A program made the translations under genes and the position numbers. From Oceanicola sp. (lineage in GTDB: Bacteria; Pseudomonadota; Alphaproteobacteria; Rhodobacterales; Rhodobacteraceae): a stretch of 64,000 nt of DNA. Positions 1 to 64,000 of this stretch are shown here, in pieces (within the stretch, counting starts at the first letter, position 1; every line of letters starts with the position of its first letter). The notes below the pieces were generated by a model that was not told the DNA's origin, made no database searches, and was given only the letters and a program-made list of their open reading frames with translations. The stretch spans positions 2,378,150 to 2,442,149 of the forward strand of contig CP051231.1 in assembly GCA_017792405.1 (NCBI GenBank). The letters run 5' to 3'.

Positions 1-240
1 GGCCCGCACCGCCCTCCGCCCTTTCAGCGAAATCCGGTATGGCGCACCGCCCCGGCTCTGGATCAGCCCGCGCTTGCGCAGCCGGGCAAAGAGCTGCAAA
101 TCGCAGCTCTCCAGCACCAAGCCGTCATGGGTGAAGCAGGTCACCGCCAGCACCTTGCCGCCCGCGCCGCGCTCATGGCGGATCAGGCCTCCACGGGCCA
201 GCACATGCAGCGCCCGCTGTTCGTCTCTCGAAATGTTCAT
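1..240 (-). CDS. yjhX: YjhX/UPF0386 family toxin-like protein (partial, 3' end outside window)
   Basis: The reading frame starts at an ATG at 240 and runs off the window edge after 80 codons. Family members are about 85 residues, so only a few C-terminal residues and the stop are missing. The protein begins MNISRDEQRALHVLARGG and shows the family pattern: an N-terminal helix pair, a central segment (VTCFTHDGLVLESCDLQLF) and a basic C-terminal half with RKRGLI and GGAPYRISLKG. E. coli YjhX is described as a toxin acting on topoisomerase I and neutralised by the acetyltransferase YjhQ. No partner gene lies on the visible side, so the toxin role is inferred from family only. Confidence 0.8.
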   Translation of the reverse strand, partial: MNISRDEQRALHVLARGGLIRHERGAGGKVLAVTCFTHDGLVLESCDLQLFARLRKRGLIQSRGGAPYRISLKGRRAVRA

Positions 241-451
241 TGAAGTCTCTGAATTGCATGGAAGAGGGCTCAGGCCCTCCCGGGGCCCGTCCTGTCTCTC
301 AGCTGCCACCCACGCGGGGCGGCGACCTCATGCAATCTCTGGCATCAAAGCTCCATCGGCCCGAACACCGGACCGTTGCCGCGACCATGCCCCAGCCGCA
401 CCTCACTGGCAAGAAACTTGCGGCTTCCTGTTTTGTCGCGCTTGATCTTCA

Positions 452-631
452 CTATTCAGCGCGCTCCCAGTCGTCGTAGTCTGTTGATCCGTTCCAACGG
501 AGAACTTGATCACCGCACTCTCTACAATTGAAGCTACCCTTTTCTCGAACGGGAACATTGAAGTAGCTTGCTTGCCACTTGGTTCCGCATCCAGGGCATT
601 CAAATACCTTATGGCCTTGTTCCCACGTCAT
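452..631 (-). CDS. small zinc-ribbon protein, low GC
   Basis: This 59-residue protein has two CxxC knuckles, CPGCGT near residue 13 and CRECGD near residue 36. That spacing fits one structural zinc ion in a ribbon fold. The C-terminus is acidic and aromatic (YDDWERAE). The function is unknown; such ribbons are found in small nucleic-acid or protein adaptors. I chose the ATG at 631; an in-frame GTG at 640 is possible and neither has a good ribosome binding site. The stretch 541-600 is 50% G+C by direct count, far below nearby genes, which suggests acquisition. Confidence 0.6.
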   Translation of the reverse strand: MTWEQGHKVFECPGCGTKWQASYFNVPVREKGSFNCRECGDQVLRWNGSTDYDDWERAE

Positions 632-787
632 AGACTTCACAATGGGTACTCAGTTCACCCGACGCAAACGTAATCTCGATAACGAGCGTGGACTTTATCT
701 CAGGAGACATACTACAGCGAGACCGTGGCAAGCGCTAATGCGATGCCCAGATGCGCCGCACCTTGGACGCAATAAAGCCCCACCGCC

Positions 788-1708
788 CTACTTGGCGAAG
801 CCAAGCTCCATCTCCGCCCGCCAGAGCCGCTCCTCGGCACTGGCATCGGCCATCTTCAGAGCCTCCAGCACCTTCTCGTGCCCCTTCGCCTGCTCGAACC
901 GCGCGCCCCAGCGCTTGTCGAGATGGATGAACTCCCAGATCTGGTCGAGGGTCATGCAGCCAAAGCTCTCGGCCCGGTCGTAGGCGTCCTCGATCCGCGC
1001 CACCTTCTCCTCGGTGCTCCGCCCCGGCATCTCCGGCCCAAGCTCCAGCACAGCGCGACGGCGCAGCCCGCGGCCATGCTGCCCGGCCAGCTCGTCATAT
1101 TGCCCCGACGACAGCCGCAGGCGGCCAAACTCCGGCGGCGCGTTGTGGCTGGGGTTCTTCGTATGCGTCACCTCGCCCCCCGGCGGCTGCATCGCCACCG
1201 ACAGCGCCGCGCCAAAGAGCTGCCCGCGCTGGCTGTCATCAAGCACAGGCAAAAGCAGTGACATCACATTGGGGTCGCCGTGGCGGAACAGCACCGTCTC
1301 CCAGCCTGCGCCCCTGTCCACCGCGCCCACCTGGCGGCGGCCCACGATCGGCTCGGCCCGGTTGGCGGGGATCTCCACAAGGTTCAGCCGCCGCAGATGG
1401 GCAAAGATGTTGCCCGCCGTTTTCTCGCCCTGATCCGGCCAGTCCCACCAGACCACCGCCGGAACGCCCGCGCAGACATCCGTCACCTGCTCCACGGCAA
1501 AGAGGTTTGGGCAGGCCACCAGATGCGGCCCCCGGCCCAACGCGGGCAGGTCAATCTCGTCGGTGAAAAGCGGCAGCGCCTCCAGCCCCACATCGCGGAT
1601 CCGGCCCGGCAGGTCGTCAAAATGCGCCCCGTCGATCACGGCAAAGATTCGCCCCGGCAGGCGCCGCAACAGGCTGCCCAAATGGTCCTTGGGTGCGTTG
1701 TCACTCAT
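788..1708 (-). CDS. DUF4123 domain-containing protein
   Basis: The 306-residue protein resembles the DUF4123 family. Residues about 14-140 (LLRRLPGRIFAVIDGAHFDDL, later PHLVACPN and a Trp-rich VVWWDWPD strand) carry the typical domain. A C-terminal extension is rich in charged helices. DUF4123 proteins usually act as adaptors that load effectors on the VgrG spike of type VI secretion systems. No VgrG, Hcp, PAAR or effector gene is visible nearby, so the client is unknown. The ATG at 1708 was chosen over an upstream start because the domain begins directly after it. Confidence 0.7.
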   Translation of the reverse strand: MSDNAPKDHLGSLLRRLPGRIFAVIDGAHFDDLPGRIRDVGLEALPLFTDEIDLPALGRGPHLVACPNLFAVEQVTDVCAGVPAVVWWDWPDQGEKTAGNIFAHLRRLNLVEIPANRAEPIVGRRQVGAVDRGAGWETVLFRHGDPNVMSLLLPVLDDSQRGQLFGAALSVAMQPPGGEVTHTKNPSHNAPPEFGRLRLSSGQYDELAGQHGRGLRRRAVLELGPEMPGRSTEEKVARIEDAYDRAESFGCMTLDQIWEFIHLDKRWGARFEQAKGHEKVLEALKMADASAEERLWRAEMELGFAK

Positions 1709-1810
1709 CGGGGCCTCCACTCTGCCGTTGCGGCACCTGCCTAGCACCACTGGCCGAGGGGCGGAAGGGGGCCGCAGCCGCGCCCTGCGCCTCGGGCAAA
1801 ACCGCCCGCC

Positions 1811-3196
1811 TCAGGCTGTCGCCATGGCCTCCGGCCGCAGCGCGCCGATCTTCACCGAGCGGCCCCAGAACCGCCAGAGCAGCAGCACGCCCGCCGCCGC
1901 CAGCCCCATCGCGAGGCCGAACCACACGCCCATGCCGCCCCAGCCCGCCGGAAAGCCCAGCGCCCAAGCCAGCGGCGCGCCAATGCCCCAGTAGGAGACG
2001 GCGGCAATCCACATCGGCACCCGCATGTCCTGCACCCCGCGCAGCAGCCCCATCGCCGTCACCTGCGCCCCGTCGAAGAGCTGGAACAGGGCGGCCATCG
2101 CCAGTAGCCCCACCCCGGTTGCAAGGATCGCATCCCGCGCCGGTTCCGCCGGGTCCACGAAGAGGCCCATCAAGAAGGCCGGGAAGGCGAGATAGGCGGC
2201 CAGTGTCACCACCGCCCAAGCGATACTGAGCGCGAGCGACACCGTGGCCCCCCGCCGCAGAGCCGGCTCATCCATCCGGCCAAAGGCCTTGCCCGCCCGG
2301 ATGGTGGCCGCGTTGGAGAGGCCGAGATGCACCATGAAGGTCGCGCTCGCGATCTGGATCGCGATGCCGTGGGCCGCCAGCGCAATGGTGCCGATCCAGC
2401 CCATCAGCAGCGACGAAAAGGCAAAGAGCCCGACCTCGGCCAGCAGCGTCAGGCCAATCGGCCAGCCAAGCGAAAACACTTGCGCCAGCGCTCCCGCATC
2501 GCCCCGCCACAACCGATGAAAGATGCCATGCTCGGGGAAGATCCGCACCGCGTAGAGCGCCAGCAGCAGCGCCGAAAGCACATGGCCGGTGAGCGAGGCC
2601 CATGCCGCGCCGATCAGCCCCAGCTCCGGCGCGCCCAGCTTGCCGAAGATCAGCACCCAGTTGAGGAAAACATTCACCACCGCCGCCACGATGGCGATCC
2701 AGAGCAGCACCGAGGTGCGCTCCAGCGCCGACAGGTAGCTCTTCAACACCATGGTGATTAGCGCCGGCAGCAGCGCGACGCCCGCAATCTTCAGGTAGCC
2801 TTCCGCCATCGCGGCCAGCTCCGGGTCCTGCCCCAGCGCCACGAGGATCGGGCCGGAGAACCAGAAGGCAGGCTGAAACCCAGCCCAGGCGAAGGCCGAA
2901 AGCCAGAAGCCCATCCGGGTGACCCGCCGCAGCCGCTGCACCCCCTCCTCGCCCCGCTCGCTGGCCTCGGCCACCAGCGGAAGCACCGCCTGGCTGAAGC
3001 CGATGGAGAAGATGAAGGCCACGATCCAGAAGGTGCCGGCGAGCACCATCGCCGCAAGGCCGGGGATCGAATACCAGCCCATCATCAGCGTGTCGGTGAT
3101 CTGGATCGCCATCTGCGCCAGATGCCCGCCGACGAGCGGCAGCCCGAGGAGCAGAATCGCCTTGGCGTGCCCCGCATATGTCATCTGATCGCGCAT
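1811..3196 (-). CDS. norM: MATE family multidrug efflux transporter
   Basis: This 461-residue integral membrane protein has about twelve hydrophobic segments arranged as two similar halves, as in NorM-type MATE pumps. The N-terminal half contains the segment around GLPLVGGHLAQMAIQITDT that the family uses early in helix 1, and the second half repeats the pattern around SLGWPIGLTLLAEVGLFAFSS. Such pumps export cationic drugs or dyes using Na+ or H+ gradients across the inner membrane. The substrate cannot be told from sequence. It stands alone, transcribed away from the NicO/DUF1007 pair's end, with about 175 bp of unremarkable GC-rich DNA upstream. Confidence 0.88.
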   Translation of the reverse strand: MRDQMTYAGHAKAILLLGLPLVGGHLAQMAIQITDTLMMGWYSIPGLAAMVLAGTFWIVAFIFSIGFSQAVLPLVAEASERGEEGVQRLRRVTRMGFWLSAFAWAGFQPAFWFSGPILVALGQDPELAAMAEGYLKIAGVALLPALITMVLKSYLSALERTSVLLWIAIVAAVVNVFLNWVLIFGKLGAPELGLIGAAWASLTGHVLSALLLALYAVRIFPEHGIFHRLWRGDAGALAQVFSLGWPIGLTLLAEVGLFAFSSLLMGWIGTIALAAHGIAIQIASATFMVHLGLSNAATIRAGKAFGRMDEPALRRGATVSLALSIAWAVVTLAAYLAFPAFLMGLFVDPAEPARDAILATGVGLLAMAALFQLFDGAQVTAMGLLRGVQDMRVPMWIAAVSYWGIGAPLAWALGFPAGWGGMGVWFGLAMGLAAAGVLLLWRFWGRSVKIGALRPEAMATA

Positions 3197-3371
3197 GGCC
3201 CCTGCTAGGGCTTTGCTGCCGCCGGGGCAAGACCCATGCTGTCAGCAGAGTTTCGGCGGCCTCGCTCCGCTCGGGTAGGTGTCTGGTGGCCCCGCTGCGC
3301 TCGGCAGGCAGGCCGTCTCAGCTCCGCCTCTCGGACCCGGACGGCGGATCACCTCCCGCCCAGCGCGCCCC

Positions 3372-4382
3372 TCACAGCGCCCGCAGCAACAACTGCCCGG
3401 CAACCAGCACCACCACCGCCCCGGCCACCAGTTCCAGCACCGGCCCGGCGACCCTGAGTGCGCCGCCTCGCCCCTCCAACGCCGACCATGTGCCTTCGCG
3501 CAATGTCACGGCCATGATGGCCACCGCAATCGTCACCAGCGCCGTGCCCAGCCCCATCGCAAAGGCCCCGGCCACGCCCGCACCGGCAAGCCCGAGCCGC
3601 CATGTGATTACGAGCAAAAACAGCGCCCCCGTACAGGGCCGGATCGCGATGCCTGCGATGAGCAAAAGCATGTCGCGCAGGCTCCCCGCCTGCTCCACCT
3701 GCTCCAGCGTCGGCCCGTGGGCATGCCCGCAGGTCTCGCAAACCGCGCCCGAACCGCTGTGATCGTGGTGGTAATGGTCATGGTGCGCGTGATGATGCGT
3801 AGGGCCGTGGTCATGGTCATGCACGTGCTCGTGCCCGTGATGATGGTGATGCTCATGGCCATGATGATGCCCGTCCCCATCACCCTGCGCCCGCCGCATC
3901 AACCCGCGCAACCCGCGCCATGCCAGCCAGAGCCCGATCAGCGCAATCGCCCCGTAGCTTGCCGGGGCCAGCACGTCTTCGGTCAGCCCCTCGACCCGGT
4001 CACCGCCCCAGCCCAGCAGCGCAATCGCGCCGTACACCAGCAGCACAGCCGCCGCGGCCTGCGCCAGCGACGACAGCAGCGCCAGCACCGAGAGCTTCAC
4101 CAGCGGCACCCGCCGCCCCAGCCCGTAGCCGCCGATCAGCACCTTGCCATGCCCCGGCCCGGCGGCATGCACCACGCCATAAGCAAAGCACAGCCCGATC
4201 AGCCCCCAGATCGCCGCCGGCTGGCCCGCCTTCAGCGCCCGGATCGCCCCGGCCATGCTGCCCTGAAATTCCTTCTGCGCCGCAGCCGCCCAGCGCCCCA
4301 GCACCTCCACCGCGCCGCTCGCCCAAAGCCCCGCCAGCACAACGGCGAGCAGAACCGCTGCCGTTACGATCCAGCGTCGCAC
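3372..4382 (-). CDS. NicO/RcnA-type nickel-cobalt (divalent metal) exporter
   Basis: The protein has 336 residues and about six transmembrane segments. The motif AAGPGHGK lies in the first conserved helix and [12 protein letters not shown] in a later one; both are typical of NicO/RcnA permeases. A cytosolic loop around residues 150-200 is extremely histidine-rich and also holds CETCGHAH, giving an obvious metal-binding platform. The GTG at 4382 is preceded by AGGAGG at 4393-4398 and lies inside the end of the DUF1007 gene (19-bp overlap), so the two genes are translationally linked. Ni2+/Co2+ export is the family role; Zn2+ is an alternative. Confidence 0.87.
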
Positions 4383-5023
4383 GCGACCCGGACCTCCTGC
4401 GCAAACATGTCGCCCACCGGCGGAAACTCCGCCTCGTCCATGCCTTGCGCCTGCGCTGTGCCCTGAAGCTCGTCCAGCGCTGCCTGCAACTGCTCGGCGG
4501 CAGCGTCGTAATCGGGCACCCACAGCTCCGCGCGGCAGCCCTCGCGGCCGGTCAGCACCGTCTCCGAGGTCACCTCATAGGCGCTGTAGTAAGTCTCGTC
4601 ATAGGGCGAGAGCACCACCACCTTCGCCGGGTCCACCGGCTCCGCAAGCCGCCGCAGATGGCTGGAAGAAACCATGCCGCCCTCGAACCCCGCGCCGATC
4701 TCCTCGGGCGGGCCGAGCGCCACCGCCACACCATCGACCGTCAGATAGGTGTCGCCCTTGAAGCCCTCGGGCCAGTTCATGTCGAACCCCTGCAGCGCCT
4801 CCAGTTCGGCCTCGGTGGCCTCGCCATCATAGTCGCTGTCCACCCCGCGCTCCTCGGTCACGTAGAGTGAGGTCAGCTCGTCATAGCGCCAGTTCACGCG
4901 CACGGCTTCGATCAGCCCGGCATCGTTGAAGATCACCTCGAAGCCGGTCTCGACAAAAACATGCGGATGCGCCCCGAGCGCGCCGGGCACCGCCAGTGCC
5001 AAAGCTGTCAGCCAGTGTTTCAT
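4364..5023 (-). CDS. DUF1007 family periplasmic protein
   Basis: The 219-residue protein starts with a signal peptide ([18 protein letters not shown]) followed at once by the family hallmark AHPHVFVE. It contains a Tyr/Asp-rich middle part ([16 protein letters not shown]) and two cysteines near residues 165 and 217. DUF1007 proteins are almost always coded beside NicO permeases and are thought to help metal handling in the periplasm, possibly through the His-Pro-His start of the mature protein. Overlap with the downstream permease gene supports one transcript and a joint role. Confidence 0.85.
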
Positions 5024-5148
5024 GGCGGCGACCCTACAGCGGCCCCAGAGCCGCCTCAAGCGGCCACGGATGGCCTGAGCGAAACGTGACCCACCGGAAG
5101 TCAGCATCCGTCACGACTGCCACAGCCAGCGCCAAACCCCTCCGGCCC

Positions 5149-6066
5149 TCACCCGCCCCGCCGCAAATCCGGATGCAACGCCGCACCCAGGATGTGATCG
5201 GCCCCATGCACCACATGCGCCCCCGCGCTTACCAGCTTCGGGTCTGGCCCCTTCACGATCTTCATGTCGCGCCCCGGATAATCAAGGCTCGCCAGAAAAT
5301 GCCGCATGCAGGCAATCCGCGCCCGCTTCTTGTCGGCGCTCTTCACGATGGTCCAAGGGGCATCCGCCGTGTCGGTGTAGAAAAACATCGCCTCCTTCGC
5401 CTCGGTGTAATCGTCCCACATATCGAGGCTCGCCTTGTCGATGGGCGAGAGCTTCCACCGCTTCAGCGGGTCGGTCTCGCGGGAGGCGAACCGCGCCCGC
5501 TGCTCCTCCTGCGTCACCGAGAACCAGTATTTGAAGAGCCGGATCCCCGAGCGCACCAGCATCCGCTCCAGTTCCGGGGTCTGGCGCATGAACTCCAGGT
5601 ATTCGTTGGGGCTGCAAAACCCCATCACCCGCTCCACACCGGCCCGGTTGTACCAGGAGCGGTCGTAGAACACCATTTCCCCGGCGGTCGGCAGATGCTC
5701 GATATAGCGCTGAAAGAACCACTCGCCCTTCTCCTTTTCCGAGGGCTTGTTCAGCGCCACCACCCGCGCCTCCCGCGGGTTCAGATGCTCCATGAACCGC
5801 TTGATCGTCCCGCCCTTCCCGGCCGCATCGCGCCCCTCGAAGAGCACCACGATCTTCTGGCCGGTCTCCGCCACCCACTTTTGCACCTTCAGCAGCTCCG
5901 CCTGAAGCTGCGCCTTCTGCGCCTCGTAACTCCGGCGGCTCAGCCGCGTGTCATAGGGGTAGTCTCCCCGCTCGAAAGCCTGACGCAGGCTGTCCGGCTG
6001 CGGGCTGGGCAGCGGCGCGGCATCTTTGGCAAGGCTGGACGGTATTGCAGTGGTATCCTCGGGCAT
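5149..6066 (-). CDS. ppk2: polyphosphate kinase 2 (PPK2 family)
   Basis: This 305-residue enzyme shows the PPK2 P-loop fold: Walker A GRDAAGKGG at about residues 78-86, Walker B region EMVFYDRSWYNRAG, and the lid region with GFCSPNEYLEFM. PPK2 enzymes transfer phosphate between polyphosphate and nucleotides, usually driving GTP or ATP formation from polyP. Its length fits one-domain class I enzymes. The ATG at 6066 has AAGGAG seven bases upstream, a better position than the in-frame TTG at 6072. PPK1 and PPX genes lie 18-20 kb away on the other strand, so polyP can be made, used and hydrolysed. Confidence 0.92.
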   Translation of the reverse strand: MPEDTTAIPSSLAKDAAPLPSPQPDSLRQAFERGDYPYDTRLSRRSYEAQKAQLQAELLKVQKWVAETGQKIVVLFEGRDAAGKGGTIKRFMEHLNPREARVVALNKPSEKEKGEWFFQRYIEHLPTAGEMVFYDRSWYNRAGVERVMGFCSPNEYLEFMRQTPELERMLVRSGIRLFKYWFSVTQEEQRARFASRETDPLKRWKLSPIDKASLDMWDDYTEAKEAMFFYTDTADAPWTIVKSADKKRARIACMRHFLASLDYPGRDMKIVKGPDPKLVSAGAHVVHGADHILGAALHPDLRRGG

Positions 6067-6222
6067 CGGCAAACTCCTTCTCTGTTCCCCGCGCCCATTT
6101 TACCCCGCCCGCCGCCGCCCCGCTTTGACACCGCTCAAACCGGCAGCTTGTCAGCAGAAGCATCCGCCCGGCTTGACGGCCCCGTTCCGCGCCCCAACCA
6201 TCAGGCCCAAAGGAGCCCCGCG

Positions 6223-6846
6223 ATGTTCACCACCCTGCTGCCCGATGCCCGCGCCTTCTTCACCCGGCTGGCGGCCAATAACAGCCGCGACTGGTTCATG
6301 GCGCATAAGCCCGAATACGAGCAAACGGTCGCTCAACCCGGCAAGGCGCTGGCCGACGCGCTCGCCGCCCGCCTCACCGCGCTGACGGGCCACGAGATGC
6401 GCCCCAAGATCTTCCGCCAGAACCGCGACACCCGCTTTTCCAAGGACAAGACCCCCTACAAGGCGCACCTCCACATGCTTTGGTCGGAATCGGGCGACCG
6501 TGACACGCCCGCCTTCTTCCTCGGCATCGACCCCGACAGGCTGGTCGCCGGTGCGGGCCAGTTCGGCTTCTCCAAACCGCAACTCGACCGCTGGCGCGCC
6601 GCCGTCGCCGGCCCATCGGGCGAAGAGCTGGAGCGCCTGATCGCCCCCTTCCGCCTCCGCGAACCCGAGCTGAAGCGCGTGCCCGCCCCCTACCCGGCAG
6701 ACCACCCCCGTGCCGCGCTGCTCCGCCACAAAGGCTTCTCCGCCTGGCTCGATCTCGACCCCGACGATCCCCGCCCCGTTGACGAAATCGCGACAGAAGC
6801 CTTCGAGCGCCTCGCCCCCGTCTGGCAATGGCTCGTCAACCCGTAG
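6223..6846 (+). CDS. DUF2461 (TIGR02453) family protein
   Basis: The 207-residue protein carries the TIGR02453/DUF2461 pattern: an N-terminal FFTRLAANNSRDWFMAHKPEYE segment (positions 10-31), PKIFRQNRDTRFSKDKTPYK at about 61-80 and a central FFLGIDPDRLVAGAG. Family members are cytosolic and widespread, with no firmly established activity. The start ATG at 6223 has AGGAG at 6211-6215. It is divergent from ppk2, and the 156-bp gap between them holds both promoters. The next gene downstream starts a toxin-antitoxin module, which is probably separate. Confidence 0.85.
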   Translation: MFTTLLPDARAFFTRLAANNSRDWFMAHKPEYEQTVAQPGKALADALAARLTALTGHEMRPKIFRQNRDTRFSKDKTPYKAHLHMLWSESGDRDTPAFFLGIDPDRLVAGAGQFGFSKPQLDRWRAAVAGPSGEELERLIAPFRLREPELKRVPAPYPADHPRAALLRHKGFSAWLDLDPDDPRPVDEIATEAFERLAPVWQWLVNP

Positions 6847-6938
6847 GACGGTCCGTGGTCCAACCCCACCCGCCCTGAACGCTTGAAATTTCGCGCAACA
6901 GAATGTACATTCAATTGCACATTCAGGAGCGCACCCCG

Positions 6939-7187
6939 ATGAACCGCATCTTCGCCAGCCAAAGCTGCACCATGACCGAACTGCGCGAGCCGCAGAAGGT
7001 GCTCGACCGCGCTAACGGCAAACCCGTCGCCATCATGAAAAACTCCCGCGTCGTCGGCTATCTCGTTCCCGAGGCCGCCACGCCCGAAGAGGAGCCGCGC
7101 GTGGCGACGATGGATGAGGTGATGGAGTCCCTGTCGCGCCGCCGTGACATCAATCAGCCCGTGCTCGACTACCTGAAAGACAAATGA
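6939..7187 (+). CDS. phd: Phd/YefM-type antitoxin
   Basis: This 82-residue protein precedes a Doc-type toxin and overlaps its start by four bases (ATGA). The N-terminal half has the Phd/YefM features TMTELREPQKVLDRANGKPVAI and a SRVVGYLVP strand, the dimeric DNA-binding fold of the family. The acidic, charged C-terminal tail would wrap the toxin. The chosen ATG at 6939 has AGGAG at 6926-6930. Phd proteins repress their own operon through palindromes over the promoter. The preceding bases 6900-6925 contain the short inverted repeat TGTACATTCAATTGCACATT, a plausible operator. Confidence 0.82.
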   Translation: MNRIFASQSCTMTELREPQKVLDRANGKPVAIMKNSRVVGYLVPEAATPEEEPRVATMDEVMESLSRRRDINQPVLDYLKDK

Positions 7188-7564
7188 CCTTCCTGCTCCT
7201 CGACGCGGAGCTTGTCGAGGCGATCCACGACAAGGTTCTGAACCCCGGAGAATTGCCCGGGCGCGCCCTCGACAAATCGCTCGACGGCGCCCTCGCCCGT
7301 GTCGACAACCGCCTGATCTACGGCATGATCGAAGACATTTTCGATCTGGCCGCCGCCTATGCACAAGCCATCGCCTGCGGCCATTGCTTCAACGACGCCA
7401 ACAAGCGCACGGCCCACCAGTCTATGGACGTCTGTCTCGACCTGAACGGCGTCCAGATCACTTGGGATCACACTGAGGCTGGCGACAAGATCATCGCCCT
7501 CGCCCAACGCAAGCTCGACGATATCGACCTCGCCCGCTGGCTCCGCGAGAAAGCCCGCGCCTAG
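7184..7564 (+). CDS. doc: Doc-type Fic-domain toxin
   Basis: The 126-residue protein matches Doc by length and by the Fic core HCFNDANKRTA at about residues 66-76. This has the catalytic His, the acidic residue and the NKR anion-hole residues. Phage P1 Doc phosphorylates elongation factor EF-Tu and stops translation; the same chemistry is expected here but not shown. The start overlaps the antitoxin stop as ATGA, which keeps toxin output tied to antitoxin translation. No truncation is visible, so the pair looks functional. Confidence 0.87.
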   Translation: MTFLLLDAELVEAIHDKVLNPGELPGRALDKSLDGALARVDNRLIYGMIEDIFDLAAAYAQAIACGHCFNDANKRTAHQSMDVCLDLNGVQITWDHTEAGDKIIALAQRKLDDIDLARWLREKARA

Positions 7565-7587
7565 GCCTCCCCCTGAACGGACCCGAC

Positions 7588-7986
7588 ATGCGCCTCCTCA
7601 CCGCCGCCCTCATGCTCACCGCTGCCCCTGCCCTCGCCGAAACCTACGCCTGCACCGTCGAGGCCTTCACCACCTTCTCGCAGGACGACACCGCCTTCAT
7701 TGAGGCCAACCTGCGCAAAACCTACGAGCTGACCCCGCAGCGCAACAGCGTGTCTCTCACCATGCGCTCCGCAGATTTCGAAGGCTACACCGCCACCTAC
7801 GCGGTCACCCGGCGCGACCTGCTGGAAACCATCGCCCAACGCGAGGACCGCGCCAGTGTCGACCTCCTCGTCCTGCCGCCTCGCCCGGCCGATGAGCTCG
7901 ACCGCGAAGGCAAATTCAACGTCACGCTCACGGCACAAGGCAACCACTACACCAACAGCTGGCTGCTCACCTGCACCCGCCCCTAG
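7588..7986 (+). CDS. exported hypothetical protein
   Basis: This 132-residue protein has a clear signal peptide (MRLLTAALMLTAAPALA) with cleavage before ETYACTV. The mature part is small, soluble and has two cysteines, one near the start and one near the C-terminus (LLTCTRP), which could form a disulfide. No enzyme motif is seen and I do not recognise the family. It starts 23 bases after doc in the same direction but its base composition is like the core genome, so it is probably not part of the toxin-antitoxin module. Confidence 0.6.
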   Translation: MRLLTAALMLTAAPALAETYACTVEAFTTFSQDDTAFIEANLRKTYELTPQRNSVSLTMRSADFEGYTATYAVTRRDLLETIAQREDRASVDLLVLPPRPADELDREGKFNVTLTAQGNHYTNSWLLTCTRP

Positions 7987-8005
7987 GCCGGGCAATCCGC
8001 CCGCC
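7984..8005. repeat. degenerate copy of GGTGGGCA palindromic element
   Basis: Directly at the stop codon of the exported protein gene, TAGGCC-GGGCAATC-CGCCCGCC resembles the two identical palindromic elements at 28041 and 56423. The central GGGCAATC is unchanged, and the right arm differs by two bases. It could act as an intergenic hairpin between this gene and parE. Confidence 0.4.
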
Positions 8006-8092
8006 ACCCCAACGGCCCACATCCGCTTTCCCCGCCCCGCCCCATCCGCTACAATCGCCGCCAACCAAAAGCCCGATAAAGAGCAGCACGAC

Positions 8093-10048
8093 ATGGCCGA
8101 CGATCTCCTCAGCGGAAAAGAAACCTCCACCTACGACGCCGCCTCCATCCAGGTGCTCGAAGACATGGAGCACGTCCGCCTCCGCCCCGGTATGTATATC
8201 GGCGGCAAGGACGACCGGGCGCTGCACCACATGGTCGCCGAGATCATCGACAACTCGATGGACGAGGCCGTGGCAGGCCACGCCACATGGATCGAGGTCG
8301 AGATGCACGAGAACGGCCATGTCTCGGTGCGCGACAACGGCCGCGGCATCCCGATCGGTGCCCACCCGAAAGACCCGTCCAAATCCGCGCTCGAGATCAT
8401 CTTCTGCACCCTCAACGCGGGCGGCAAGTTCTCGGGCGACAACTACGAAACCTCGGGCGGCCTCCACGGCGTGGGCTCTTCCGTGGTCAACGCCCTCTCC
8501 GATCACCTCCGCGTGGAAGTGGCGCAAAACCGCGAACTCTACGCCATGGAGTTCTCCCGCGGCGTGCCCCAGACCAAGCTGGAGAAAATCGGCGCCGCCC
8601 CCAACCGGCGCGGCACCACCGTCACCTTCCACCCCGACGCCGAGATCTTCGGCTCGCTCAAGCTCAAGCCGCACCGCCTGTTCAAGATGGCCCGCTCCAA
8701 GGCCTACCTCTTCTCCGGCGTCGAGATCCGCTGGAAGTCCGCCATCCCCGACGGCGACATGCCGATGGAGGCCAAGTTCCACTTCCCCGGCGGGCTGGCC
8801 GACTACCTCTCCGAAACCCTCGGCGAAGCCTCCACCTACGCCGAAAGCCCCTTCGCTGGCACCGTCTCGTTTGAAAAGTTCAATGCCCCCGGCAAGGTCG
8901 AATGGGCGATCAACTGGACGCCCTCGCGCGACGGCTTCATCCAGTCCTACTGTAACACCGTGCCCACGCCCGAGGGCGGCACCCACGAGGCCGGGTTCTG
9001 GGCCGCCATCCTCAAGGGCATCAAGGCCTACGGCGAGCTTGTGAGCAACAAGAAGGCCGCCACCATCACCCGCGAAGACCTTACCACCGGGGCCGGCGCG
9101 CTGGTGAGCTGCTTCATCCGCGAGCCCGAATTCGTCGGCCAAACCAAGGACCGCCTCGCCACCACCGAAGCCCAGCGGATGGTCGAAAACTCCGTGCGCG
9201 ACCACTTCGACAACTGGCTGGCTTCCAACACCAAATCCGCCGGCGCGATCCTCGATTTCCTCGTGCTCCGCGCCGAAGAACGGCTGCGCCGCCGGCAGGA
9301 GAAGGAAACCGCCCGCAAGACGGCGACCAAAAAGCTCCGCCTCCCCGGCAAGCTGGTCGATTGCTCGTCCAACAGCCGTGACGGCACCGAGCTTTTCATC
9401 GTAGAGGGTGACTCGGCCGGCGGCTCCGCCAAAATGGCCCGCAACCGCGTCAATCAGGCCCTGCTGCCCCTGCGCGGCAAGGTGCTGAACGTGCTCGGCG
9501 CCGCCTCCTCCAAGCTCACCTCCAACGCCGAGATCAACGACCTGAGCCAGGCCCTCGGCGTCGGCCTCGGCACCCGCTTCAACATCGACGACCTGCGCTA
9601 CGACAAGATCATCATCATGACCGACGCCGACGTGGACGGCGCCCACATCGCCTCCCTGCTGATGACCTTCTTCTTCACCCAGATGCGCCCGATGATCGAC
9701 GCCGGCCACCTCTACCTCGCCTGCCCGCCCCTCTTCCGCCTGACCCAAGGCGCCAAGCGCGTCTACTGCCTCGACGAGGCCGAACGCGACGAATGGCTCG
9801 AAAAGGGCATCGGCGGAAAGGGCAAGATCGACGTGTCCCGCTTCAAGGGCCTCGGCGAAATGGACGCCAAGGACCTGAAAGAAACCACGATGGACCCGAA
9901 ATCACGCCAACTGATCCGCGTGACCATCGACGAGGACGACCCCGGCGAAACCGGCGATCTGGTGGAACGCCTGATGGGCAAGAAGCCGGAATTGCGTTTC
10001 CAGTATATTCAGGAGAATGCGCGGTTTGTTGAGGAGTTGGATGTTTGA
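8093..10048 (+). CDS. parE: DNA topoisomerase IV subunit B
   Basis: The 651-residue protein is a full-length ParE. Near residue 50 is the GHKL ATP site (EIIDNSMDEAVAG), followed by NGRGIP and GGLHGVGSSVVNAL. The TOPRIM domain has EGDSAGGSAK at about 438 and TDADVDGAHI near 510. The C-terminus ends in QENARFVEELDV. With ParA/ParC it decatenates daughter chromosomes using ATP. ParE, not GyrB, is supported by the short length without a GyrB-type insert. The last roughly 20 codons use AT-rich codons unlike the rest. A low-GC gene begins inside the stop codon. Confidence 0.94.
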   Translation: MADDLLSGKETSTYDAASIQVLEDMEHVRLRPGMYIGGKDDRALHHMVAEIIDNSMDEAVAGHATWIEVEMHENGHVSVRDNGRGIPIGAHPKDPSKSALEIIFCTLNAGGKFSGDNYETSGGLHGVGSSVVNALSDHLRVEVAQNRELYAMEFSRGVPQTKLEKIGAAPNRRGTTVTFHPDAEIFGSLKLKPHRLFKMARSKAYLFSGVEIRWKSAIPDGDMPMEAKFHFPGGLADYLSETLGEASTYAESPFAGTVSFEKFNAPGKVEWAINWTPSRDGFIQSYCNTVPTPEGGTHEAGFWAAILKGIKAYGELVSNKKAATITREDLTTGAGALVSCFIREPEFVGQTKDRLATTEAQRMVENSVRDHFDNWLASNTKSAGAILDFLVLRAEERLRRRQEKETARKTATKKLRLPGKLVDCSSNSRDGTELFIVEGDSAGGSAKMARNRVNQALLPLRGKVLNVLGAASSKLTSNAEINDLSQALGVGLGTRFNIDDLRYDKIIIMTDADVDGAHIASLLMTFFFTQMRPMIDAGHLYLACPPLFRLTQGAKRVYCLDEAERDEWLEKGIGGKGKIDVSRFKGLGEMDAKDLKETTMDPKSRQLIRVTIDEDDPGETGDLVERLMGKKPELRFQYIQENARFVEELDV

Positions 10049-11016
10049 GATGGCCCTTCTCAAAGAGCAGCCCGAATGAATCTCTTTTTGACCAATTCTA
10101 CGATGCGAAGTTGCCCGATCTAATAGTTGCCAAGAAAACGCTCGCGGAAGATATAAGATTCATCTTGAAAAATGAGGGCGTAGAGCATCTGACGCTTCAA
10201 TGCAGGATCAAAGACAAAAGCAGCGCTTGCCGAAAATTTCGTGACAAGGACTATAACAAGCCCGAACAGGTCACCGATCTGCTAGGGGCTCGAATCGTCA
10301 CTCTGCTAGAGACAGACATTTTGCCTGTAGCCAGAGCAGTTTCTGAGAAACTTCTGGAAGTGGATCGAAAGAACTCCTCAGACAAACTAGTTCCACTCAC
10401 TGCCTCAAATTTTGGGTACCGATCCTACCATTTGACGGGCGTTCACACCAACTCCGGTCAGGTTGTTGAACTTCAAATCAGAAGTGCTCTTCAACACGTT
10501 TGGGCTGAGACCGAACATAAGATGCGTTACAAAGCCAGCGCTCCACTGGAGCCGCAGCGGCAGCGGGAATTCGCCCTTGTCGCAGCGATGCTGGAAATTG
10601 CAGATACCAAACTTTGTGAGATGTCGCTGTGTCAGGCTCAGAGTGATCTTGATGAAAAGACAGTTGAAGACTTTGCCGCGTTGGTTTGGGGAAATGCAAA
10701 CGTTTCACCGAACAAAGAACCACATGAGCGGGTGCGTAGATCTGTGCAATTAATCTTTGACTTCGGCATTAACGATCTCAAAGAATTGGAGGCCACTTTA
10801 GAAACAATCGACACTGATGCCCTCACAAACATATTGCAGAAAAGTGGAGTCCTAACTGGATCAGTGTATTGGACCGTTCTTATCGTGCTAGGTTTGTTTG
10901 ACTTCGAGCGCTTGAAACGGCGCGGTCGGGACTTAGAGGCGTACATAGGCGATGGATTTTTGCATCCGTTCCACTCCAGCGTAAGAGACACATTGCGCAA
11001 GAAGAGCGTCAATTAA
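10045..11016 (+). CDS. RelA/SpoT synthetase-domain protein, low GC, probably acquired
   Basis: The 323-residue protein contains a (p)ppGpp-synthetase-like SYNTH domain: RIKDKSS near residue 54, DLLGARI at 78-84 with the catalytic-type Asp, FGYRSYHL at 123-130, and VELQIRSALQHVWAETEH at 141-158 with the Glu needed for catalysis. There is no HD hydrolase, TGS or ACT domain, so it is a small alarmone synthetase-like protein with a helical C-terminal extension. It could make (p)ppGpp/(p)ppApp, or use the same fold as a toxin that modifies tRNA. The TTG start at 10045 overlaps the parE stop; another start is possible. G+C is 42-43% in counted 60-base stretches. Confidence 0.78.
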   Translation: MRWPFSKSSPNESLFDQFYDAKLPDLIVAKKTLAEDIRFILKNEGVEHLTLQCRIKDKSSACRKFRDKDYNKPEQVTDLLGARIVTLLETDILPVARAVSEKLLEVDRKNSSDKLVPLTASNFGYRSYHLTGVHTNSGQVVELQIRSALQHVWAETEHKMRYKASAPLEPQRQREFALVAAMLEIADTKLCEMSLCQAQSDLDEKTVEDFAALVWGNANVSPNKEPHERVRRSVQLIFDFGINDLKELEATLETIDTDALTNILQKSGVLTGSVYWTVLIVLGLFDFERLKRRGRDLEAYIGDGFLHPFHSSVRDTLRKKSVN

Positions 11017-11021
11017 CCCGC

Positions 11022-11162
11022 GGGGTGGCGCATCCCAACGCCCGTCCGTGCCACTTTATCCCTCAGCCTTGGCTCTCCCCCTCCACCGCGCGGCGCCCTA
11101 TCCAAAGCGCCGCCCCGGGGGGCGGGTCGGCGCTGCCCGGCGCCTTGCGGCGCGCACCGGGC
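11022..11162. repeat. dispersed structured intergenic repeat, copy A
   Basis: This 141-bp stretch matches 60044-60183. The two copies share CGTGCCACTTTATCCC and, after 39 divergent bases, a 61-base core with 57 identities. The core folds into two adjacent stems: AGCGCCG with CGGCGCT, then GCCCGG with CCGGGC around an inner CGCC/GGCG. All four differences lie outside these stems. It stands just downstream of the RelA/SpoT-domain gene and may also act as a terminator. Confidence 0.75.
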
Positions 11163-11222
11163 GGGGTCAGTCAACACCGGCAGCACCCCACCCTCCCTAA
11201 ACCCACCACCACACCACAAAAA

Positions 11223-11248
11223 GCCCCCCGCGCTCGCACGCAGGGGGC
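11223..11248 (-). terminator. intrinsic terminator of the CsbD gene
   Basis: On the minus strand a ten-pair stem (GCCCCCTGCG with CGCGGGGGGC, one G-U pair) with a six-base loop is followed by TTTTT. It lies 24 bases after the CsbD stop codon and is a textbook Rho-independent terminator. Confidence 0.8.
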
Positions 11249-11271
11249 CCGTACTCAAAGCTCAAAACCGC

Positions 11272-11478
11272 TTACGCAGCCTTCAGCCCGGCACGCCAGT
11301 CGTCGACCTGCTTTTCGGCCTCTTCACGGGCGTAGCCGTATTTCTGCTGCACGAGGCCCACGAGCTGTTCGCGTTCGCCCTTGGCTTCCTGCAGTTCGTT
11401 GTCGGTCAGCTCGCCCCACTTCTCACGGGCCGAACCTTTCCACTCTTTCCAGTTGCCTTGAATGATATCCCAGTTCAT
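11272..11478 (-). CDS. csbD: CsbD family stress-response protein
   Basis: The 68-residue protein begins MNWDIIQGNWKEWKGSAREKWG, the standard CsbD opening, followed by LTDNELQEAKGEREQLVGLVQQKYGYAREEAEKQVDDW. CsbD proteins are small, highly charged and helical, made under general stress or in stationary phase. Their molecular job is unclear. The gene is monocistronic with its own terminator at 11223-11248 and a good ribosome binding site (GGAGG) upstream of the ATG. Confidence 0.93.
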   Translation of the reverse strand: MNWDIIQGNWKEWKGSAREKWGELTDNELQEAKGEREQLVGLVQQKYGYAREEAEKQVDDWRAGLKAA

Positions 11479-11575
11479 AGCAAACCTCCTTTCGGTTTCT
11501 GCCCCCTCAACGCCGCCCTACGGCCCGAAGTTCCTTTAAACAAAGACGTAGGCGCCCCTCCGCCACAGCGCAAAA

Positions 11576-11595
11576 CGGCGGGGAAATCCCCGCCG
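11576..11595 (-). terminator. intrinsic terminator downstream of 11632-11922
   Basis: On the minus strand CGGCGGGG-ATTT-CCCCGCCG forms a perfect eight-pair hairpin followed by TTTT. It lies 36 bases after the stop codon of the small exported protein gene. Confidence 0.8.
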
Positions 11596-11631
11596 CCAGC
11601 TAGGCAAACAGCCCACCGTTTCAAGCCGCTG

Positions 11632-11922
11632 TCAGCACTCCACGCCCGGCTGCCCGCAAAGCCCGCCATCGGTCCGGCCATCCATGATGCCGCTCGCATT
11701 CGCCTTGGCCGCCTCTTCCTTTGCGCGCTTCCGGGCGGCCTTCTTCGTCTTGTACGAGGCGAAAGCCACCCAGCACTTCTCGCCGCCCTTGCAATCAGTG
11801 TTCTTGATCGCCGCGCCCCAGTAGTTGCCGGCCTTGTAAACGTCGGTTTTCCACTTCGCCGCATCGGCGGCCCCCGCACCGAGCGCCAGGATCATCGCGG
11901 CCATCATCACATGCTTTTTCAT
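11632..11922 (-). CDS. small exported protein, Lys/Ala-rich
   Basis: This 96-residue protein starts with a signal peptide (MKKHVMMAAMILALGAGAADA). The mature part has basic residues, two Cys in DCKGGEKCWVAF and two more at the C-terminus (GLCGQPGVEC), so two disulfides are likely. The middle KTKKAARKRAKEEAAKA forms a charged helix. No family was recognised. The ATG at 11922 has AAGGA just upstream. It is flanked by terminators, so it is its own transcript. Confidence 0.65.
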   Translation of the reverse strand: MKKHVMMAAMILALGAGAADAAKWKTDVYKAGNYWGAAIKNTDCKGGEKCWVAFASYKTKKAARKRAKEEAAKANASGIMDGRTDGGLCGQPGVEC

Positions 11923-12059
11923 CTCAATTCCTTTCAATCGTATCTGTTTGGCACGGCCCAAAACTCCGGGCCTGTTCAACAGATCGGGGCCGCCGTCGGG
12001 CAAAACAACCGCCAGTTGATGACAATGCCCGTCATGAAAGGAAAACCCGCCGCAAATCG

Positions 12060-12461
12060 CTATTTCTGCAGCGTTCTCAGGTACTCAAGCAGGTCAGCAA
12101 TCGCCCGGGTCGTCATGATCGGCTGGCCGGTCTCGGCCTTCACCGCCGTGTCGTCGCCCGCGAACAGTTCGGCATAGACAGGCATCGGCGAGCCGTGGCT
12201 CACCAGCGGGTCGCGCCCGTCGATCCGCATCACCACCCGCGCCACCGGAAACACCCCGCTGTTGTTTAACGCCAGTTCCGTCAGGTCCACCGGTTGCAGC
12301 ACCAGCGCGGGCGCCATCGGCCCCTGCCCGTCGGCATCCAGCCCGTGGCAGGTGGCGCAGTGCCGCTCATAGAGCACCCGTCCCTCGTGAACATCCTGCG
12401 CCGTGGCGGCCCCCGCCGCCATAAGCAACGCCGCGCCTGTCAAAACAGCCTTCATTGTCAT
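12060..12461 (-). CDS. periplasmic c-type cytochrome
   Basis: The 133-residue protein has a signal peptide ending in ATAQ and a single heme-attachment site CATCH at about residues 36-40. The downstream methionine region (GSPMPVYAELF) is the likely source of the axial Met ligand. This is a class I monoheme cytochrome of the cytochrome c family seen near oxidases and dehydrogenases. No redox partner gene is adjacent, so the electron-transfer partner is unknown. It is transcribed away from the lipoprotein gene at 12695. Confidence 0.85.
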   Translation of the reverse strand: MTMKAVLTGAALLMAAGAATAQDVHEGRVLYERHCATCHGLDADGQGPMAPALVLQPVDLTELALNNSGVFPVARVVMRIDGRDPLVSHGSPMPVYAELFAGDDTAVKAETGQPIMTTRAIADLLEYLRTLQK

Positions 12462-12594
12462 GCCTCCCTATTGTCCTGCGCCCAGTCTGCGGGCGCGGGG
12501 AGAGCGGCACCTTGATCCCCGTCAAATGCGGGCTCGGGCTGTCAACCCGGGGCGCACGGTGCGGTCATACCAAGCGGTAAAGCCAGCGCGCGTA

Positions 12595-12627
12595 TGCATG
12601 GGATGTGCATGGGTTGTGCATCAGATG
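12595..12627. repeat. three tandem 11-bp TGCAT-type repeats, copy 1
   Basis: Three 11-bp units stand head to tail: TGCATGGGATG, TGCATGGGTTG and TGCATCAGATG, followed by TG. A close relative with the same period is at 61548-61580. The array lies between divergent genes (12461 minus, 12695 plus), 68 bp from the lipoprotein start. An 11-bp period places each unit on the same DNA face, as for PhoB/OmpR-type regulators. A regulator site is an inference. Confidence 0.6.
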
Positions 12628-12694
12628 TGCCCCCTCTCTCAATCGTGGTTAACCACCGCTTGCCGCCCCCCGGAAATTTTTTAAACTCGCCCCG

Positions 12695-13381
12695 ATGCGC
12701 CTTCTGATTGCCCTCTGTTTCGTCCTTCTCGCCAGTTCCTGCGGCCGTCCGCTGACCGAGGCGGAGAAGGGATTTTTGCAGGAGATTCATGGCGATGGCG
12801 CCGACCTCTCGCGCGTGCGCCTCACCACATGGAGCAGCGTCGGCGCGATCGAGCGCACCTATCTCACCCGCCCCCGCACCACCTGCCGCGAGCTGATCCT
12901 GCCCCCCAGCACGGCCCGAAGCTTCAAGTCCCGCACAGCTGGCCTCGTGCTGTTCAACCGGATTTATCTCAACCCTGACTGGTACTTGGAAGAATATCTC
13001 GAGGGCTGGCCCAACGAGCTGAACCTGCCCGCGGCCATGTTCATCGCCCATGAGATCACCCATGTCTGGCAGTGGCAAAACCGCAAGCTCACCGGCTATC
13101 ACCCGCTGAAGGCCGCCGCCGAGCACAGGGGCAACAGCGACCCCTATCTGTTTGATCCGTCAAGCAATCCGCAGTTTCTCGACTATCCCTACGAGCAGCA
13201 GGCCAGCCTCGTCGAAGAGTTCGTCTGCTGCCGCACGCTGGACCCAGAAGGCAGCCGCACCGCCCGCCTCCGCGACCTGCTCAAACAGGTGATGGACCCG
13301 GCCCCGCTGGAGCTTTCGCGCCCCGTCGTCGCGGTGGTCCTGCCCTGGGAAGGGGCTGAAACCAAAGGGATTTGCTCCTGA
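12695..13381 (+). CDS. lipoprotein with HExxH-type motif
   Basis: The 228-residue protein begins with a lipobox (LASSC), so it should be lipidated at Cys16. Around residues 127-136 is AHEITHVWQW, an HExxH zinc-peptidase-like motif. Further down are EEFVCC and several Tyr/Asp residues that could supply a third ligand (the Glu at about 175). The motif with an alpha-helical context resembles gluzincin peptidases, but I do not recognise a named family. Catalysis is inferred. An array of 11-bp repeats lies 68-100 bp upstream. Confidence 0.7.
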   Translation: MRLLIALCFVLLASSCGRPLTEAEKGFLQEIHGDGADLSRVRLTTWSSVGAIERTYLTRPRTTCRELILPPSTARSFKSRTAGLVLFNRIYLNPDWYLEEYLEGWPNELNLPAAMFIAHEITHVWQWQNRKLTGYHPLKAAAEHRGNSDPYLFDPSSNPQFLDYPYEQQASLVEEFVCCRTLDPEGSRTARLRDLLKQVMDPAPLELSRPVVAVVLPWEGAETKGICS

Positions 13382-13509
13382 CGGCGCCCAGGGTGCGGCG
13401 CGGTAAAGGGTTCTTTCACCTTTTTGACCATACTCTGCGCGAGCGACCTCACCTTGCCCCCGTCGCGCCCACCGCCTAGCTTCGCCGCGATGAACATGGA
13501 GTGAGACCG

Positions 13510-13950
13510 ATGGGCTACGCCACTTCCGCCGCCGTGATGCTCCTTGCGGGCATCGGCATTCCGATCCTCGCGGCGCTCAATGCCTCCCTCGGGCGGCATC
13601 TCGGCTCGCCCGCCTCCGCGGCGGTGGTGCTCTTCATCGTGGCCTTTTGCGCCGCGCTCGTGACCGCCCTCGTCACCGGCCCCGCACCGCTGGCCCGCTT
13701 TGCCACGGCCCCGCGAGAGGGATTTCTCGCCGGCTTCTTCGTGGCCTTCTACGTGCTGTCGATCACATGGGTCGCGCCCTATTTCGGGGTCGGCAACGCG
13801 GTGATCTTCGTGCTGCTGGGGCAGATGATCTCCTTCGCCGTGATCGACCATTTCGGCCTCTTCGGCGCGGCCCAACACGGGCTCAGCCTCGTCCGCGCGG
13901 GCGGGATCGCTCTGATGGCTCTGGGGGTCGTGCTTACGCTGAAGGGGTAG
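13510..13950 (+). CDS. DMT superfamily transporter, YdcZ (DUF606) type
   Basis: This 146-residue protein has about five hydrophobic helices. It shows the YdcZ/DUF606 pattern: an N-terminal GIGIPILAALNASLGRHLGSP and a C-terminal LGVVLTLKG. Such proteins are half-size members of the drug/metabolite transporter superfamily and usually dimerise. The substrate is unknown. The ATG at 13510 is used with GGAG at 13498-13501; an in-frame GTG at 13501 is less likely. Its 3' end overlaps the convergent acidic-protein gene by 17 bases. Confidence 0.8.
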   Translation: MGYATSAAVMLLAGIGIPILAALNASLGRHLGSPASAAVVLFIVAFCAALVTALVTGPAPLARFATAPREGFLAGFFVAFYVLSITWVAPYFGVGNAVIFVLLGQMISFAVIDHFGLFGAAQHGLSLVRAGGIALMALGVVLTLKG

Positions 13951-14554
13951 CCGGCTCGACGCCCACAACCGCGCCTTCGGGCAGCTCGGTCACGCCGGGC
14001 AGAAAGGCCTCCTGCCCCGCCATGCGCACGGTGAGCCCCTCGTCCGAGGCCTCGAATTCCGGCTCCGCCTCCGAGGCGCCGGGCGCTTCGAACACCAGCA
14101 CATCCTCTTCCACGTCGAAGCCGCTGAGATCTTCGGAGCCCTCGTCTTCGGCCTCCGCCAGCGCCTCTTCCGCCGCCTGCGCTTCGGCCTCTTCCTCCGC
14201 CACCTCGGCGGACTCCGATTCGGCGCTCTCGCCCACGGGAACGGCGGCAGGTTTCACCGCCGTTTCAACAGCTTCCGGCCCCTGCTCAACGTCAGGCTCA
14301 CCCTCAGCCTCAGGCGCCTCGGCGACCTCTTCGGCCACCGGCTCCGCACGCTCCGCCTGCTCGGCGTCTTCGGCCATCAGCGCCAGCATATCCTCGCCAT
14401 AGGCCGCCCGCGCAGCCACGGCGGCGTCTTCCTCCGCATTCTGGAGGTTGCCCTCGCCCAGCGCCTCGTCATCGTCTTCATCGCGGCTAGCAGCGTCGCC
14501 AATGAAGCCCAGCAAGAGCATGAGCGGCATAGAGAGAATGAGTGCCCAATCCAT
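13934..14554 (-). CDS. acidic membrane-anchored hypothetical protein
   Basis: The 206-residue protein has one N-terminal transmembrane helix (WALILSMPLMLLLGFIGDAA), then a long, almost purely Glu/Ala-rich region from residue 25 to 150 (repeats of AEEE, EAEAQAAEE). A small C-terminal domain follows from about 160 to 206 (GLTVRMAGQEAFLPGVTEL). The N-terminus should anchor it in the inner membrane with a disordered, very negative spacer. No function is recognised. The composition is extreme but the frame is codon-like and the start sits close to the lolD gene end. Confidence 0.55.
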   Translation of the reverse strand: MDWALILSMPLMLLLGFIGDAASRDEDDDEALGEGNLQNAEEDAAVAARAAYGEDMLALMAEDAEQAERAEPVAEEVAEAPEAEGEPDVEQGPEAVETAVKPAAVPVGESAESESAEVAEEEAEAQAAEEALAEAEDEGSEDLSGFDVEEDVLVFEAPGASEAEPEFEASDEGLTVRMAGQEAFLPGVTELPEGAVVGVEPATPSA

Positions 14555-14643
14555 TGGCCAATGGTTAACAGAGGATTGCGGCGAAAGTTGCCCTAACGTG
14601 CCCGCCTGGGGGAAACAGCCGGTTTCGCAGGTGGAAACGCTGG

Positions 14644-15318
14644 TTAGACCAGAAGCCCGTTCTCCAGCCGCACTGTCCTGTCCATCCGCGCGGCGAGATC
14701 GAGATTGTGGGTCGCGATCAGCGCTGCCAGCCCGGTCTCGCGGACCAGTGTGACAAGGGCCTGGAACACGGTATCCGAGGTGCCCGGATCGAGGTTGCCG
14801 GTCGGCTCGTCGGCCAACAGCAGCGCCGGCCCGTTGGCTAGCGCCCGGCAAAAGGCGACCCGCTGTTGCTCCCCGCCCGAAAGCTCTGCCGGGCGGTGGC
14901 TGGCGCGTGCCTCCAGCCCCACCGTGCCCAGCAGCTCCAGCGCCCGCGCCTCGGCGTCGCCGCGCTCTACCGCATTGGCAAGCTGCGGCAGCACGATGTT
15001 CTCCAGCGCGGTGAACTCCGGCAGAAGGTGATGGAATTGATAGACAAACCCCACCTGCGCCCGCCGCGCCTCGGTGCGCCGCCCGTCCCCGAGCGATCCC
15101 ATGTCGTCGCCCAGCAGCCGGACAGTCCCGGCGGTGGGCGTGTCGAGCAGCCCGGCGATGTGCAGCAGGGTGGATTTGCCCGAGCCGGAGGGTGCCACCA
15201 GCGCCACCACCTCGCCCGCGCTCACCTGCAGCGAGGCCCCGCGCAGCACGTTGATCTCGTTCGGCTTTCCGGCGTTGTAGGTCTTCTCGATCCCGTTCAG
15301 CCCCAAGACTTCACTCAT
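14644..15318 (-). CDS. lolD: lipoprotein-releasing ABC transporter ATP-binding protein LolD
   Basis: The 224-residue ATPase has Walker A APSGSGKST near residue 42, signature LSGGEQQR near 146 and Walker B LLLADEPTGNLD near 165. With the permease next door it powers removal of lipoproteins from the inner membrane for transfer to LolA. The family is MacB/LolD-like; pairing with a LolC/E permease supports LolD. The start at 15318 overlaps the lolC/E stop (15311) by eight bases, so the two are translated together. The frame ends 90 bases before the acidic-protein gene. Confidence 0.92.
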   Translation of the reverse strand: MSEVLGLNGIEKTYNAGKPNEINVLRGASLQVSAGEVVALVAPSGSGKSTLLHIAGLLDTPTAGTVRLLGDDMGSLGDGRRTEARRAQVGFVYQFHHLLPEFTALENIVLPQLANAVERGDAEARALELLGTVGLEARASHRPAELSGGEQQRVAFCRALANGPALLLADEPTGNLDPGTSDTVFQALVTLVRETGLAALIATHNLDLAARMDRTVRLENGLLV

Positions 15319-16606
15319 AGCGCAGCGCCTCCACCGGATCGAGCCGCGCGGCGCGGCGCGCGGGGATGATCGTGGCCCCCCATGAGAGCGCCAGCGCCAG
15401 CGCAACGGCAAAGAGCACATCGCCGGTCTGAAGCTCGCTCGGCACCCGGTAGATGCCCCGGATCGAGGCATCCCAAACCTCGGCACCGCTGAGCCAGTTT
15501 ATGAAGCTGACGATGTTGTTCACGTTCACCGCAAAGAGGCACCCCAGCAGCGTGCCCAGCGCCGTCGCGACCGTGCCGATCAGCGCCCCGCAGAGGAAGA
15601 ACACCCGCAGGATCGCCCCGCGTGTCAGCCCCATGGTGCGCAAGATGCCAATGTCGCGGCCCTTGTTCTTCACCAGCATGATCAGGCCCGAGATGATGTT
15701 GAGCGCCGCGATCAACACGAGGATCGACATGATGATGATCATCATGATGTCTTCAATCACCAGCGCCCGCAGGAAGTTGCCCCAGGCATCCTTCCAGCTC
15801 CACATCACCGCCTTGTCACCGGCAGCCTGCAGCAGCGGCACGTCCCATTGCTCAATGTTTTCCGGGTCTTCAACCATGACCTCGATTTCGCTCGCGGCAC
15901 CGTCGAAGTTGAAGAAGCTCTGCGCCTCAGCAAACGGCAGATACACCCGTGTGCGGTCGATATCCCACCGCCCGGCCTGAAAGACGTAGACCACCTCATA
16001 GGCGTTCACCCGCGGCGTCACCCCCATCGGCCCGCGTACCCCGTTGGGGTTGATGATCCGGATACGGTCGCCCACCACAGCGCCCAGCTCCTGCGCCACG
16101 CCCCAGCCAATGGCGATGCCCTCCTCGAAGCGGGCAATATCGCCCTCCTTCTGCTCGGGCTCCGCGATGCGGGGCAGCTTGGCGAGGTCTTCGGCGCGGA
16201 TGCCATAAACCTCGACCCCCACATTGGCCGCCCGCAGGTTGGCCAGCACCTGCCCCTTCACCAGCGGCGCCACCGAGGTCACGCCCGGCACCTCCGCCAG
16301 CCGCGCGGCCCAGTCGTCATAGTCCACGATCTGCCGCGAGGTCGCGCCGTTCTCGTCCACGTAAACCGCCGAGCGCACCGAGGTATGGGCATTGGCGCCG
16401 ATGATGGTGTCCACAAAGTCGGTCCGGAAGCCCGAGCGCACGGCCATCACCACGATCAGCGCAAAGACCGAGAGCGTGATGCCCCCCAGCGCGATCCAGC
16501 TCAGGATGCTGACGCCGCCGTCAGACCGCTGCGAGCGCAGGTAGCGCCATGCGATCATCCACTCGTATTTCGAGAACGGGGCCGTTCTGCCTGCTGTCTT
16601 GGCCAC
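15311..16606 (-). CDS. lolC: lipoprotein-releasing ABC transporter permease LolC/LolE
   Basis: The 431-residue protein has an N-terminal transmembrane helix, a large periplasmic domain (residues about 50-270) and a C-terminal block of three helices, the layout of LolC/LolE. It extracts mature outer-membrane lipoproteins from the inner membrane. Many alphaproteobacteria have one such permease that works as a homodimer. The start is a GTG at 16606 with AGGAGG seven bases upstream. lolC/E precedes lolD in one transcription unit; proS and an unknown gene lie upstream on the same strand. Confidence 0.92.
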   Translation of the reverse strand: MAKTAGRTAPFSKYEWMIAWRYLRSQRSDGGVSILSWIALGGITLSVFALIVVMAVRSGFRTDFVDTIIGANAHTSVRSAVYVDENGATSRQIVDYDDWAARLAEVPGVTSVAPLVKGQVLANLRAANVGVEVYGIRAEDLAKLPRIAEPEQKEGDIARFEEGIAIGWGVAQELGAVVGDRIRIINPNGVRGPMGVTPRVNAYEVVYVFQAGRWDIDRTRVYLPFAEAQSFFNFDGAASEIEVMVEDPENIEQWDVPLLQAAGDKAVMWSWKDAWGNFLRALVIEDIMMIIIMSILVLIAALNIISGLIMLVKNKGRDIGILRTMGLTRGAILRVFFLCGALIGTVATALGTLLGCLFAVNVNNIVSFINWLSGAEVWDASIRGIYRVPSELQTGDVLFAVALALALSWGATIIPARRAARLDPVEALRYE

Positions 16607-16667
16607 GTCTGGGCCTCCTGCTCGGTTTGGCGCGCAAAATGCTGCGGAGGGGTGCGGGGGTCAAGCG

Positions 16668-17888
16668 CTAACGGTCGCCCGGATCGGGGGCTTTGGCCCA
16701 TTCGGCAAAGGCGTCTTGTCGCAGGTCCACGCAGCCCGCGCGCTGCGCGTCGGTCTCGGGGATGACGGGGTGAGTGAACTCGGGGTTCTGGCTCGTATTC
16801 ACCTGATGATAGCGATGCGCCAGCGCCGCCACGGCGCGGGCCAGAGCCGACCAGAGGTCTTCCTGCGGGTGCGCCAGCACCGCGAGGCGCGCCTCCCAGT
16901 GCGGCACATGGGCGAGCTTGGCCTGATAGCCCAGCCACTGGTGCAGATAGCGCGCCACCGCTGCATCCTCTTCCTCCGGCTGGTTGGCCTCGACCCAACG
17001 CAACAGCCAGCCCCTGAGGCGCCCCAAATCGCCATCGCAGGGCCGTGTGGCGGGCGTGGTCGCCCAAGTCTCGAAGCACTCCACCAGAGGCGTGCTGTTC
17101 CGCAACATGGGCAAAGCCGGAAAGCCCGGCTCCGACCCATCGGGGATCACCCGCGCCCCCAGCACTGGGCTGAGCTTGTCAGCCAACTCGCGCCGCCGCC
17201 GGTCCAGTTTTTCGCACACCGACGCAAGGGCCACGTAACGGTCCGTCACAGGCCCGTTCAGCGGCAGCATCATCTTGGTCCAGTCCTTCTGCCTCTTCTG
17301 CCCGCCCAGTGCCGCCATGAAGCCCGCCAGCTCGGAGGTCGCCGCCTTGCGCCGCCGGTCCTCGCCGGCCCAACCCTCCAGCCAGACCTTCAGCGCCGCC
17401 AGCGTGCCGTCACCCGGCCGGTCCAGCTTGCCGGAGGCGAAGCCCTTGATCAGCTCCGTCAGCGCGTGCTCCGGCGCTGGCGCGAAAGGATCGGCCCCCG
17501 GCGGCAGAGGGCGCGGCTTGGGCTCGGGCCGAGCCGCACGATTCTGCGCCGGTCCATGCTTGCCCTTCTCCACCAGCCGTGCCCGCGCGGCCTTGCCCTC
17601 CTCGAACGCCTCGAACAGCTCGAAGAACAGCGCCACAGCTTCCCGGTCGCTGCCCGCGATCTCGACAAGCGCCACCGGCCAAGGGCTCAGCCCGGCCTCG
17701 GGGTATCTCTCCCGCAGGAACCGCGTGAAGTTGTTGAAAAACGCCGCGTCCTCGCCGCGCGGCCCGCCGTGGAGCCGCTGCGCGTTCCAGCCGTCGAGCC
17801 AAGCCCGCAGCGCCGCCATGCCGCCCTCGCGCTCCACCCGGCCCTTCAGCAGGGCCAGATGTTCAGCAAGCCCTGCGGGCGGGATCAT
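16668..17888 (-). CDS. uncharacterised 406-residue cytosolic protein
   Basis: The protein is long, soluble, and alpha-helical by composition, with many Ala, Arg, Glu and Leu residues and no signal peptide. Trp-rich helical stretches are seen (RAWLDGWN, KVWLEGWAGEDRRRK, GWLLRWVEAN), spaced about 150 residues apart, which suggests two or three repeats of a helical unit. I do not recognise a family or catalytic motif. It starts 10 bases after the proS stop and ends 61 bases before the lolC/E start, so it likely sits in the same transcript. Confidence 0.6.
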   Translation of the reverse strand: MIPPAGLAEHLALLKGRVEREGGMAALRAWLDGWNAQRLHGGPRGEDAAFFNNFTRFLRERYPEAGLSPWPVALVEIAGSDREAVALFFELFEAFEEGKAARARLVEKGKHGPAQNRAARPEPKPRPLPPGADPFAPAPEHALTELIKGFASGKLDRPGDGTLAALKVWLEGWAGEDRRRKAATSELAGFMAALGGQKRQKDWTKMMLPLNGPVTDRYVALASVCEKLDRRRRELADKLSPVLGARVIPDGSEPGFPALPMLRNSTPLVECFETWATTPATRPCDGDLGRLRGWLLRWVEANQPEEEDAAVARYLHQWLGYQAKLAHVPHWEARLAVLAHPQEDLWSALARAVAALAHRYHQVNTSQNPEFTHPVIPETDAQRAGCVDLRQDAFAEWAKAPDPGDR

Positions 17889-17898
17889 GGCGCGCGCC

Positions 17899-19239
17899 TC
17901 AGAGGTGCCCCTCGTAAAGCGCCGCCAGCTTCTGCACGGCGGCCTCGGGGCTGAGTTCCTCGCTCTCGCCGGTGCGGCGCGAGGTCAGCTCCACCACGCC
18001 ATTCTTCAGCCCGCGCGGCCCCACGGTGATCCGCCACGGCAAGCCGATCAGGTCCATCGTCGCAAACTTTGCCCCAGCCCGCTCGTCGGTGTCATCCAGC
18101 AGCGGGTCCAGCCCCAGCGTCTTCAGCGTGCCATAGAGCGCCGTGCTCGTCGCATCACAGGCCTCATCGCCCACCCGCATGTTCACGATGCCCACGTGGA
18201 AGGGCGTCACCCCCTCGGGCCAGATGATGCCATTGTCATCGTGCGATGCCTCGATGATCGCGCCCACAAGGCGGCTCACGCCGATCCCGTGGCTGCCCAT
18301 ATGCACCGGCACCTTGGCCCCGTCCGGCCCCTGCACGTTCGCACCCATCGGCTCGGAATACTTGGTCCCGAAGTAGAAGATCTGCCCCACCTCGATGCCC
18401 TTGCCGTGGCGCCGCCGGTCCTCCGGCACTTCGCCGTAAAGCGCCTCGTCATGGGTCTCGTCGGTGCGGGCGTAGAGCGAGGTGAACTCGTCGCAGACGC
18501 CCTTCACCTGCGCGCGGTCGTCATAGTCGATCTCGCGGTCGCCCAGCTTCAGCTCGGTCACGCCCGCATCATAGAACACGTCGCTCTCGCCGGTCGGGGC
18601 CAGAACGAGGAACTCGTGGGTATCATCCCCGCCGATCGGCCCGCTGTCGGCCCGCATCGGGATCGCCGTCAGCCCCATCCGCTCGTAGGTGCGCAGGTAG
18701 CTCACCATGTGACGGTTGTAGGCATGCAGCGCGTCCTCCTTGGTGAGGTCGAAGTTGTAGCCGTCCTTCATGTAGAACTCGCGGCCACGCATCACGCCAA
18801 AGCGCGGGCGGATCTCGTCGCGGAATTTCCACTGGATGTGGTAGAGCGTCAGCGGCAGGCTCTTGTAGCTGGCCACATGAGCGCGGAAGATGTCGGTGAT
18901 CATCTCCTCGTTCGTCGGGCCAAAGAGCATGTCGCGGTCGTGCCGGTCGCGGATGCGCAGCATTTCGGGGCCATAGGCGTCGTAACGGCCACTCTCGCGC
19001 CACAGATCGGCGGGCTGGATGGTGGGCATCAGCATCGGAATGTGCCCGGCCCGCTGCTGCTCCTCATGCACGATCTGCTCGATCCGCTTGAGCACCTTGA
19101 AGCCCAACGGCAGCCATGAGTAGATCCCGGCGGCCTGCTGACGGATCATGCCCGCGCGCAGCATGTAGCGATGCGAGGCGATCTGCGCGTCGGCAGGGGT
19201 TTCCTTGAGAACAGGCAGAAAGTAGCGGCTCAGGCGCAT
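17899..19239 (-). CDS. proS: prolyl-tRNA synthetase, short alphaproteobacterial type
   Basis: The 446-residue enzyme charges tRNA-Pro. Class II motifs are present: motif 2 region [21 protein letters not shown] near 135-155 and motif 3 [12 protein letters not shown] near 310-325. The length of about 446 residues fits the alphaproteobacterial type that lacks the inserted editing domain of the E. coli enzyme. The start ATG at 19237-19239 opens [13 protein letters not shown]. It heads a minus-strand cluster with the unknown 406-residue protein and lolC/E-lolD. Confidence 0.95.
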
Positions 19240-19297
19240 TTGGGGTCCTCTGGGGCAATGTGCGTTGCCCCGAGGCTCTAGCCCATCGCGGGCGGGC

Positions 19298-19507
19298 TCA
19301 CAAGATTTCGGACTTCGGGGCGCCCTGGCCCTCTGCCACCTGCCCGGCCCCGGCGGCCTCGGGTGCGCGGCGGGGGGCGGGCTCGGCACGCGGGCGCTCT
19401 TGCGCGGGGGCTGGCTCCGGCGCAGGGGAGGGGCGCGGCGCGGTGAGGGCAGAGAGCTTGAGATACTGGGTCATCGGGGGGCAAACCTTGCTTGCGTGCG
19501 CCTTCAT
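19298..19507 (-). CDS. possible small Pro/Ala-rich protein
   Basis: A 69-codon frame between proS and the chemoreceptor pair reads [23 protein letters not shown] followed by a run rich in Pro, Ala, Glu and Arg, ending in KSEIL. A weak AAGG lies 8-9 bases upstream. The composition is not typical of random GC-rich DNA, but no family is recognised. This is the only gene candidate in the 425-bp gap 19240-19665. Confidence 0.3.
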
Positions 19508-19665
19508 GCATGCGCCTTACCCCTGCGTCAGGCAACGTGGGCGCGCGGGCAATCACGGCTTATTCACAGCAGCTTCCTGCGCCGCGGCAAAAATCCGGCG
19601 GCGTTAAGGAGCCGGAAACCGGCGATGGGTAAGACGAAACCAACGCTAACCGTCCGGGGGCAGCC

Positions 19666-19968
19666 TTGCTCGGCAAAATCACCCTTCCGCTGGCCTTTCT
19701 GGCCAGCCTCGCGGTCACGCCGCTGGCCATGGTGCTTGCCACGCCGCCGGGTGACGGGCCCGCGCTGGTGATCGTTCCGCCCTGGGCCGATGCCGATGCG
19801 CTGCTGGCCCGCGCGGGCGGCCGCCCGGTTGGCCCCCGCCGCGCGCCTTTCGCCGTGCTCGCCCGCTTCCCCTCCCCCGCCGCCGCGCATGAGGCCCGCA
19901 CTCATGGTGCCTGGGCCGTGCTCGGCGGCGGCGCCCTTGCCGCCCTCTGTGGAGTCTCCGATGCCTGA
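19666..19968 (+). CDS. small membrane-anchored hypothetical protein
   Basis: This 100-residue protein uses a TTG start and has an N-terminal hydrophobic segment ([21 protein letters not shown]). The soluble part contains [20 protein letters not shown] and ends [21 protein letters not shown] recall similar small proteins in Rhodobacterales but not a name. It overlaps the chemoreceptor start by eight bases and shares its strand, so the two are probably translated together. GGGG lies a few bases before the TTG. Confidence 0.5.
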
Positions 19969-21751
19969 CGCCAAGCCTCTCCTGCTCACCGCCGAACACG
20001 CGATCGACCCCACCGTGGACCACGCCCTCGAACAGGCCCGCGCCAACGCGGTCAGGCTGCTCTCGCGCATCACCCCGGTGATCTGGCTGCTCGCCGTCGC
20101 GGCGGAATGGGCGATGGGCGGCAACATCATGGTGATGGGTCTCGCTGGCGGCGCCTTCGCCCTGCTCGGTCTCGCCGCACCGCGCTTTTCGCCGCGCGTG
20201 GCCCGCATCGTCGTGGCGCAGGCGCTCACCGGCATCACCATCGCGCTCAACGCCGCGCTCGCCGGCCACCCGATGCAGATCGACAGTCACATGGCCTACT
20301 TCGCCGTGCTGGCCATGCTGGTGGCGCTGGCCGATATCGTGCCGCTGCTGGTGGCCGCAGGCACTATCGCCGTGCATCACCTCACGCTCACCTTCGCCCT
20401 GCCCGCGCTGGTCTACCCCTCCTCCGATCTGGTCTTCAACATCGGCCGCACGGTGTTTCATGCCATCATCGTCGTGGCCGAAACCGCCGTGTTGACCCTG
20501 AGTATCCTCAACCGCATCGCGCTTTCGCGCGAGGCCTCAGACAAGGCGCAAGAGAGCCTCGTGGCCACTGCAAAGGCTGAAGAAAGCAGCGCAATGGCCC
20601 GCGAAGAGGCCAAGCGCGCGACCGAGGCACGTGGCCGCGCCGAAGATCAGTCAAAGGCAGCCGCCAAGGCTAGGGCAGAGGCGGAGACCGCCCTGCAGGA
20701 AGTCGAGAAACGCTCTGCCGAGGCCGCCGAGGCCGAGGCACGCGAGGCCGCCGCCGCCGCCGAGCGGCACGAAGCGCTGGCCCGCCTGCTCGACGTGTTC
20801 CGCCAGAAACTCGCCATGCTGGCCGAGGGCGACCTCTCCGTGCGGGTGACGGAAGATCTGGGCGAGGATTTTGCCGACCTCGCGCATCACTTCAACGGCG
20901 CGGGCGAGCGGCTCTGCACCGCGATGAACGCGGTGATCCTGCAAGCCGCCTCGATCAACGAGCAATCCCGCGAGCTGTCGTCTTCCGCCACCGATCTGTC
21001 GACCCGTACAGAGAAACAGGCCGCCACGCTGGCCCAGATCGCCGCCACGCTGAAGGAACTGACCCGAACCATCGAGATCGTCGCTTCCGAATCCCGCGAT
21101 GCCCGCAAGCAGGCCGAGGCCACCTCGGGCGAAGCCTCCGACGGCACCGGCATCATGGCCGAGGCGGTGGACGCGATGAACCGGATCGAGGGCAGCTCGC
21201 GCGAAATCTTCAAGATCACCAGCGTCATCGACGATATCGCCTTCCAGACCAACCTGCTGGCCCTGAACGCAGGCGTCGAGGCCGCCCGCGCGGGCGAGGC
21301 AGGCCGGGGCTTTGCCGTGGTGGCCTCAGAGGTCCGCGCCCTCGCACAGCGCAGCTCCGAGGCCGCGCGCGAGATCAACAGCCTGATCTCCAACTCGGTC
21401 GAAGAAATTTCCGGCGGCGCGGCACTGGTCAAGACCACCGGCACCGCGCTGGAAGGCATCCAATCCTCGGTCACCGGCATCGTCGAACGGCTCCGCTCTA
21501 TCGCCGATGCCACCTCGGACCAGTCCCGTGGCCTCAGCGAGGTCAACACTGCGGTCTCCGACCTCGAGCGCGTGACCCAGCAGAATGCCGGCATGTTCGA
21601 GGAGACCACCGCCGCCAATGCCGTTCTGGCCGGAAGCGCCGACGAGTTGAACGCACTGATGAAAGGCTTCAGTCTCGGCGCGGCGCTGGAGCCTGCGCAA
21701 AACGCGCCCGAGGCCCACCCAGTCATGCCCCGCCTCCGCGCAGCCAGCTGA
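19961..21751 (+). CDS. methyl-accepting chemotaxis protein
   Basis: The 596-residue receptor has a cluster of about six transmembrane helices from residue 37 to 190 in place of a periplasmic sensor, a long coiled coil with a HAMP-like region near 290-335, and a signalling domain. The hairpin tip reads [15 protein letters not shown] near 425, then [22 protein letters not shown]. The membrane cluster suggests sensing of membrane or energy state. There is no CheR/CheB-binding pentapeptide at the C-terminus. Output should reach CheA/CheW, but no other chemotaxis gene is present in the window. Confidence 0.9.
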
Positions 21752-21914
21752 CGCCCGGCACCACCGAAGCCCCTGCTTGCGGGCCAAAAACGCCCCGAGG
21801 AGCATCACCCTTCCCCGCCGCAACGGCCCACACCAGCCGCCATCCCACCCCTCACGCCCTTGCACCCCGCCGCCTCACGGGCAATATGGGCGCGCGAGCG
21901 AATGAAGGGGCAAA

Positions 21915-23021
21915 ATGGCACTTCCGGTCAGAGATCAGGCCAAATACTGGGGCCTCGCCGCCGTGGTCTTCTTCGGCGTGCTCTACCTGCTGGGCGATGT
22001 GATCCTGCCCTTCGTGCTGGGCGGCGCCGTCGCCTACTGCCTCGACCCGGTCGCCGACCGGTTGGAGCGGATGGGCCTGCACCGCATCGCCGCGGTCATC
22101 GTCATATCGCTGGTCGCCCTGCTGATCTTCATCCTCGGCGCCCTGCTGATCGTGCCGACCCTCGTCGAGCAGTCGGTCGCGCTCTTCAAGGCCGCCCCGC
22201 AGATCTTCTCCGACCTGCGCAACTTCCTCACCGCCCGCTTCCCCGACCTGATGGACGGTGAAAGCACTGTCTCCAAGTCGCTTTCCACGCTGGGTGAAAC
22301 CATCCAGTCCCGCGGCGGCGAGCTGGTCAGCTCCCTCGTCAGCTCGGTCTCCGGCCTCGTCAACGTGCTGGTGCTGCTGGTGCTTGTGCCCATCGTCGCC
22401 TTCTACCTGCTGCTCGACTGGGACCGCATGGTCGCCAAGGTCGATGACCTGCTGCCGCGCGACCACGCCCCCACCATCCGCCACCTCGCCCATGAGATCG
22501 ACAAGACCCTCGCCGCCTTCATCCGCGGGCAGGGCACCGTCTGCCTCGTTTTGGGCATCTTCTACGCCGTGGCGCTCATGGCGGTGGGCCTCAACTTCGG
22601 CCTCGTCGTCGGGGCCGTTGCGGGCGCGCTCACCTTCATCCCCTACGTCGGCGCATTGGTCGGCGGGGCGCTGGCGATCGGCCTCGCCTTCTTCCAGTTC
22701 TGGGGCGAATGGTGGTGGATCGGCGCCGTCGCGGTGATCTTTTTTGTCGGTCAGTTCCTCGAAGGCAACGTGCTCACCCCCAACCTCGTCGGCCAATCGG
22801 TCGGGCTGCACCCGGTCTGGCTCATCTTCGCTCTCTCGGCCTTCGGCGCGCTCTTCGGCTTCACCGGCATGCTCGTCGCCGTGCCCGTGGCCGCCTCGCT
22901 CGGGGTCATTGCCCGCTGGGCCACCCGGCAGTACAAGGAGGGCCGCCTCTATCGCGGCACCGAAGAGGCACCTCCCGCCACCGCGGCGGTCTCCCACGCC
23001 GACGAGCCCCCGCAAGAGTAG
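21915..23021 (+). CDS. AI-2E family transporter
   Basis: The 368-residue membrane protein has seven to eight hydrophobic segments with a soluble middle part (residues about 70-150). It shows the AI-2E/PerM pattern: GGAVAYCLDPVADRL near 36 and, in the second half, FIPYVGALVGG with EGNVLTPNLVGQSVGLHP. Members include Na+/H+ antiporters and TqsA; autoinducer export is not shown in most. The gene is followed 16 bases later by hdaA and then ppk1, a conserved Rhodobacterales-like order. AAGGGG precedes the ATG. Confidence 0.88.
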   Translation: MALPVRDQAKYWGLAAVVFFGVLYLLGDVILPFVLGGAVAYCLDPVADRLERMGLHRIAAVIVISLVALLIFILGALLIVPTLVEQSVALFKAAPQIFSDLRNFLTARFPDLMDGESTVSKSLSTLGETIQSRGGELVSSLVSSVSGLVNVLVLLVLVPIVAFYLLLDWDRMVAKVDDLLPRDHAPTIRHLAHEIDKTLAAFIRGQGTVCLVLGIFYAVALMAVGLNFGLVVGAVAGALTFIPYVGALVGGALAIGLAFFQFWGEWWWIGAVAVIFFVGQFLEGNVLTPNLVGQSVGLHPVWLIFALSAFGALFGFTGMLVAVPVAASLGVIARWATRQYKEGRLYRGTEEAPPATAAVSHADEPPQE

Positions 23022-23037
23022 CCCAAAGAGGCACCCC

Positions 23038-23712
23038 ATGCCCCGCCAGATCCCAATAGACCTCCCGGTGATCGAAGCCACCGGGCGCGATGCCTTCTTC
23101 GTGTCGCCCGCCAACGCCGAGGCCGTCGCGCAAATCGATGACAGCGCACGCTGGCCCGGCGGGCGGCTTCTGCTGACCGGGCCGGAGGGCGCGGGCAAGA
23201 GCCACCTCGCCGCGATCTGGGCCGCCGACACCGGGGCAACAGCGCTGGAGGCTGGCAGCCTCGCCAGCCTCGCCCCGCCTGCGCCCGGTGCCACGCTGCT
23301 GCTGGAAGACATCCACAGCATGATGGGTAGCCGCGAGCGCGAGGAGCCGCTGTTCCACCTGCTCAACCGCGCCACCGCCGCCAATGCCCGGCTGCTGCTC
23401 ACCGCGCGCGAGCCCCTGCCCACGCCCGCTCTGCCCGACCTCGCCACCCGGCTCTCGGCCACACCGCGCGCCCGCCTCGCCGAGCCCGATGACGCCCTGC
23501 TCACAGCGCTCCTCGTCAAGCTCTTCGATGACCGTCAGCTCGCGCCCACGCCCAAGCTGCTGAGCTACCTGCTCGTCCATATGGAGCGCTCCGCCGCCGC
23601 CGCCCGCCGCACCGTGGCCGCGCTCGACCGGCACCAACTCGCCAAGGGCGGCAAACTGACCCGCAAACTTGCCCGCGAGGTCTTGGATGAGGCCGGAAAA
23701 TCAGGCACATAA
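23038..23712 (+). CDS. hdaA: HdaA-like DnaA-related ATPase
   Basis: This 224-residue protein resembles the AAA+ part of DnaA without the DNA-binding C-terminal domain. Walker A is GPEGAGKS near residue 49 and Walker B is LLLEDIH near 88; sensor-like LLLTAREP follows. In Caulobacter HdaA, with the beta clamp, promotes hydrolysis of DnaA-bound ATP and prevents over-initiation. The N-terminus MPRQIPIDLP may include the clamp-binding peptide. It is placed between the AI-2E transporter and ppk1. Confidence 0.82.
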   Translation: MPRQIPIDLPVIEATGRDAFFVSPANAEAVAQIDDSARWPGGRLLLTGPEGAGKSHLAAIWAADTGATALEAGSLASLAPPAPGATLLLEDIHSMMGSREREEPLFHLLNRATAANARLLLTAREPLPTPALPDLATRLSATPRARLAEPDDALLTALLVKLFDDRQLAPTPKLLSYLLVHMERSAAAARRTVAALDRHQLAKGGKLTRKLAREVLDEAGKSGT

Positions 23713-23760
23713 GGGCTAAAGCGTCACACTGCCGTGACCTTTGCCTCCTAGACCCCTGCC

Positions 23761-25935
<2,175 letters not shown>

Positions 25936-25991
25936 CCTTTCCGGCGCCCGCCCTCTATCACGGACATACGATAACCGCCCGGAGAGATGAC

Positions 25992-27533
25992 ATGGACGGA
26001 TCAGGCGAGCAGCAGCGGGGCTGGGGCCCTTTCGGACGCCCGATCTTCGACCACCCCGATGCCCAGGCGCTCTCCCGCGTGGGGGTGATCGACATCGGCT
26101 CCAACTCCGTGCGGATGGTGATCTTCGATGGCGCGGCCCGAAGCCCAGCGTATTTCTTCAATGAAAAGGTGATGTGCGGCCTCGGCGCCGGCATGGGTGA
26201 AACTGGGCGGCTCAACCCCGAGGGCCGGGTCCGGGCGCTGGCCGCGATCCGCCGCTTTCACGCGCTGGCCGAGGGCATGGGCATCCCGCCCCTCACCGCC
26301 ACCGCCACCGCCGCCGTGCGCAACGCCGATGACGGGCCGGACTTTTGTGCCGACATCGAGGCGACAACCGGCCTGAAGGTTTACGTGGTCGACGGCGAAG
26401 AGGAAGCCCGGCTCTCCGCCCAAGGCGTGCTCGTCGGCTGGCCCGGCGCCACCGGCCTTTCCTGCGATATCGGCGGCTCCTCGATGGAGCTGGCCCTGCT
26501 CGAAGATGGCGGCGTGGGCGAGCGCGCTTCTACCTCCCTCGGCCCCCTGCGGCTCAAGACCATTCCCGGGGGCCGCAAGGCCCGCCGGGCCGAGATCGAC
26601 AAGGTGCTCGACCGCCTGGCCGACAAGCTGCCGCCTCACAAGCGTCTCTACCTCGTCGGCGGCTCGTGGCGGGCCATCGCCAAGCTCGACATCCTGCGCC
26701 GGGGCTACCCGCTCCACGTGCTGCACGACTATCACGCAACCCCGGCCCAGCTTCGCAAAACGCTGGATTGGCTGCGCGGCCGCGATCTCGAGGAGGTCCG
26801 CGCGCAGGCCGGGCTCTCCTCCGCCCGGATCGCGCTGGTGCCGGTGGCGGGCGAAGTGCTCCGCCGCCTGATGAAGAAATTCGGCACCAAGGAGGTCTGG
26901 ATTTCGGCCTACGGTATCCGCGAGGGCATGCTGTACGAGCAGATGTCCGACCTGATCCGCGCCCGCGACCCGTTGATCGAGGCTGCCCGCTTCGACGAGG
27001 CGCAAAACGCCCGCGTGCCGGGTTTCGGGCGCACGCTCTACGATTTCGTCCTACCGCTGTTCCGCAGCGTCCGCCCCGACAAGCAGCGCCTGATCAAGGC
27101 CGCTTGCCTGCTGCACGATGTGTCGTGGCGCGCCCATCCCGATTATCGCGGTGAAGTTTGCTTCGATAACGCCACCCGCTCCAACCTCGGCGGGATCGAC
27201 CATCAGGGCCGCGTCTTCGTCGGCCTCGCCCTGCTGCACCGCTACCGAAACGCCGCCCCCGGATTGCACCTCGAACCGATGGTCGAGCTGCTCTCCGACA
27301 AGGACAGGCAGATGGCGGTGGTGCTCGGCAAGGCTATGCGCTTCGGCGCCATGTTCTCCGGCAACATCCCCGAAGCCATGTGCCGGGTGGAATACCGCCC
27401 GAAGAAAAAAGAGCTCAAGCTGATCCTCCCCCGCGTCGCCGCCGTGCTCTACGGCGAGGTGGCCGAGGCACGGTTTAAATCGCTCGCCAGCGAGCTGGGT
27501 TGCGAGATCGAGGTGCGCCTTGCCGGGGATTGA
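25992..27533 (+). CDS. ppx: exopolyphosphatase (Ppx/GppA family)
   Basis: The 513-residue protein has the actin-like phosphatase fold: VIDIGSNSVRMVIFDG at about residues 34-49 and SCDIGGSSMELALLE at about 157-171. The C-terminal half carries an HD-like region (LLHDVSWRAHPDYRG). Such enzymes remove terminal phosphates from polyP or hydrolyse pppGpp. The gene follows ppk in the same direction, so synthesis and breakdown are co-encoded. The ATG at 25992 has GGAGAG just upstream; an upstream frame start at 25932 is less likely. Confidence 0.93.
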   Translation: MDGSGEQQRGWGPFGRPIFDHPDAQALSRVGVIDIGSNSVRMVIFDGAARSPAYFFNEKVMCGLGAGMGETGRLNPEGRVRALAAIRRFHALAEGMGIPPLTATATAAVRNADDGPDFCADIEATTGLKVYVVDGEEEARLSAQGVLVGWPGATGLSCDIGGSSMELALLEDGGVGERASTSLGPLRLKTIPGGRKARRAEIDKVLDRLADKLPPHKRLYLVGGSWRAIAKLDILRRGYPLHVLHDYHATPAQLRKTLDWLRGRDLEEVRAQAGLSSARIALVPVAGEVLRRLMKKFGTKEVWISAYGIREGMLYEQMSDLIRARDPLIEAARFDEAQNARVPGFGRTLYDFVLPLFRSVRPDKQRLIKAACLLHDVSWRAHPDYRGEVCFDNATRSNLGGIDHQGRVFVGLALLHRYRNAAPGLHLEPMVELLSDKDRQMAVVLGKAMRFGAMFSGNIPEAMCRVEYRPKKKELKLILPRVAAVLYGEVAEARFKSLASELGCEIEVRLAGD

Positions 27534-28044
27534 GATCGTCTCGGAGCCGCTCGCGGTTCCCTACTTCGACGGCGTCGTGGTCGACCGCGATATCTATATC
27601 GACCACCATCAAGAGCCCTCCCCCGAGCAGGCCGCGCAGGCCCTCGCCGCCTTCGCCCGCCTCACCCCGGCCGACCGTCTGGCCGACAGCCTGCACGTCT
27701 ACAACTACTACCGCGATTTCCATCAAGACGTGGGCGGCGAGGAGTGGCTCGACGAGGAGATGGGCGTGCCCGCCACGCCCGAGGAAATCTGGCAGCACGT
27801 CACCCCCGGCACCGTCCATCTGGTGATCGACCCGCGCCACCCCGACCACGTCTATGTGGTCATGTCGGCCAATTGCGTCTGGGAGGAAGAGCACGGCCTG
27901 ATGATGATCTGGGAGGATGGCGCGCGCCTCACCAAGGTCGGTGGCTACGACGGCCACGTCACCAACGAAACCGCCTACGACCGACCCGAGTACAAGGGCA
28001 TCGTCTACAAGGCCAACGATCCGGCCCTCACGACACGCGTGTAG
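27520..28044 (+). CDS. cytosolic hypothetical protein (DUF6985-like)
   Basis: The 174-residue protein begins inside the end of ppx (14-bp overlap) with a TTG start. It is acidic and aromatic: HHQEPSPEQ near residue 29, NYYRDFHQDV near 62, and a second half with HLVIDPRHPDHVYVV. It resembles the DUF6985 type of uncharacterised proteins; I am moderately sure of that. No catalytic motif stands out. Overlap suggests coupled translation with Ppx. Confidence 0.6.
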   Translation: MPGIEIVSEPLAVPYFDGVVVDRDIYIDHHQEPSPEQAAQALAAFARLTPADRLADSLHVYNYYRDFHQDVGGEEWLDEEMGVPATPEEIWQHVTPGTVHLVIDPRHPDHVYVVMSANCVWEEEHGLMMIWEDGARLTKVGGYDGHVTNETAYDRPEYKGIVYKANDPALTTRV

Positions 28045-28063
28045 GGTGGGCAATCTGCCCACC
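28041..28063. repeat. palindromic GGTGGGCA element, copy 1
   Basis: A perfect palindrome GGTGGGCA-ATC-TGCCCACC at 28045-28063 begins in the stop codon of the upstream gene, between convergent genes. A 23-bp stretch is identical at 56423-56445. As RNA it folds into an eight-pair hairpin in either direction and may act as a bidirectional end of transcription. A third, weaker copy is at 7984. Confidence 0.7.
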
Positions 28064-28071
28064 AGCACGGC

Positions 28072-28470
28072 TCAAAGTTCGATCTCGCCCTCCGGGTCGA
28101 ACTCCGGCGCCAAAGGCTCCGGCGCCCGCTCCATCTCCTCCGGGGTCTTCCTGCGGATGATGATGTCGCCGTTCTCCAGCCGCTCCGGCGGGTGGTAATC
28201 GTCGAACTCGCCGATCATCTCGGCCAGCGCCGCCATCTGCGGCCCCAGCGTTTCGGCCAGATCGCGCAGCGCAGGCTCCATATCCCGCGCCATATCCTTC
28301 AGCGCAGGCTCCATCTCTTCGGCCAGTCCGCGGAAGAAGAGCATCATCCCCTCTTCTACAAGGTTCATGCCCTCGCCCATGTCGCCACGGGCTTCGGGGT
28401 CGGCCTCCTGCGCAAGCGCCGGGCCCAGGGTGAGAGAGGCCGCAAGGGCCATGGCAGCAAGGTGTTTCAT
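28072..28470 (-). CDS. exported acidic hypothetical protein
   Basis: The protein of 132 residues has a signal peptide (MKHLAAMALAASLTLGPALA). The mature part is helical and acidic, with near repeats of EEMEPALKDMARDMEPALRDLAE and a C-terminal PPERLENGDIIIRRKTPEEME. It is conserved in roseobacters as I recall, without known function. The start ATG at 28470 is chosen; a GTG six bases upstream is possible. It is convergent with the DUF6985-like gene, with a palindrome between them. Confidence 0.6.
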   Translation of the reverse strand: MKHLAAMALAASLTLGPALAQEADPEARGDMGEGMNLVEEGMMLFFRGLAEEMEPALKDMARDMEPALRDLAETLGPQMAALAEMIGEFDDYHPPERLENGDIIIRRKTPEEMERAPEPLAPEFDPEGEIEL

Positions 28471-28501
28471 GCCCACAACATAAGCGCTCGCGCGCCGCGT
28501 T

Positions 28502-29545
28502 TCAAAGGTTCGGGTCGAGATCGACGCTGACAGGGAAGTGATCGGAGGCCGTCAGCAGCGCCTCCCGCAGCTCCGGCAGGGCATAAATTTGCGAGTCGTC
28601 AAAGGGATGCCAGATCCGCCAGTCCCGCGCATGGGCCGCCAGCCCGGGCGAGAGCATGAGGTAGTCGAGCAGCGCGCTGAGATAGCGCTTCTCCTCGCGC
28701 AGGTAAAACCGCGCCGTCGTGTCCTTCGCCTGCATCAGCCCGCCCGCCAGCGCCTGCCGCGCATGAGGGTCCACCAGCCGCATTGCCTCGGGTTGATCCG
28801 CCCCCAGCACGATCTCCATGCCCGAGCGGCCAAACAGCGCCTCATATTCATCCAAGCCGGGGCCATCGTTAAAGTCCCCCGCCACCACCAGCGCTTCGCC
28901 CGCTGCCAAGTGCTGCTCCACCCTCCGCCGCAGCCAGATCGACTGTGCCAACTGCTTGCGCCGATTCGCGATGGAAATGCGCGTGGCATCCGCCGCCGAG
29001 CGCGCGCCATGCGGGGCCTTGCTCTTGATATGCACGCCGATGAGCCGCACCACCTCGTCAAACCCCTCGAGCCGCAACTCGGCCTCCAGCGGCGGCTTGG
29101 AAAAGCGCACAAGGTCTTCCCGCGCGTCGATATCAAGGTCGATCCGGAACACCCCGTCAAACCGCGGCGCCTCCTCGCTGCCCTTCTTGCCCGTGGCCTC
29201 CCCCACCGGCACATGCCGCGCCTCGACCCTGTCCGGGTCGTAAAGCAGCGCCAGCTCCTGCTGGGTGTCGTTCGGGAAGCCGATCAGCGCCTTGCGCGCA
29301 CGCAATCCGAAGAGTGCGGCAAAGCCCTCCAGCGCGGTCTCGGTGCGGCGCGGTGCCTTCCAATCCGGCGCCTCCACGATCAGCACCGCATCGGCATCCA
29401 GCGCCGTAAAGACGATGCCCAGTGCCTCCAGCTGCGCCGCCCGGGTCACGTTCCACCGGGCAGACCACTCGTTATCGGCCAGCGGCGCGCCCGCCTCGTC
29501 GAAAAGCGCGTTGAACCACTCCACATTGTAGGTGGCCAGCCTCAC
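28502..29545 (-). CDS. endonuclease/exonuclease/phosphatase (EEP) family protein
   Basis: This 347-residue protein fits the EEP fold: RLATYNVEWFNALF at the start, GVHIKSKAP near 175, VVAGDFNDGPG near 225 and SDHFPVSVDLD at the end. These are the metal-binding Asn/Asp/His motifs of the DNase I superfamily. The substrate (DNA, phospholipid or a phosphoester) is not clear. The GTG start at 29545 overlaps the J-domain gene stop (GTGA) and has GGAGGAG upstream. It is cytosolic by lack of a signal peptide. Confidence 0.82.
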   Translation of the reverse strand: MRLATYNVEWFNALFDEAGAPLADNEWSARWNVTRAAQLEALGIVFTALDADAVLIVEAPDWKAPRRTETALEGFAALFGLRARKALIGFPNDTQQELALLYDPDRVEARHVPVGEATGKKGSEEAPRFDGVFRIDLDIDAREDLVRFSKPPLEAELRLEGFDEVVRLIGVHIKSKAPHGARSAADATRISIANRRKQLAQSIWLRRRVEQHLAAGEALVVAGDFNDGPGLDEYEALFGRSGMEIVLGADQPEAMRLVDPHARQALAGGLMQAKDTTARFYLREEKRYLSALLDYLMLSPGLAAHARDWRIWHPFDDSQIYALPELREALLTASDHFPVSVDLDPNL

Positions 29546-30216
29546 GACGCGTTGATCTCCTCCCAGGCCCGGTTCACCGCGATCAGCCGCTTCTCGGCCA
29601 TCCGCACCGCCTCTTCCGGCACGCCTCGCGCCATCATCACATCGGGGTGGCTCTCGCGCACCTGCCGCTTCCACGCCGCCCGCACCTCTTCCAGCGGCGC
29701 ATCGGGCGCAACGCCCAGCACCGCGTAGGGGTCGGGCTCGGCATCGGGCACAAAACGGGCGCGCAGCGAGCGAAACTCCCGGTCATCGACCCGGAAGATC
29801 GCCGCCACCCGGGCCAGAAAGTCATCTTCTTTCGGGTGATACTCCCCATCCGCCATCGCGATATGGAACAGCCCCTCCAGCAGGTCGGTCAGCGCCCCGT
29901 GGCCCTCGTCGAACATCCGCGCAATCCGCGCCGCATAATCCTCGAAGCCCGCCACATCCTGCCGCGCGAGGTTGAATACCCGCGCCGCATTGGCCTCTTC
30001 GGCGGGCGGAATGGTGAAGACCTCGCGAAACGCCGTGACCTCGTCGCGCGTCACCTGCCCGTCCGCCTTGGCCATCTTGGCCCCCAACGCGATGACCGCG
30101 ATGGTAAAGCCCACCGTCCGCTCCGGCGCCGTGCGCAGCTTGTCGAACACCGCCGAAAGCCCCTCGCCGGCAGCGAGAGCCGAAAGCGCGTCCCCTATGC
30201 GTGACCAGATCGACAT
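29542..30216 (-). CDS. TerB-plus-J-domain protein (DjlA-like)
   Basis: The 224-residue protein has an N-terminal TerB-like helical domain (residues about 35-140, with KADGQVTRDEV and MADGEYHPKEDD metal-like motifs) and a C-terminal J domain (DPYAVLGVAPDAPLEEVRAAWK, then the catalytic HPD near residue 196). It lacks the membrane helix of E. coli DjlA. The HPD motif should stimulate an Hsp70 ATPase. The gene is second of a four-gene minus-strand group with GNAT and VOC genes upstream. Confidence 0.85.
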   Translation of the reverse strand: MSIWSRIGDALSALAAGEGLSAVFDKLRTAPERTVGFTIAVIALGAKMAKADGQVTRDEVTAFREVFTIPPAEEANAARVFNLARQDVAGFEDYAARIARMFDEGHGALTDLLEGLFHIAMADGEYHPKEDDFLARVAAIFRVDDREFRSLRARFVPDAEPDPYAVLGVAPDAPLEEVRAAWKRQVRESHPDVMMARGVPEEAVRMAEKRLIAVNRAWEEINAS

Positions 30217-30247
30217 GGGGGCACCTTACCCGCGCAAGGCGCTGGGG

Positions 30248-30727
30248 TCACAAGAATTTCTGCAACAGCACAAGGTCATGCCACCGGTCGAACTTGCGGC
30301 CCACCTCGGGCAGCCGCGCCACCTCGGCAAAGCCCAGCGCGGCATGAAAATCCACTCCCGCCGCGTTCTCGCCGCTGACCCCGGCAAAGAGCGAATGTAC
30401 GCCGGCCTCCCGCGCATGAGCACAGAGCGCCGCCATCAGCGCACGCCCCACGCCCTGCCCCGCCGCCTCGGGGCGCACCACGATCGAATGCTCTTTGGTA
30501 TGGGCATAGCCCACCCCGTTCCGGAACGGCCCGTAGCTGACATAGCCCAGCACCCGGCCCTCCGTTTCGGCGACCCAAAACGGCTGCCCGGCCTCGATCG
30601 CCGATACGATCTCTTCGGGCGTTTTCTCGATGCTGTTGAAGGTCACGATGGTGTCGCGGATCACCCAGTTGATCAGCCCGCAGATCGCCTCTGCATCGTT
30701 GGCCTGAGCCCGTCTTACCTCAGCCAC
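30248..30727 (-). CDS. GNAT acetyltransferase, phosphinothricin acetyltransferase-like
   Basis: The 159-residue protein has the acetyl-CoA site VVRPEAAGQGVGRALM at about residues 84-99. It ends with the pattern of the PAT/MddA subgroup (AALGFAEVARLPEVGRKFDRWHD), which acetylates phosphinothricin, methionine sulfone or related amino acids. The start is a GTG at 30727, inside the last codons of the VOC gene (13-bp overlap). Substrate identity is an inference from the subgroup. Confidence 0.83.
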   Translation of the reverse strand: MAEVRRAQANDAEAICGLINWVIRDTIVTFNSIEKTPEEIVSAIEAGQPFWVAETEGRVLGYVSYGPFRNGVGYAHTKEHSIVVRPEAAGQGVGRALMAALCAHAREAGVHSLFAGVSGENAAGVDFHAALGFAEVARLPEVGRKFDRWHDLVLLQKFL

Positions 30728-31314
30728 TTCGGCCCGTCCGGCGTGTCGAACCGCGCCGCCATCCGCGTTGGCCCCCGGATGAACCGCAGGCGCGGGTCGT
30801 CCAGCCCAAGCTCCTTCAGCCCCCGCGCCTCCTCATGGCCCACCAGAAGCTCCGCCAGCCGCACGCCTTCGTCAGGCAGCCGCGGTGCTGGGTGCGGCCC
30901 CTGCCACTCGATCAGCGCCGGATGCATGTTGTTCATCGGCAAGATGCCCGTCTCCGGCACCGCCATCGCCCAGCGATACTCCCCCCGCTGCAGCGCCATC
31001 GGCGCCCCAACACCGGGGCGCTCGGCCACCTTGGCCGCAAGGTCATCCACCCGGCAAACCCAGCGCGCAATCCGCGGCTGGCCTTGAAAACGATCAAGGT
31101 CAAACCAGCGCGGCCGCCCCGGATCGGCACCCTCCGGGTCCACCGCGATCACCTCCAGATATTCCTCGCCCCCCAGTGCCAGCAGCGCATTATGGGTGCC
31201 AAAGGCCTCGTGCTTGCCCCCCGCCGCCAAAGGCACACCCAGCGCCTCTTCGACATAGGCCACCCCGTCCTCGAGCCGCGTGCAAAGCACGGCGATATGG
31301 TCAAATTCAATCAT
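30715..31314 (-). CDS. VOC/glyoxalase-like domain protein
   Basis: This 199-residue protein starts [11 protein letters not shown], a vicinal-oxygen-chelate beta strand with His6, and follows with [38 protein letters not shown], the second metal-ligand Glu. It resembles the glyoxalase-like PF13468 group. The biochemical role is unknown. It stands first of the minus-strand group VOC-GNAT-J-domain-EEP. An AT-core repeat copy lies 45 bp upstream of its ATG. Confidence 0.78.
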
Positions 31315-31358
31315 GCCCGCAACAAACGCACGGGCCGCGCCAAAGCACAACCCGCTGG

Positions 31359-31380
31359 ATTTTCTTGCTGAAAATACTCC
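31359..31380. repeat. AT-core repeat, copy 1
   Basis: ATTTTCTTGCTGAAAATACTCC is one of four copies of a short AT-rich core in this window (others near 50844, 51201 and 58461). It lies 45 bp upstream of the VOC gene start and 56 bp from the end of methylmalonyl-CoA mutase. Confidence 0.5.
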
Positions 31381-31435
31381 GCCGCACCACCGGAGCCCGC
31401 GTAACGCACCGTCAGGTGTGCGACCCCCGGCCCGG

Positions 31436-33562
31436 TCAGCCCCGCGCCTCACGGATCAGCTTCAGCACATCCTGCGCAGCGCTCGGAATATTCGTGCCCG
31501 GCCCGAAGATTGCCTTCACCCCGGACTTGTACAGGAAATCATAGTCCTGCTGCGGAATGACCCCGCCGCAGATCACGATGATATCCTCCGCGCCGGCCTC
31601 TTTCAGCGCCGCCACCAGCTTGGGCGCCAGCGTCTTGTGGCCCGCCGCCTGGCTGGAGATGCCCACCACATGCACGTCATTGTCCACCGCGTCCTGCGCG
31701 GCTTCCTCGGGCGTCTGAAACAGCGGCCCCACGTCCACATCAAAGCCGATGTCGGCAAAGGCGGTGGCAATCACCTTGGCGCCCCGGTCGTGCCCGTCCT
31801 GGCCCATCTTCACCACCAGCATCCGCGGGCGGCGGCCTTCTTCCTCGGCGAAATCCTCCACCGATTTCTGGATCGCCGCAAAGCCCTCGTCGCCGTCATA
31901 GGCCGCGCCGTAGACGCCCGCCAATGTCTTCACCTCGGCCCGATGACGGCCAAACACCTTCTCCATCGCCATGCTGATCTCTCCAACGCTCGCCCGGGCC
32001 CGCGCGGCCTCTACCGCCGCTTCCAGCAGATTGCCGCCCTCTTTCGCCCGCCGCTCCAGCTCGCCCAGCGCGGCATCGCAGGCGGCCTGATCGCGGCTCC
32101 CACGAATGCGCTCCAGCCGCGCCACCTGGTTCTCGCGCACCTTCACATTGTCCACGTCCAGAATGTCGATCGGGTCTTCCTTTTCCTTGCGGTACTTGTT
32201 GACCCCAACAATCACCTCCTCGCCCCGGTCGATCATCGCCTGCCTGCGCGCGGCGCTCTCCTCGATCCGCAGCTTGGGCATGCCGGAGGCCACCGCCTTG
32301 GTCATGCCGCCCATCTCCTCAACCTCCTCGATCAAGGCCCAAGCCTTCTCGATCAGCTCATCCGTCAGGCTCTCCACGTAGTAGGAGCCCGCCAGCGGGT
32401 CGACCACGCGGGTCACCTGCGTTTCTTCCTGCAAGATCAGCTGGGTATTCCGCGCAATCCGGGCCGAGAACTCGGTGGGCAGCGCAATCGCCTCGTCGAG
32501 CGCATTGGTGTGGAGCGATTGAGTGCCGCCCAACACCGCGCTCATCGCCTCATAGGCGGTGCGGATCACGTTGTTGTAAGGATCCTGCTCCTGCAAACTC
32601 ACCCCGGAGGTCTGGCAATGCGTCCGAAGCATCTTCGAGCGCTCCGACTTCGCCCCGAACTCAGTCATGATCCGGTGCCACAGCGTCCGCGCCGCCCGCA
32701 GCTTGGCGATCTCCATGAAAAAGTTCATCCCGATGGCGAAGAAGAAGCTCAGCCGCCCGGCAAACTTGTCCACGTCCATCCCGGCTTCAATCGCAGCCCG
32801 CACATATTCGCGCCCGTCGGCCAGCGTATAGGCCAGCTCCTGCACAAGGTTCGCCCCCGCCTCCTGCATGTGGTAGCCGGAAATCGAGATCGAGTTGAAC
32901 TTCGGCATCTCGTTCGAGGTGTATTCAATGATGTCCGAGATGATCCGCATCGAGGGCTCGGGCGGATACACATAGGTGTTCCGCACCATGAACTCCTTCA
33001 GAATGTCGTTCTGAATGGTCCCCGAAAGCAGCGCCCGGTCGTGCCCCTGCTCCTCGCCCGTCACGATGAAATTGGCGAGGATCGGAATCACCGCGCCGTT
33101 CATCGTCATCGAGACAGAAACCTCATCCAGCGGAATCCCGTCGAAGAGGATCTTCATGTCCTCGACCGAGTCGATCGCCACGCCCGCCTTGCCCACGTCG
33201 CCTTCCACGCGCGGGTGGTCGCTGTCATAGCCCCGGTGCGTGGCCAGGTCGAAAGCCACCGAAACGCCCTGCTGCCCGGCCGCCAGCGCCTTGCGATAAA
33301 AGGCGTTCGACTCCTCGGCGGTCGAGAACCCGGCATATTGCCGGATCGTCCAAGGGCGGCCCGCATACATCGTCGCCTTCGGCCCGCGGGTGAACGGCGC
33401 CTGCCCCGGAATGCTCCCCATATGACCCAGCCCCTCCACATCCTCGCCGGTGTAGAGCGGCTTCACCCGGATGCCCTCCAGCGTCTCCCAGTCAAGGCTG
33501 TCCAGCGGCTTGCCCCGCAGTTCCTTCTCGGCAATCGCCTTCCACTCGTCGGTCTTGCTCAT
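31436..33562 (-). CDS. scpA: methylmalonyl-CoA mutase
   Basis: The 708-residue protein is a one-chain mutase with substrate barrel and C-terminal cobalamin domain. The B12-binding DGHDRG lies near residue 591, followed by the [14 protein letters not shown] region. The N-terminal part contains [22 protein letters not shown]. The enzyme converts (R)-methylmalonyl-CoA to succinyl-CoA, the last step of propionyl-CoA assimilation. pccA and pccB are coded 2-8 kb upstream on the same strand. The epimerase and chaperone (MeaB) genes are not in the window. Confidence 0.96.
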
Positions 33563-33662
33563 CGGAGCCTCCTTCTCAGGTCCGGTTCAATTTTGGCCGG
33601 GGCGCACCGCCCCTTCGCTTTCGGCGCAGCCGCGCCTATATCCTTGGCAACAGGAGGAATTC

Positions 33663-34157
33663 ATGCGGCTCACCCCCCTCGCCCTCGCGGCGCTCATCGC
33701 CTCGCCCCTCTGGGCGCAGGAAACGGGCACCACCGTCATTTCCGAAGGCGCCGCCGAAGAGGCCGCCGAGGCCGTCGCCGCTGAAGTGGCGGGCGATGCC
33801 GACACCCTGCAAATTCTCGCCGCCTCCGAGGTCACGCTGGATGATCTGCTCTGGCTGCGCCGCCCCATCGTGGTCTTTGCCGATACCCCGGCCGACCCGC
33901 GCTTTACCGAGCAGCTCGAGCTGCTCACCGCCCGCCCCGGCCCGCTGATGGAGCGTGACGCCGTTATCATCACCGATACCGACCCCGCCGCGCTCTCGTC
34001 CGTGCGCGCCAAGCTCCGGCCCCGTGGCTTCCAGCTGGTGCTGATCGGCAAGGACGGCGAGGTGAAGCTGCGCAAACCCTTTCCGTGGGACGTGCGCGAA
34101 ATCACCCGCAGCATCGACAAATGGCCGCTCCGGCGCGACGAACTGCGGCGGAAATGA
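33663..34157 (+). CDS. DUF4174 family exported protein
   Basis: This 164-residue protein has a signal peptide (MRLTPLALAALIASPLWA) and an acidic Ala/Glu linker (residues 24-45). A thioredoxin-like DUF4174 domain follows (LLWLRRPIVVFADTP near 65; LIGKDGEVKLRKPFPWD near 135). The family is thought to be involved in redox or metal homeostasis, without firm evidence. AGGAGG at 33650-33655 precedes the ATG. It is divergent from the mutase gene with a 100-bp gap holding both start regions. Confidence 0.82.
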   Translation: MRLTPLALAALIASPLWAQETGTTVISEGAAEEAAEAVAAEVAGDADTLQILAASEVTLDDLLWLRRPIVVFADTPADPRFTEQLELLTARPGPLMERDAVIITDTDPAALSSVRAKLRPRGFQLVLIGKDGEVKLRKPFPWDVREITRSIDKWPLRRDELRRK

Positions 34158-34220
34158 GCAGGCAGGCCGCGCGGCGAACGCTTGAGAAACGCGCCATAAG
34201 GCCCTATATGTAAGGCAGAA

Positions 34221-34238
34221 GCCTGAAACCCTTCAGGC
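34221..34238. other. 7-bp perfect hairpin GCCTGAA-ACCC-TTCAGGC
   Basis: A perfect seven-pair palindrome with a four-base loop lies between the DUF4174 gene and the tiny frame at 34254. There is no T-run, so it is not a clear terminator; it could be an operator or a leader hairpin. Confidence 0.4.
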
Positions 34239-34253
34239 ACCAGAGGAGCGGAT

Positions 34254-34328
34254 ATGAGCAAACGCAGCGACATTCCCTTCACTCCGATCCCGGTAACCGG
34301 GCGGACGGGTCCTCAGCCGGGGTATTGA
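34254..34328 (+). CDS. candidate 24-residue peptide
   Basis: An ATG at 34254 with AGGAG eight bases upstream opens 24 codons starting MSKRSDIPFTPIPV and ending in a TGA. Its last 50 bases run opposite to the end of the 34279-34893 gene. The ribosome binding site is good but no homolog is recognised. It may be a small peptide or the remnant of a longer gene. Confidence 0.25.
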   Translation: MSKRSDIPFTPIPVTGRTGPQPGY

Positions 34329-34893
34329 ACTCCAGCTTCACCCGCTCGGCGGCCTCGCGGCCGCCCTTTCCGAAGGCATCGATCACCGCATTGGCATAAC
34401 TGCCAAAGCTGAGCGCCTGCTTCTTCATCTCGATATAATCCGAGTACATCGCCACCCGGCGCTGCTGTGACATGCCTTTGAAGGCCGCGCCCCGCATGTC
34501 ATCCACCAGCGCAGCGAGCGATTTGAGTTGGCTGTAATAGGCCACGATCGGGTCGATGGTCTGGCGCGGCAGCACGTGGATGTCGGGCAGCAGCGTGTCA
34601 AACACCGTATCGTTGTGCTCGCGCGGGATGAGCGGCACAAACCCCTCATCCTCCCGCATCCGTTCCAGCATCCCCTCGGCGTAGCTCTCGATCCGTTCTT
34701 CGTCCCAGAGATTGGCGAGGTTGTTGCCGATCTCGGCATAGAGCGCGCGGTGCATGTCGCGCAGCTTTTCCTGCCGCAGTGCCGCCGCCTCCCGGCGGTT
34801 CAGCACCCCGTTGACGAACCAGCCCGCGCCAAGGAAGAGGCCGGCGATGACCGCCTGCCAGATCCGCGCATCGAGGTTCGCCAGCCAGTCCAT
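34279..34893 (-). CDS. membrane-anchored hypothetical protein
   Basis: The 204-residue protein has one N-terminal transmembrane helix (WQAVIAGLFLGAGWFVNGVL) and then a helical, cytosolic domain with KLRDMHRALYAEIGNNLANLW and MSQQRRVAMYSDYIEMKK segments. The arrangement resembles membrane-tethered sensors of unknown function. Its ATG overlaps the stop of the small membrane protein gene upstream (TGATG), and both follow pccA on the same strand. The function is unknown. Confidence 0.65.
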   Translation of the reverse strand: MDWLANLDARIWQAVIAGLFLGAGWFVNGVLNRREAAALRQEKLRDMHRALYAEIGNNLANLWDEERIESYAEGMLERMREDEGFVPLIPREHNDTVFDTLLPDIHVLPRQTIDPIVAYYSQLKSLAALVDDMRGAAFKGMSQQRRVAMYSDYIEMKKQALSFGSYANAVIDAFGKGGREAAERVKLEFNTPAEDPSARLPGSE

Positions 34894-35285
34894 CAGCCCT
34901 CGCCCGTCACCCGCCCGTGGGTGGCCCAGCCGCCCAGCGCGAAGAGGATGAAGATCATCAGGATCAGCGCCTCTGCGGGGGCGAAGATACCCGCCAGCAT
35001 CAGCCCGGCCCCCATCACCATCACCCCAAGCACAGCGCCGATGCCCCGGATCCACCAGTCACGGCCCGCCACAAAGCCCATGATCCGGGTCACGATCATC
35101 GTCCAGGCCACGAGGCCCGCCAGCCCGGAGATCACCGCCATCGCAACCAGCATCGCCATGCCGCCGCCCGTGGTGCCGTCCGGCGGCACGATCCGGCCCA
35201 GCAGGTTGATGATCGCCCAGGCCATGAACAGGCCCGAGACGAAGCCGACCGCATGGGCCAGAAGTGCGCGCAGACCGGGTGTCAT
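34893..35285 (-). CDS. small polytopic membrane protein
   Basis: The 130-residue protein has about four hydrophobic helices with short loops (for example AHAVGFVSGLFMAWAIINLLG and GAVLGVMVMGAGLMLAGIFA). No family is recognised. Its start overlaps the pccA stop by four bases, and its stop overlaps the next gene. The three genes pccA-34893-34279 therefore seem to form one translation-coupled unit. Confidence 0.65.
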   Translation of the reverse strand: MTPGLRALLAHAVGFVSGLFMAWAIINLLGRIVPPDGTTGGGMAMLVAMAVISGLAGLVAWTMIVTRIMGFVAGRDWWIRGIGAVLGVMVMGAGLMLAGIFAPAEALILMIFILFALGGWATHGRVTGEG

Positions 35286-37282
35286 TCGAACTCCATGATC
35301 ACATCATCCACCGCAAGGTTGTCGCCCGGCCCGGCGTTGACCTTGGCGACCTTGCCCGCCTTCTCGGCGCGCAGGATGTTCTCCATCTTCATCGCCTCCA
35401 CGGTGCACAGCGCCTGCCCCTCCTGCACCTCGTCGCCCTCGGCCACATCCACCTTCACGATCAGGCCCGGCATCGGGCAAAGCAGCATCTTCGAGGTGTC
35501 GGGCGGCAGCCGCTCGGGCATCAGCGCGGCCAGCTCGGCCTGGCGCGGGGTCCAGACCTTCACCGCCACATCCGCACCCCGGAACCGGATGCGGAAGCCG
35601 CTCGTCACCTTGCCGACCTTGAGCACCATCAGCTTGCCGTCGATCTCCACCCGGGCAAGGCTGTCGCCCGGCGTCCAATCGGAGGCCACGCGGTGCACCG
35701 TGCCGTCGGAGAAAGCCACGGTCGAGCCAGCCCTGTCGGCGGCGATCTCGGTCACCAGCGTTTCGCCACCCACGCTCACCACCCAGTCGGAGCCGACCAT
35801 GCGTTCGTGGTTGTCCATCCGTCCGCTCACACGGCTGCGGCGAATTTCGGCCACGCGATACATCGCCGCCGCCGCCGCCGCGATCCGCCGCTTGTCGGTG
35901 CCGCTCAGCTCAACCCCTTCAAATCCTTCCGGATATTCCTCGGCAATGAAGGCCGTGGTCATGTCACCGGCCACAAACTTCGGATGGTCCATCACTGCCG
36001 CAAGGAAGGGGATGTTGTGGCCGATCCCCTCCAGCTCGAAGCTGTCCAGCGCCACCCGCATCTCCTCGATGGCTTGCTCCCGCGTGGGCGCCCATGTGCA
36101 GAGCTTAGCGATCATCGGGTCGTAATACATGCTGATCTCGCCGCCCTCGTAGACGCCGGTATCGTTGCGCACGGCGCGTGTGGCCTCCGCCACCTCCGCC
36201 GGGGGCTTGTAAGCCACCAGCCGGCCGATCGACGGCAGGAAGTTGCGATAAGGGTCCTCGGCATAAAGCCGGCTCTCCATCGCCCAGCCGTTCAGCTTCA
36301 CGTCGTCCTGCGTCATGCTCAGCGGCTCGCCATGGGCGACGCGGATCATCTGCTCCACAAGGTCCACCCCGGTGATCAATTCAGTCACCGGATGCTCCAC
36401 CTGAAGCCGCGTGTTCATTTCCAGAAAATAGAAGTTCTTGTCGCCATCGACGATGAACTCCACCGTGCCCGCCGAGGTGTAGCCCACCGCCTGCGCCAGC
36501 GCGACGGCCTGCTCGCCCATCGCACGGCGGGTCTCTTCATCCAGAAACGGCGAAGGCGCCTCCTCGATCACCTTCTGGTTCCGCCGCTGGATCGAGCACT
36601 CACGCTCGCCAAGGTAGATCCCGTTTCCATGCGCATCGCAGAGCACCTGAATTTCGATATGCCGCGGCTGGGTCACGAATTTCTCGATGAAAATGCGGTC
36701 ATCGCCAAAGCTGGCCGCGGCCTCGTTCTTCGAACTCTGGAAACCCTCGCGCGCTTCCTCATCGTTCCACGCGATCCGCATGCCCTTGCCGCCGCCACCG
36801 GCGCTGGCCTTGATCATCACCGGATATCCGATCTCGGTGCTGATCTTCACCGCCTCGTCGGCATCTTCGATCAGGCCCATGTAGCCCGGCACCGTGCTCA
36901 CATCGGCCTCCTGGGCGATCTTCTTCGAGGTGATCTTGTCCCCCATCGCCTCAATCGCCTCCTTGGGCGGCCCGATGAAGGCCACGCCCTCGGCCTCCAG
37001 CGCCTCGGCGAATTTCGGGTTCTCGCTCAAAAAGCCATAGCCCGGATGCACCGCCTGCGCGCCGGTCTGGCGGATGGCGTCCATGATCTTGTCGATCACG
37101 ATGTAGCTCTGGTTCGCGGGCGGCGGGCCGATGTGCACCGCCTCGTCGGCCATCTCCACATGCAGCGCATTCTTGTCGGCGTCCGAATACACCGCCACCG
37201 TCTTGATCCCCATCTTGCGGGCCGTCTTGATCACACGGCAGGCAATCTCCCCCCGGTTGGCGATCAGGATCTTCTCGAACAT
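35282..37282 (-). CDS. pccA: propionyl-CoA carboxylase alpha subunit (biotin carboxylase plus BCCP)
   Basis: The 666-residue protein has the biotin carboxylase domain (residues 1-445; IANRGEIACRV at 8, GGGGKGMRI near 165, FLEMNTRLQVEHPVTE near 290), a BT domain and a C-terminal biotinyl domain with AMKMEN near 631, whose Lys carries biotin. It makes carboxy-biotin from ATP and bicarbonate for the PccB subunit. Length and layout match the well-studied Ruegeria enzyme. A strong terminator at 37332-37366 separates it from the small lipoprotein gene upstream, so it must have its own promoter or rely on read-through. Confidence 0.96.
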   Translation of the reverse strand: MFEKILIANRGEIACRVIKTARKMGIKTVAVYSDADKNALHVEMADEAVHIGPPPANQSYIVIDKIMDAIRQTGAQAVHPGYGFLSENPKFAEALEAEGVAFIGPPKEAIEAMGDKITSKKIAQEADVSTVPGYMGLIEDADEAVKISTEIGYPVMIKASAGGGGKGMRIAWNDEEAREGFQSSKNEAAASFGDDRIFIEKFVTQPRHIEIQVLCDAHGNGIYLGERECSIQRRNQKVIEEAPSPFLDEETRRAMGEQAVALAQAVGYTSAGTVEFIVDGDKNFYFLEMNTRLQVEHPVTELITGVDLVEQMIRVAHGEPLSMTQDDVKLNGWAMESRLYAEDPYRNFLPSIGRLVAYKPPAEVAEATRAVRNDTGVYEGGEISMYYDPMIAKLCTWAPTREQAIEEMRVALDSFELEGIGHNIPFLAAVMDHPKFVAGDMTTAFIAEEYPEGFEGVELSGTDKRRIAAAAAAMYRVAEIRRSRVSGRMDNHERMVGSDWVVSVGGETLVTEIAADRAGSTVAFSDGTVHRVASDWTPGDSLARVEIDGKLMVLKVGKVTSGFRIRFRGADVAVKVWTPRQAELAALMPERLPPDTSKMLLCPMPGLIVKVDVAEGDEVQEGQALCTVEAMKMENILRAEKAGKVAKVNAGPGDNLAVDDVIMEFE

Positions 37283-37331
37283 GTCTATCGTCCCTCTTCT
37301 TCTTGGGTCCCGCAGGGGCCCGAAACGCAAA

Positions 37332-37366
37332 AAGCGCTCTCCGGGCGGCGGGCCCGAAGAACGCTT
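37332..37366 (-). terminator. strong intrinsic terminator of the 37415 lipoprotein gene
   Basis: On the minus strand a 15-pair stem (including two G-U pairs) with a five-base loop is followed by a T-run at 37328-37331 and neighbours. It lies between the small lipoprotein gene and pccA and should end that transcript. Confidence 0.85.
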
Positions 37367-37414
37367 GGGTGATGTCTCGATGGCGCCGGGGCGGTCTGGC
37401 CCCGGCCTGCCGTG

Positions 37415-37600
37415 TCAGAGATCGTCGGAAATTGCGCCGACGCCTGCGCCCACAGCGGCGCCCACGACCGGGTTGTTGCCCGTGGCTTCTGCCGCAACGG
37501 CGCCCACGCCCGCACCAACGGCAGCACGCTCGATGTCGTTGTCGCAGCCCGCAACGAGCAGGATGGCAGGAAGGGTGGCGCCCAGAATGATCTTACGCAT
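37415..37600 (-). CDS. small glycine-rich lipoprotein, paralog 1
   Basis: The 61-residue protein has a lipobox (LLVAGC, lipidation at Cys19). The mature part is only about 42 residues with two near-identical Gly/Ala repeats (AAVGAGVGA) flanking ATGNNPVVG. This is a glycine-zipper-like pattern that can pack against membranes. Most residues of the mature part match the protein coded at 37733-37933, so the two arose by duplication. Its own terminator follows at 37332. Confidence 0.75.
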   Translation of the reverse strand: MRKIILGATLPAILLVAGCDNDIERAAVGAGVGAVAAEATGNNPVVGAAVGAGVGAISDDL

Positions 37601-37681
37601 GAGTTTTTGCCTCTCAGGGTCTGTGCCCCGCGGCCTCGTGCGGCGCAGAGCGTTTCAGTGTCTGAAAGAGAAACAGAAAGC

Positions 37682-37709
37682 CCGCCGAGCCGGTTCCATG
37701 GCCCGGCGG
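37682..37709 (-). terminator. intrinsic terminator of the 37733 lipoprotein gene
   Basis: On the minus strand CCGCCGGGCC and GGCTCGGCGG pair over ten positions (one G-U) around an eight-base loop, followed by GCTTTCTGTTT. It lies 23 bases after the stop codon of the second paralog. Confidence 0.75.
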
Positions 37710-37732
37710 AATTTTGCTTGTGTGCGCAGGGC

Positions 37733-37933
37733 TTAGAAAGCGTCCGCGATATCGTCCGAAAGGGCGCCAACGCCGGCACCAACGGCCGCGCCGATGAGCG
37801 GGTCGTTGTCGGTCGCACTCGCCGCAACGGCACCGATACCGGCGCCGACAGCGGCACGCTGCACGTCGTTTTCAAGGCACCCCGAAAGGGCGAAGACGAA
37901 AGGAAGGGCGGCGGCCCAGAGAAGTTTTTGCAT
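37733..37933 (-). CDS. small glycine-rich lipoprotein, paralog 2
   Basis: The 66-residue protein has a lipobox (ALSGC, lipidation at Cys19) and the same core as its neighbour: NDVQRAAVGAGIGAVAAS, then NDPLIGAAVGAGVGALSDD. The C-terminal five residues (IADAF) are extra. It is transcribed separately, with its own terminator at 37682-37709. Both paralogs lie between pccB-side genes and pccA, but a role in propionate use is not shown. Confidence 0.75.
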   Translation of the reverse strand: MQKLLWAAALPFVFALSGCLENDVQRAAVGAGIGAVAASATDNDPLIGAAVGAGVGALSDDIADAF

Positions 37934-38066
37934 GATGTACTGCCTCGAGTTTTATCGTTTATGGGCAGAGTTTTACCGCAATTCTCGGAGTCCGTGAAGC
38001 CAAATTCGTCATCTGACATCTTCACCGCTGCGTCACGGGCGGGCTCCCGCCGGCGCAAAAAAGGGT

Positions 38067-38095
38067 GTGGTCTGACCCACAAGGGGCCAGACCAC
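38067..38095 (-). terminator. intrinsic terminator downstream of 38268-38627
   Basis: On the minus strand GTGGTCTG and CAGACCAC pair perfectly over eight positions; a further CCC/GGG pairs inside the loop. The stem is followed by ACCC and TTTTTT. It ends the transcript of the 119-residue protein. The gene-free stretch 37934-38267 holds this terminator and the upstream region of the lipoprotein gene; nothing else was seen in it. Confidence 0.75.
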
Positions 38096-38267
38096 GTAGA
38101 AGGGGAAGGGTAACGGTTTTGACTTATTAAGGCCGACGCAAGCTTGCTGGAGAACGTCGGTCCTTGGCTGACATTTGCAGCCGCAGCCTGTTCAAACAAG
38201 CGCGGGCTGACCCAGCGGCAGTTTTGAGCCAGTTCCTGCCCATTCCCCCCTACAACCCTCGGCAGAA

Positions 38268-38627
38268 TCATGCCCACCCCTCCTCTTCGAAGGCTTCAGG
38301 GAACGCCCGGCGCGCGGCGGCCTCGTCGATGACGAGCAGCGCCTCGTAGCTTTCGGGATCAAACGGGTCTTCTGCGGGCAGCACCTCGCGGCCAAAGAGC
38401 CAGCTCAGCCGCCCGGCATCGAGATTGCCGCGTTCAAAGGGCTCATCGCCGAACTGCTCCCAGAGCGCCGCCATGAACCCCGAATCAGCCCGCCGGTCAG
38501 CAGGCCTGCGATCGGCGAATCGTTCGCGGGCCTTCAAAGGCGTCGCGCCACCCTTGGCGGGTCGTCGGATGGTGAATTGAAAATCGGTTCCGGGAAGGCG
38601 GCCTGGAAAACCGCGATGCTTGATCAT
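38268..38627 (-). CDS. uncharacterised 119-residue protein
   Basis: The protein is soluble and has a basic N-terminal half (PGRLPGTDFQFTIRRPAKGGA, RERFADRRPADRRA) and an acidic C-terminal half (MAALWEQFGDEPFERGNLDAGRLSWLFG). No family or motif is recognised. GGGAG lies upstream of the ATG at 38627. It has its own terminator at 38067-38095, so it is coded separately from the lipoproteins on either side. Its presence between pccB and pccA may be conserved in roseobacters. Confidence 0.5.
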   Translation of the reverse strand: MIKHRGFPGRLPGTDFQFTIRRPAKGGATPLKARERFADRRPADRRADSGFMAALWEQFGDEPFERGNLDAGRLSWLFGREVLPAEDPFDPESYEALLVIDEAAARRAFPEAFEEEGWA

Positions 38628-38662
38628 GCGCCCATCTCCCGGATGAGAGGGCGGAGGGTCGA

Positions 38663-38682
38663 GGCAGGCCCGAAGGCCTGCC
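38663..38682 (-). terminator. UUCG-tetraloop hairpin after the 41-residue lipoprotein gene
   Basis: On the minus strand GGCAGGCC-TTCG-GGCCTGCC forms a perfect eight-pair stem capped by a stable UUCG loop, 12 bases after the stop codon. A T-run is absent, so it may stabilise the 3' end of the mRNA, not terminate it. Confidence 0.6.
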
Positions 38683-38693
38683 CCGGTGTAGAA

Positions 38694-38819
38694 TCAGTAC
38701 TTCGAGTAGGTCGGCTCTTCGACCACGACTTCTTCCACAACAACTTCGTCCTGCTGAGCGCAGGCAGCCACGAAGGCAACGAGGCTGATGGCGAGAAGGG
38801 TTTTGATGCTCTTCGACAT
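38694..38819 (-). CDS. 41-residue lipoprotein
   Basis: This short gene codes a protein that starts MSKSIKTLLAISLVAFVAAC with a lipobox (FVAAC, lipidation at Cys20). The mature peptide is only about 22 residues, acidic and valine-rich (EEVVVEE), ending PTYSKY. AGGAGA precedes the ATG. The composition and length resemble small lipoproteins of roseobacters. A UUCG hairpin follows the stop codon. Confidence 0.7.
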   Translation of the reverse strand: MSKSIKTLLAISLVAFVAACAQQDEVVVEEVVVEEPTYSKY

Positions 38820-39039
38820 CTCTGTCTCCTAATAATCTGTGAGGTGCGCAGAAAGCAGTGACACTCCCCAGGTCCCTCATTCGAGTTCACAGCCAAATAG
38901 GTCTGGCCAAGCGTGAGGTTAATGCAATTACTTATGGAAAAACAGGCCCATCCGCGCACATGAATCCGCTGTGGCGGGATTGCATCAAACCCCTGTGCGA
39001 CCCCGGCGAAGCGCCTTGTTTTATTGGCTTTTTCACGCA

Positions 39040-39483
39040 TCATTGCCACTCGCACCCGGCCTCTGTGACGACATAGGAGGCAATAAACTGCGTGGCCGCC
39101 GGGTCCGGCTGGCCCCGTTCGACCACCCGGTCCATCAGCGCGATGATGATTTGGTCGATGGGTGATTCATGCGCCTTGGCCGTGGCGAGCGCCTGACCAT
39201 TGCACAGCGCGTCCATCTCCATCGCCACATCCTCGTAGCCCAACGATCCGCCTTCACGGGCGATCTCCGGCGCAAGGTAACGCATTACCAGCCAGCGCTC
39301 TTCGGCACCCTCGGCGGCCCCGGCATGCACCTCGACAACTGCATCGTGAAATTCGGCCCAACCCTCAGGCAAAACAGGGGCGGCAAAGGCCGGCTGGGCG
39401 GCAAAGATCAGGGCTAAGAAAGCAACTCCGCGCCAGGGCCTCCCCTCCCCGGCGCGGAGCAGCCGAACGCGGACGTTCGGCAT
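39040..39483 (-). CDS. exported DUF6497-like protein
   Basis: The 147-residue protein has a signal peptide (n-region with four Arg, then VAFLALIFAAQPAFA). The mature part has LPEGWAEFHDAVVE, RYLAPEIAREGG and a C-terminal FIASYVVTEAGCEWQ with one Cys, and a second Cys at DALCNGQALA. I think this matches the DUF6497 family. In-frame starts at 39501 and 39585 (the latter with GAGGG upstream) are possible. It is coded between pccB and the lipoprotein genes, on the pcc strand. Confidence 0.6.
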   Translation of the reverse strand: MPNVRVRLLRAGEGRPWRGVAFLALIFAAQPAFAAPVLPEGWAEFHDAVVEVHAGAAEGAEERWLVMRYLAPEIAREGGSLGYEDVAMEMDALCNGQALATAKAHESPIDQIIIALMDRVVERGQPDPAATQFIASYVVTEAGCEWQ

Positions 39484-39632
39484 GAGGCCGTGCGCCTGCA
39501 TGAGGCGAGCGAAACGGCCAGATCTCGCTGGCTTATCCTCCGAGTGGCGGCGGACAGCCCGCTGTTTCTGCCACGAAATTTTCATTCTGGCTATCCCTCT
39601 TACCCTAGGACAGGCGTCAAGCGACTTTCCGC

Positions 39633-41165
39633 TCATAGCGGAATGTTGTCGTGCTTCTTCCAAGGGTTGCTGAGTTTCTTGTTCCGCAGCGAGGCAAAGG
39701 CACGGGCCACCCGCTTGCGGGTGGAGCGCGGTTGAATCACCTCGTCGATGAATCCTTTCTCGGCGGCCACGAAGGGGTTCGCAAAGCGATCCTCGTAATC
39801 CTTCGTCCGCGCCGCGATCTTTTCGGGGTCGCCCAACTCGCTGCGATACAGAATCTCGGTCGCGCCCTTGGCCCCCATCACCGCGATCTCGGCGGTCGGC
39901 CACGCGTAGTTGAAGTCCCCCCGCAGGTGCTTGGAGGCCATCACGTCATAGGCGCCGCCATAGGCCTTGCGGGTGATCACCGTCACCTTCGGCACCGTCG
40001 CCTCGCCATAGGCAAAGAGCAGTTTGGCGCCATGCTTGATCACCCCGCCATATTCCTGGCTCGTGCCCGGCAGGAACCCCGGCACATCAACCAGCGTCAG
40101 GATCGGAATTTCGAAGGCATCACAAAACCTTACAAAGCGCGCAGCCTTACGGCTCGAGTCGATATCGAGGCACCCGGCCAGCACCATCGGCTGGTTCGCC
40201 ACCACGCCGACCGACTGCCCTTCGAGGCGGATAAACCCAGTGATGATGTTCTTCGCGTAGTCTTCCTGAATCTCGTAGAAATCGCCCTCATCCGCGACCT
40301 TCAGGATCAGCTCCTTCATGTCGTAGGGGGTGTTGGCGTTTTCCGGCACCAGCGTGTCGAGGCTCTTCTCGACCCGCGCCACATCATCGAAGAACGGCCG
40401 CACCGGCGGCTTCTCGCGGTTGTTCAGCGGCAGAAAGTCCACCAGCCGCCGCACCTCGGTCATCGCCTCCACATCGTTCTCAAAGGCGCCATCGGCCACG
40501 CTCGACTTTTTCGTATGGGTCGAGGCCCCGCCCAGCTCTTCCGCCGTAACCTGCTCATTCGTCACGGTTTTCACCACGTCCGGGCCGGTGACGAACATGT
40601 AGCTGCTCTCCTTCACCATGAAGATGAAGTCGGTCATCGCGGGCGAGTACACCGCGCCACCCGCGCAGGGTCCCATAATTACGCTGATCTGCGGCACCAC
40701 GCCCGAGGCCATGATGTTGCGCTGGAACACTTCGGCATAGCCCGCAAGGCTGGCCACGCCCTCCTGAATCCGCGCGCCGCCCGAGTCGTTGAGGCCAATC
40801 ACCGGCGCGCCGTTCTGCACTGCCATGTCCATGATCTTGCAGATCTTCTGCGCATGGGTCTCGCTAAGCGAGCCGCCGAACACGGTGAAATCCTGAGAGA
40901 ACACATAGACCATCCGGCCGTTGATCGTGCCCCAGCCGGTCACTACGCCGTCGCCCGCAGGGCGTTGCTCCTGCATGCCGAAATCGGTGCAGCGGTGCGC
41001 CACGAACATGTCGAACTCTTCGAACGAGCCCTCATCCAGCAGCAGCTCGATCCGCTCCCGCGCCGTCAGCTTGCCCTTCGCGTGCTGCGCCTCAATCCGC
41101 CGCTGCCCGCCCCCGGACCGCGCCTCGGCCCGGCGCTCCTCGAGTTGCTCCAGAATGTCCTTCAT
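39633..41165 (-). CDS. pccB: propionyl-CoA carboxylase beta subunit
   Basis: The 510-residue protein is a biotin-dependent acyl-CoA carboxyltransferase. It has the two crotonase-like halves: the N-terminal [11 protein letters not shown] with [14 protein letters not shown], and the C-terminal [17 protein letters not shown] with [14 protein letters not shown]. It transfers CO2 from biotin on PccA to propionyl-CoA, giving methylmalonyl-CoA. The ATG at 41165 has GGGGAG in good position; another ATG six bases upstream does not. Upstream are the TTTGCAAA-type sites at 41236, probably bound by PccR. Confidence 0.96.
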
Positions 41166-41235
41166 GGCCATCTCCCCGCTGAATTTGCTTTGCTATAGGG
41201 TCTCACGAGTGCGAACCAAAGTGAAATTCGGAAAA

Positions 41236-41276
41236 TTTGCAAACTATTGGCAACTCCCAATCTGCTAACTGCAAAC
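41236..41276. promoter_or_regulatory. putative PccR binding sites upstream of pccB
   Basis: TTTGCAAA at 41236-41243 is followed four bases later by TGGCAACT, an imperfect partner, and ACTGCAAAC lies at about 41268-41276. The perfect palindrome matches the motif reported for PccR of Rhodobacter. It lies about 71-95 bp upstream of the pccB start in an AT-rich region. The pccR upstream site at 42588 shares it. Confidence 0.65.
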
Positions 41277-41286
41277 ATGAATATTT

Positions 41287-41307
41287 TATGCTTCGAGCAT
41301 ATTTTTT
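41287..41307 (+). other. TATGCT-TCG-AGCATA hairpin followed by six T
   Basis: A six-pair palindrome with a three-base loop, followed by TTTTTT, lies 48 bp before the MFS transporter start. If transcription of that gene begins upstream it could act as an attenuator-like terminator; otherwise it is a possible operator. Confidence 0.4.
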
Positions 41308-41354
41308 CGGCGCACTCTGTAGACAAAAGACACCGCCCCGCCTAACTCCGCGCA

Positions 41355-42587
41355 ATGAGTTACGGAAGCAAGGTCCGCTTCGCCGACCGATCCACCCCGC
41401 CCCATGTTCTGACGCTGGTGCTCGTCGCCTCGATGACGGCGCTCACCATGAACGTGTTCCTGCCATCGCTGCCCGCGATGGCTGCGCATTTCAACACCGA
41501 ATACCGGGTCATCGGCCTCGCCGTCTCGCTGTTCCTCGCCATCAACGCAGTGCTGCAAATCTTCGTCGGCCCCCTGTCCGACTGGTTCGGGCGCCGCGTG
41601 GTGCTGATGAGCGCCATCGTACTCTTCCTGCTGGCCACGCTGGGCTGCATCTATGCGCCCACGGTCGAGAGCTTCCTCTTTTTCCGCATGTGCCAGGCCG
41701 TGGTGGCGGCGGGCATGGTGCTGAGCCGCGCCATCGTGCGCGACGTAGTGCCAATGAATCAGGCCGCCTCGATGATCGGCTATGTCACCATGGGTATGAG
41801 CCTTGTGCCGATGATCGCCCCGGCCATCGGCGGCAAGCTTGATGAGTGGTTCGGTTGGCAGGCCAACTTCTGGCTGATGTTCGGCTTCGGCGTCGTGCTT
41901 CTCGGCCTCGTTCTGACCGACCTGGGCGAAACCCTGCACACCCGCAAGGCCCGCTTCTCCGAGCAGTTCCGCGGCTACCCGGCCCTGCTCACCTCCTACC
42001 GTTTCTGGGGCTATGCGCTGGCCGCCGCCTTCGCTTCCGGCGCCTTCTTCGCCTACCTCGGCGGGGCGCCCTTTCTGGCGACCGAATACTTCGGCCTGCC
42101 GCCCTCGACGATGGGCTTCTACTTCGGCTTTCCGGCCGTGGGCTACCTCTTCGGCAATGCCTTCTCGGGCCGGTTCTCCACCCGTTTCGGCATCAACCGG
42201 ATGATCCTCTGGGGCTGCGTGCTGACGGTCGTCGGCATCTCGATCCACCTCGCCGCCTACCTTGCGGGCCTGAGCAACCCCTTCCTGTTCTTCGCCTTTT
42301 TCACTTTCGTGGGGCTCGGCAACGGGCTGGTGATGCCCAACAGCGCGGCCGGTCTCGTCTCGGTCCGGCCCGATCTGGCCGGCTCCGCCTCGGGCCTCGG
42401 CGGCGCGATCCAGATCGCCGGGGGCGCCGCACTCTCCGCGCTGGCCGCCGCGCTGCTCACCGAGGGGTCCACGCCGCTGCCGCTGCTCATCGTGATGGTC
42501 GGAACCGCCGTCGCCAGCCTTGTGTCCATTCTCGTGGTGCTGATGCGCGAGCGACAGCTTCAAGGCACGCCCGACGCGCTCACCTGA
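41355..42587 (+). CDS. MFS transporter, Bcr/CflA type
   Basis: The 410-residue protein has twelve hydrophobic helices. It has the motif-A segment GPLSDWFGRRVVL after helix 2 and the central and second-half equivalents typical of Bcr/CflA drug-export proteins (MASMTALTMNVFLPSLPAM-like start, RFCQAVVAAGMVLSRAIVRD-like helix 4). The family exports drugs such as bicyclomycin or amino-acid derivatives. Placed between pccB and pccR and read from the PccR side, it may instead export an acyl compound. That is a guess. Confidence 0.85.
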   Translation: MSYGSKVRFADRSTPPHVLTLVLVASMTALTMNVFLPSLPAMAAHFNTEYRVIGLAVSLFLAINAVLQIFVGPLSDWFGRRVVLMSAIVLFLLATLGCIYAPTVESFLFFRMCQAVVAAGMVLSRAIVRDVVPMNQAASMIGYVTMGMSLVPMIAPAIGGKLDEWFGWQANFWLMFGFGVVLLGLVLTDLGETLHTRKARFSEQFRGYPALLTSYRFWGYALAAAFASGAFFAYLGGAPFLATEYFGLPPSTMGFYFGFPAVGYLFGNAFSGRFSTRFGINRMILWGCVLTVVGISIHLAAYLAGLSNPFLFFAFFTFVGLGNGLVMPNSAAGLVSVRPDLAGSASGLGGAIQIAGGAALSALAAALLTEGSTPLPLLIVMVGTAVASLVSILVVLMRERQLQGTPDALT

Positions 42588-42624
42588 TTTGCAAACACTG
42601 GCGCGGGCGATGCGAATCTGCAAA
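42588..42624. promoter_or_regulatory. putative PccR autoregulatory sites
   Basis: TTTGCAAA at 42588-42595, overlapping the MFS gene end, and TCTGCAAA at 42617-42624, 12 bp before the pccR ATG, are two copies of the palindromic motif seen before pccB. Their position over the pccR start fits autoregulation. Confidence 0.6.
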
Positions 42625-42635
42625 ATGCAGCCACC

Positions 42636-44024
42636 ATGCCCACGCAAAAGCTCTACGCCGGCGCCAAGCTGCGGGAAATCCGCACGCGGCTGAACCTCAC
42701 CCAGAAGGCCTTCGCCGGCAAGCTGGGGGTCTCGCTGCCCTATCTCAACCAGATGGAAAACAACAACCGCCCGGTTTCGGCCCGCGTGGTGCTGGCGCTG
42801 GCGCAGGAGTTCGGGCAGGACGTGACAGAGCTGTCATCGGGCGACACCGAGCGGCTGGTGACAGACATGCGCGAGGCCTTCGCCGATCCCGTCTTCACCG
42901 ACACGCCCCCGCTCGCCGACCTGCGCCTGACCGCCTCCAACGCCCCCGCCCTCGCCCGCGCCTTCCTCGAGTTGCACCGCGCCCACCGGCAGGGGCAGGA
43001 GCGGCTGGCGCTGCTCGATGAGGCCATGGGCACAGGCGGCCCGGCACCAATTTCGCCCTGGGAAGAAGTCCGCGACTTCTTTCACTATTGCGACAATTAC
43101 ATCGACGCCATCGACCGGGCCGCCGAACGCTTCGCAGGCGACGCGAGCGACCCCGACACCGCCCTCCGGCAACTTGAAAAGGCCGGCGTAACGCTCTCGC
43201 TCACCGATGAAACCGCCCTGCGCCGGTTCGATCCGGAGGCCCGCAGGCTCACCCTGCCCGCCCGCGCCTCAGCAGCGACCCGGCGCTTCCAGATCTTCCA
43301 CCAGCTTGCACTTATCACGCAAAACGATCTGCTGGAGGCCACGCTGGACCTTGCCCGGTTCCAAACCGAGGAGGCCCGCGCCATCGCCAAGATCGGGCTG
43401 GCCAATTACTTCGCCGGGGCGGCGCTGCTGCCCTACCGCGCCTTCCTCGAGGCCGCGCGCGACACCCGGCATGATCTGGAGCGGCTGGCCGACCGCTTCG
43501 GCGCCTCCATCGAGCAGGTGGCGCACCGGCTCTCCACCCTCCAGCGGCCCGGCGCCAAGGGGATTCCCTTCTTCTTCGTGCGCGTCGATCAGGCAGGCAC
43601 CATCACCAAGCGGCACTCGGCCACCCGCCTGCAATTCGCCCGTTTCGGCGGCGCCTGCCCGCTCTGGAATGTCCACCGCGCCTTCGAAACCCCCGGCCGT
43701 TTCCTGCGCCAACTGGCCGAAACCCCAGATGGCATCCGCTACATCAGCCTCGCCTGCGATGTGTCAAAGCCCGGCGGCAGCTTCACCGCGCCGATCCGGC
43801 GCTACGCCATCGCCCTTGGCTGCGAGGTCGCCCATGCGCCGGACCTCGTCTATGCCGACGGGCTGGATACCACCCAGCCCGCCGCCTTCGAGCCCATCGG
43901 CATCTCCTGCCGCATCTGCGAGCGGCAGGGCTGCCACCAGCGCTCGGTCCCGCCGCTGGAGCGCCGCCTGAACGTCAATCACAACGCCCGCGGCCTCCTG
44001 CCCTACGAGATCGACACCGGCTGA
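42636..44024 (+). CDS. pccR: short-chain fatty acyl-CoA regulator PccR (ScfR family)
   Basis: The 462-residue protein has an N-terminal XRE helix-turn-helix (LREIRTRLNLTQKAFAGKLGVSLPYLNQMENNNRPVS) at about residues 11-46. The long C-terminal domain has IFHQLALITQND near 230 and ends with CRICERQGCHQRSVPPLERR near 424. The layout matches ScfR regulators, which bind short-chain acyl-CoA. In Rhodobacter, PccR activates propionyl-CoA carboxylase and methylmalonyl-CoA mutase genes. The neighbour pccB and the TTTGCAAA sites support the same role here. Confidence 0.9.
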   Translation: MPTQKLYAGAKLREIRTRLNLTQKAFAGKLGVSLPYLNQMENNNRPVSARVVLALAQEFGQDVTELSSGDTERLVTDMREAFADPVFTDTPPLADLRLTASNAPALARAFLELHRAHRQGQERLALLDEAMGTGGPAPISPWEEVRDFFHYCDNYIDAIDRAAERFAGDASDPDTALRQLEKAGVTLSLTDETALRRFDPEARRLTLPARASAATRRFQIFHQLALITQNDLLEATLDLARFQTEEARAIAKIGLANYFAGAALLPYRAFLEAARDTRHDLERLADRFGASIEQVAHRLSTLQRPGAKGIPFFFVRVDQAGTITKRHSATRLQFARFGGACPLWNVHRAFETPGRFLRQLAETPDGIRYISLACDVSKPGGSFTAPIRRYAIALGCEVAHAPDLVYADGLDTTQPAAFEPIGISCRICERQGCHQRSVPPLERRLNVNHNARGLLPYEIDTG

Positions 44025-44031
44025 GCCGCGC

Positions 44032-44277
44032 TCAGGCCGGGGCGTTCAGCGCCGCGGCCACCTGATCCTTCAGATGCATCCGCTCCTTGCGCATTTCCAG
44101 CATATGAAAGTCATCTGTCGGCTCCACGTTGGTCTCCGCCCGGTGGATCGCGCGGTTCAGCGCGTGGTAGCGGTCCACCATCCGGGCAAAATGCGCATCC
44201 GTCTGTTTCAATGCCGAAAGTTCGGCCTCCTTGCCCGGAAACTCCTCAGCCAGTTCATGCGGGGTGTTCTGCGACAT
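44032..44277 (-). CDS. YdcH family protein (DUF465)
   Basis: The 81-residue protein has the DUF465 pattern: an Asp/His helix (KQTDAHFARMVDRYHALNRAIH) and a second helix (HMLEMRKERMHLKDQVAAAL) that pair as a hairpin. The family is small and cytosolic, of unknown function. It is convergent with pccR, seven bases from its stop, and head to head with lysC. Confidence 0.88.
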   Translation of the reverse strand: MSQNTPHELAEEFPGKEAELSALKQTDAHFARMVDRYHALNRAIHRAETNVEPTDDFHMLEMRKERMHLKDQVAAALNAPA

Positions 44278-44432
44278 CACTCTCTCCTGTTTTCTCCGGC
44301 CCCAACCTGCCCCGTCCCTGCCCGTGCCGCCTTGATATGGATCATGCGGCGCAGGGGCCGCATCCCCCACAGCGCTCTTGCGCTTTTCCCCTCCGTCACC
44401 TATCCCGCGCCGGAACTGAAAGAGACTGCACC

Positions 44433-45668
44433 ATGCCCCTTCTGGTGATGAAATTCGGCGGCACCTCCGTCGCCACCCTCGACCGCATCCGCCGCGCCGC
44501 CAAGCGCGTGGGCCGCGAAGTTGCCGCAGGCTACGACGTGATCGTGATCGTCTCCGCCATGTCCGGCGAGACCAACAAGCTCGTCGGCTTCGTCGAGGAA
44601 ACCTCGCAGCTTTACGATGCCCGCGAGTATGATGCCGTGGTCAGCTCCGGCGAGCAGGTGACGGCGGGCCTGATGGCGCTGACCTTGCAGGAGATGGATG
44701 TGCCCGCCCGCAGCTGGCAGGGCTGGCAGGTGCCGCTCAAAACCACCAACGCCCATGCCGCCGCCCGGATCGAAGAGATCCCGACCGATAACATCATGGC
44801 CAAGTTCGGCGAGGGCATGAAGGTCGCCGTGGTCGCGGGCTTTCAGGGCATTGGCCCCGATGGCCGCATCACCACGCTGGGCCGGGGCGGATCCGACACC
44901 ACCGCCGTGGCGTTTGCGGCCGCCTTCGAGGCCGAGCGCTGCGACATCTACACCGATGTCGATGGCGTCTACACCACCGACCCGCGCATCACCGGCAAGG
45001 CCCGCAAGCTCGAGAAGATCGCCTTCGAGGAGATGCTCGAACTGGCCTCGCTCGGGGCCAAGGTGCTGCAAACCCGCTCCGTCGAGCTGGCGATGCGCTA
45101 CAACGTGCGCCTGCGGGTGCTGTCGAGTTTCGAAGAACAATCCGATGAAGCGGGCACGCTGATCTGTGCCGAGGAGGATATCGTGGAAAGCAAAGCCGTT
45201 AACGGCGTGGCCGCAAGCCGCGAAGAAGCCAAGATGACCCTGATTTCCGTGGCCGACCGCCCGGGCATCGCCGCCGCCATCTTCGGCCCGCTCTCCGAGG
45301 CGGGCGTGAACGTGGATATGATCGTGCAGAACATCTCCGAGGAGGGCCGGACGGATATGACCTTCTCCTGCCCGATCAATCAGGTCGCCCGCGCCGAGAA
45401 GGCGCTGAACGACATCAAGGAAAAGGGCGGGCTGAACTTCCGCGAGATCGTGGCCGATACCGATGTCGCCAAAATCTCCGTGGTCGGCATCGGCATGCGC
45501 TCGCAGTCCGGCGTGGCCGCCAAGATGTTCAAGACGCTCTCCGACGAAGGCATCAACATCAAGGTCATCGCCACCTCCGAGATCAAGATCTCCGTACTGG
45601 TCGACCGCAAGTACACCGAACTCGCCGTGCAGGCCCTGCACGATGCGTTCGAGCTGGAAAAGGCCTGA
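44433..45668 (+). CDS. lysC: aspartate kinase
   Basis: The 411-residue enzyme opens PLLVMKFGGTSVATLDRI, the aspartokinase substrate and ATP motif, with GRGGSDTTAVAFAAAF and DVDGVYTTDPRI further in. Two ACT domains follow from about 265 to 411 (ISVADRPGIAAAIFG; VVGIGMRSQSGVA). It makes aspartyl phosphate for lysine, threonine and methionine. The ACT domains make feedback inhibition by lysine and/or threonine likely. It has no fused homoserine dehydrogenase. ptsP lies downstream, a common alphaproteobacterial order. Confidence 0.96.
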   Translation: MPLLVMKFGGTSVATLDRIRRAAKRVGREVAAGYDVIVIVSAMSGETNKLVGFVEETSQLYDAREYDAVVSSGEQVTAGLMALTLQEMDVPARSWQGWQVPLKTTNAHAAARIEEIPTDNIMAKFGEGMKVAVVAGFQGIGPDGRITTLGRGGSDTTAVAFAAAFEAERCDIYTDVDGVYTTDPRITGKARKLEKIAFEEMLELASLGAKVLQTRSVELAMRYNVRLRVLSSFEEQSDEAGTLICAEEDIVESKAVNGVAASREEAKMTLISVADRPGIAAAIFGPLSEAGVNVDMIVQNISEEGRTDMTFSCPINQVARAEKALNDIKEKGGLNFREIVADTDVAKISVVGIGMRSQSGVAAKMFKTLSDEGINIKVIATSEIKISVLVDRKYTELAVQALHDAFELEKA

Positions 45669-45672
45669 GCCG

Positions 45673-46491
45673 ATGTGGCGTCGGCTCGCCTCCGCCGTAG
45701 GTCGCCGGCTCGGCGCCGCCGATCAGGCCGCGCCCGAGGCAGAGGTTGTTGAGGCCGCCGCACCTGAGGCGACCGCACCCGAAGCCCCCGCGCCCGCGCC
45801 GGAAGCGGCCAACGGCGAGGCCGCCTTCGCCCCGCTCCTCACCCTCATGGCCGAAGCCTGTGCCGCCTACCCCGCCGATCTCCGCAAGGAAGGCTTCAAC
45901 GATCTGGCGACCCGCTTTGCCGCGTGTTTCGCAGATGCCGGCTGGGTGCCCGCCGAGCCGCAGGCGCTGGATGAGCGTGCCGCCGCCCGCGCACTCCTTG
46001 GCCCCGATGGCCTTGCGCTGCACAGCGATGATCTGCCCGCTGGCGCCACATGGGCCAGCCTTGCCGAAAGCCGCAGCCAGTCCGAAGCCCGCGTGCTGAG
46101 CGGCGCCAAAGATCAAACCCGCCTGACCGGCTTCGAGCTGCCCGGCGCGGCCCGCGCCACCCTGATGCACCGCGACACCGACAGCTGGAACGCGCTGATC
46201 GCCGTCGAGATCGTGCTGCAAAACGGCCCGGTGCCCGATGTCGCCGCCCTGGCCCGCGACCCGCAGCTTGCCGGTTTTCCGCACCTCACCTGCACCAGCG
46301 GTGAAGACCTCACGCCCATGGGCCTCTACGTCCATGCCCTCGCGCCCCGGCCCACCGCCAACTGGCCACACACCGGGCTGGCCATCGGCCTGCGCCACCC
46401 CGAGGTGCCCGAGCACCAGCAGGAGGCCTTTGCCGCCTGCCCCGCTGGCCTCATCCTGTTCCAGCTCACCGAGCCGCGCGACGACGCCTGA
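45673..46491 (+). CDS. uncharacterised 272-residue protein between lysC and ptsP
   Basis: The protein starts five bases after lysC. Residues 15-55 form a Pro/Ala/Glu-rich linker (repeats of PEAPAPAPEA). The C-terminal part (residues about 55-270) is a soluble domain with WVPAEPQALDERAAARALL near 100 and FPHLTCTSGEDLTPMGLYVH near 200. No family was recognised. Its place just after lysC suggests co-transcription. Confidence 0.6.
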   Translation: MWRRLASAVGRRLGAADQAAPEAEVVEAAAPEATAPEAPAPAPEAANGEAAFAPLLTLMAEACAAYPADLRKEGFNDLATRFAACFADAGWVPAEPQALDERAAARALLGPDGLALHSDDLPAGATWASLAESRSQSEARVLSGAKDQTRLTGFELPGAARATLMHRDTDSWNALIAVEIVLQNGPVPDVAALARDPQLAGFPHLTCTSGEDLTPMGLYVHALAPRPTANWPHTGLAIGLRHPEVPEHQQEAFAACPAGLILFQLTEPRDDA

Positions 46492-46693
46492 TCGGCGCCC
46501 CGCGCGGCCTCCGCGCAAAGCCTGCCTCATCCGCAGGCGCGCCCCGTGAGCCAAGGCACAACTTCGCCGCCAATCGCGCCCGCCGGTGTTTCGCCGCACC
46601 GCCGCGTCAAAAGCCGTTTCGCAACCCCCGCGCGATGGTCTATACCCTCTCTTCGGAACGGCCCGCGCACGGGGCCGCGATGAATGGGGCAGA

Positions 46694-48946
46694 ATGCCAG
46701 AACCGCATCAACCCGGCAGCCGCAAGCTGCTCAAGCGCCTGCGCGAAACCCTCTCCGAGGCCGGAGAGGGGCAGGAACGGCTCGACGCGATCACCTCCCT
46801 GATCGCCTGTGAAATGGCCACCGATGTCTGCTCCATCTACCTGTTCCGCGATGCCGACACGCTGGAACTCTGCGCCACCGAGGGCCTGAAACCGGAGGCC
46901 GTGCACCAGACCCGGATGCGCCTTGGCGAGGGCCTCGTGGGCCGCGTCGCCCTGCGCACCACGCCGATCAACACCGCCGACGCCCCTGCCGAGCGCGGCT
47001 TCCGCTACATGCCGGAAACCGGCGAAGAGCGGTATTCCGCCTTTCTCGGCGTGCCGATCCAGCGGCTGGGCGAGCGGCTCGGCGTGCTGGTGGTGCAAAG
47101 CCGCGAGGCCCGCGCCTATTCCGATGATGATGTCTATGGCCTCGAAGTGGTGGCCATGGTGCTGGCCGAGATGGCCGAGCTGGGCATGTTCCAAAGCTCG
47201 GCTGATGGCATGTCCGCCCGCCACACCCACCCGGTCCTGTTCCGCGGCGGCACCGGGCAAGAGGGGGCGGCAGAGGGCCGCGTTTATCTGCACGAGCCGC
47301 GCGTGGTGGTCACCAATCCCATCGCCGACGATGCCGAGGCCGAGGTCGAGCGCCTGCGCGAGGCAGTCGACAAGCTGCGCTACTCGGTCGACGAGATGCT
47401 CTCTGCCGCGCCGCTTGGCGAGGGCGACCAGCGTCAGGTGCTCGAAGCCTACCGCATGTTCGCCAACTCCAAGGGCTGGCTGAAGCGGATGGAAGAAGAC
47501 ATCGGCCGCGGCCTCTCTGCCGAGGCGGCGGTGGAAAAGGAGCAATCCGCGGCCCGCGCCCGCATGGAGCAGGTGCCCGACGCCTACCTCCGCGAGCGCC
47601 TCCACGATCTCGACGATCTCTCCAACCGCCTCCTGCGGCTGCTCACCGGGCAGGGGCAGGATGACGGCTCCGAAATGCCCGGCAACCCGGTGCTGGTGGC
47701 CCGCAACATCGGGCCGGGCGAGCTGCTGGCCTATGGCCGCAAGTTGCGCGGCATCGTGCTCGAGGAGGGCTCGGTCGGCTCCCATGCCGCTATCGTCGCC
47801 CGCGCTCTCGCCATTCCCCTTGTGATTCACGCCAGCCGCATCACCACCGAGGCGCTCAACGGCGACCCGATCCTCGTCGATGGCGATCAGGGCATCGTCC
47901 ACCTGCGCCCCGAGGAAACCGTGCAAAACGCCTTCCGCGACAAGATCGCGATGCGTGCCAAGGCGGTCGAGCGCTATGCCTCCATCCGCGACCTGCCCGC
48001 GACTGACAAGTCGGGCGCCACGGTCGCGCTGCACATGAACGCCGGGCTGATGGCCGATCTGCCCTCCCTGCCCTCCTCCGGCGCCGAGGGCGTAGGCCTC
48101 TTCCGCACCGAGCTGCAATTCCTGATCCGCAATCAGGTGCCGCGCCGCGGCGAGCTGGCCGCGCTCTATTCCCGCGTGCTCGACGCCGCGCAGGGCAAGC
48201 GCGTGGCCTTCCGCACCCTCGATATCGGCTCCGACAAAGTGCTGCCGTACATGAAGCCGCAGGACGAGCCCAACCCCGCGATGGGCTGGCGCGCCATCCG
48301 CGTGGGTCTCGACAAGGCCGGCGTCATGCGCATGCAGCTTCAGGCCTTGATCCGCGCCTCCTGTGGGCGGCCGATGTCGGTCATGTTCCCCTTCGTGGCG
48401 CAGCTGTCGGAGTTCACCGAAGCGCGCGACCACCTGATGCGCGAGCTGGAGCGCGAGGACCGGCTGGGCCACACCCTGCCCGAGAGCGTCGAGGTCGGCG
48501 CGATGCTGGAGACGCCCTCCCTCGCCTACGCACCGCAAAAGTTCTTCGAGCTGGCCGATTTCATCTCCATCGGCGGCAACGACCTCAAGCAGTTCTTCTT
48601 CGCCGCCGACCGCGAGAACGAGCGCGTGCGGCACCGGTACGATTGCTTGAACGTGTCGTTCCTCAGCTTCCTCGAATGGATCGTGATGCGCTGCGATGCC
48701 ACCGGCACCCCGGTCAGCTTCTGCGGCGAGGATGCCGGCCGCCCGCTGGAGGCCGCCTGCTTCTCCGCCATCGGGCTGCGCTCGCTTTCCATGCGCCCGG
48801 CCTCCATCGGCGCGGTCAAATCGCTCCTGCGCCGGATCGACCTGAGCGAGTTGCGCAAGGTCATCGAGACCGCCCGCACCGAGGGCGAGCAATCCGTCCG
48901 CGCCCGCGTCGAAGCCTGGCTGATCGACAATACCGACCCGGAGTAG
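46694..48946 (+). CDS. ptsP: phosphoenolpyruvate phosphotransferase PtsP (EI-Ntr)
   Basis: The 750-residue protein has an N-terminal GAF domain (residues about 20-160; SIYLFRDADTLELCATEG) and an EI domain. The active His lies in GSHAAIVARALAIP near 366, and the C-terminal PEP-binding domain has RTELQFLIRNQ and SIGGNDLKQFFFAADR. It transfers phosphate from PEP to NPr in the nitrogen-PTS chain, which regulates stress and metabolism. NPr and EIIA-Ntr genes are not in the window. GAF may sense glutamine, as in other bacteria. Confidence 0.94.
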   Translation: MPEPHQPGSRKLLKRLRETLSEAGEGQERLDAITSLIACEMATDVCSIYLFRDADTLELCATEGLKPEAVHQTRMRLGEGLVGRVALRTTPINTADAPAERGFRYMPETGEERYSAFLGVPIQRLGERLGVLVVQSREARAYSDDDVYGLEVVAMVLAEMAELGMFQSSADGMSARHTHPVLFRGGTGQEGAAEGRVYLHEPRVVVTNPIADDAEAEVERLREAVDKLRYSVDEMLSAAPLGEGDQRQVLEAYRMFANSKGWLKRMEEDIGRGLSAEAAVEKEQSAARARMEQVPDAYLRERLHDLDDLSNRLLRLLTGQGQDDGSEMPGNPVLVARNIGPGELLAYGRKLRGIVLEEGSVGSHAAIVARALAIPLVIHASRITTEALNGDPILVDGDQGIVHLRPEETVQNAFRDKIAMRAKAVERYASIRDLPATDKSGATVALHMNAGLMADLPSLPSSGAEGVGLFRTELQFLIRNQVPRRGELAALYSRVLDAAQGKRVAFRTLDIGSDKVLPYMKPQDEPNPAMGWRAIRVGLDKAGVMRMQLQALIRASCGRPMSVMFPFVAQLSEFTEARDHLMRELEREDRLGHTLPESVEVGAMLETPSLAYAPQKFFELADFISIGGNDLKQFFFAADRENERVRHRYDCLNVSFLSFLEWIVMRCDATGTPVSFCGEDAGRPLEAACFSAIGLRSLSMRPASIGAVKSLLRRIDLSELRKVIETARTEGEQSVRARVEAWLIDNTDPE

Positions 48947-48979
48947 CCGCGGACGCTGGCGCTTTAGCCCGCCCCCGGC

Positions 48980-49570
48980 TCAGCGATACCGGCTCACCTC
49001 CAGACCGCTGCCCACTGGCAGGGTCACGCTGGCCATGCCCGGCACCGCGCGCACGGCGTCGATGTACTGCGCCATCAACTCCCGCTCGGGCCGCACATTG
49101 TCGGCCACCACGATGGCGCCGGGGTTCAGCTTGGGCACGAAAGCCTCGAGGCAGGGGATGTAGAGATCCTTCCAAAGATCCAGCAGCACGAAGTCGATGC
49201 GCTCCGCCATCGCCCCGATAATCTCCACCGCATCGCCGACGCGAAAATCCACATATTCCGCCAGCCCCGCCTTGGCCGACATCTCCCGTGCATAGGCCGA
49301 TTTTTCGGCGCTGATCTCCATGGTGATCAGCCGCCCGCCCGCCGCCCGCGCGGCCTCGGCCAACCAGATGCCGGAGTAGCCATAGGAGGTGCCGATCTCC
49401 AGAATCACCGGCGCCTCGATGCTCTTGGCCAGAATGTTGATCAAACGTCCGGTCTCGGGGCCAACGGCCAGCAGCCGGTCATCCAACGCCAGCTGCCCAG
49501 ACGGCGCGGCCCGCTCCTCTTCGCGGCGGGCATGGTAGAGATCCAGAACTTCGGTGATTTCGGGGGTCAT
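48980..49570 (-). CDS. O-methyltransferase (class I SAM-dependent)
   Basis: This 196-residue protein has the SAM site ILEIGTSYGYSGIWLAEAARA at about residues 55-75 and, downstream, FVLLDLWKDLYIPCLEAFVPKLNPGAIVVADNV, the metal-binding pattern of catechol-type O-methyltransferases. The acceptor substrate is unknown. AAGGAGC precedes the ATG. It is convergent with ptsP and followed by a GNAT gene on the same strand. Confidence 0.85.
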   Translation of the reverse strand: MTPEITEVLDLYHARREEERAAPSGQLALDDRLLAVGPETGRLINILAKSIEAPVILEIGTSYGYSGIWLAEAARAAGGRLITMEISAEKSAYAREMSAKAGLAEYVDFRVGDAVEIIGAMAERIDFVLLDLWKDLYIPCLEAFVPKLNPGAIVVADNVRPERELMAQYIDAVRAVPGMASVTLPVGSGLEVSRYR

Positions 49571-49631
49571 GCGCGCTCCTTCAGGCTGCCTGTGCCGGTT
49601 CAACGCGCCGCGCGCCGGTTTCCGCCGCCGC

Positions 49632-50111
49632 TCAGGCCCACTTCTCAACGTCGCCTGCAATGCCGCCCCAGTCGCCCACACCCAGCACCCGCTCGGGGTT
49701 GGTCGGCGGCGGCATCACCACGGCGCCCAGCTTCTCGAACCCAAAGCGCGCGTAGTAAGGCGCATCACCCACCAGCATGACCCGCGCCCAACCCAGGGTC
49801 CGCGACCGCTCAAGGCTCTCGGTAATGAGCCACGCCCCCAGCCCCTCGCCCTGCCGGGTGGCATGCACGGCGACCGGCCCAAGCAGCAGCGCCTCGGCGC
49901 CGCCCACGCGCACAGGCCAGTAGCGGATCGCCCCGGCCACGATGCCGAGGCTGTCACGCGCCACAAGGCACAGCCCAGCCACGGGGGCCACATCGTCGCG
50001 CAGCCGGTAGGAAGAGAGCGCCTCGCGCCCGGGCGCGAAACAGCTGTCATAGAGGGCTTCCACCTCCCAACGGTCCTCCGCCCGCTCCTCGCTCAACCCG
50101 TATCCGATCAC
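49632..50111 (-). CDS. GNAT family N-acetyltransferase
   Basis: The 159-residue protein has the acetyl-CoA loop VHATRQGEGLGAWLITESLERSRTLG near residue 80 and the C-terminal motif APYYARFGFEKLGAV near 117, typical of the YhbS-like GNAT group. The acceptor is not known. It lies 61 bases upstream of the O-methyltransferase gene on the same strand and may be co-transcribed. It is divergent from the flavin reductase gene. Confidence 0.85.
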   Translation of the reverse strand: MIGYGLSEERAEDRWEVEALYDSCFAPGREALSSYRLRDDVAPVAGLCLVARDSLGIVAGAIRYWPVRVGGAEALLLGPVAVHATRQGEGLGAWLITESLERSRTLGWARVMLVGDAPYYARFGFEKLGAVVMPPPTNPERVLGVGDWGGIAGDVEKWA

Positions 50112-50209
50112 GCCTGCCGCCTCTTCCGCACGCCGTTCCGCCCGCCTTTCCGCACTGGCAGCCCCCTAGCATGCGGGCTACCTTCCCGCAAACGCCCCAA
50201 GGAGAGCGC

Positions 50210-50794
50210 ATGTTCTACACCCCCGAAGATGGCCACGGCCTGCCCCACAACCCCTTCAACGCCATCGTCTCGCCCCGCCCCATCGGCTGGATCAGCTCGC
50301 GCGGGGCGGAGGGCCACGACAATCTCGCCCCCTATTCCTTCTTCAACGCCGTGGCCTACGTGCCGCCGCAGGTGATGTTCTGCTCCACTGGCACGAAAGA
50401 CTCGCTGATGAACATCCGTGAAACAGGGGTGTTCTGCGTGAACATCGTCGAGGCCGCCGCCCGCGACGTGATGAACGCCACCTCCGCAGCCCACCTGCCG
50501 CAGGTCGACGAGTTCGAGAAAGCCGGGATCGAGAAGGCCGAATGCGACACCATCGTCTGCCCCCGCGTGGCCTCCGCGCCCGCCAACCTCGAATGCCGCG
50601 CGATCAAGTTCATCCAGCTGGAAGGGAAGGACAACCACATGGTCATCGGCGAGGTCACCGGCGTGCACATCCGCGACGACTGCCTCGTGAACGGCCGGTT
50701 CGACGTGACCACCTTCCAGCCCCTCTCCCGGCTCGGCTACCGCGACTACGCCGTGGTCGAGAACGTCTTCGAGCTCACCCGACCTGACGACTGA
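50210..50794 (+). CDS. flavin reductase family protein (FMN-binding split barrel)
   Basis: The 194-residue protein has the split-barrel pattern NPFNAIVSPRPIGWISSRG at about 14-32, followed by NLAPYSFFNAVAYVPPQVMF, then FEKAGIEKAEC and CRAIKFIQLEGKDNHMVIGEV. It should bind FMN and reduce it with NAD(P)H for a partner oxygenase. No such partner is next door. GGAGAG lies just before the ATG at 50210. The gene-free stretch to kynU (50795-51316) follows. Confidence 0.87.
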   Translation: MFYTPEDGHGLPHNPFNAIVSPRPIGWISSRGAEGHDNLAPYSFFNAVAYVPPQVMFCSTGTKDSLMNIRETGVFCVNIVEAAARDVMNATSAAHLPQVDEFEKAGIEKAECDTIVCPRVASAPANLECRAIKFIQLEGKDNHMVIGEVTGVHIRDDCLVNGRFDVTTFQPLSRLGYRDYAVVENVFELTRPDD

Positions 50795-50843
50795 CCGGGC
50801 GATGAGTTTCCCGGAGCGCCAAAAGAGATTTGAGGCCTCCGGC

Positions 50844-50870
50844 GGGGATACTTGGAGCAAGAAAATGGCC
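50844..50870 (-). repeat. AT-core repeat, copy 2 (inverted)
   Basis: Read on the minus strand, GGCCATTTTCTTGCT-CCAAGTATCCC matches copy 3 (51199-51224) with changes only after TTGCT. It lies 50 bp after the flavin reductase stop. The two copies face each other within the 522-bp gene-free stretch 50795-51316, which otherwise holds no supported gene. Confidence 0.55.
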
Positions 50871-51200
50871 AGGGCAGTGGAACACCAGATGCGCCTTGCG
50901 CCATTCTCTGACCGGGTTGGTCCAACGCAACCCAAGCGACATCAGCGCGGCCCAAAGGCAGCAAGCTTCATCGCAGCGCACAATGCTGAACTATCCGGCT
51001 GGCCGGTGCCACGCGACCAACGCGAACCGCTAAAATCTGAACTAAATACCCGCTTCTGCACGCCTCCGTCGGCGAACCCCGCCGCCGGGACGGTTCAGAA
51101 CCAGCGACGGCGGGGCATTTCCTTGCACGGTCATCGGCTTCCCAGCCTGTACCGTGGCCCCATCATGGCGCGTTAAGGTTAACGACGCGTTACCATCGGG

Positions 51201-51224
51201 CCATTTTCTTGCTGAAAATATCCC
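51201..51224 (+). repeat. AT-core repeat, copy 3
   Basis: CCATTTTCTTGCT-GAAAATATCCC is followed by a run of six G and two hairpins (51243-51284). The same core occurs at 31359, 50844 (inverted) and 58461. It is the best-preserved copy and lies upstream of the kynU end in the 522-bp gap. Confidence 0.6.
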
Positions 51225-51242
51225 GGGGGGTCGCCGTTGTGG

Positions 51243-51284
51243 CGCCATTGGTTCGAGCCCAATGGCGACGGGGGGCTGCCCCCC
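51243..51284. other. double hairpin: CGCCATTGG stem and G6/C6 stem
   Basis: CGCCATTGG at 51243-51251 and CCAATGGCG at 51259-51267 form a nine-pair stem with a seven-base loop. Immediately after, GGGGGG-CTG-CCCCCC forms a second stem. They lie just beyond AT-core repeat copy 3, 33 bp from the kynU stop, and may terminate kynU on the minus strand or flank a mobile repeat. Confidence 0.55.
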
Positions 51285-51316
51285 ACTAAAGGGCACGGCG
51301 AGCCCCGCCCCAGTCC

Positions 51317-52537
51317 TCACGTCACCGCGCCCCGCTCGGCAAACCGCGGCTCGCGCCACTCGCCGCTCTCCAAGACATCGCGCAGCGCCAGCACCGCCCG
51401 CGCTACCTCCTCAAAGCTCAGGTACAGCGGCGCGAAGCCAAAGCGCAGCACGTCCGGCGCGCGGAAATCCCCGATCACGCCCCGCGTGATCAGAGCCTGC
51501 ATGATCTCGTAGCCACCGGGGTGGCGGAACGACACCTGGCTGCCCCGCGCCTCCGCCGTCCTCGGCGAGCCCAGTTCCAGCGCTGGGCACAGCGCCTCGA
51601 CCCAGTCCACGAAGGCATCGGTCATCGCGCGGCTCTTCGCCCGCACCGCTGCCATATCCACGCCCTCCCAGTCTTCCAGCGCCCCCGCCAGCGTGCGCAT
51701 CGAGAGCACCGGCTGGGTGCCGGCCAGAAAGGCCTTCACCCCCTCCGCCGCTGCATAGCCCGGCTCGAAGGCGAAGGGGCGGGCGTGGCCCCACCAGCCG
51801 CTCACCGGCTGGCGGATGACGCCGTGATGACGCTCCGCGGCATAGACGAACCCCGGCGCCCCCGGCCCGCCGTTCAGGTATTTGTAGGTGCAGCCCACGG
51901 CAAAATCCGCGCCGTTCCGGTCCAGCGCCACTTCCAGCGCCCCGGCCGAATGCGACAGGTCCCAAACCGCCAGCGCACCCGCCTCCTGCGCCAGTGCACT
52001 GAGCCGCGCCATATCCCGCACCGCGCCCGTCCGGTAATCCACGTGGTTCACCAACATGGCGGCAACCTCGCCAGAAAGCGCCGCCTCCACCGGCCCCTCG
52101 GCCAGCACCAGCCGCGCGCCCGCCGCCGCGCAGACCCCTTCGGCGATATAAAGATCGGTCGGAAAGCTCGTCGCCTCCGCCAAAATCACCCGCCGGCCGG
52201 GGCGCAGCGCCAAACAGGCGTGCAGCACCTTGTAGAGGTTCACCGAAATCGTGTCGCAACAGGCCACCGAGCCCGCACCCGCCCCGATCAACCGCCCGAT
52301 CCTGTCGCCCAGCGCCATCGGCATCTCGAACCAGCCCGCCGCGTTCCACGAGCGGATCAGCCCCTCGGCCCATTCCTCCCGCGCCGCAACGTCGAGCGCA
52401 GCAAGCGCCGCATGGCTCGCGGGGCCGAGCGAATTTCCATCGAGGTAGATGACCCCCTCGGGGATCAGGTAACGCGCCCGCCTCTCGGCGAGCGCATCGG
52501 CGGCGTCGAGCGCGCGGGCGTCAGCAATCAGGTCCAT
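51317..52537 (-). CDS. kynU: kynureninase
   Basis: The 406-residue PLP enzyme has the kynureninase pattern: an N-terminal YLIPEGVIYLDGNSLGP, the PLP-phosphate region and the Schiff-base Lys in TYKYLNGGPGAPGF near residue 217. A later SGWWGHARPFAF segment is characteristic. It cleaves kynurenine to anthranilate and alanine in tryptophan breakdown. Tryptophan dioxygenase and formamidase genes are not adjacent, so the pathway is split. It is transcribed alone, 37 bp from the SulP gene upstream. Confidence 0.93.
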   Translation of the reverse strand: MDLIADARALDAADALAERRARYLIPEGVIYLDGNSLGPASHAALAALDVAAREEWAEGLIRSWNAAGWFEMPMALGDRIGRLIGAGAGSVACCDTISVNLYKVLHACLALRPGRRVILAEATSFPTDLYIAEGVCAAAGARLVLAEGPVEAALSGEVAAMLVNHVDYRTGAVRDMARLSALAQEAGALAVWDLSHSAGALEVALDRNGADFAVGCTYKYLNGGPGAPGFVYAAERHHGVIRQPVSGWWGHARPFAFEPGYAAAEGVKAFLAGTQPVLSMRTLAGALEDWEGVDMAAVRAKSRAMTDAFVDWVEALCPALELGSPRTAEARGSQVSFRHPGGYEIMQALITRGVIGDFRAPDVLRFGFAPLYLSFEEVARAVLALRDVLESGEWREPRFAERGAVT

Positions 52538-52574
52538 CCGCGGAGCCTCGCACGGCCCCGCGCGGCCCGCCAGC

Positions 52575-54221
52575 CTAATGCGCGTCGCCGAAGAGCCCGG
52601 TCTGCACCGGGTAGTTGGCGGCGACCTGATACTCCGGGTCGTCCTCGCTCTTCTCCACGATCAGCCCGGTCTGGCTCAGGAGCTTTCGGCAATCCCGGCT
52701 GAGGTGCCGCAGGTGCAGCTCCTTGCCCTCTTCGAGGTACTTCTTCGCCATCCCTTCGATCGCCGAAAGCGCCGTCTGGTCAGCCACCCGGCTCTCGGCG
52801 AAATCGACGATCACCACCTTCGGGTCGTCCTTCGGGGTGAACAGCTCGGTGAACCCGTCCGCCGAGCCAAAGAACAGCGGCCCGACAACCTGATACACCT
52901 TCGCCCCTTCCGGCGTGGTGTAGCTCTTCGCGGTGATCCGCTTGGCGTTCTGCCACGCGTAATGCAGGGCCGACACGATCACGCCGACGACCACCGCCAC
53001 CGCAAGGTCTTCCAGCACCGTCACCACCGTCACGAGGATGGTGACGAAGCTGGCAAACTTGGTGCTCACCCGCATGATCCGGAAGGTGTTCCACGCAAAG
53101 GTGCCGATCACCACCATGAACATCACGCCCACCAGCGCGGCCAGCGGGATCTGCTCGATCAGCGGCGAGGCGAACAGGATGAACGACAGCAAGAACAGCG
53201 CCGCCGCAATCGCCGCCAGCCGGGTCCGTCCGCCGGATTTCACGTTGATCATCGACTGCCCGATCATCGCACAGCCGCCCATGCCGCCGAAAAAGCCGGT
53301 GACCGTGTTGGCCATGCCCTGCGCCACACATTCCTTGGAGGCGCCGCCGCGCTGGTCGGTCATCTGGTTGACGAGGTTCAGCGTCAGCAGGCTCTCAATC
53401 AGGCCGATGGCCGCGAGGATCAGCGCATAGGGGAAGATGATGTACAGCGTCTCGAGGTTCAGCGGCGCCAGCGGCGTGCCATAAAGCCCCTCGCCCTCGC
53501 CGAACGGCACATGGAACGGCGGCAATGTGCCCGCGATCGAGGCCATGTCGCCCACCCGCGGCACCGGGATGTTGAAGACGATAACGAGGATCGCCACGAT
53601 CCCGATGCCCGCCAGCGGCGCCGGGATCACGTTGGTCACCTTCGGCAGGCCCCAGATGATCAGCATGGTCAGCGCCACGAGGCCCAGCATCAGCATCAAC
53701 GGCCCGCCCGAGAGCCACTCGCCATCGCCGCCCGGCACCTTGAACTGCCCCAACTGCGCCAGAAAAATAACGATCGCCAGCCCGTTCACGAAGCCCAGCA
53801 TCACCGCATGGGGCACCAGCCGGATAAAGCGCCCAAGGTGGAAGATCCCTGCGGCGATCTGCAAGATCCCCATCAGGATCACCGTGGCGAAGAGATATTC
53901 GACCCCGTGCTCCACCACCAGCGCCACCATCACCACCGCCAGCGCGCCCGTCGCGCCCGAGATCATGCCGGGCCGTCCGCCGAAGACCGCGGTGATGAGG
54001 CCCACGATGAAGGCGGCATAAAGGCCAACCAGCGGGTGCACATGGGCCACAAAGGCAAAGGCCACCGCTTCGGGCACCAGCGCCAGCGCCACCGTGAGGC
54101 CCGAGAGCACCTCGGTCTTGACCCGCGCGGCCACCGGCTCGTCGCCCTGCCGGAAGTCTCCCATCAGCCCCTTTGCAAAGGCGAAATACGGGCTCTTGCC
54201 CGCGCGTGGCGTGTCACTCAT
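52575..54221 (-). CDS. SulP family anion transporter with STAS domain
   Basis: The 548-residue protein has about 10-12 membrane helices and a C-terminal STAS domain (residues about 430-520; VVIVDFAESRVADQTALSAIEGM). The SulP core shows SGLTVALALVPEAVAFAF near 41 and GGMGGCAMIGQSMINVKSGGRTRLAA near 310. SulP proteins carry sulfate, bicarbonate or dicarboxylates; the substrate here is not resolved. Marine bacteria often use them as Na+-dependent bicarbonate importers. It is separate from kynU and divergent from mtnP. Confidence 0.92.
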   Translation of the reverse strand: MSDTPRAGKSPYFAFAKGLMGDFRQGDEPVAARVKTEVLSGLTVALALVPEAVAFAFVAHVHPLVGLYAAFIVGLITAVFGGRPGMISGATGALAVVMVALVVEHGVEYLFATVILMGILQIAAGIFHLGRFIRLVPHAVMLGFVNGLAIVIFLAQLGQFKVPGGDGEWLSGGPLMLMLGLVALTMLIIWGLPKVTNVIPAPLAGIGIVAILVIVFNIPVPRVGDMASIAGTLPPFHVPFGEGEGLYGTPLAPLNLETLYIIFPYALILAAIGLIESLLTLNLVNQMTDQRGGASKECVAQGMANTVTGFFGGMGGCAMIGQSMINVKSGGRTRLAAIAAALFLLSFILFASPLIEQIPLAALVGVMFMVVIGTFAWNTFRIMRVSTKFASFVTILVTVVTVLEDLAVAVVVGVIVSALHYAWQNAKRITAKSYTTPEGAKVYQVVGPLFFGSADGFTELFTPKDDPKVVIVDFAESRVADQTALSAIEGMAKKYLEEGKELHLRHLSRDCRKLLSQTGLIVEKSEDDPEYQVAANYPVQTGLFGDAH

Positions 54222-54381
54222 GTTGTCTCTTCCGGCTGGCTCGGCGGTTCGCTGCGCTGCGGCTAGCATGTTTGCGCTAGCGGCAAAACCCCTGCACGGT
54301 GTCGCAGGGCCGGGTTAACCAAAATGCTTGCAGGGTTGCGCCGGATTGGGCTCCATCGGGGCATTCGCAAAGGGATACGGC

Positions 54382-55248
<867 letters not shown>

Positions 55249-55286
55249 GTCGCGGCTCGTCCCGATTACCCCGCGCGGCCCATCAC

Positions 55287-55721
55287 CTACTCCCGGTCCC
55301 CCCGCTGCCGCAGCCGCGTCTGCCGCAGGGTCTCCACCAGCATCGCCGCGAGCAGCGCAAACACCAGCAGCCCGTTCGCCGCTGCCAGCCCGCCCAGCAG
55401 CCGCCATTCCAGCGGCAGGAGTATGTCGCCGAACCCGAGCGTGGTGAAGGCCACCAGCGCGAAATACACCGAGGCCTCAAGCGTCACGAAGACCCCCAAG
55501 GCCCAGAGCGCCAGCGCCCATATCCAGACAGCTGCAGTCATCACAACCAGCGTCCAGAGCATCACCGCAACGACCGCCGCCACCAGCCGTGGCCCCTGCG
55601 GCGGGCGGATGACCCAGCCGTGGATGCGGGCCAGAAACGCCTCCAGCCCCCAGAGCGACAGCGCCGCCACCACCGTGGTCGCCGCCATGATCGCCGAGCC
55701 GAGCAGCAGCTGGATCAGCAC
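55287..55721 (-). CDS. two-helix ion channel protein (K+-channel type)
   Basis: This 144-residue protein has two or three transmembrane helices and a selectivity-filter-like TTLGFGD near residue 99, as in two-transmembrane potassium channels. A pore-helix region (EASVYFALVAFTTLGFGDI) precedes it. The GTG start at 55721 overlaps the upstream TRIC gene stop by seven bases, so the two channel genes are translated together. There is no RCK regulatory domain. Confidence 0.8.
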   Translation of the reverse strand: MLIQLLLGSAIMAATTVVAALSLWGLEAFLARIHGWVIRPPQGPRLVAAVVAVMLWTLVVMTAAVWIWALALWALGVFVTLEASVYFALVAFTTLGFGDILLPLEWRLLGGLAAANGLLVFALLAAMLVETLRQTRLRQRGDRE

Positions 55722-56371
55722 CCGTCGCCCCCTTCGATCTCCGAAACCTCCCGCCCCGGCCGCGCCCGGTAGCGCGGCAGCGACAGGCCCCACCAGAGGC
55801 CCGCCGCCCGCAAGCCCAGCGCCACCGCAAAGCCCGCCGCCAGCGCCAGCTCGCGGCCCAGCCCGGCCATGTCGGCCATCGCCAGCACCAAGGCCCCCGA
55901 AAAGGCCGCCGTCACGTAAATCTCCCGCCGCAGGATCACCGGCTCCTCGCCGCCCAGCAGGTCGCGCAGGATGCCGCCGAAGGAGGCTGTCGCCACCCCC
56001 ATCGCCACGGCAACCGAGGGGCCCGCCCCCGCATCCAGCGCCCGTTCCGCTCCGGTCACGGCAAAGAGCGCCAGCCCCACGGCGTCGAACCACAGCAGCA
56101 CGCGGTAGCGCGAAGCCGGGATGTGGGCCACGAAGAACACGAGCGCCCCCACGCCCGCGCAGACCAGCAGCACCTCCGGCCGCACCACCCAGAACACCGG
56201 CGCCAGCCCCAGCACGAGGTCACGAAGCGTGCCGCCCCCCACGCCGGTCACCACCGCGAGCAGCACAAAGCCCACCACGTCCATCTCCTTGCGCGAGGCC
56301 ACCAGCGCCCCCGTCACCGCAAAGACGCAAAGCCCGAACCAATCCAGAACCGCCGTCACCGTCTCGAACAT
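55715..56371 (-). CDS. TRIC family cation channel (UPF0126)
   Basis: The 218-residue protein has seven helices as two similar halves, with a GGGTLRDLVLG motif in the first half and FGGILRDLLGGEEPVIL in the second. This is the UPF0126/YadS-type prokaryotic TRIC family, which forms trimeric K+/Na+ channels. It ends in an overlap with the K+-channel-type gene. Joint coding suggests a shared role in cation balance or membrane potential. Confidence 0.88.
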   Translation of the reverse strand: MFETVTAVLDWFGLCVFAVTGALVASRKEMDVVGFVLLAVVTGVGGGTLRDLVLGLAPVFWVVRPEVLLVCAGVGALVFFVAHIPASRYRVLLWFDAVGLALFAVTGAERALDAGAGPSVAVAMGVATASFGGILRDLLGGEEPVILRREIYVTAAFSGALVLAMADMAGLGRELALAAGFAVALGLRAAGLWWGLSLPRYRARPGREVSEIEGGDGC

Positions 56372-56422
56372 GACCCGCCCTCCTGCCTCTACCTGACCCT
56401 GCGCACCCAATAGGCGCAACCC

Positions 56423-56445
56423 GTAGGGTGGGCAATCTGCCCACC
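56423..56445. repeat. palindromic GGTGGGCA element, copy 2
   Basis: This 23-bp element is identical to 28041-28063 and forms the same hairpin, GGTGGGCA-ATC-TGCCCACC. It lies in the 164-bp gap between the divergent TRIC and LysE genes, so in this place it is near two promoters, not between convergent stops. Confidence 0.7.
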
Positions 56446-56535
56446 CGCCCCGTCACCGCGCCCTGTCACGCCACACCCCGACCATTGACCCGCCCCGCCC
56501 CCCGTGGCTTCCTCCCCGCAAAAGGAGACACGCCC

Positions 56536-57156
56536 ATGCCCATCGACCTCTGGCTCGCCTTCGCCGCCGCCTCCACCGCGCTTCTGCTCATCCCAGGCCC
56601 CACCGTTCTGCTGGTGCTCTCCTATGCGCTGAGCCAGGGCCGCCGCACCGCGCTGGCCTGCGCCACCGGGGTCGCCGCAGGCGACCTCATTGCCATGAGT
56701 GCCTCCCTCGCGGGCCTCGGCGCCCTCGTCGCAGCCTCGGCCACGGCCTTCACGATCCTCAAGTGGGCCGGCGCAGTCTACCTTGCCTACCTCGGCCTCA
56801 AGCTCCTGCGCGCCCCGGCCGCCAGCCTCGACCGGCCAGAGGCAGAACAAGCCCGCCCCGCCACCATCTTCCGCCACGCTGCCACCGTCACCGCGCTGAA
56901 CCCCAAGTCGATCGCCTTCTTCATCGCCTTCGTCCCGCAGTTCGTCACCCCGTCGCAGCCGCTGCTCCCGCAATTCGCCATCCTTACCGCCACCTTCGTC
57001 ACCCTCGCGGCCCTCAACGCCTTGGCTTACGCGCTCGCCGCCGACCGGCTACGCGCCACCATCCGCCGCCCCGCCGTGCTGACATGGCTCACCCGCGCAG
57101 GCGGCGGCGCGCTCCTCGCCATGGCCGCCGCCACCGCCACCCTCCGGCGCGCGTGA
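56536..57156 (+). CDS. LysE family amino-acid exporter
   Basis: The 206-residue protein has six hydrophobic helices with the LysE/RhtB signature: IPGPTVLLVLSYALSQGRRTALACATGVAAGD at about residues 19-50 and TALNPKSIAFFIAFVPQFV near 119. Members export lysine, homoserine, threonine or other small molecules. AAGGAG at 56521-56526 precedes the ATG. Its stop overlaps the next gene's GTG start (GTGA), so the pair is translationally coupled. Confidence 0.9.
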   Translation: MPIDLWLAFAAASTALLLIPGPTVLLVLSYALSQGRRTALACATGVAAGDLIAMSASLAGLGALVAASATAFTILKWAGAVYLAYLGLKLLRAPAASLDRPEAEQARPATIFRHAATVTALNPKSIAFFIAFVPQFVTPSQPLLPQFAILTATFVTLAALNALAYALAADRLRATIRRPAVLTWLTRAGGGALLAMAAATATLRRA

Positions 57157-58427
57157 CCGACGGCAAGCACATCCTTCTCCTCGGCGCCGATGGCTTCATC
57201 GGCCGCCACGTCGCCTATGCCGCCCGCGCGGCGGGCCACCGCGTCACCTGCATCGCCCGCCGCACCTCGGCCCTGAAGGCCCTCGGCTTCGACACCTTTC
57301 AAGCCGAACTGACCGCCGAGAAATGGCACAGCGCCTCCTCGTGGAAAGACCTCGCCCGTACCGCCCACGGCGTGATCAACTGCGCGGGCCTGCTCACCGG
57401 CTCCCCCGCCGCCTTCGCTGCCGTCCACGAGCACGCCCCCGCCGCGCTCTATGATGCCCTGCCTCACGGCAGCTTCCTCACCCTGCTCTCCGCCACCGGG
57501 ATCGAGGCTGAGACCCCCTTCGCCGAGGCCCGCCGCACCGGTGAACTCACCGCCAAGCTCGCCTCCGAAAACGGGCGCCACCGCCTCACCATCCTCCGCG
57601 CAGGCCTCGTGCTCGGCGACGGCGCCTACGGCGGCTCCGCCGTGCTCCGCGCCCTCGCCGCCTTCCCCTTCCTGATGCCCGTGCTCGGGCGCGGCAAACA
57701 CCGGTTCAACCCCTGCCACGCCGAGGATCTCGCCCAGCGCCTCCTCGCCGCCACCGAAGAGGATAACGGCCCCCAGCCCATCCCCACCGGCGGGGCCGAC
57801 ACGCTGACCCTCAAGGAACTCACCGCCGCCACCCGCGCCCACCTCGGCCTCCGCCCCGTCCCGGCGCTCCCCGTCCCGATGCCCCTCGCCCGCCTCCTCG
57901 GGCGGCTGGGCGACGCCATGCGCGCAGGCCCCTTCTCCACCACCGCGCTGGCCCAACTCGAGCACGGCGTCCTCGCGCCCACCTCCACGCCCCTCCCCGG
58001 CGCCTCCGCCTTCATCGCCCGCAGGCCGCCCACCCCGGCAGACCTCTGGCACGCCCGCCTCTACCTGCTCCGCCCGGCCCTGCGCCTCACCCTCTGCCTG
58101 CTCTGGCTGGCCTCCGGCCTCCTCGGCCTCTTCGCCCCGCCCGCCAGCTACCTGCCCGACCTCGCCGCCACCGGCCTGCCGCCCGAGACCCTCACCAATG
58201 CCGCCCGCGCCTTCGGCCTGCTCGACCTCGCCCTCGCCGTCGCCCTCTTCCGCAACTGGCGCCCGCGCCTGACCTTCTGGGCGCAGGCCCTGCTCATCAC
58301 CGGCTACACCGCAGGCCTCACCGTGATCGCTCCCCACCTCTGGCTCGATCCCTACGGCGCCCTGCTGAAGAACCTGCCCATCCTCGCCCTCCTGTTCACC
58401 ACCCGCGCCCTCGATACCGAGCGTTAA
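57153..58427 (+). CDS. SDR/NAD-dependent epimerase fused to a membrane domain (DoxX-like)
   Basis: The 424-residue protein combines two domains. Residues 1-280 are a Rossmann-fold extended SDR (LLLGADGFIGRHVAYAARAAGHRV; later RLTILRAGLVLGDG and FNPCHAEDL). From about 290 to 424 are four hydrophobic helices (LRLTLCLLWLASGLLGLF; ALLITGYTAGLTVIA) resembling DoxX-type proteins. Such fusions occur in several bacteria but their substrate is unclear. A typical YxxxK catalytic pair is not evident, so activity is uncertain. The start GTG overlaps the LysE stop. Confidence 0.8.
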   Translation: MTDGKHILLLGADGFIGRHVAYAARAAGHRVTCIARRTSALKALGFDTFQAELTAEKWHSASSWKDLARTAHGVINCAGLLTGSPAAFAAVHEHAPAALYDALPHGSFLTLLSATGIEAETPFAEARRTGELTAKLASENGRHRLTILRAGLVLGDGAYGGSAVLRALAAFPFLMPVLGRGKHRFNPCHAEDLAQRLLAATEEDNGPQPIPTGGADTLTLKELTAATRAHLGLRPVPALPVPMPLARLLGRLGDAMRAGPFSTTALAQLEHGVLAPTSTPLPGASAFIARRPPTPADLWHARLYLLRPALRLTLCLLWLASGLLGLFAPPASYLPDLAATGLPPETLTNAARAFGLLDLALAVALFRNWRPRLTFWAQALLITGYTAGLTVIAPHLWLDPYGALLKNLPILALLFTTRALDTER

Positions 58428-58460
58428 CCCCGCATCAAAGTTAATCCCCCCGCTCGCCCT

Positions 58461-58482
58461 TCATCTTGGCTCGAATATCTCC
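58461..58482 (+). repeat. AT-core repeat, copy 4 (divergent)
   Basis: TCATCTTGGCTCGAATATCTCC followed by G-run and C-run hairpin bases (GGGGG to CCCCCC, 58483-58508) resembles copies 1-3. It lies 54 bp upstream of the DUF2269 gene start. The core is more diverged than in the others. Confidence 0.4.
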
Positions 58483-58535
58483 AGGGGGTGCGGCGGGCAG
58501 GCCCCCCGCTCCGACGCCACCAAAGGCACCACCGC

Positions 58536-59009
58536 ATGGACCTCTACGAAACCCTCAAATGGCTCCACATCCTCTCCTCCACGGTGCTCTTCGGCACCGG
58601 GATCGGGACCGCCTTCCAGATGGTCATGGCCATGCGCACGCAGAATCCCCAAACCGTGGCCCACACGGCAAACCACGTCGTCCTCGCCGACTGGCTCTTC
58701 ACCACTCCGGCAGGCATCGTCCAGCCGCTCACCGGCCTCGGCCTGATCCACGCCGCTGGATACAGCCTCACCGAGCCCTGGCTGCTCGTCACCTACGCCC
58801 TCTACCTGCTGGCCTTCGTCTGTTGGGCGCCCGTGGTTCACCTGCAAATCGGCATCCGCAACGCCGCCCGCACCGCCGCCGCCACGGGCCAGCCCCTGCC
58901 CGCCTCCGCCCTCCGCGCCTACCGCATCTGGTTCGCCCTCGGCTGGCCCGCCTTCGCCGCGCTCACCGCCGTCTTCTGGCTCATGGTCTCCAAGCCGCAG
59001 CTCTGGTGA
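58536..59009 (+). CDS. DUF2269 family membrane protein
   Basis: The 157-residue protein has four hydrophobic helices. It starts DLYETLKWLHILSSTVLFGTGIGTAF, the DUF2269 hallmark with conserved His11, and ends with WPAFAALTAVFWLMVSKPQLW. The family is small, integral in the inner membrane and of unknown function; the conserved His may bind heme or metal. It is followed 59 bases later by the exported protein gene. Confidence 0.88.
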   Translation: MDLYETLKWLHILSSTVLFGTGIGTAFQMVMAMRTQNPQTVAHTANHVVLADWLFTTPAGIVQPLTGLGLIHAAGYSLTEPWLLVTYALYLLAFVCWAPVVHLQIGIRNAARTAAATGQPLPASALRAYRIWFALGWPAFAALTAVFWLMVSKPQLW

Positions 59010-59068
59010 CCCCTTCTCATCCGCGGCCCCGCCCGCTACCAATGAGCCGACCGACACGGGAGACAACC

Positions 59069-59431
59069 ATGAACCGCACCTTCCTCGCCGCCGCCCTCTG
59101 CATGGCCACCACCGCGCCCGCGCTCTCCGAGGCCTACATGATGGGCACCGGACGCTGGACCTGCGAGCGCGCCCGCGCCGCCTTCGTCACCCAGAACGTG
59201 ACCGATCAGGCCCAGGTCGCCGGCTGGATCCTCGGCTACTGGTCCCACGCCTCCATCGACAAGCCCACCGCCTTCCTCGACAAGATGCAGGAAGTGGGCG
59301 GCACCAAGATCGTCGAGATCACCCTTGCCGAATGCCAGAAGAACCCCAACGCCATGCTCTTTCAGGTGACCGAGGCGATCCTCCAGAACTCGCTGAGCGA
59401 GCAGGACGAGAGCGGCGCGGCCTCCGAGTAA
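59069..59431 (+). CDS. exported hypothetical protein, HdeA-like in size
   Basis: This 120-residue protein has a signal peptide (MNRTFLAAALCMATTAPALS). The mature part is helical: TGRWTCERARAAFVTQNV, then GWILGYWSHASIDKP and ECQKNPNAMLFQVTEAIL. Two cysteines at about 32 and 91 could pair, as in HdeA-type acid chaperones, but the family is not certain. It lies 15 bases upstream of apt. Confidence 0.6.
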   Translation: MNRTFLAAALCMATTAPALSEAYMMGTGRWTCERARAAFVTQNVTDQAQVAGWILGYWSHASIDKPTAFLDKMQEVGGTKIVEITLAECQKNPNAMLFQVTEAILQNSLSEQDESGAASE

Positions 59432-59446
59432 ACGGCCCTGAAACCG

Positions 59447-59977
59447 ATGAAATCCGTCGCCGACTACATCCGCACCATCGCCGATTTCCCCCATGAGGGG
59501 ATCATGTTCCGCGATGTCACCACGCTCTTTGCCGACCCGCGCGGCATGCGGCTCTGCATCGACCAGATGCTTCACCCCTACGCCGGTGCGCCGATCGACA
59601 AGGTCGTGGGCCTCGAGGCCCGCGGCTTCATCCTCGGCGGCGCCATCGCCCACCAGCTCGGCACCGGCTTCGTGCCGATCCGCAAGAAGGGCAAGCTCCC
59701 CGGCACGGTGATTTCCGAGTCCTACACGCTGGAATACGGCGAGGCGGTGATGGAGGTGCATGACGACGCCATCGCAGCGGGCGAGCGCATCCTGCTGGTC
59801 GATGACCTTCTCGCCACCGGCGGCACGGCAGAGGCCGGAATCAAGCTGGTCGAACGCCTCGGCGGCGTCATCACTGGCTGCGCCTTCATCGTCGACCTCC
59901 CCGACCTCGGCGGCCGCAAACGCCTCGAAGGCCTCGGCATGGAGGTCCGCGCCCTCACCGCCTACGAGGGCCATTGA
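59447..59977 (+). CDS. apt: adenine phosphoribosyltransferase
   Basis: The 176-residue enzyme has the PRPP site [17 protein letters not shown] at about residues 117-133, the hood region [21 protein letters not shown] near 9 and [17 protein letters not shown] near 56. It converts adenine and PRPP to AMP. It follows the small exported protein gene closely. mtnP, which releases adenine, lies 4.2 kb upstream on the same strand. Confidence 0.95.
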
Positions 59978-60043
59978 CCACGTAGGTCCGGACTTGTCCC
60001 GGCTCCCCATCCGCCTCACGCAAGCCGGTCAGCGTCGTCCCGT

Positions 60044-60183
60044 GGGGTGGCGCTCACAACGGCCGTGCGTGCCACTTTATCCCCCGGCAGTCATCTTCCC
60101 CCTGAGGTCTTCCCCAACCTCACCAAAGCGCCGCCCCGTGCGGCGGGACGGCGCTGCCCGGCGCCTTACGGCGCGCACCGGGC
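60044..60183. repeat. dispersed structured intergenic repeat, copy B
   Basis: This copy matches 11022-11162. It keeps CGTGCCACTTTATCCC and the 61-base two-hairpin core (57 identities). The middle 39 bases differ but have the same length. It lies between apt and the end of the minus-strand Hsp70-like gene. Confidence 0.75.
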
Positions 60184-60217
60184 AAGGCACTTTCCAAAAA
60201 CCGGCCTTCCCGCCAAC

Positions 60218-61441
60218 CTACCCCGCCGCAATCGCCAACCCGTCCACCACCGCCGTAAACGCCTCCGACCGCAGCACCTCCGCGCCTCCACAAACCCCGC
60301 GCATCTCCGCCTCGACAAACCCCATCAGGCTCGACCCGCCAACAAGCACCACCCGGCGCACATTGCCCGGCGCCACCTCGGCCTGCGCCAACACCTCACG
60401 CGCCGCCGCCCCCAGAGCCGCCCGCGCCTCGCTCAGCACCTCGCCCATCCGCGCCGCGCTCAGCTCCGCCGCCAGCCCCGGCGCGACCATCCCCATGCCG
60501 ATCCGCCCCTCGCCCGCGTCATTCGCCGCGATCTTCCCGCGCTCCACCGCGAAGGCCAGCTCATGGCCCAACTCGTCCTCCAGCACCCGCGCCAGCCGCC
60601 CCAGCCGCTCCGGCTCCACCGCCAGCTTCACCATGCCCGCCACCTCGCGCCGCACGTCCGGCGCGTAGAGAAACGGGATCTTCGCCCATGTCGCCAAGTC
60701 CACGAACACCGCGCGCGGCACCGGTAGCAGCCCCGGCCCGAACTCCCTGCGCAACTCGCTGCCCATCCCCAGCAGCGGCATCACCTCGGCGACCGAGACC
60801 ACTCGGTCAAAATCCGTGCCGCCCAGCCGGATGCCGTGGCTCGCCACGATCTCCACCTCCGCGCCGGAGCGGAACACCGTGAAGTCGCTGGTGCCGCCGC
60901 CGATATCCACGATCAGCCCCACGCCGCCGGCCTGCCCCATGCTCTGACACGCCCGCGCCGCCGCCTCCGGCTCGGGCATGAACTCGACCTCCTCGAACCC
61001 CGCCGCCAGGTAACAGCCGCGCAGGTCCGCCTCGGCCTGCGCGTCCTTCTCCGCATCCTCGTGAAACCGCACAGGCCGCCCCGAGAGCGCCCGGGTGAAC
61101 CGCGCTCGGGTAAATTCTTCCGACCGCTCCCGCACCTGTACCAAAAAGGCCGTGACCACATCGGCCAGCGTCCGCCGCTTGCCCTCGATCAGCCGCTTCT
61201 CGTGGAAGAGCGGCACCCCGAGCACGCTTTTCAGCGCCCGCATGTAGCGCCCTTCCTCGCCGCCGATCAGCGCCGCCCCCGCCGCGCTGCCGATCCGCAT
61301 CGCGCCGCCCCCTTCGGGGAAGAACACCGCCGTCGGCAGCGTCTCCGCGCCCTGCTCCACCGGCAGCCGCCGGACCGCGCCGCCGGCAAAGACTGCCGCC
61401 GCCGAGTTCGATGTGCCAAAGTCGATTGCCAGCCTGTCCAT
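60218..61441 (-). CDS. Hsp70-like ATPase (YegD type)
   Basis: The 407-residue protein starts MDRLAIDFGTSNSAAAVF, an Hsp70-type ATP motif, with LIVDIGGGTSDFTVFRSG near 195 and VVLVGGSSLMGFVEAEM near 375. It has the ATPase fold only and lacks the substrate-binding beta-sandwich and lid of DnaK, as in YegD. The function is unknown. It is monocistronic; the 11-bp TGCAT repeats lie 107-139 bp upstream of its start. Confidence 0.87.
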   Translation of the reverse strand: MDRLAIDFGTSNSAAAVFAGGAVRRLPVEQGAETLPTAVFFPEGGGAMRIGSAAGAALIGGEEGRYMRALKSVLGVPLFHEKRLIEGKRRTLADVVTAFLVQVRERSEEFTRARFTRALSGRPVRFHEDAEKDAQAEADLRGCYLAAGFEEVEFMPEPEAAARACQSMGQAGGVGLIVDIGGGTSDFTVFRSGAEVEIVASHGIRLGGTDFDRVVSVAEVMPLLGMGSELRREFGPGLLPVPRAVFVDLATWAKIPFLYAPDVRREVAGMVKLAVEPERLGRLARVLEDELGHELAFAVERGKIAANDAGEGRIGMGMVAPGLAAELSAARMGEVLSEARAALGAAAREVLAQAEVAPGNVRRVVLVGGSSLMGFVEAEMRGVCGGAEVLRSEAFTAVVDGLAIAAG

Positions 61442-61547
61442 CGCCCGTGCTCCCGCCAGAAAGGCGCCGCAGCTACCCCAAGCCCCGCGGGCTGGCAAGC
61501 CCCCGCGCACGAGCGGTTAACCCCTGCGAGCTATTCATTTCTGAATA

Positions 61548-61580
61548 TGCATGGGATGTGCATCAGTTGTGCATCGAATG
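61548..61580. repeat. three tandem 11-bp TGCAT-type repeats, copy 2
   Basis: TGCATGGGATG, TGCATCAGTTG and TGCATCGAATG stand head to tail, followed by TGTATTG as a half unit. The first unit is identical to the first unit at 12595. The array lies 107 bp upstream of the Hsp70-like start (61441) and 44 bp from the end of the FAD oxidoreductase gene. The intergenic stretch 61442-61623 holds nothing else supported. Confidence 0.6.
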
Positions 61581-61623
61581 TGTATTGAGGAAATTCGTAG
61601 TTAACAGGGTGCGACCCAGTCAC

Positions 61624-63042
61624 CTATTCATATTTGAATATCGCGCCCGGGTTCAAAATTCCCAATGGATCCAATGACTTCTTGATGCTTCGCATCATCT
61701 CGATCCGCACAGGGTCACCCCAGCGCTGCAAGTCACCCGCCTTGGCCCGCCCCAGCCCATGCTCCGCGCTGAAAGAGCCCTCAAGTTCCGCAAGCAACTG
61801 ATTTATCACGTCTTTCAACTCATCCCCGCAGCCCGCCGGATAATCCGCCCGCCGCTTCCCCGCTGCCGGAAAAATGTTGTAATGCAGGTTCCCGTCGCCC
61901 ATGTGGCCAAAGCAGTTGATCCTGAAATCTCCTGCCTTTCCAATCGCTTCCCCCGCCCGCGCAATGAACTCCGGCACCGCGCTCAGGGGCAGCGAAATAT
62001 CGTTCGACAGGATCGACCCCACCTTCCGGTTCCCCTCCGGCAGGCTCTCCCGCATCGCCCACAGTTCCGCCCGCTGCCCCTCACTCGCGGCCACCACCCC
62101 GTCAGGCACCAGCCCCGCCTCGTAAGTCTCTGAAAACAGGGCCTCCATCAACGCACTCGCATCCTGCCCGGCGCTGCATCCCAGTTCGATCAGCACGCAC
62201 CAATCTGGCACCACGGCCCAAGGCAGGCGCACCTGCGGCATGTGTTCGGCCAAAAACCTCGGCCCCTGCCCCGCGATCAATTCGAAGGCCGAAAGTGCAG
62301 GCCCCGCAACGGTTTGCGCCCGCCCCAGCAGCCCCAGCGCCGCCGCCGGGCTCTCCACCTCCAGCACCGCCACCGCCACGCTCTCGGGGCGCGGAAACAG
62401 CCGCAGGCTCGCGGCGGTAATAACCCCTAACGTGCCCTCAGAGCCGATCAGCAGGTTGCGCAGGTCATAGCCGGTGTTGTCCTTCCGCAGTCGCTTCAGC
62501 CCGCGCATCACCCGCCCATCGGCGAGCACCGCCTCCACGCCAAGGCACAGCTCCCGCGCATTGCCGTAGCGCAGCACGTTCACCCCGCCCGCATTGGTGC
62601 CCAGAAGCCCGCCGATCCGGGCCGAGCCCTCACTGGCGAGCGAGAGCGGGAAGAGCCGCCCATGCTCCTCCGCAACCCCTTGAACATCAGCCAGAATCGC
62701 GCCCGCCTCCACGGTCATCACGCCCTCTTCGGGCCAGATGCCGCGCACCGCTTTCATCCGCTCGAGGCTCAGCACCAGCGGCACCGGCCCGTCGGGCGCC
62801 ACCTGCCCCCCGACCAGCCCCGTGCCGCCGCCGTAGGGCACCAAGCCCACGCGCAGCTCGCTGGCCAGCCGCAAGACAGAGGCGACTTCCTCCGCCGTGC
62901 CGGGGCAAATCACCGCCCCTGCCCGGCCCGTTAACCTGTCTCTCGGTTCTTCGAGGTATCTTTGCTCCACATCGCGAACGACGCCCTCAGGCAGAATTTC
63001 GCGAAAACGGTTAACAATCTCGGGGGTCGCATCATTCAGCAT
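61624..63042 (-). CDS. GlcD-type FAD-linked oxidoreductase
   Basis: The 472-residue flavoenzyme has the PCMH-type FAD domain (PYGGGTGLVGGQVAPDG near 71; IGGLLGTNAGGVNVLRYGN near 142; IGSEGTLGVITAASL near 205) and the C-terminal cap with FGHMGDGNLHYNIFP and FSAEHGLGRAK. The pattern fits D-2-hydroxyglutarate/D-lactate/glycolate dehydrogenases. The substrate cannot be fixed. No GlcE/GlcF subunits are visible, so a single-subunit enzyme is likely. It starts 30 bases from the MBL-fold gene end on the same strand. Confidence 0.92.
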   Translation of the reverse strand: MLNDATPEIVNRFREILPEGVVRDVEQRYLEEPRDRLTGRAGAVICPGTAEEVASVLRLASELRVGLVPYGGGTGLVGGQVAPDGPVPLVLSLERMKAVRGIWPEEGVMTVEAGAILADVQGVAEEHGRLFPLSLASEGSARIGGLLGTNAGGVNVLRYGNARELCLGVEAVLADGRVMRGLKRLRKDNTGYDLRNLLIGSEGTLGVITAASLRLFPRPESVAVAVLEVESPAAALGLLGRAQTVAGPALSAFELIAGQGPRFLAEHMPQVRLPWAVVPDWCVLIELGCSAGQDASALMEALFSETYEAGLVPDGVVAASEGQRAELWAMRESLPEGNRKVGSILSNDISLPLSAVPEFIARAGEAIGKAGDFRINCFGHMGDGNLHYNIFPAAGKRRADYPAGCGDELKDVINQLLAELEGSFSAEHGLGRAKAGDLQRWGDPVRIEMMRSIKKSLDPLGILNPGAIFKYE

Positions 63043-63072
63043 AGGGCCATTACGCACGGCCCGGCGCAAAAT

Positions 63073-63900
63073 TCAATCGAAGCCAGAGAGCACCGCAGGC
63101 TGGAGCACCACGATCGTTGGGCGTGACGGCAGATCGCGGAGCGACACGGTAAACGAACTGTCAACGCGCCGGTCGATCACGAACTCGCCCGCCATGCCCT
63201 CCAGAAACTGCTCCAGCGAGTAGCCTGAAAACCAGTGCATCGGCAGCACGATGGACGAACGCAAGCGGCTGACGATGCTCTGCATGGTGGCGATATCCAC
63301 CGTCATGCCGCCATCCACCGGCGCCATCACCACGTCGAGCCGCCCCAGCGCCGCGTATTGCTCGGCGTTCGGCTCGTGATGCAGGTGGCCGAGGTGTCCA
63401 ATGCACAGCCCCGCGACCTCGAAGATGAAGATAGAGTTGCCGTCCTCCTCCACCCCGCCAAAGCCTTGGCGAATGTCGGTCGGCACATTGCGGATCAGCA
63501 TTTCCCCGAGGTCGAGGTGATGGTCCGCCGGCCCCGCGCCATCGCCCCAGCCCTTCAGCACGTTTGGGATGCGCGGGTCGGGGTTTGGCGTCCAATGCGA
63601 GCTGTGCGCATGGTTCATCGTCGCCACATCCGGCACCAGATCTTCCGGCCCGAGGTAGCCGTTGTAATCGGTCGCCACCGCCAGCCCGCCCTCGGTCTGG
63701 ATCACGTAGACCGAGTGGTCGACATAGGTGATCCGCACCGCATCCTCGGCCACCGGCGCGGCCCACGAGGCCTTCTGCACATAGGCCATGCCGGGCGTCG
63801 CCTCGGCCAGAGCTATGCAATGCGATGGCCGCCTGTCCTGCGCGGCTACGGAGCTGGCAAATGCGATGAGCCCGGCAAGGGCGGTGAACGGTCTGAGCAT
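63073..63900 (-). CDS. exported MBL-fold metallo-hydrolase
   Basis: The 275-residue protein has a signal peptide (MLRPFTALAGLIAFASSVAA). The MBL motif is NHAHSSHWTPN near residue 96, with a HxHxxH arrangement, then LGHLHHEPNAEQY near 170 and LPMHWFSGYSLEQFL near 222. It resembles UlaG-like members (beta-lactamase superfamily domain). The location is the periplasm, but the substrate is unknown. It lies 30 bases upstream of the FAD oxidoreductase gene, so the two may share a transcript. The last 100 bases of the window (63901-64000) show no gene. Confidence 0.85.
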   Translation of the reverse strand: MLRPFTALAGLIAFASSVAAQDRRPSHCIALAEATPGMAYVQKASWAAPVAEDAVRITYVDHSVYVIQTEGGLAVATDYNGYLGPEDLVPDVATMNHAHSSHWTPNPDPRIPNVLKGWGDGAGPADHHLDLGEMLIRNVPTDIRQGFGGVEEDGNSIFIFEVAGLCIGHLGHLHHEPNAEQYAALGRLDVVMAPVDGGMTVDIATMQSIVSRLRSSIVLPMHWFSGYSLEQFLEGMAGEFVIDRRVDSSFTVSLRDLPSRPTIVVLQPAVLSGFD

Positions 63901-64000
63901 GGGCGGCGCCTCCTGCCGCTCACGCTACCGCAAAAACCGGCCCCGTCCCGCCCTGCACGAAAAGTTTACGCGCCCGCCTCGGTGCGCCCGCGCCGATCGC

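What the first reader, a model, noticed from the sequence alone, without database searches (positions are those of the whole stretch)
12595..12627. Tandem 11-bp TGCAT repeats, shared by two distant promoters
Three exact-period 11-bp units precede the HExxH lipoprotein gene, and a related three-unit array lies at 61548-61580 upstream of the Hsp70-like gene. The first units are identical. An 11-bp period matches the helical-turn spacing of PhoB/OmpR-type operators. No regulator with this known site is coded in the window.
Basis: partly seen in the sequence, partly recalled or inferred. Interest (0 to 1): 0.6.

Follow-up and report, generated by a model that had tools for sequence, protein, structure and literature searches.

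The report
Dispersed origin-like repeat arrays in bacteria
A marine bacterium carries about 56 short, consistently oriented DNA repeat arrays that sit near places where the compositional bias between its two DNA strands shifts as it does at replication starts, which suggests that its chromosome may begin copying at many places instead of one.

Summary
The arrays are real: four 11-bp units each (TATGCAT-N4-[TGTGCAT-N4]x3), at 12593-12632 and 61546-61585. They belong to a family of 56 found in this 4.31-Mb chromosome (probably Vannielia, Roseobacteraceae), with relatives in other genera of the family. They are not promoter operators as a rule: of 52 classified, 15 lie between convergent and only 4 between divergent genes, and in three genera an array lies inside valS. 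Array strand is locked to local GC skew: 54 of 55 here, 56 of 67 in other Rhodobacteraceae, against 7 of 16 and 11 of 20 in unrelated controls. The skew changes sign repeatedly along the chromosome. It is strongest just 5' of arrays, weakens within 10 kb on the 3' side, and declines between arrays; a predicted 315-kb decline was confirmed. Arrays pointing at each other are close (median 28.5 kb), arrays pointing apart are far (113 kb). This saw-tooth is the classical signature of multiple replication starts, which is unusual for a bacterium. Best reading: dispersed, oriented, initiation-associated sites added to oriC. The binding protein is unknown; DnaA is possible but unproven. One array-less relative shows single-origin-like skew. 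No replication data were available.

The parts
12593..12632 (+). Array 1: four units TATGCAT-GGGA / TGTGCAT-GGGT / TGTGCAT-CAGA / TGTGCCC, 11-bp period (genome position 2390744)
61546..61585 (+). Array 2: four units TATGCAT-GGGA / TGTGCAT-CAGT / TGTGCAT-CGAA / TGTGTAT, 11-bp period (genome position 2439697)
12648..12653 (.). GTTAAC box 3' of array 1; GTTAAY occurs within 56 bp 3' of 40 of 55 G000 arrays against 2 of 64 array-free pieces, so in Vannielia it belongs to the element
61600..61605 (.). GTTAAC box 3' of array 2; a further one lies 5' at 61516-61521
12060..12455 (-). Left neighbour of array 1: cytochrome c (PF00034)
12695..13381 (+). Right neighbour of array 1: lipoprotein-like protein with HEITH motif, no Pfam or NCBIfam hit; its relative also follows an array in another genus (L049)
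60218..61441 (-). Left neighbour of array 2: Hsp70-like protein (PF00012; best NCBIfam model PRK11678, below its cut-off)
61624..63042 (-). Right neighbour of array 2: GlcD-like FAD oxidase (PF02913, PF01565; NCBIfam glcD below its cut-off)
1..64000 (.). The window lies in one negative-GC-skew tract (-0.04 to -0.30 per 2 kb on the + strand); both arrays are on the C-rich + strand, as the rule predicts

Best explanation
The arrays are oriented, dispersed chromosomal sites that mark, and probably nucleate, extra replication initiation in addition to the ordinary origin. Copies of an unknown protein (possibly DnaA) bind the four units in helical phase. Initiation then happens at the array or within about 10-20 kb on its 3' side, and forks leave mainly toward the 5' side, so the DNA 5' of each array is mostly replicated in one direction. 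Over evolution this leaves a G+T-rich leading-strand signature that is strongest at the array and weakens over tens of kb. Two arrays pointing at each other 20-37 kb apart enclose an origin-like zone; arrays pointing apart bound a long termination zone. Shown: the array family, its orientation rule, its spacing rule, the skew saw-tooth in the stretches read, and conservation of cores over spacers. Inferred: that the skew reflects replication direction, that initiation is caused by the arrays, and that a protein binds them.
For: Strand lock to skew: 54 of 55 G000 arrays on the C-rich strand; 56 of 67 other Rhodobacteraceae loci (p=2e-8) against 7 of 16 loci of other phyla and 11 of 20 viral contigs; 5 of 5 variant-core arrays in G005 (read off). 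Not a gene-strand effect: 51.5% of coding bases co-oriented with the G-rich strand, coding bias along the array strand null, and fourfold sites of both gene strands follow the same course. The 5' side is more C-rich than the 3' side at 15 of 16 arrays (16 of 19 in the long stretches could be scored); mean difference -0.20 against -0.006 for random sites with strand set by local skew, 0 of 50,000 resamples. Metaprofile of 20 arrays: -0.30 just 5', -0.115 at 5-10 kb 3', about 0 at 20-25 kb 3'. Prediction written before fetching and confirmed: in the divergent gap 3006156-3321962 skew falls from +0.27/+0.30 to -0.41, r=-0.84, p=5e-9, fitted zero at 3.146 Mb against a midpoint of 3.164 Mb. Of gaps with at least 3 bins, all 7 that are -- or -+ have negative slopes (p<0.05 in 5) and both +- gaps rise (3 bins each, not significant). 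Convergent gaps median 28.5 kb against divergent 113 kb (n=15 each, p=3.4e-5; strand permutation 7e-5); same direction in Harenicola (33.8 against 112 kb, p=0.010), G003 (68 against 385 kb, p=0.004) and G004 C1 (54 against 156 kb, p=0.056). Minimum spacing larger than chance in G000 (P=1.5e-5). TA skew co-varies with GC skew (r=0.48, p=9e-5, 61 bins). Single-origin-like skew in the array-less relative G009. Skew proportional to fork polarity, and upward jumps marking initiation zones: PMC3320577 (passages read; human data).
Against: No direct replication data. The skew does not jump at 3-kb resolution (G000 mean -0.008) nor clearly at 5 kb (P=0.14); several switches lie kilobases away from the arrays, so arrays may accompany initiation and not cause it. 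In Harenicola the jump is only P=0.06-0.16 against random sites of the same chosen segments. On the 5' side the mean skew falls to about -0.1 at 40-55 kb but stays at -0.10 to -0.18 out to 80 kb, so the tract has no clean end. No extended AT-rich unwinding region beside arrays (A+T 0.39-0.62 over 10 bp). Each of 30 genomes has one DnaA match, and its C-terminal region shows no fixed difference between array and array-less genomes; unit positions 8-9 are AA in only 2 of about 147 G000 units; the G005 core (TGTGYAC) departs from the DnaA box. Mean absolute skew at the gltD and dnaA loci does not differ between array-bearing and array-less genomes. 37 of 56 arrays also agree with a single origin near mnmG (p=0.022). 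mnmG lies inside a convergent pair in G000 and G003 but not in G004 or Harenicola; dnaA lies in one in Harenicola but not in G000. In Thalassobius/Paenihalocynthiibacter only 7 of 11 arrays follow the strand rule. One G000 array (1120423) breaks it. Harenicola has four gaps under 19 kb, one of 2.4 kb (11.3 expected). Only one array-less genome was sampled, and less than a third of G000 was read for skew.
Confidence: 0.5

Rival explanations
1. Oriented chromosome-organisation sites (loop anchors, nucleoid-protein or segregation sites) that are selected to follow the local replication direction; the extra initiation that shapes the skew has another cause.
For: Convergent pairing at 20-37 kb and avoidance of closer spacing resemble loop anchors. 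No sharp skew jump at the array itself. Conserved position irrespective of gene context, even inside valS.
Against: Needs a second, unseen cause for the multiple skew switches. It does not by itself predict that the 5' side is systematically more skewed than the 3' side.
Confidence: 0.25
2. Replicative mobile or selfish sites: a nickase or transposase-like protein starts unidirectional (rolling-circle-like) synthesis at arrays, and target immunity keeps copies apart.
For: Polarity is one-sided around arrays; spacing in G000 looks like an exclusion zone of about 19 kb followed by random gaps (residual CV 1.03); distribution is patchy (8 of 295 genomes of the family); recurring flank classes suggest copied blocks.
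Against: Arrays occupy the same intergenic position in different genera, and cores are kept while spacers diverge, which suggests a host-selected site. No array-adjacent mobile gene was noticed, but neighbours were not surveyed systematically.
Confidence: 0.1
3. A single-origin chromosome with oriented sites that was scrambled by many inversions; arrays and skew flip together.
For: Would keep arrays locked to skew; 37 of 56 arrays agree with one origin near mnmG.
Against: Inversions should make +- and -+ gaps equally long, but they differ fourfold and the same way in three further genomes. Skew changes gradually over tens to hundreds of kb.
Confidence: 0.08
4. Operator of a PhoB/OmpR-type response regulator at promoters.
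For: 11-bp direct repeats; some arrays lie 25-33 bp before a start codon at the same gene in different genera (lpd, an ilvH-like gene).
Against: 15 of 52 convergent and 4 of 52 divergent; valS coding position; the identified neighbours are unrelated housekeeping genes; strand follows GC skew, not genes.
Confidence: 0.05

Closest known systems
DnaA-box arrays of bacterial oriC (low-affinity sites in E. coli oriC; PMC4285127, passages read)
   Same: Tandem, same-orientation short sites that can guide an oligomer; the Vannielia core TGTGCAT fits the reverse complement of TTATNCACA over 7 bases (that degenerate box, and the 2-bp spacing that gives an 11-bp period, are recalled); upward skew shift nearby.
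   Different: 56 per chromosome and not one; no long AT-rich unwinding region; bases 8-9 of the box are rarely AA; the species G005 uses TGTGYAC; DnaA binding untested.
Human skew N-domains bordered by initiation zones (PMC3320577, passages read)
   Same: Upward skew shifts at initiation zones, near-linear decline between them, zero near the middle.
   Different: A bacterium; domains of tens to hundreds of kb and not megabases; a specific oriented sequence element near the borders; shifts spread over about 10-30 kb here.
Bacterial chromosomes with two or more origins: Vibrio cholerae strains with a single chromosome (PMC6284228, abstract start seen in a listing) and E. coli with added ectopic origins (PMC6116050, PMC7174701, abstract starts seen in a listing)
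   Same: More than one initiation site in one bacterial chromosome.
   Different: As I recall, few origins, derived from chromosome fusion or engineering; here dozens of similar small sites.
Tus-Ter polar fork barriers (recalled)
   Same: Oriented sites that interact with fork direction.
   Different: By my reasoning a polar barrier should give a downward skew step; the arrays show an upward one.
REP/BIME intergenic repeats (recalled)
   Same: Dispersed, intergenic, often near gene 3' ends.
   Different: REPs are palindromic hairpins; these are direct repeats locked to skew strand.

Membership tests
PhoB/OmpR-type tandem operator | Direct repeats of about 11 bp | tested here: met
PhoB/OmpR-type tandem operator | Located in promoter regions, upstream of regulated genes | tested here: not met
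   15 of 52 convergent, 4 of 52 divergent; valS coding position
PhoB/OmpR-type tandem operator | Bound by a response regulator | not testable with these tools
   needs affinity capture or footprinting
Bacterial chromosomal origin (oriC) | Cluster of DnaA boxes | tested here: inconclusive
   Core TGTGCAT compatible with the box, but positions 8-9 are AA in only 2 of about 147 G000 units and G005 uses TGTGYAC
Bacterial chromosomal origin (oriC) | AT-rich unwinding element beside the boxes | tested here: not met
   A+T 0.39-0.62 in the first 10 bp 3', 0.33-0.50 in the next 10 bp, eight genus groups
Bacterial chromosomal origin (oriC) | Upward GC-skew shift | tested here: met
   on the 8-12 kb scale in G000 (P=0.007 and 0.002), not at 3 or 5 kb; Harenicola P=0.06; 5'/3' asymmetry at 15 of 16 arrays
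Bacterial chromosomal origin (oriC) | One per chromosome | tested here: not met
   56 arrays
Bacterial chromosomal origin (oriC) | Drives autonomous replication | not testable with these tools
   needs a plasmid assay
Iteron origin with Rep_3 initiator | Rep_3-type initiator gene in the genome | tested here: not met
   PF01051 absent from G000 and from Harenicola G262; present in 5 of 30 genomes (3 of the 14 array-bearing, G005 counted among them, and 2 of the 16 others)
N-domain-like replication landscape | Skew decline between upward shifts | tested here: met
   slopes negative in 7 of 7 -- and -+ gaps with at least 3 bins, p<0.05 in 5
N-domain-like replication landscape | Replication timing or fork direction agrees | not testable with these tools
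   no sequencing-depth or nascent-strand data here
Tus-Ter polar barrier | Downward skew step at the site | tested here: not met
   steps are upward

The most novel reading that the evidence does not exclude
These bacteria replicate one circular chromosome from dozens of dispersed, sequence-specified, oriented start sites (the arrays) as well as oriC: a natural multi-origin bacterial chromosome with a eukaryote-like saw-tooth of fork direction. The recognition sequence drifts between species (TGTGCAT in six Vannielia genomes, TGTGYAC in a seventh), which implies a co-evolving initiator.
Probability: 0.35. Interest if true: 0.97.

Novelty: categorically new. Interest (0 to 1): 0.87.

Why it matters
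Bacterial chromosomes are taken to start replication at one origin. A natural bacterium whose base composition looks as if replication starts at dozens of marked, oriented sites would overturn that rule, supply a sequence code for them, and give a tractable model for how multi-origin replication evolves. Even if the arrays only organise the chromosome, a 40-bp element whose direction predicts local strand asymmetry in 54 of 55 cases is a new kind of bacterial chromosome landmark. The claim can be tested with sequencing-depth data.

Tried and rejected
Promoter operator: rejected as the main role by gene context, the valS coding position and strand behaviour. Phage source: the viral-contig scan gave 29 contigs. 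Their repeats look unrelated by eye; 11 of 29 are TGTGCATAAG units beside TTATCCACAGG boxes, and their strand does not follow skew (11 of 20 negative; 20 of 29 had enough sequence). Plasmid and phage record collections were not searched. DnaA paralogue as array-specific initiator: PF08299 gives exactly one match in each of 30 genomes. DnaA C-terminal differences: one search found no fixed difference but its G009 row was a wrong reading frame; repeated without that row, still none (14 against 15 rows, and 12 against 15 without G160 and G280). Rep_3 initiator: PF01051 in 5 of 30 genomes, not in G000. Strict periodicity of positions: no convincing peak. Strand bias by whole-genome eighths: no simple two-replichore pattern. 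Stronger skew in array-bearing genomes at the gltD and dnaA loci: no difference. Array 3' of gltD in other genera: none seen by eye in 12 other genomes of the family (L212-L223; one search printed minus-strand loci in the wrong orientation and was redone). An acs array found in two genera is on opposite sides of the gene, so I do not count it as the same place; serS-yajC and gatB share the neighbourhood but not the exact gap. Paper search for the motif: nothing relevant among 14 titles and abstract starts. Searches for chromosome-organisation repeats, DnaA-like replicons, GC skew with multiple origins, low-affinity DnaA arrays, DnaA boxes in Rhodobacteraceae, N-domains, Vannielia and ectopic origins: I saw no report of such arrays or of a natural many-origin bacterium in the listings, and read passages of only four papers: PMC2804667, PMC6699656, PMC3320577, PMC4285127. 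PMC6699656 reports a skew switch inside one replichore of Celeribacter marinus, read there as an inversion or misassembly, and eight Rhodobacteraceae without a clear oriC. Caveats: genes were called by my own simple codon-usage script trained on the window; the 40-kb cut in the spacing counts was chosen after seeing the data (the rank and permutation tests do not use it); Harenicola stretches were chosen around convergent pairs.

Full report
WHAT IS THERE. The two arrays exist and are not chance. Each has four 11-bp units and not three. The window is positions 2378150-2442149 of a complete 4,309,625-bp chromosome, G000. The genus is probably Vannielia (Roseobacteraceae): matches in the same-genus genomes G001 and G006 fall at the same contig positions as in named Vannielia contigs. 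The three-unit pattern has 79 overlapping matches in G000 and none for the reversed control. A four-unit pattern with up to three mismatches adds only one array to those known, so the family has a fairly sharp edge. I work with 56 arrays: 55 fetched with flanks, plus the one at 4300594. In Vannielia the element is wider than the array: GTTAAY lies within 56 bp 3' of 40 of 55 arrays, against 2 of 64 array-free intergenic pieces.

DISTRIBUTION. The strict pattern TGTGCATN4TGTGCATN4TGTGCAT is in 6 of 61 genomes of a relatives set, all in this genus, where 6 of 7 have it, and in 8 of 295 genomes drawn across the family. The patchiness is partly core drift. G005, the Vannielia genome with no strict hit, has arrays of the same build with core TGTGYAC: five in ten sampled 20-kb stretches. 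At the 3' end of gltD, a place fetched by protein, all seven Vannielia genomes have an array; core bases agree at 0.90 and spacers at 0.63 over all pairs. The same intergenic place is occupied in different genera at gltD, cmk, lpd and the window lipoprotein, and at genes that I read from their starts as ilvH, livG, fabH-like and a cytochrome c (gltD, lpd and cmk named). In three genera (Cognatishimia, Actibacterium, Flavimaricola) an array is read through by the valS frame (named for L035, below the curated cut-off, the locus being partial).

NOT OPERATORS. Of 55 G000 arrays 54 are intergenic by my gene calls and one overlaps a weakly scored call. Of the 52 with both flanking genes called, 18 are -[>]-, 15 +[>]+, 15 convergent and 4 divergent. 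Array-free gaps of at least 80 bp in the same loci give 12, 20, 6 and 26; convergent enrichment p=0.008, divergent depletion p=4e-5. In 85 loci of other Rhodobacteraceae: 25 convergent, 24 +[>]+, 9 -[>]-, 12 divergent, 5 overlapping a called gene, 10 with only one flank called. Promoter association is not the rule.

SPACING AND ORIENTATION. No two arrays in G000 are closer than 14.4 kb, and only that pair, across the record ends, is closer than 19.6 kb; 56 random points do as well with P=1.5e-5. In Harenicola the avoidance is weaker: 4 gaps under 19 kb, one of 2.4 kb, against 11.3 expected (P=0.004). Neighbours that point at each other (+-) are close, median 28.5 kb with 12 of 15 under 40 kb. 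Neighbours that point apart (-+) are far, median 113 kb with 0 of 15 under 40 kb (Mann-Whitney 3.4e-5, strand permutation 7e-5). Harenicola maris (G262; 67 matches collapsed by hand to 53 arrays) repeats this: 33.8 against 112 kb, p=0.010, permutation 0.009. G003 (p=0.004) and G004 C1 (p=0.056) agree, though arrays in one genus share ancestry and so are not independent tests.

STRAND LOCK TO GC SKEW. Over 4 kb, 54 of 55 G000 arrays lie on the C-rich strand (mean skew -0.105). By genus, over whole loci: Harenicola 12 of 12, Marivivens 5 of 5, Cognatishimia 9 of 10, Actibacterium 7 of 8, DEBay MAG 8 of 9, Flavimaricola 6 of 7, Thalassobius/Paenihalocynthiibacter only 7 of 11 (62 of the 85 loci were given to that call). 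Over all other Rhodobacteraceae loci with enough sequence it is 56 of 67 (18 of 85 dropped as too short; p=2e-8). Controls are random: 7 of 16 loci of other phyla (of 23) and 11 of 20 viral contigs (of 29). Gene orientation does not explain it.

THE SKEW LANDSCAPE. Because array strands alternate, the skew itself must flip often, and it does. I read 1.26 Mb of G000 in long stretches (1.00-1.68, 2.04-2.10 and 2.88-3.34 Mb, and the window). The skew turns from negative to positive inside the convergent pairs at 1034/1057, 2064/2083 and 2887/2908 kb and is rising toward zero inside 3322/3346 kb where the stretch ends; the pair 1120/1150 kb is an exception, positive throughout. At fourfold-degenerate sites, on both gene strands, it forms a saw-tooth. 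Averaged on the array strand it is -0.30 just 5' of the array, -0.115 at 5-10 kb 3', about zero at 20-25 kb 3', about -0.1 at 40-55 kb 5', and -0.10 to -0.18 from there to 80 kb. The 5' side is the more skewed at 15 of 16 scorable arrays; random sites whose strand was set by local skew show no such asymmetry (0 of 50,000 resamples). There is no step within 3 kb and none that is significant at 5 kb; the shift appears at 8-12 kb (P=0.007 and 0.002), and in Harenicola it is weaker against its own chosen segments (P=0.06). Before fetching it I wrote down that the 315-kb divergent gap 3006156-3321962 should fall from positive through zero in mid-gap to negative. It does: slope -0.197 per 100 kb, r=-0.84, p=5e-9, fitted zero at 3.146 Mb, midpoint 3.164 Mb. 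Over every gap with at least three bins, the 7 that are -- or -+ all fall (p<0.05 in 5) and the 2 that are +- rise (3 bins each, not significant); three gaps had too few bins. TA skew rises with GC skew (r=0.48), as on a leading strand (recalled).

CONTROL GENOME. G009, a complete family member without the arrays, has weak skew (mean absolute 0.085 against 0.215). Among 20 samples around the chromosome it shows one positive and one negative block with a few near-zero deviations, and 21 of 22 bins of 2.20-2.42 Mb are negative; no array-like site was found in 600 kb with the degenerate pattern. Its dnaA and mnmG lie near the negative-to-positive switch. This is only one control, and at the small gltD and dnaA loci mean absolute skew does not separate array from array-less genomes.

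MECHANISM. Skew produced by replication is proportional to fork polarity, and upward jumps mark initiation zones, as worked out for human N-domains (PMC3320577, passages). By the same reasoning a polar fork barrier would give a downward step, and random inversions would make +- and -+ gaps equal. So the arrays sit at or within about 10-20 kb of places where initiation seems to exceed termination, and they point toward the start zone while the polarised tract extends behind them. mnmG, a rough marker for the classical origin (recalled for this class), lies inside a convergent pair in G000 and G003 but not in G004 or Harenicola; dnaA lies inside one in Harenicola but not in G000. 37 of 56 array strands agree with a single origin at mnmG (p=0.022). 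The picture is therefore oriC plus dispersed extra starts. Which protein binds is open. For DnaA: TGTGCAT fits the core of TTATNCACA (recalled), E. coli oriC has arrays of low-affinity DnaA sites (PMC4285127, passages), and 11 of 29 viral hits carry TGTGCATAAG units in 11-bp register with TTATCCACAGG. Against it: no unwinding region, no DnaA covariation, AA at box positions 8-9 in only 2 of about 147 units, and a G005 core that departs from the box.

VERDICT. Best reading: dispersed, oriented, initiation-associated sites of a kind I did not find described. Replication profiles would decide.

Noticed in passing
L150, L156, L165, L168, L185, L192, L202 (5' of arrays); L155, L161, L166, L172, L173: Arrays in Vannielia come in a few flank classes: a palindrome-bearing TATGTCATCTGACATGCGCAT-like stretch just 5' of some arrays, TTTTGCATTTTTGTCGTA in others, suggesting copying of longer blocks.
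   Followed up: partly
L150-L204, e.g. window 12648-12653 and 61600-61605: GTTAAY boxes recur within 56 bp 3' of 40 of 55 Vannielia arrays (2 of 64 control pieces) and within 71 bp 5' of 30 of 55 (no control made for the 5' count); not obvious by eye in other genera.
   Followed up: partly
window 61532-61547 and 61625-61640: Two similar AT-rich palindromes (TATTCATTTCTGAATA / TATTCATATTTGAATA) bracket the second array.
   Followed up: no
L205-L211, L213, L215: GGTCAGC...GCTGACC-type elements near gltD in several genera, independent of the arrays.
   Followed up: no
L122, L124, L125, L126, L129, L134, L137, L142, L144, L146, L148: Eleven viral contigs carry TGTGCATAAG units in 11-bp register with TTATCCACAGG/TTTTCCACAGG: phased DnaA-box-like arrays in a virus group.
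   Followed up: partly
L339, L327, L333, L335, L337, L338, L340: Vannielia DnaA has FGNRDHTTVLYA(V/I) in the C-terminal signature where most relatives in the alignment have FGGRDHTT.
   Followed up: partly
G004:C1:1-958819: No array of the pattern in the first 959 kb of G004 C1, although 21 lie in the rest of that contig.
   Followed up: no
L164 (G000:C1:1120423): The only one of 55 arrays on the G-rich strand; its convergent partner is 29 kb away without a skew switch between them, perhaps a recent array.
   Followed up: partly
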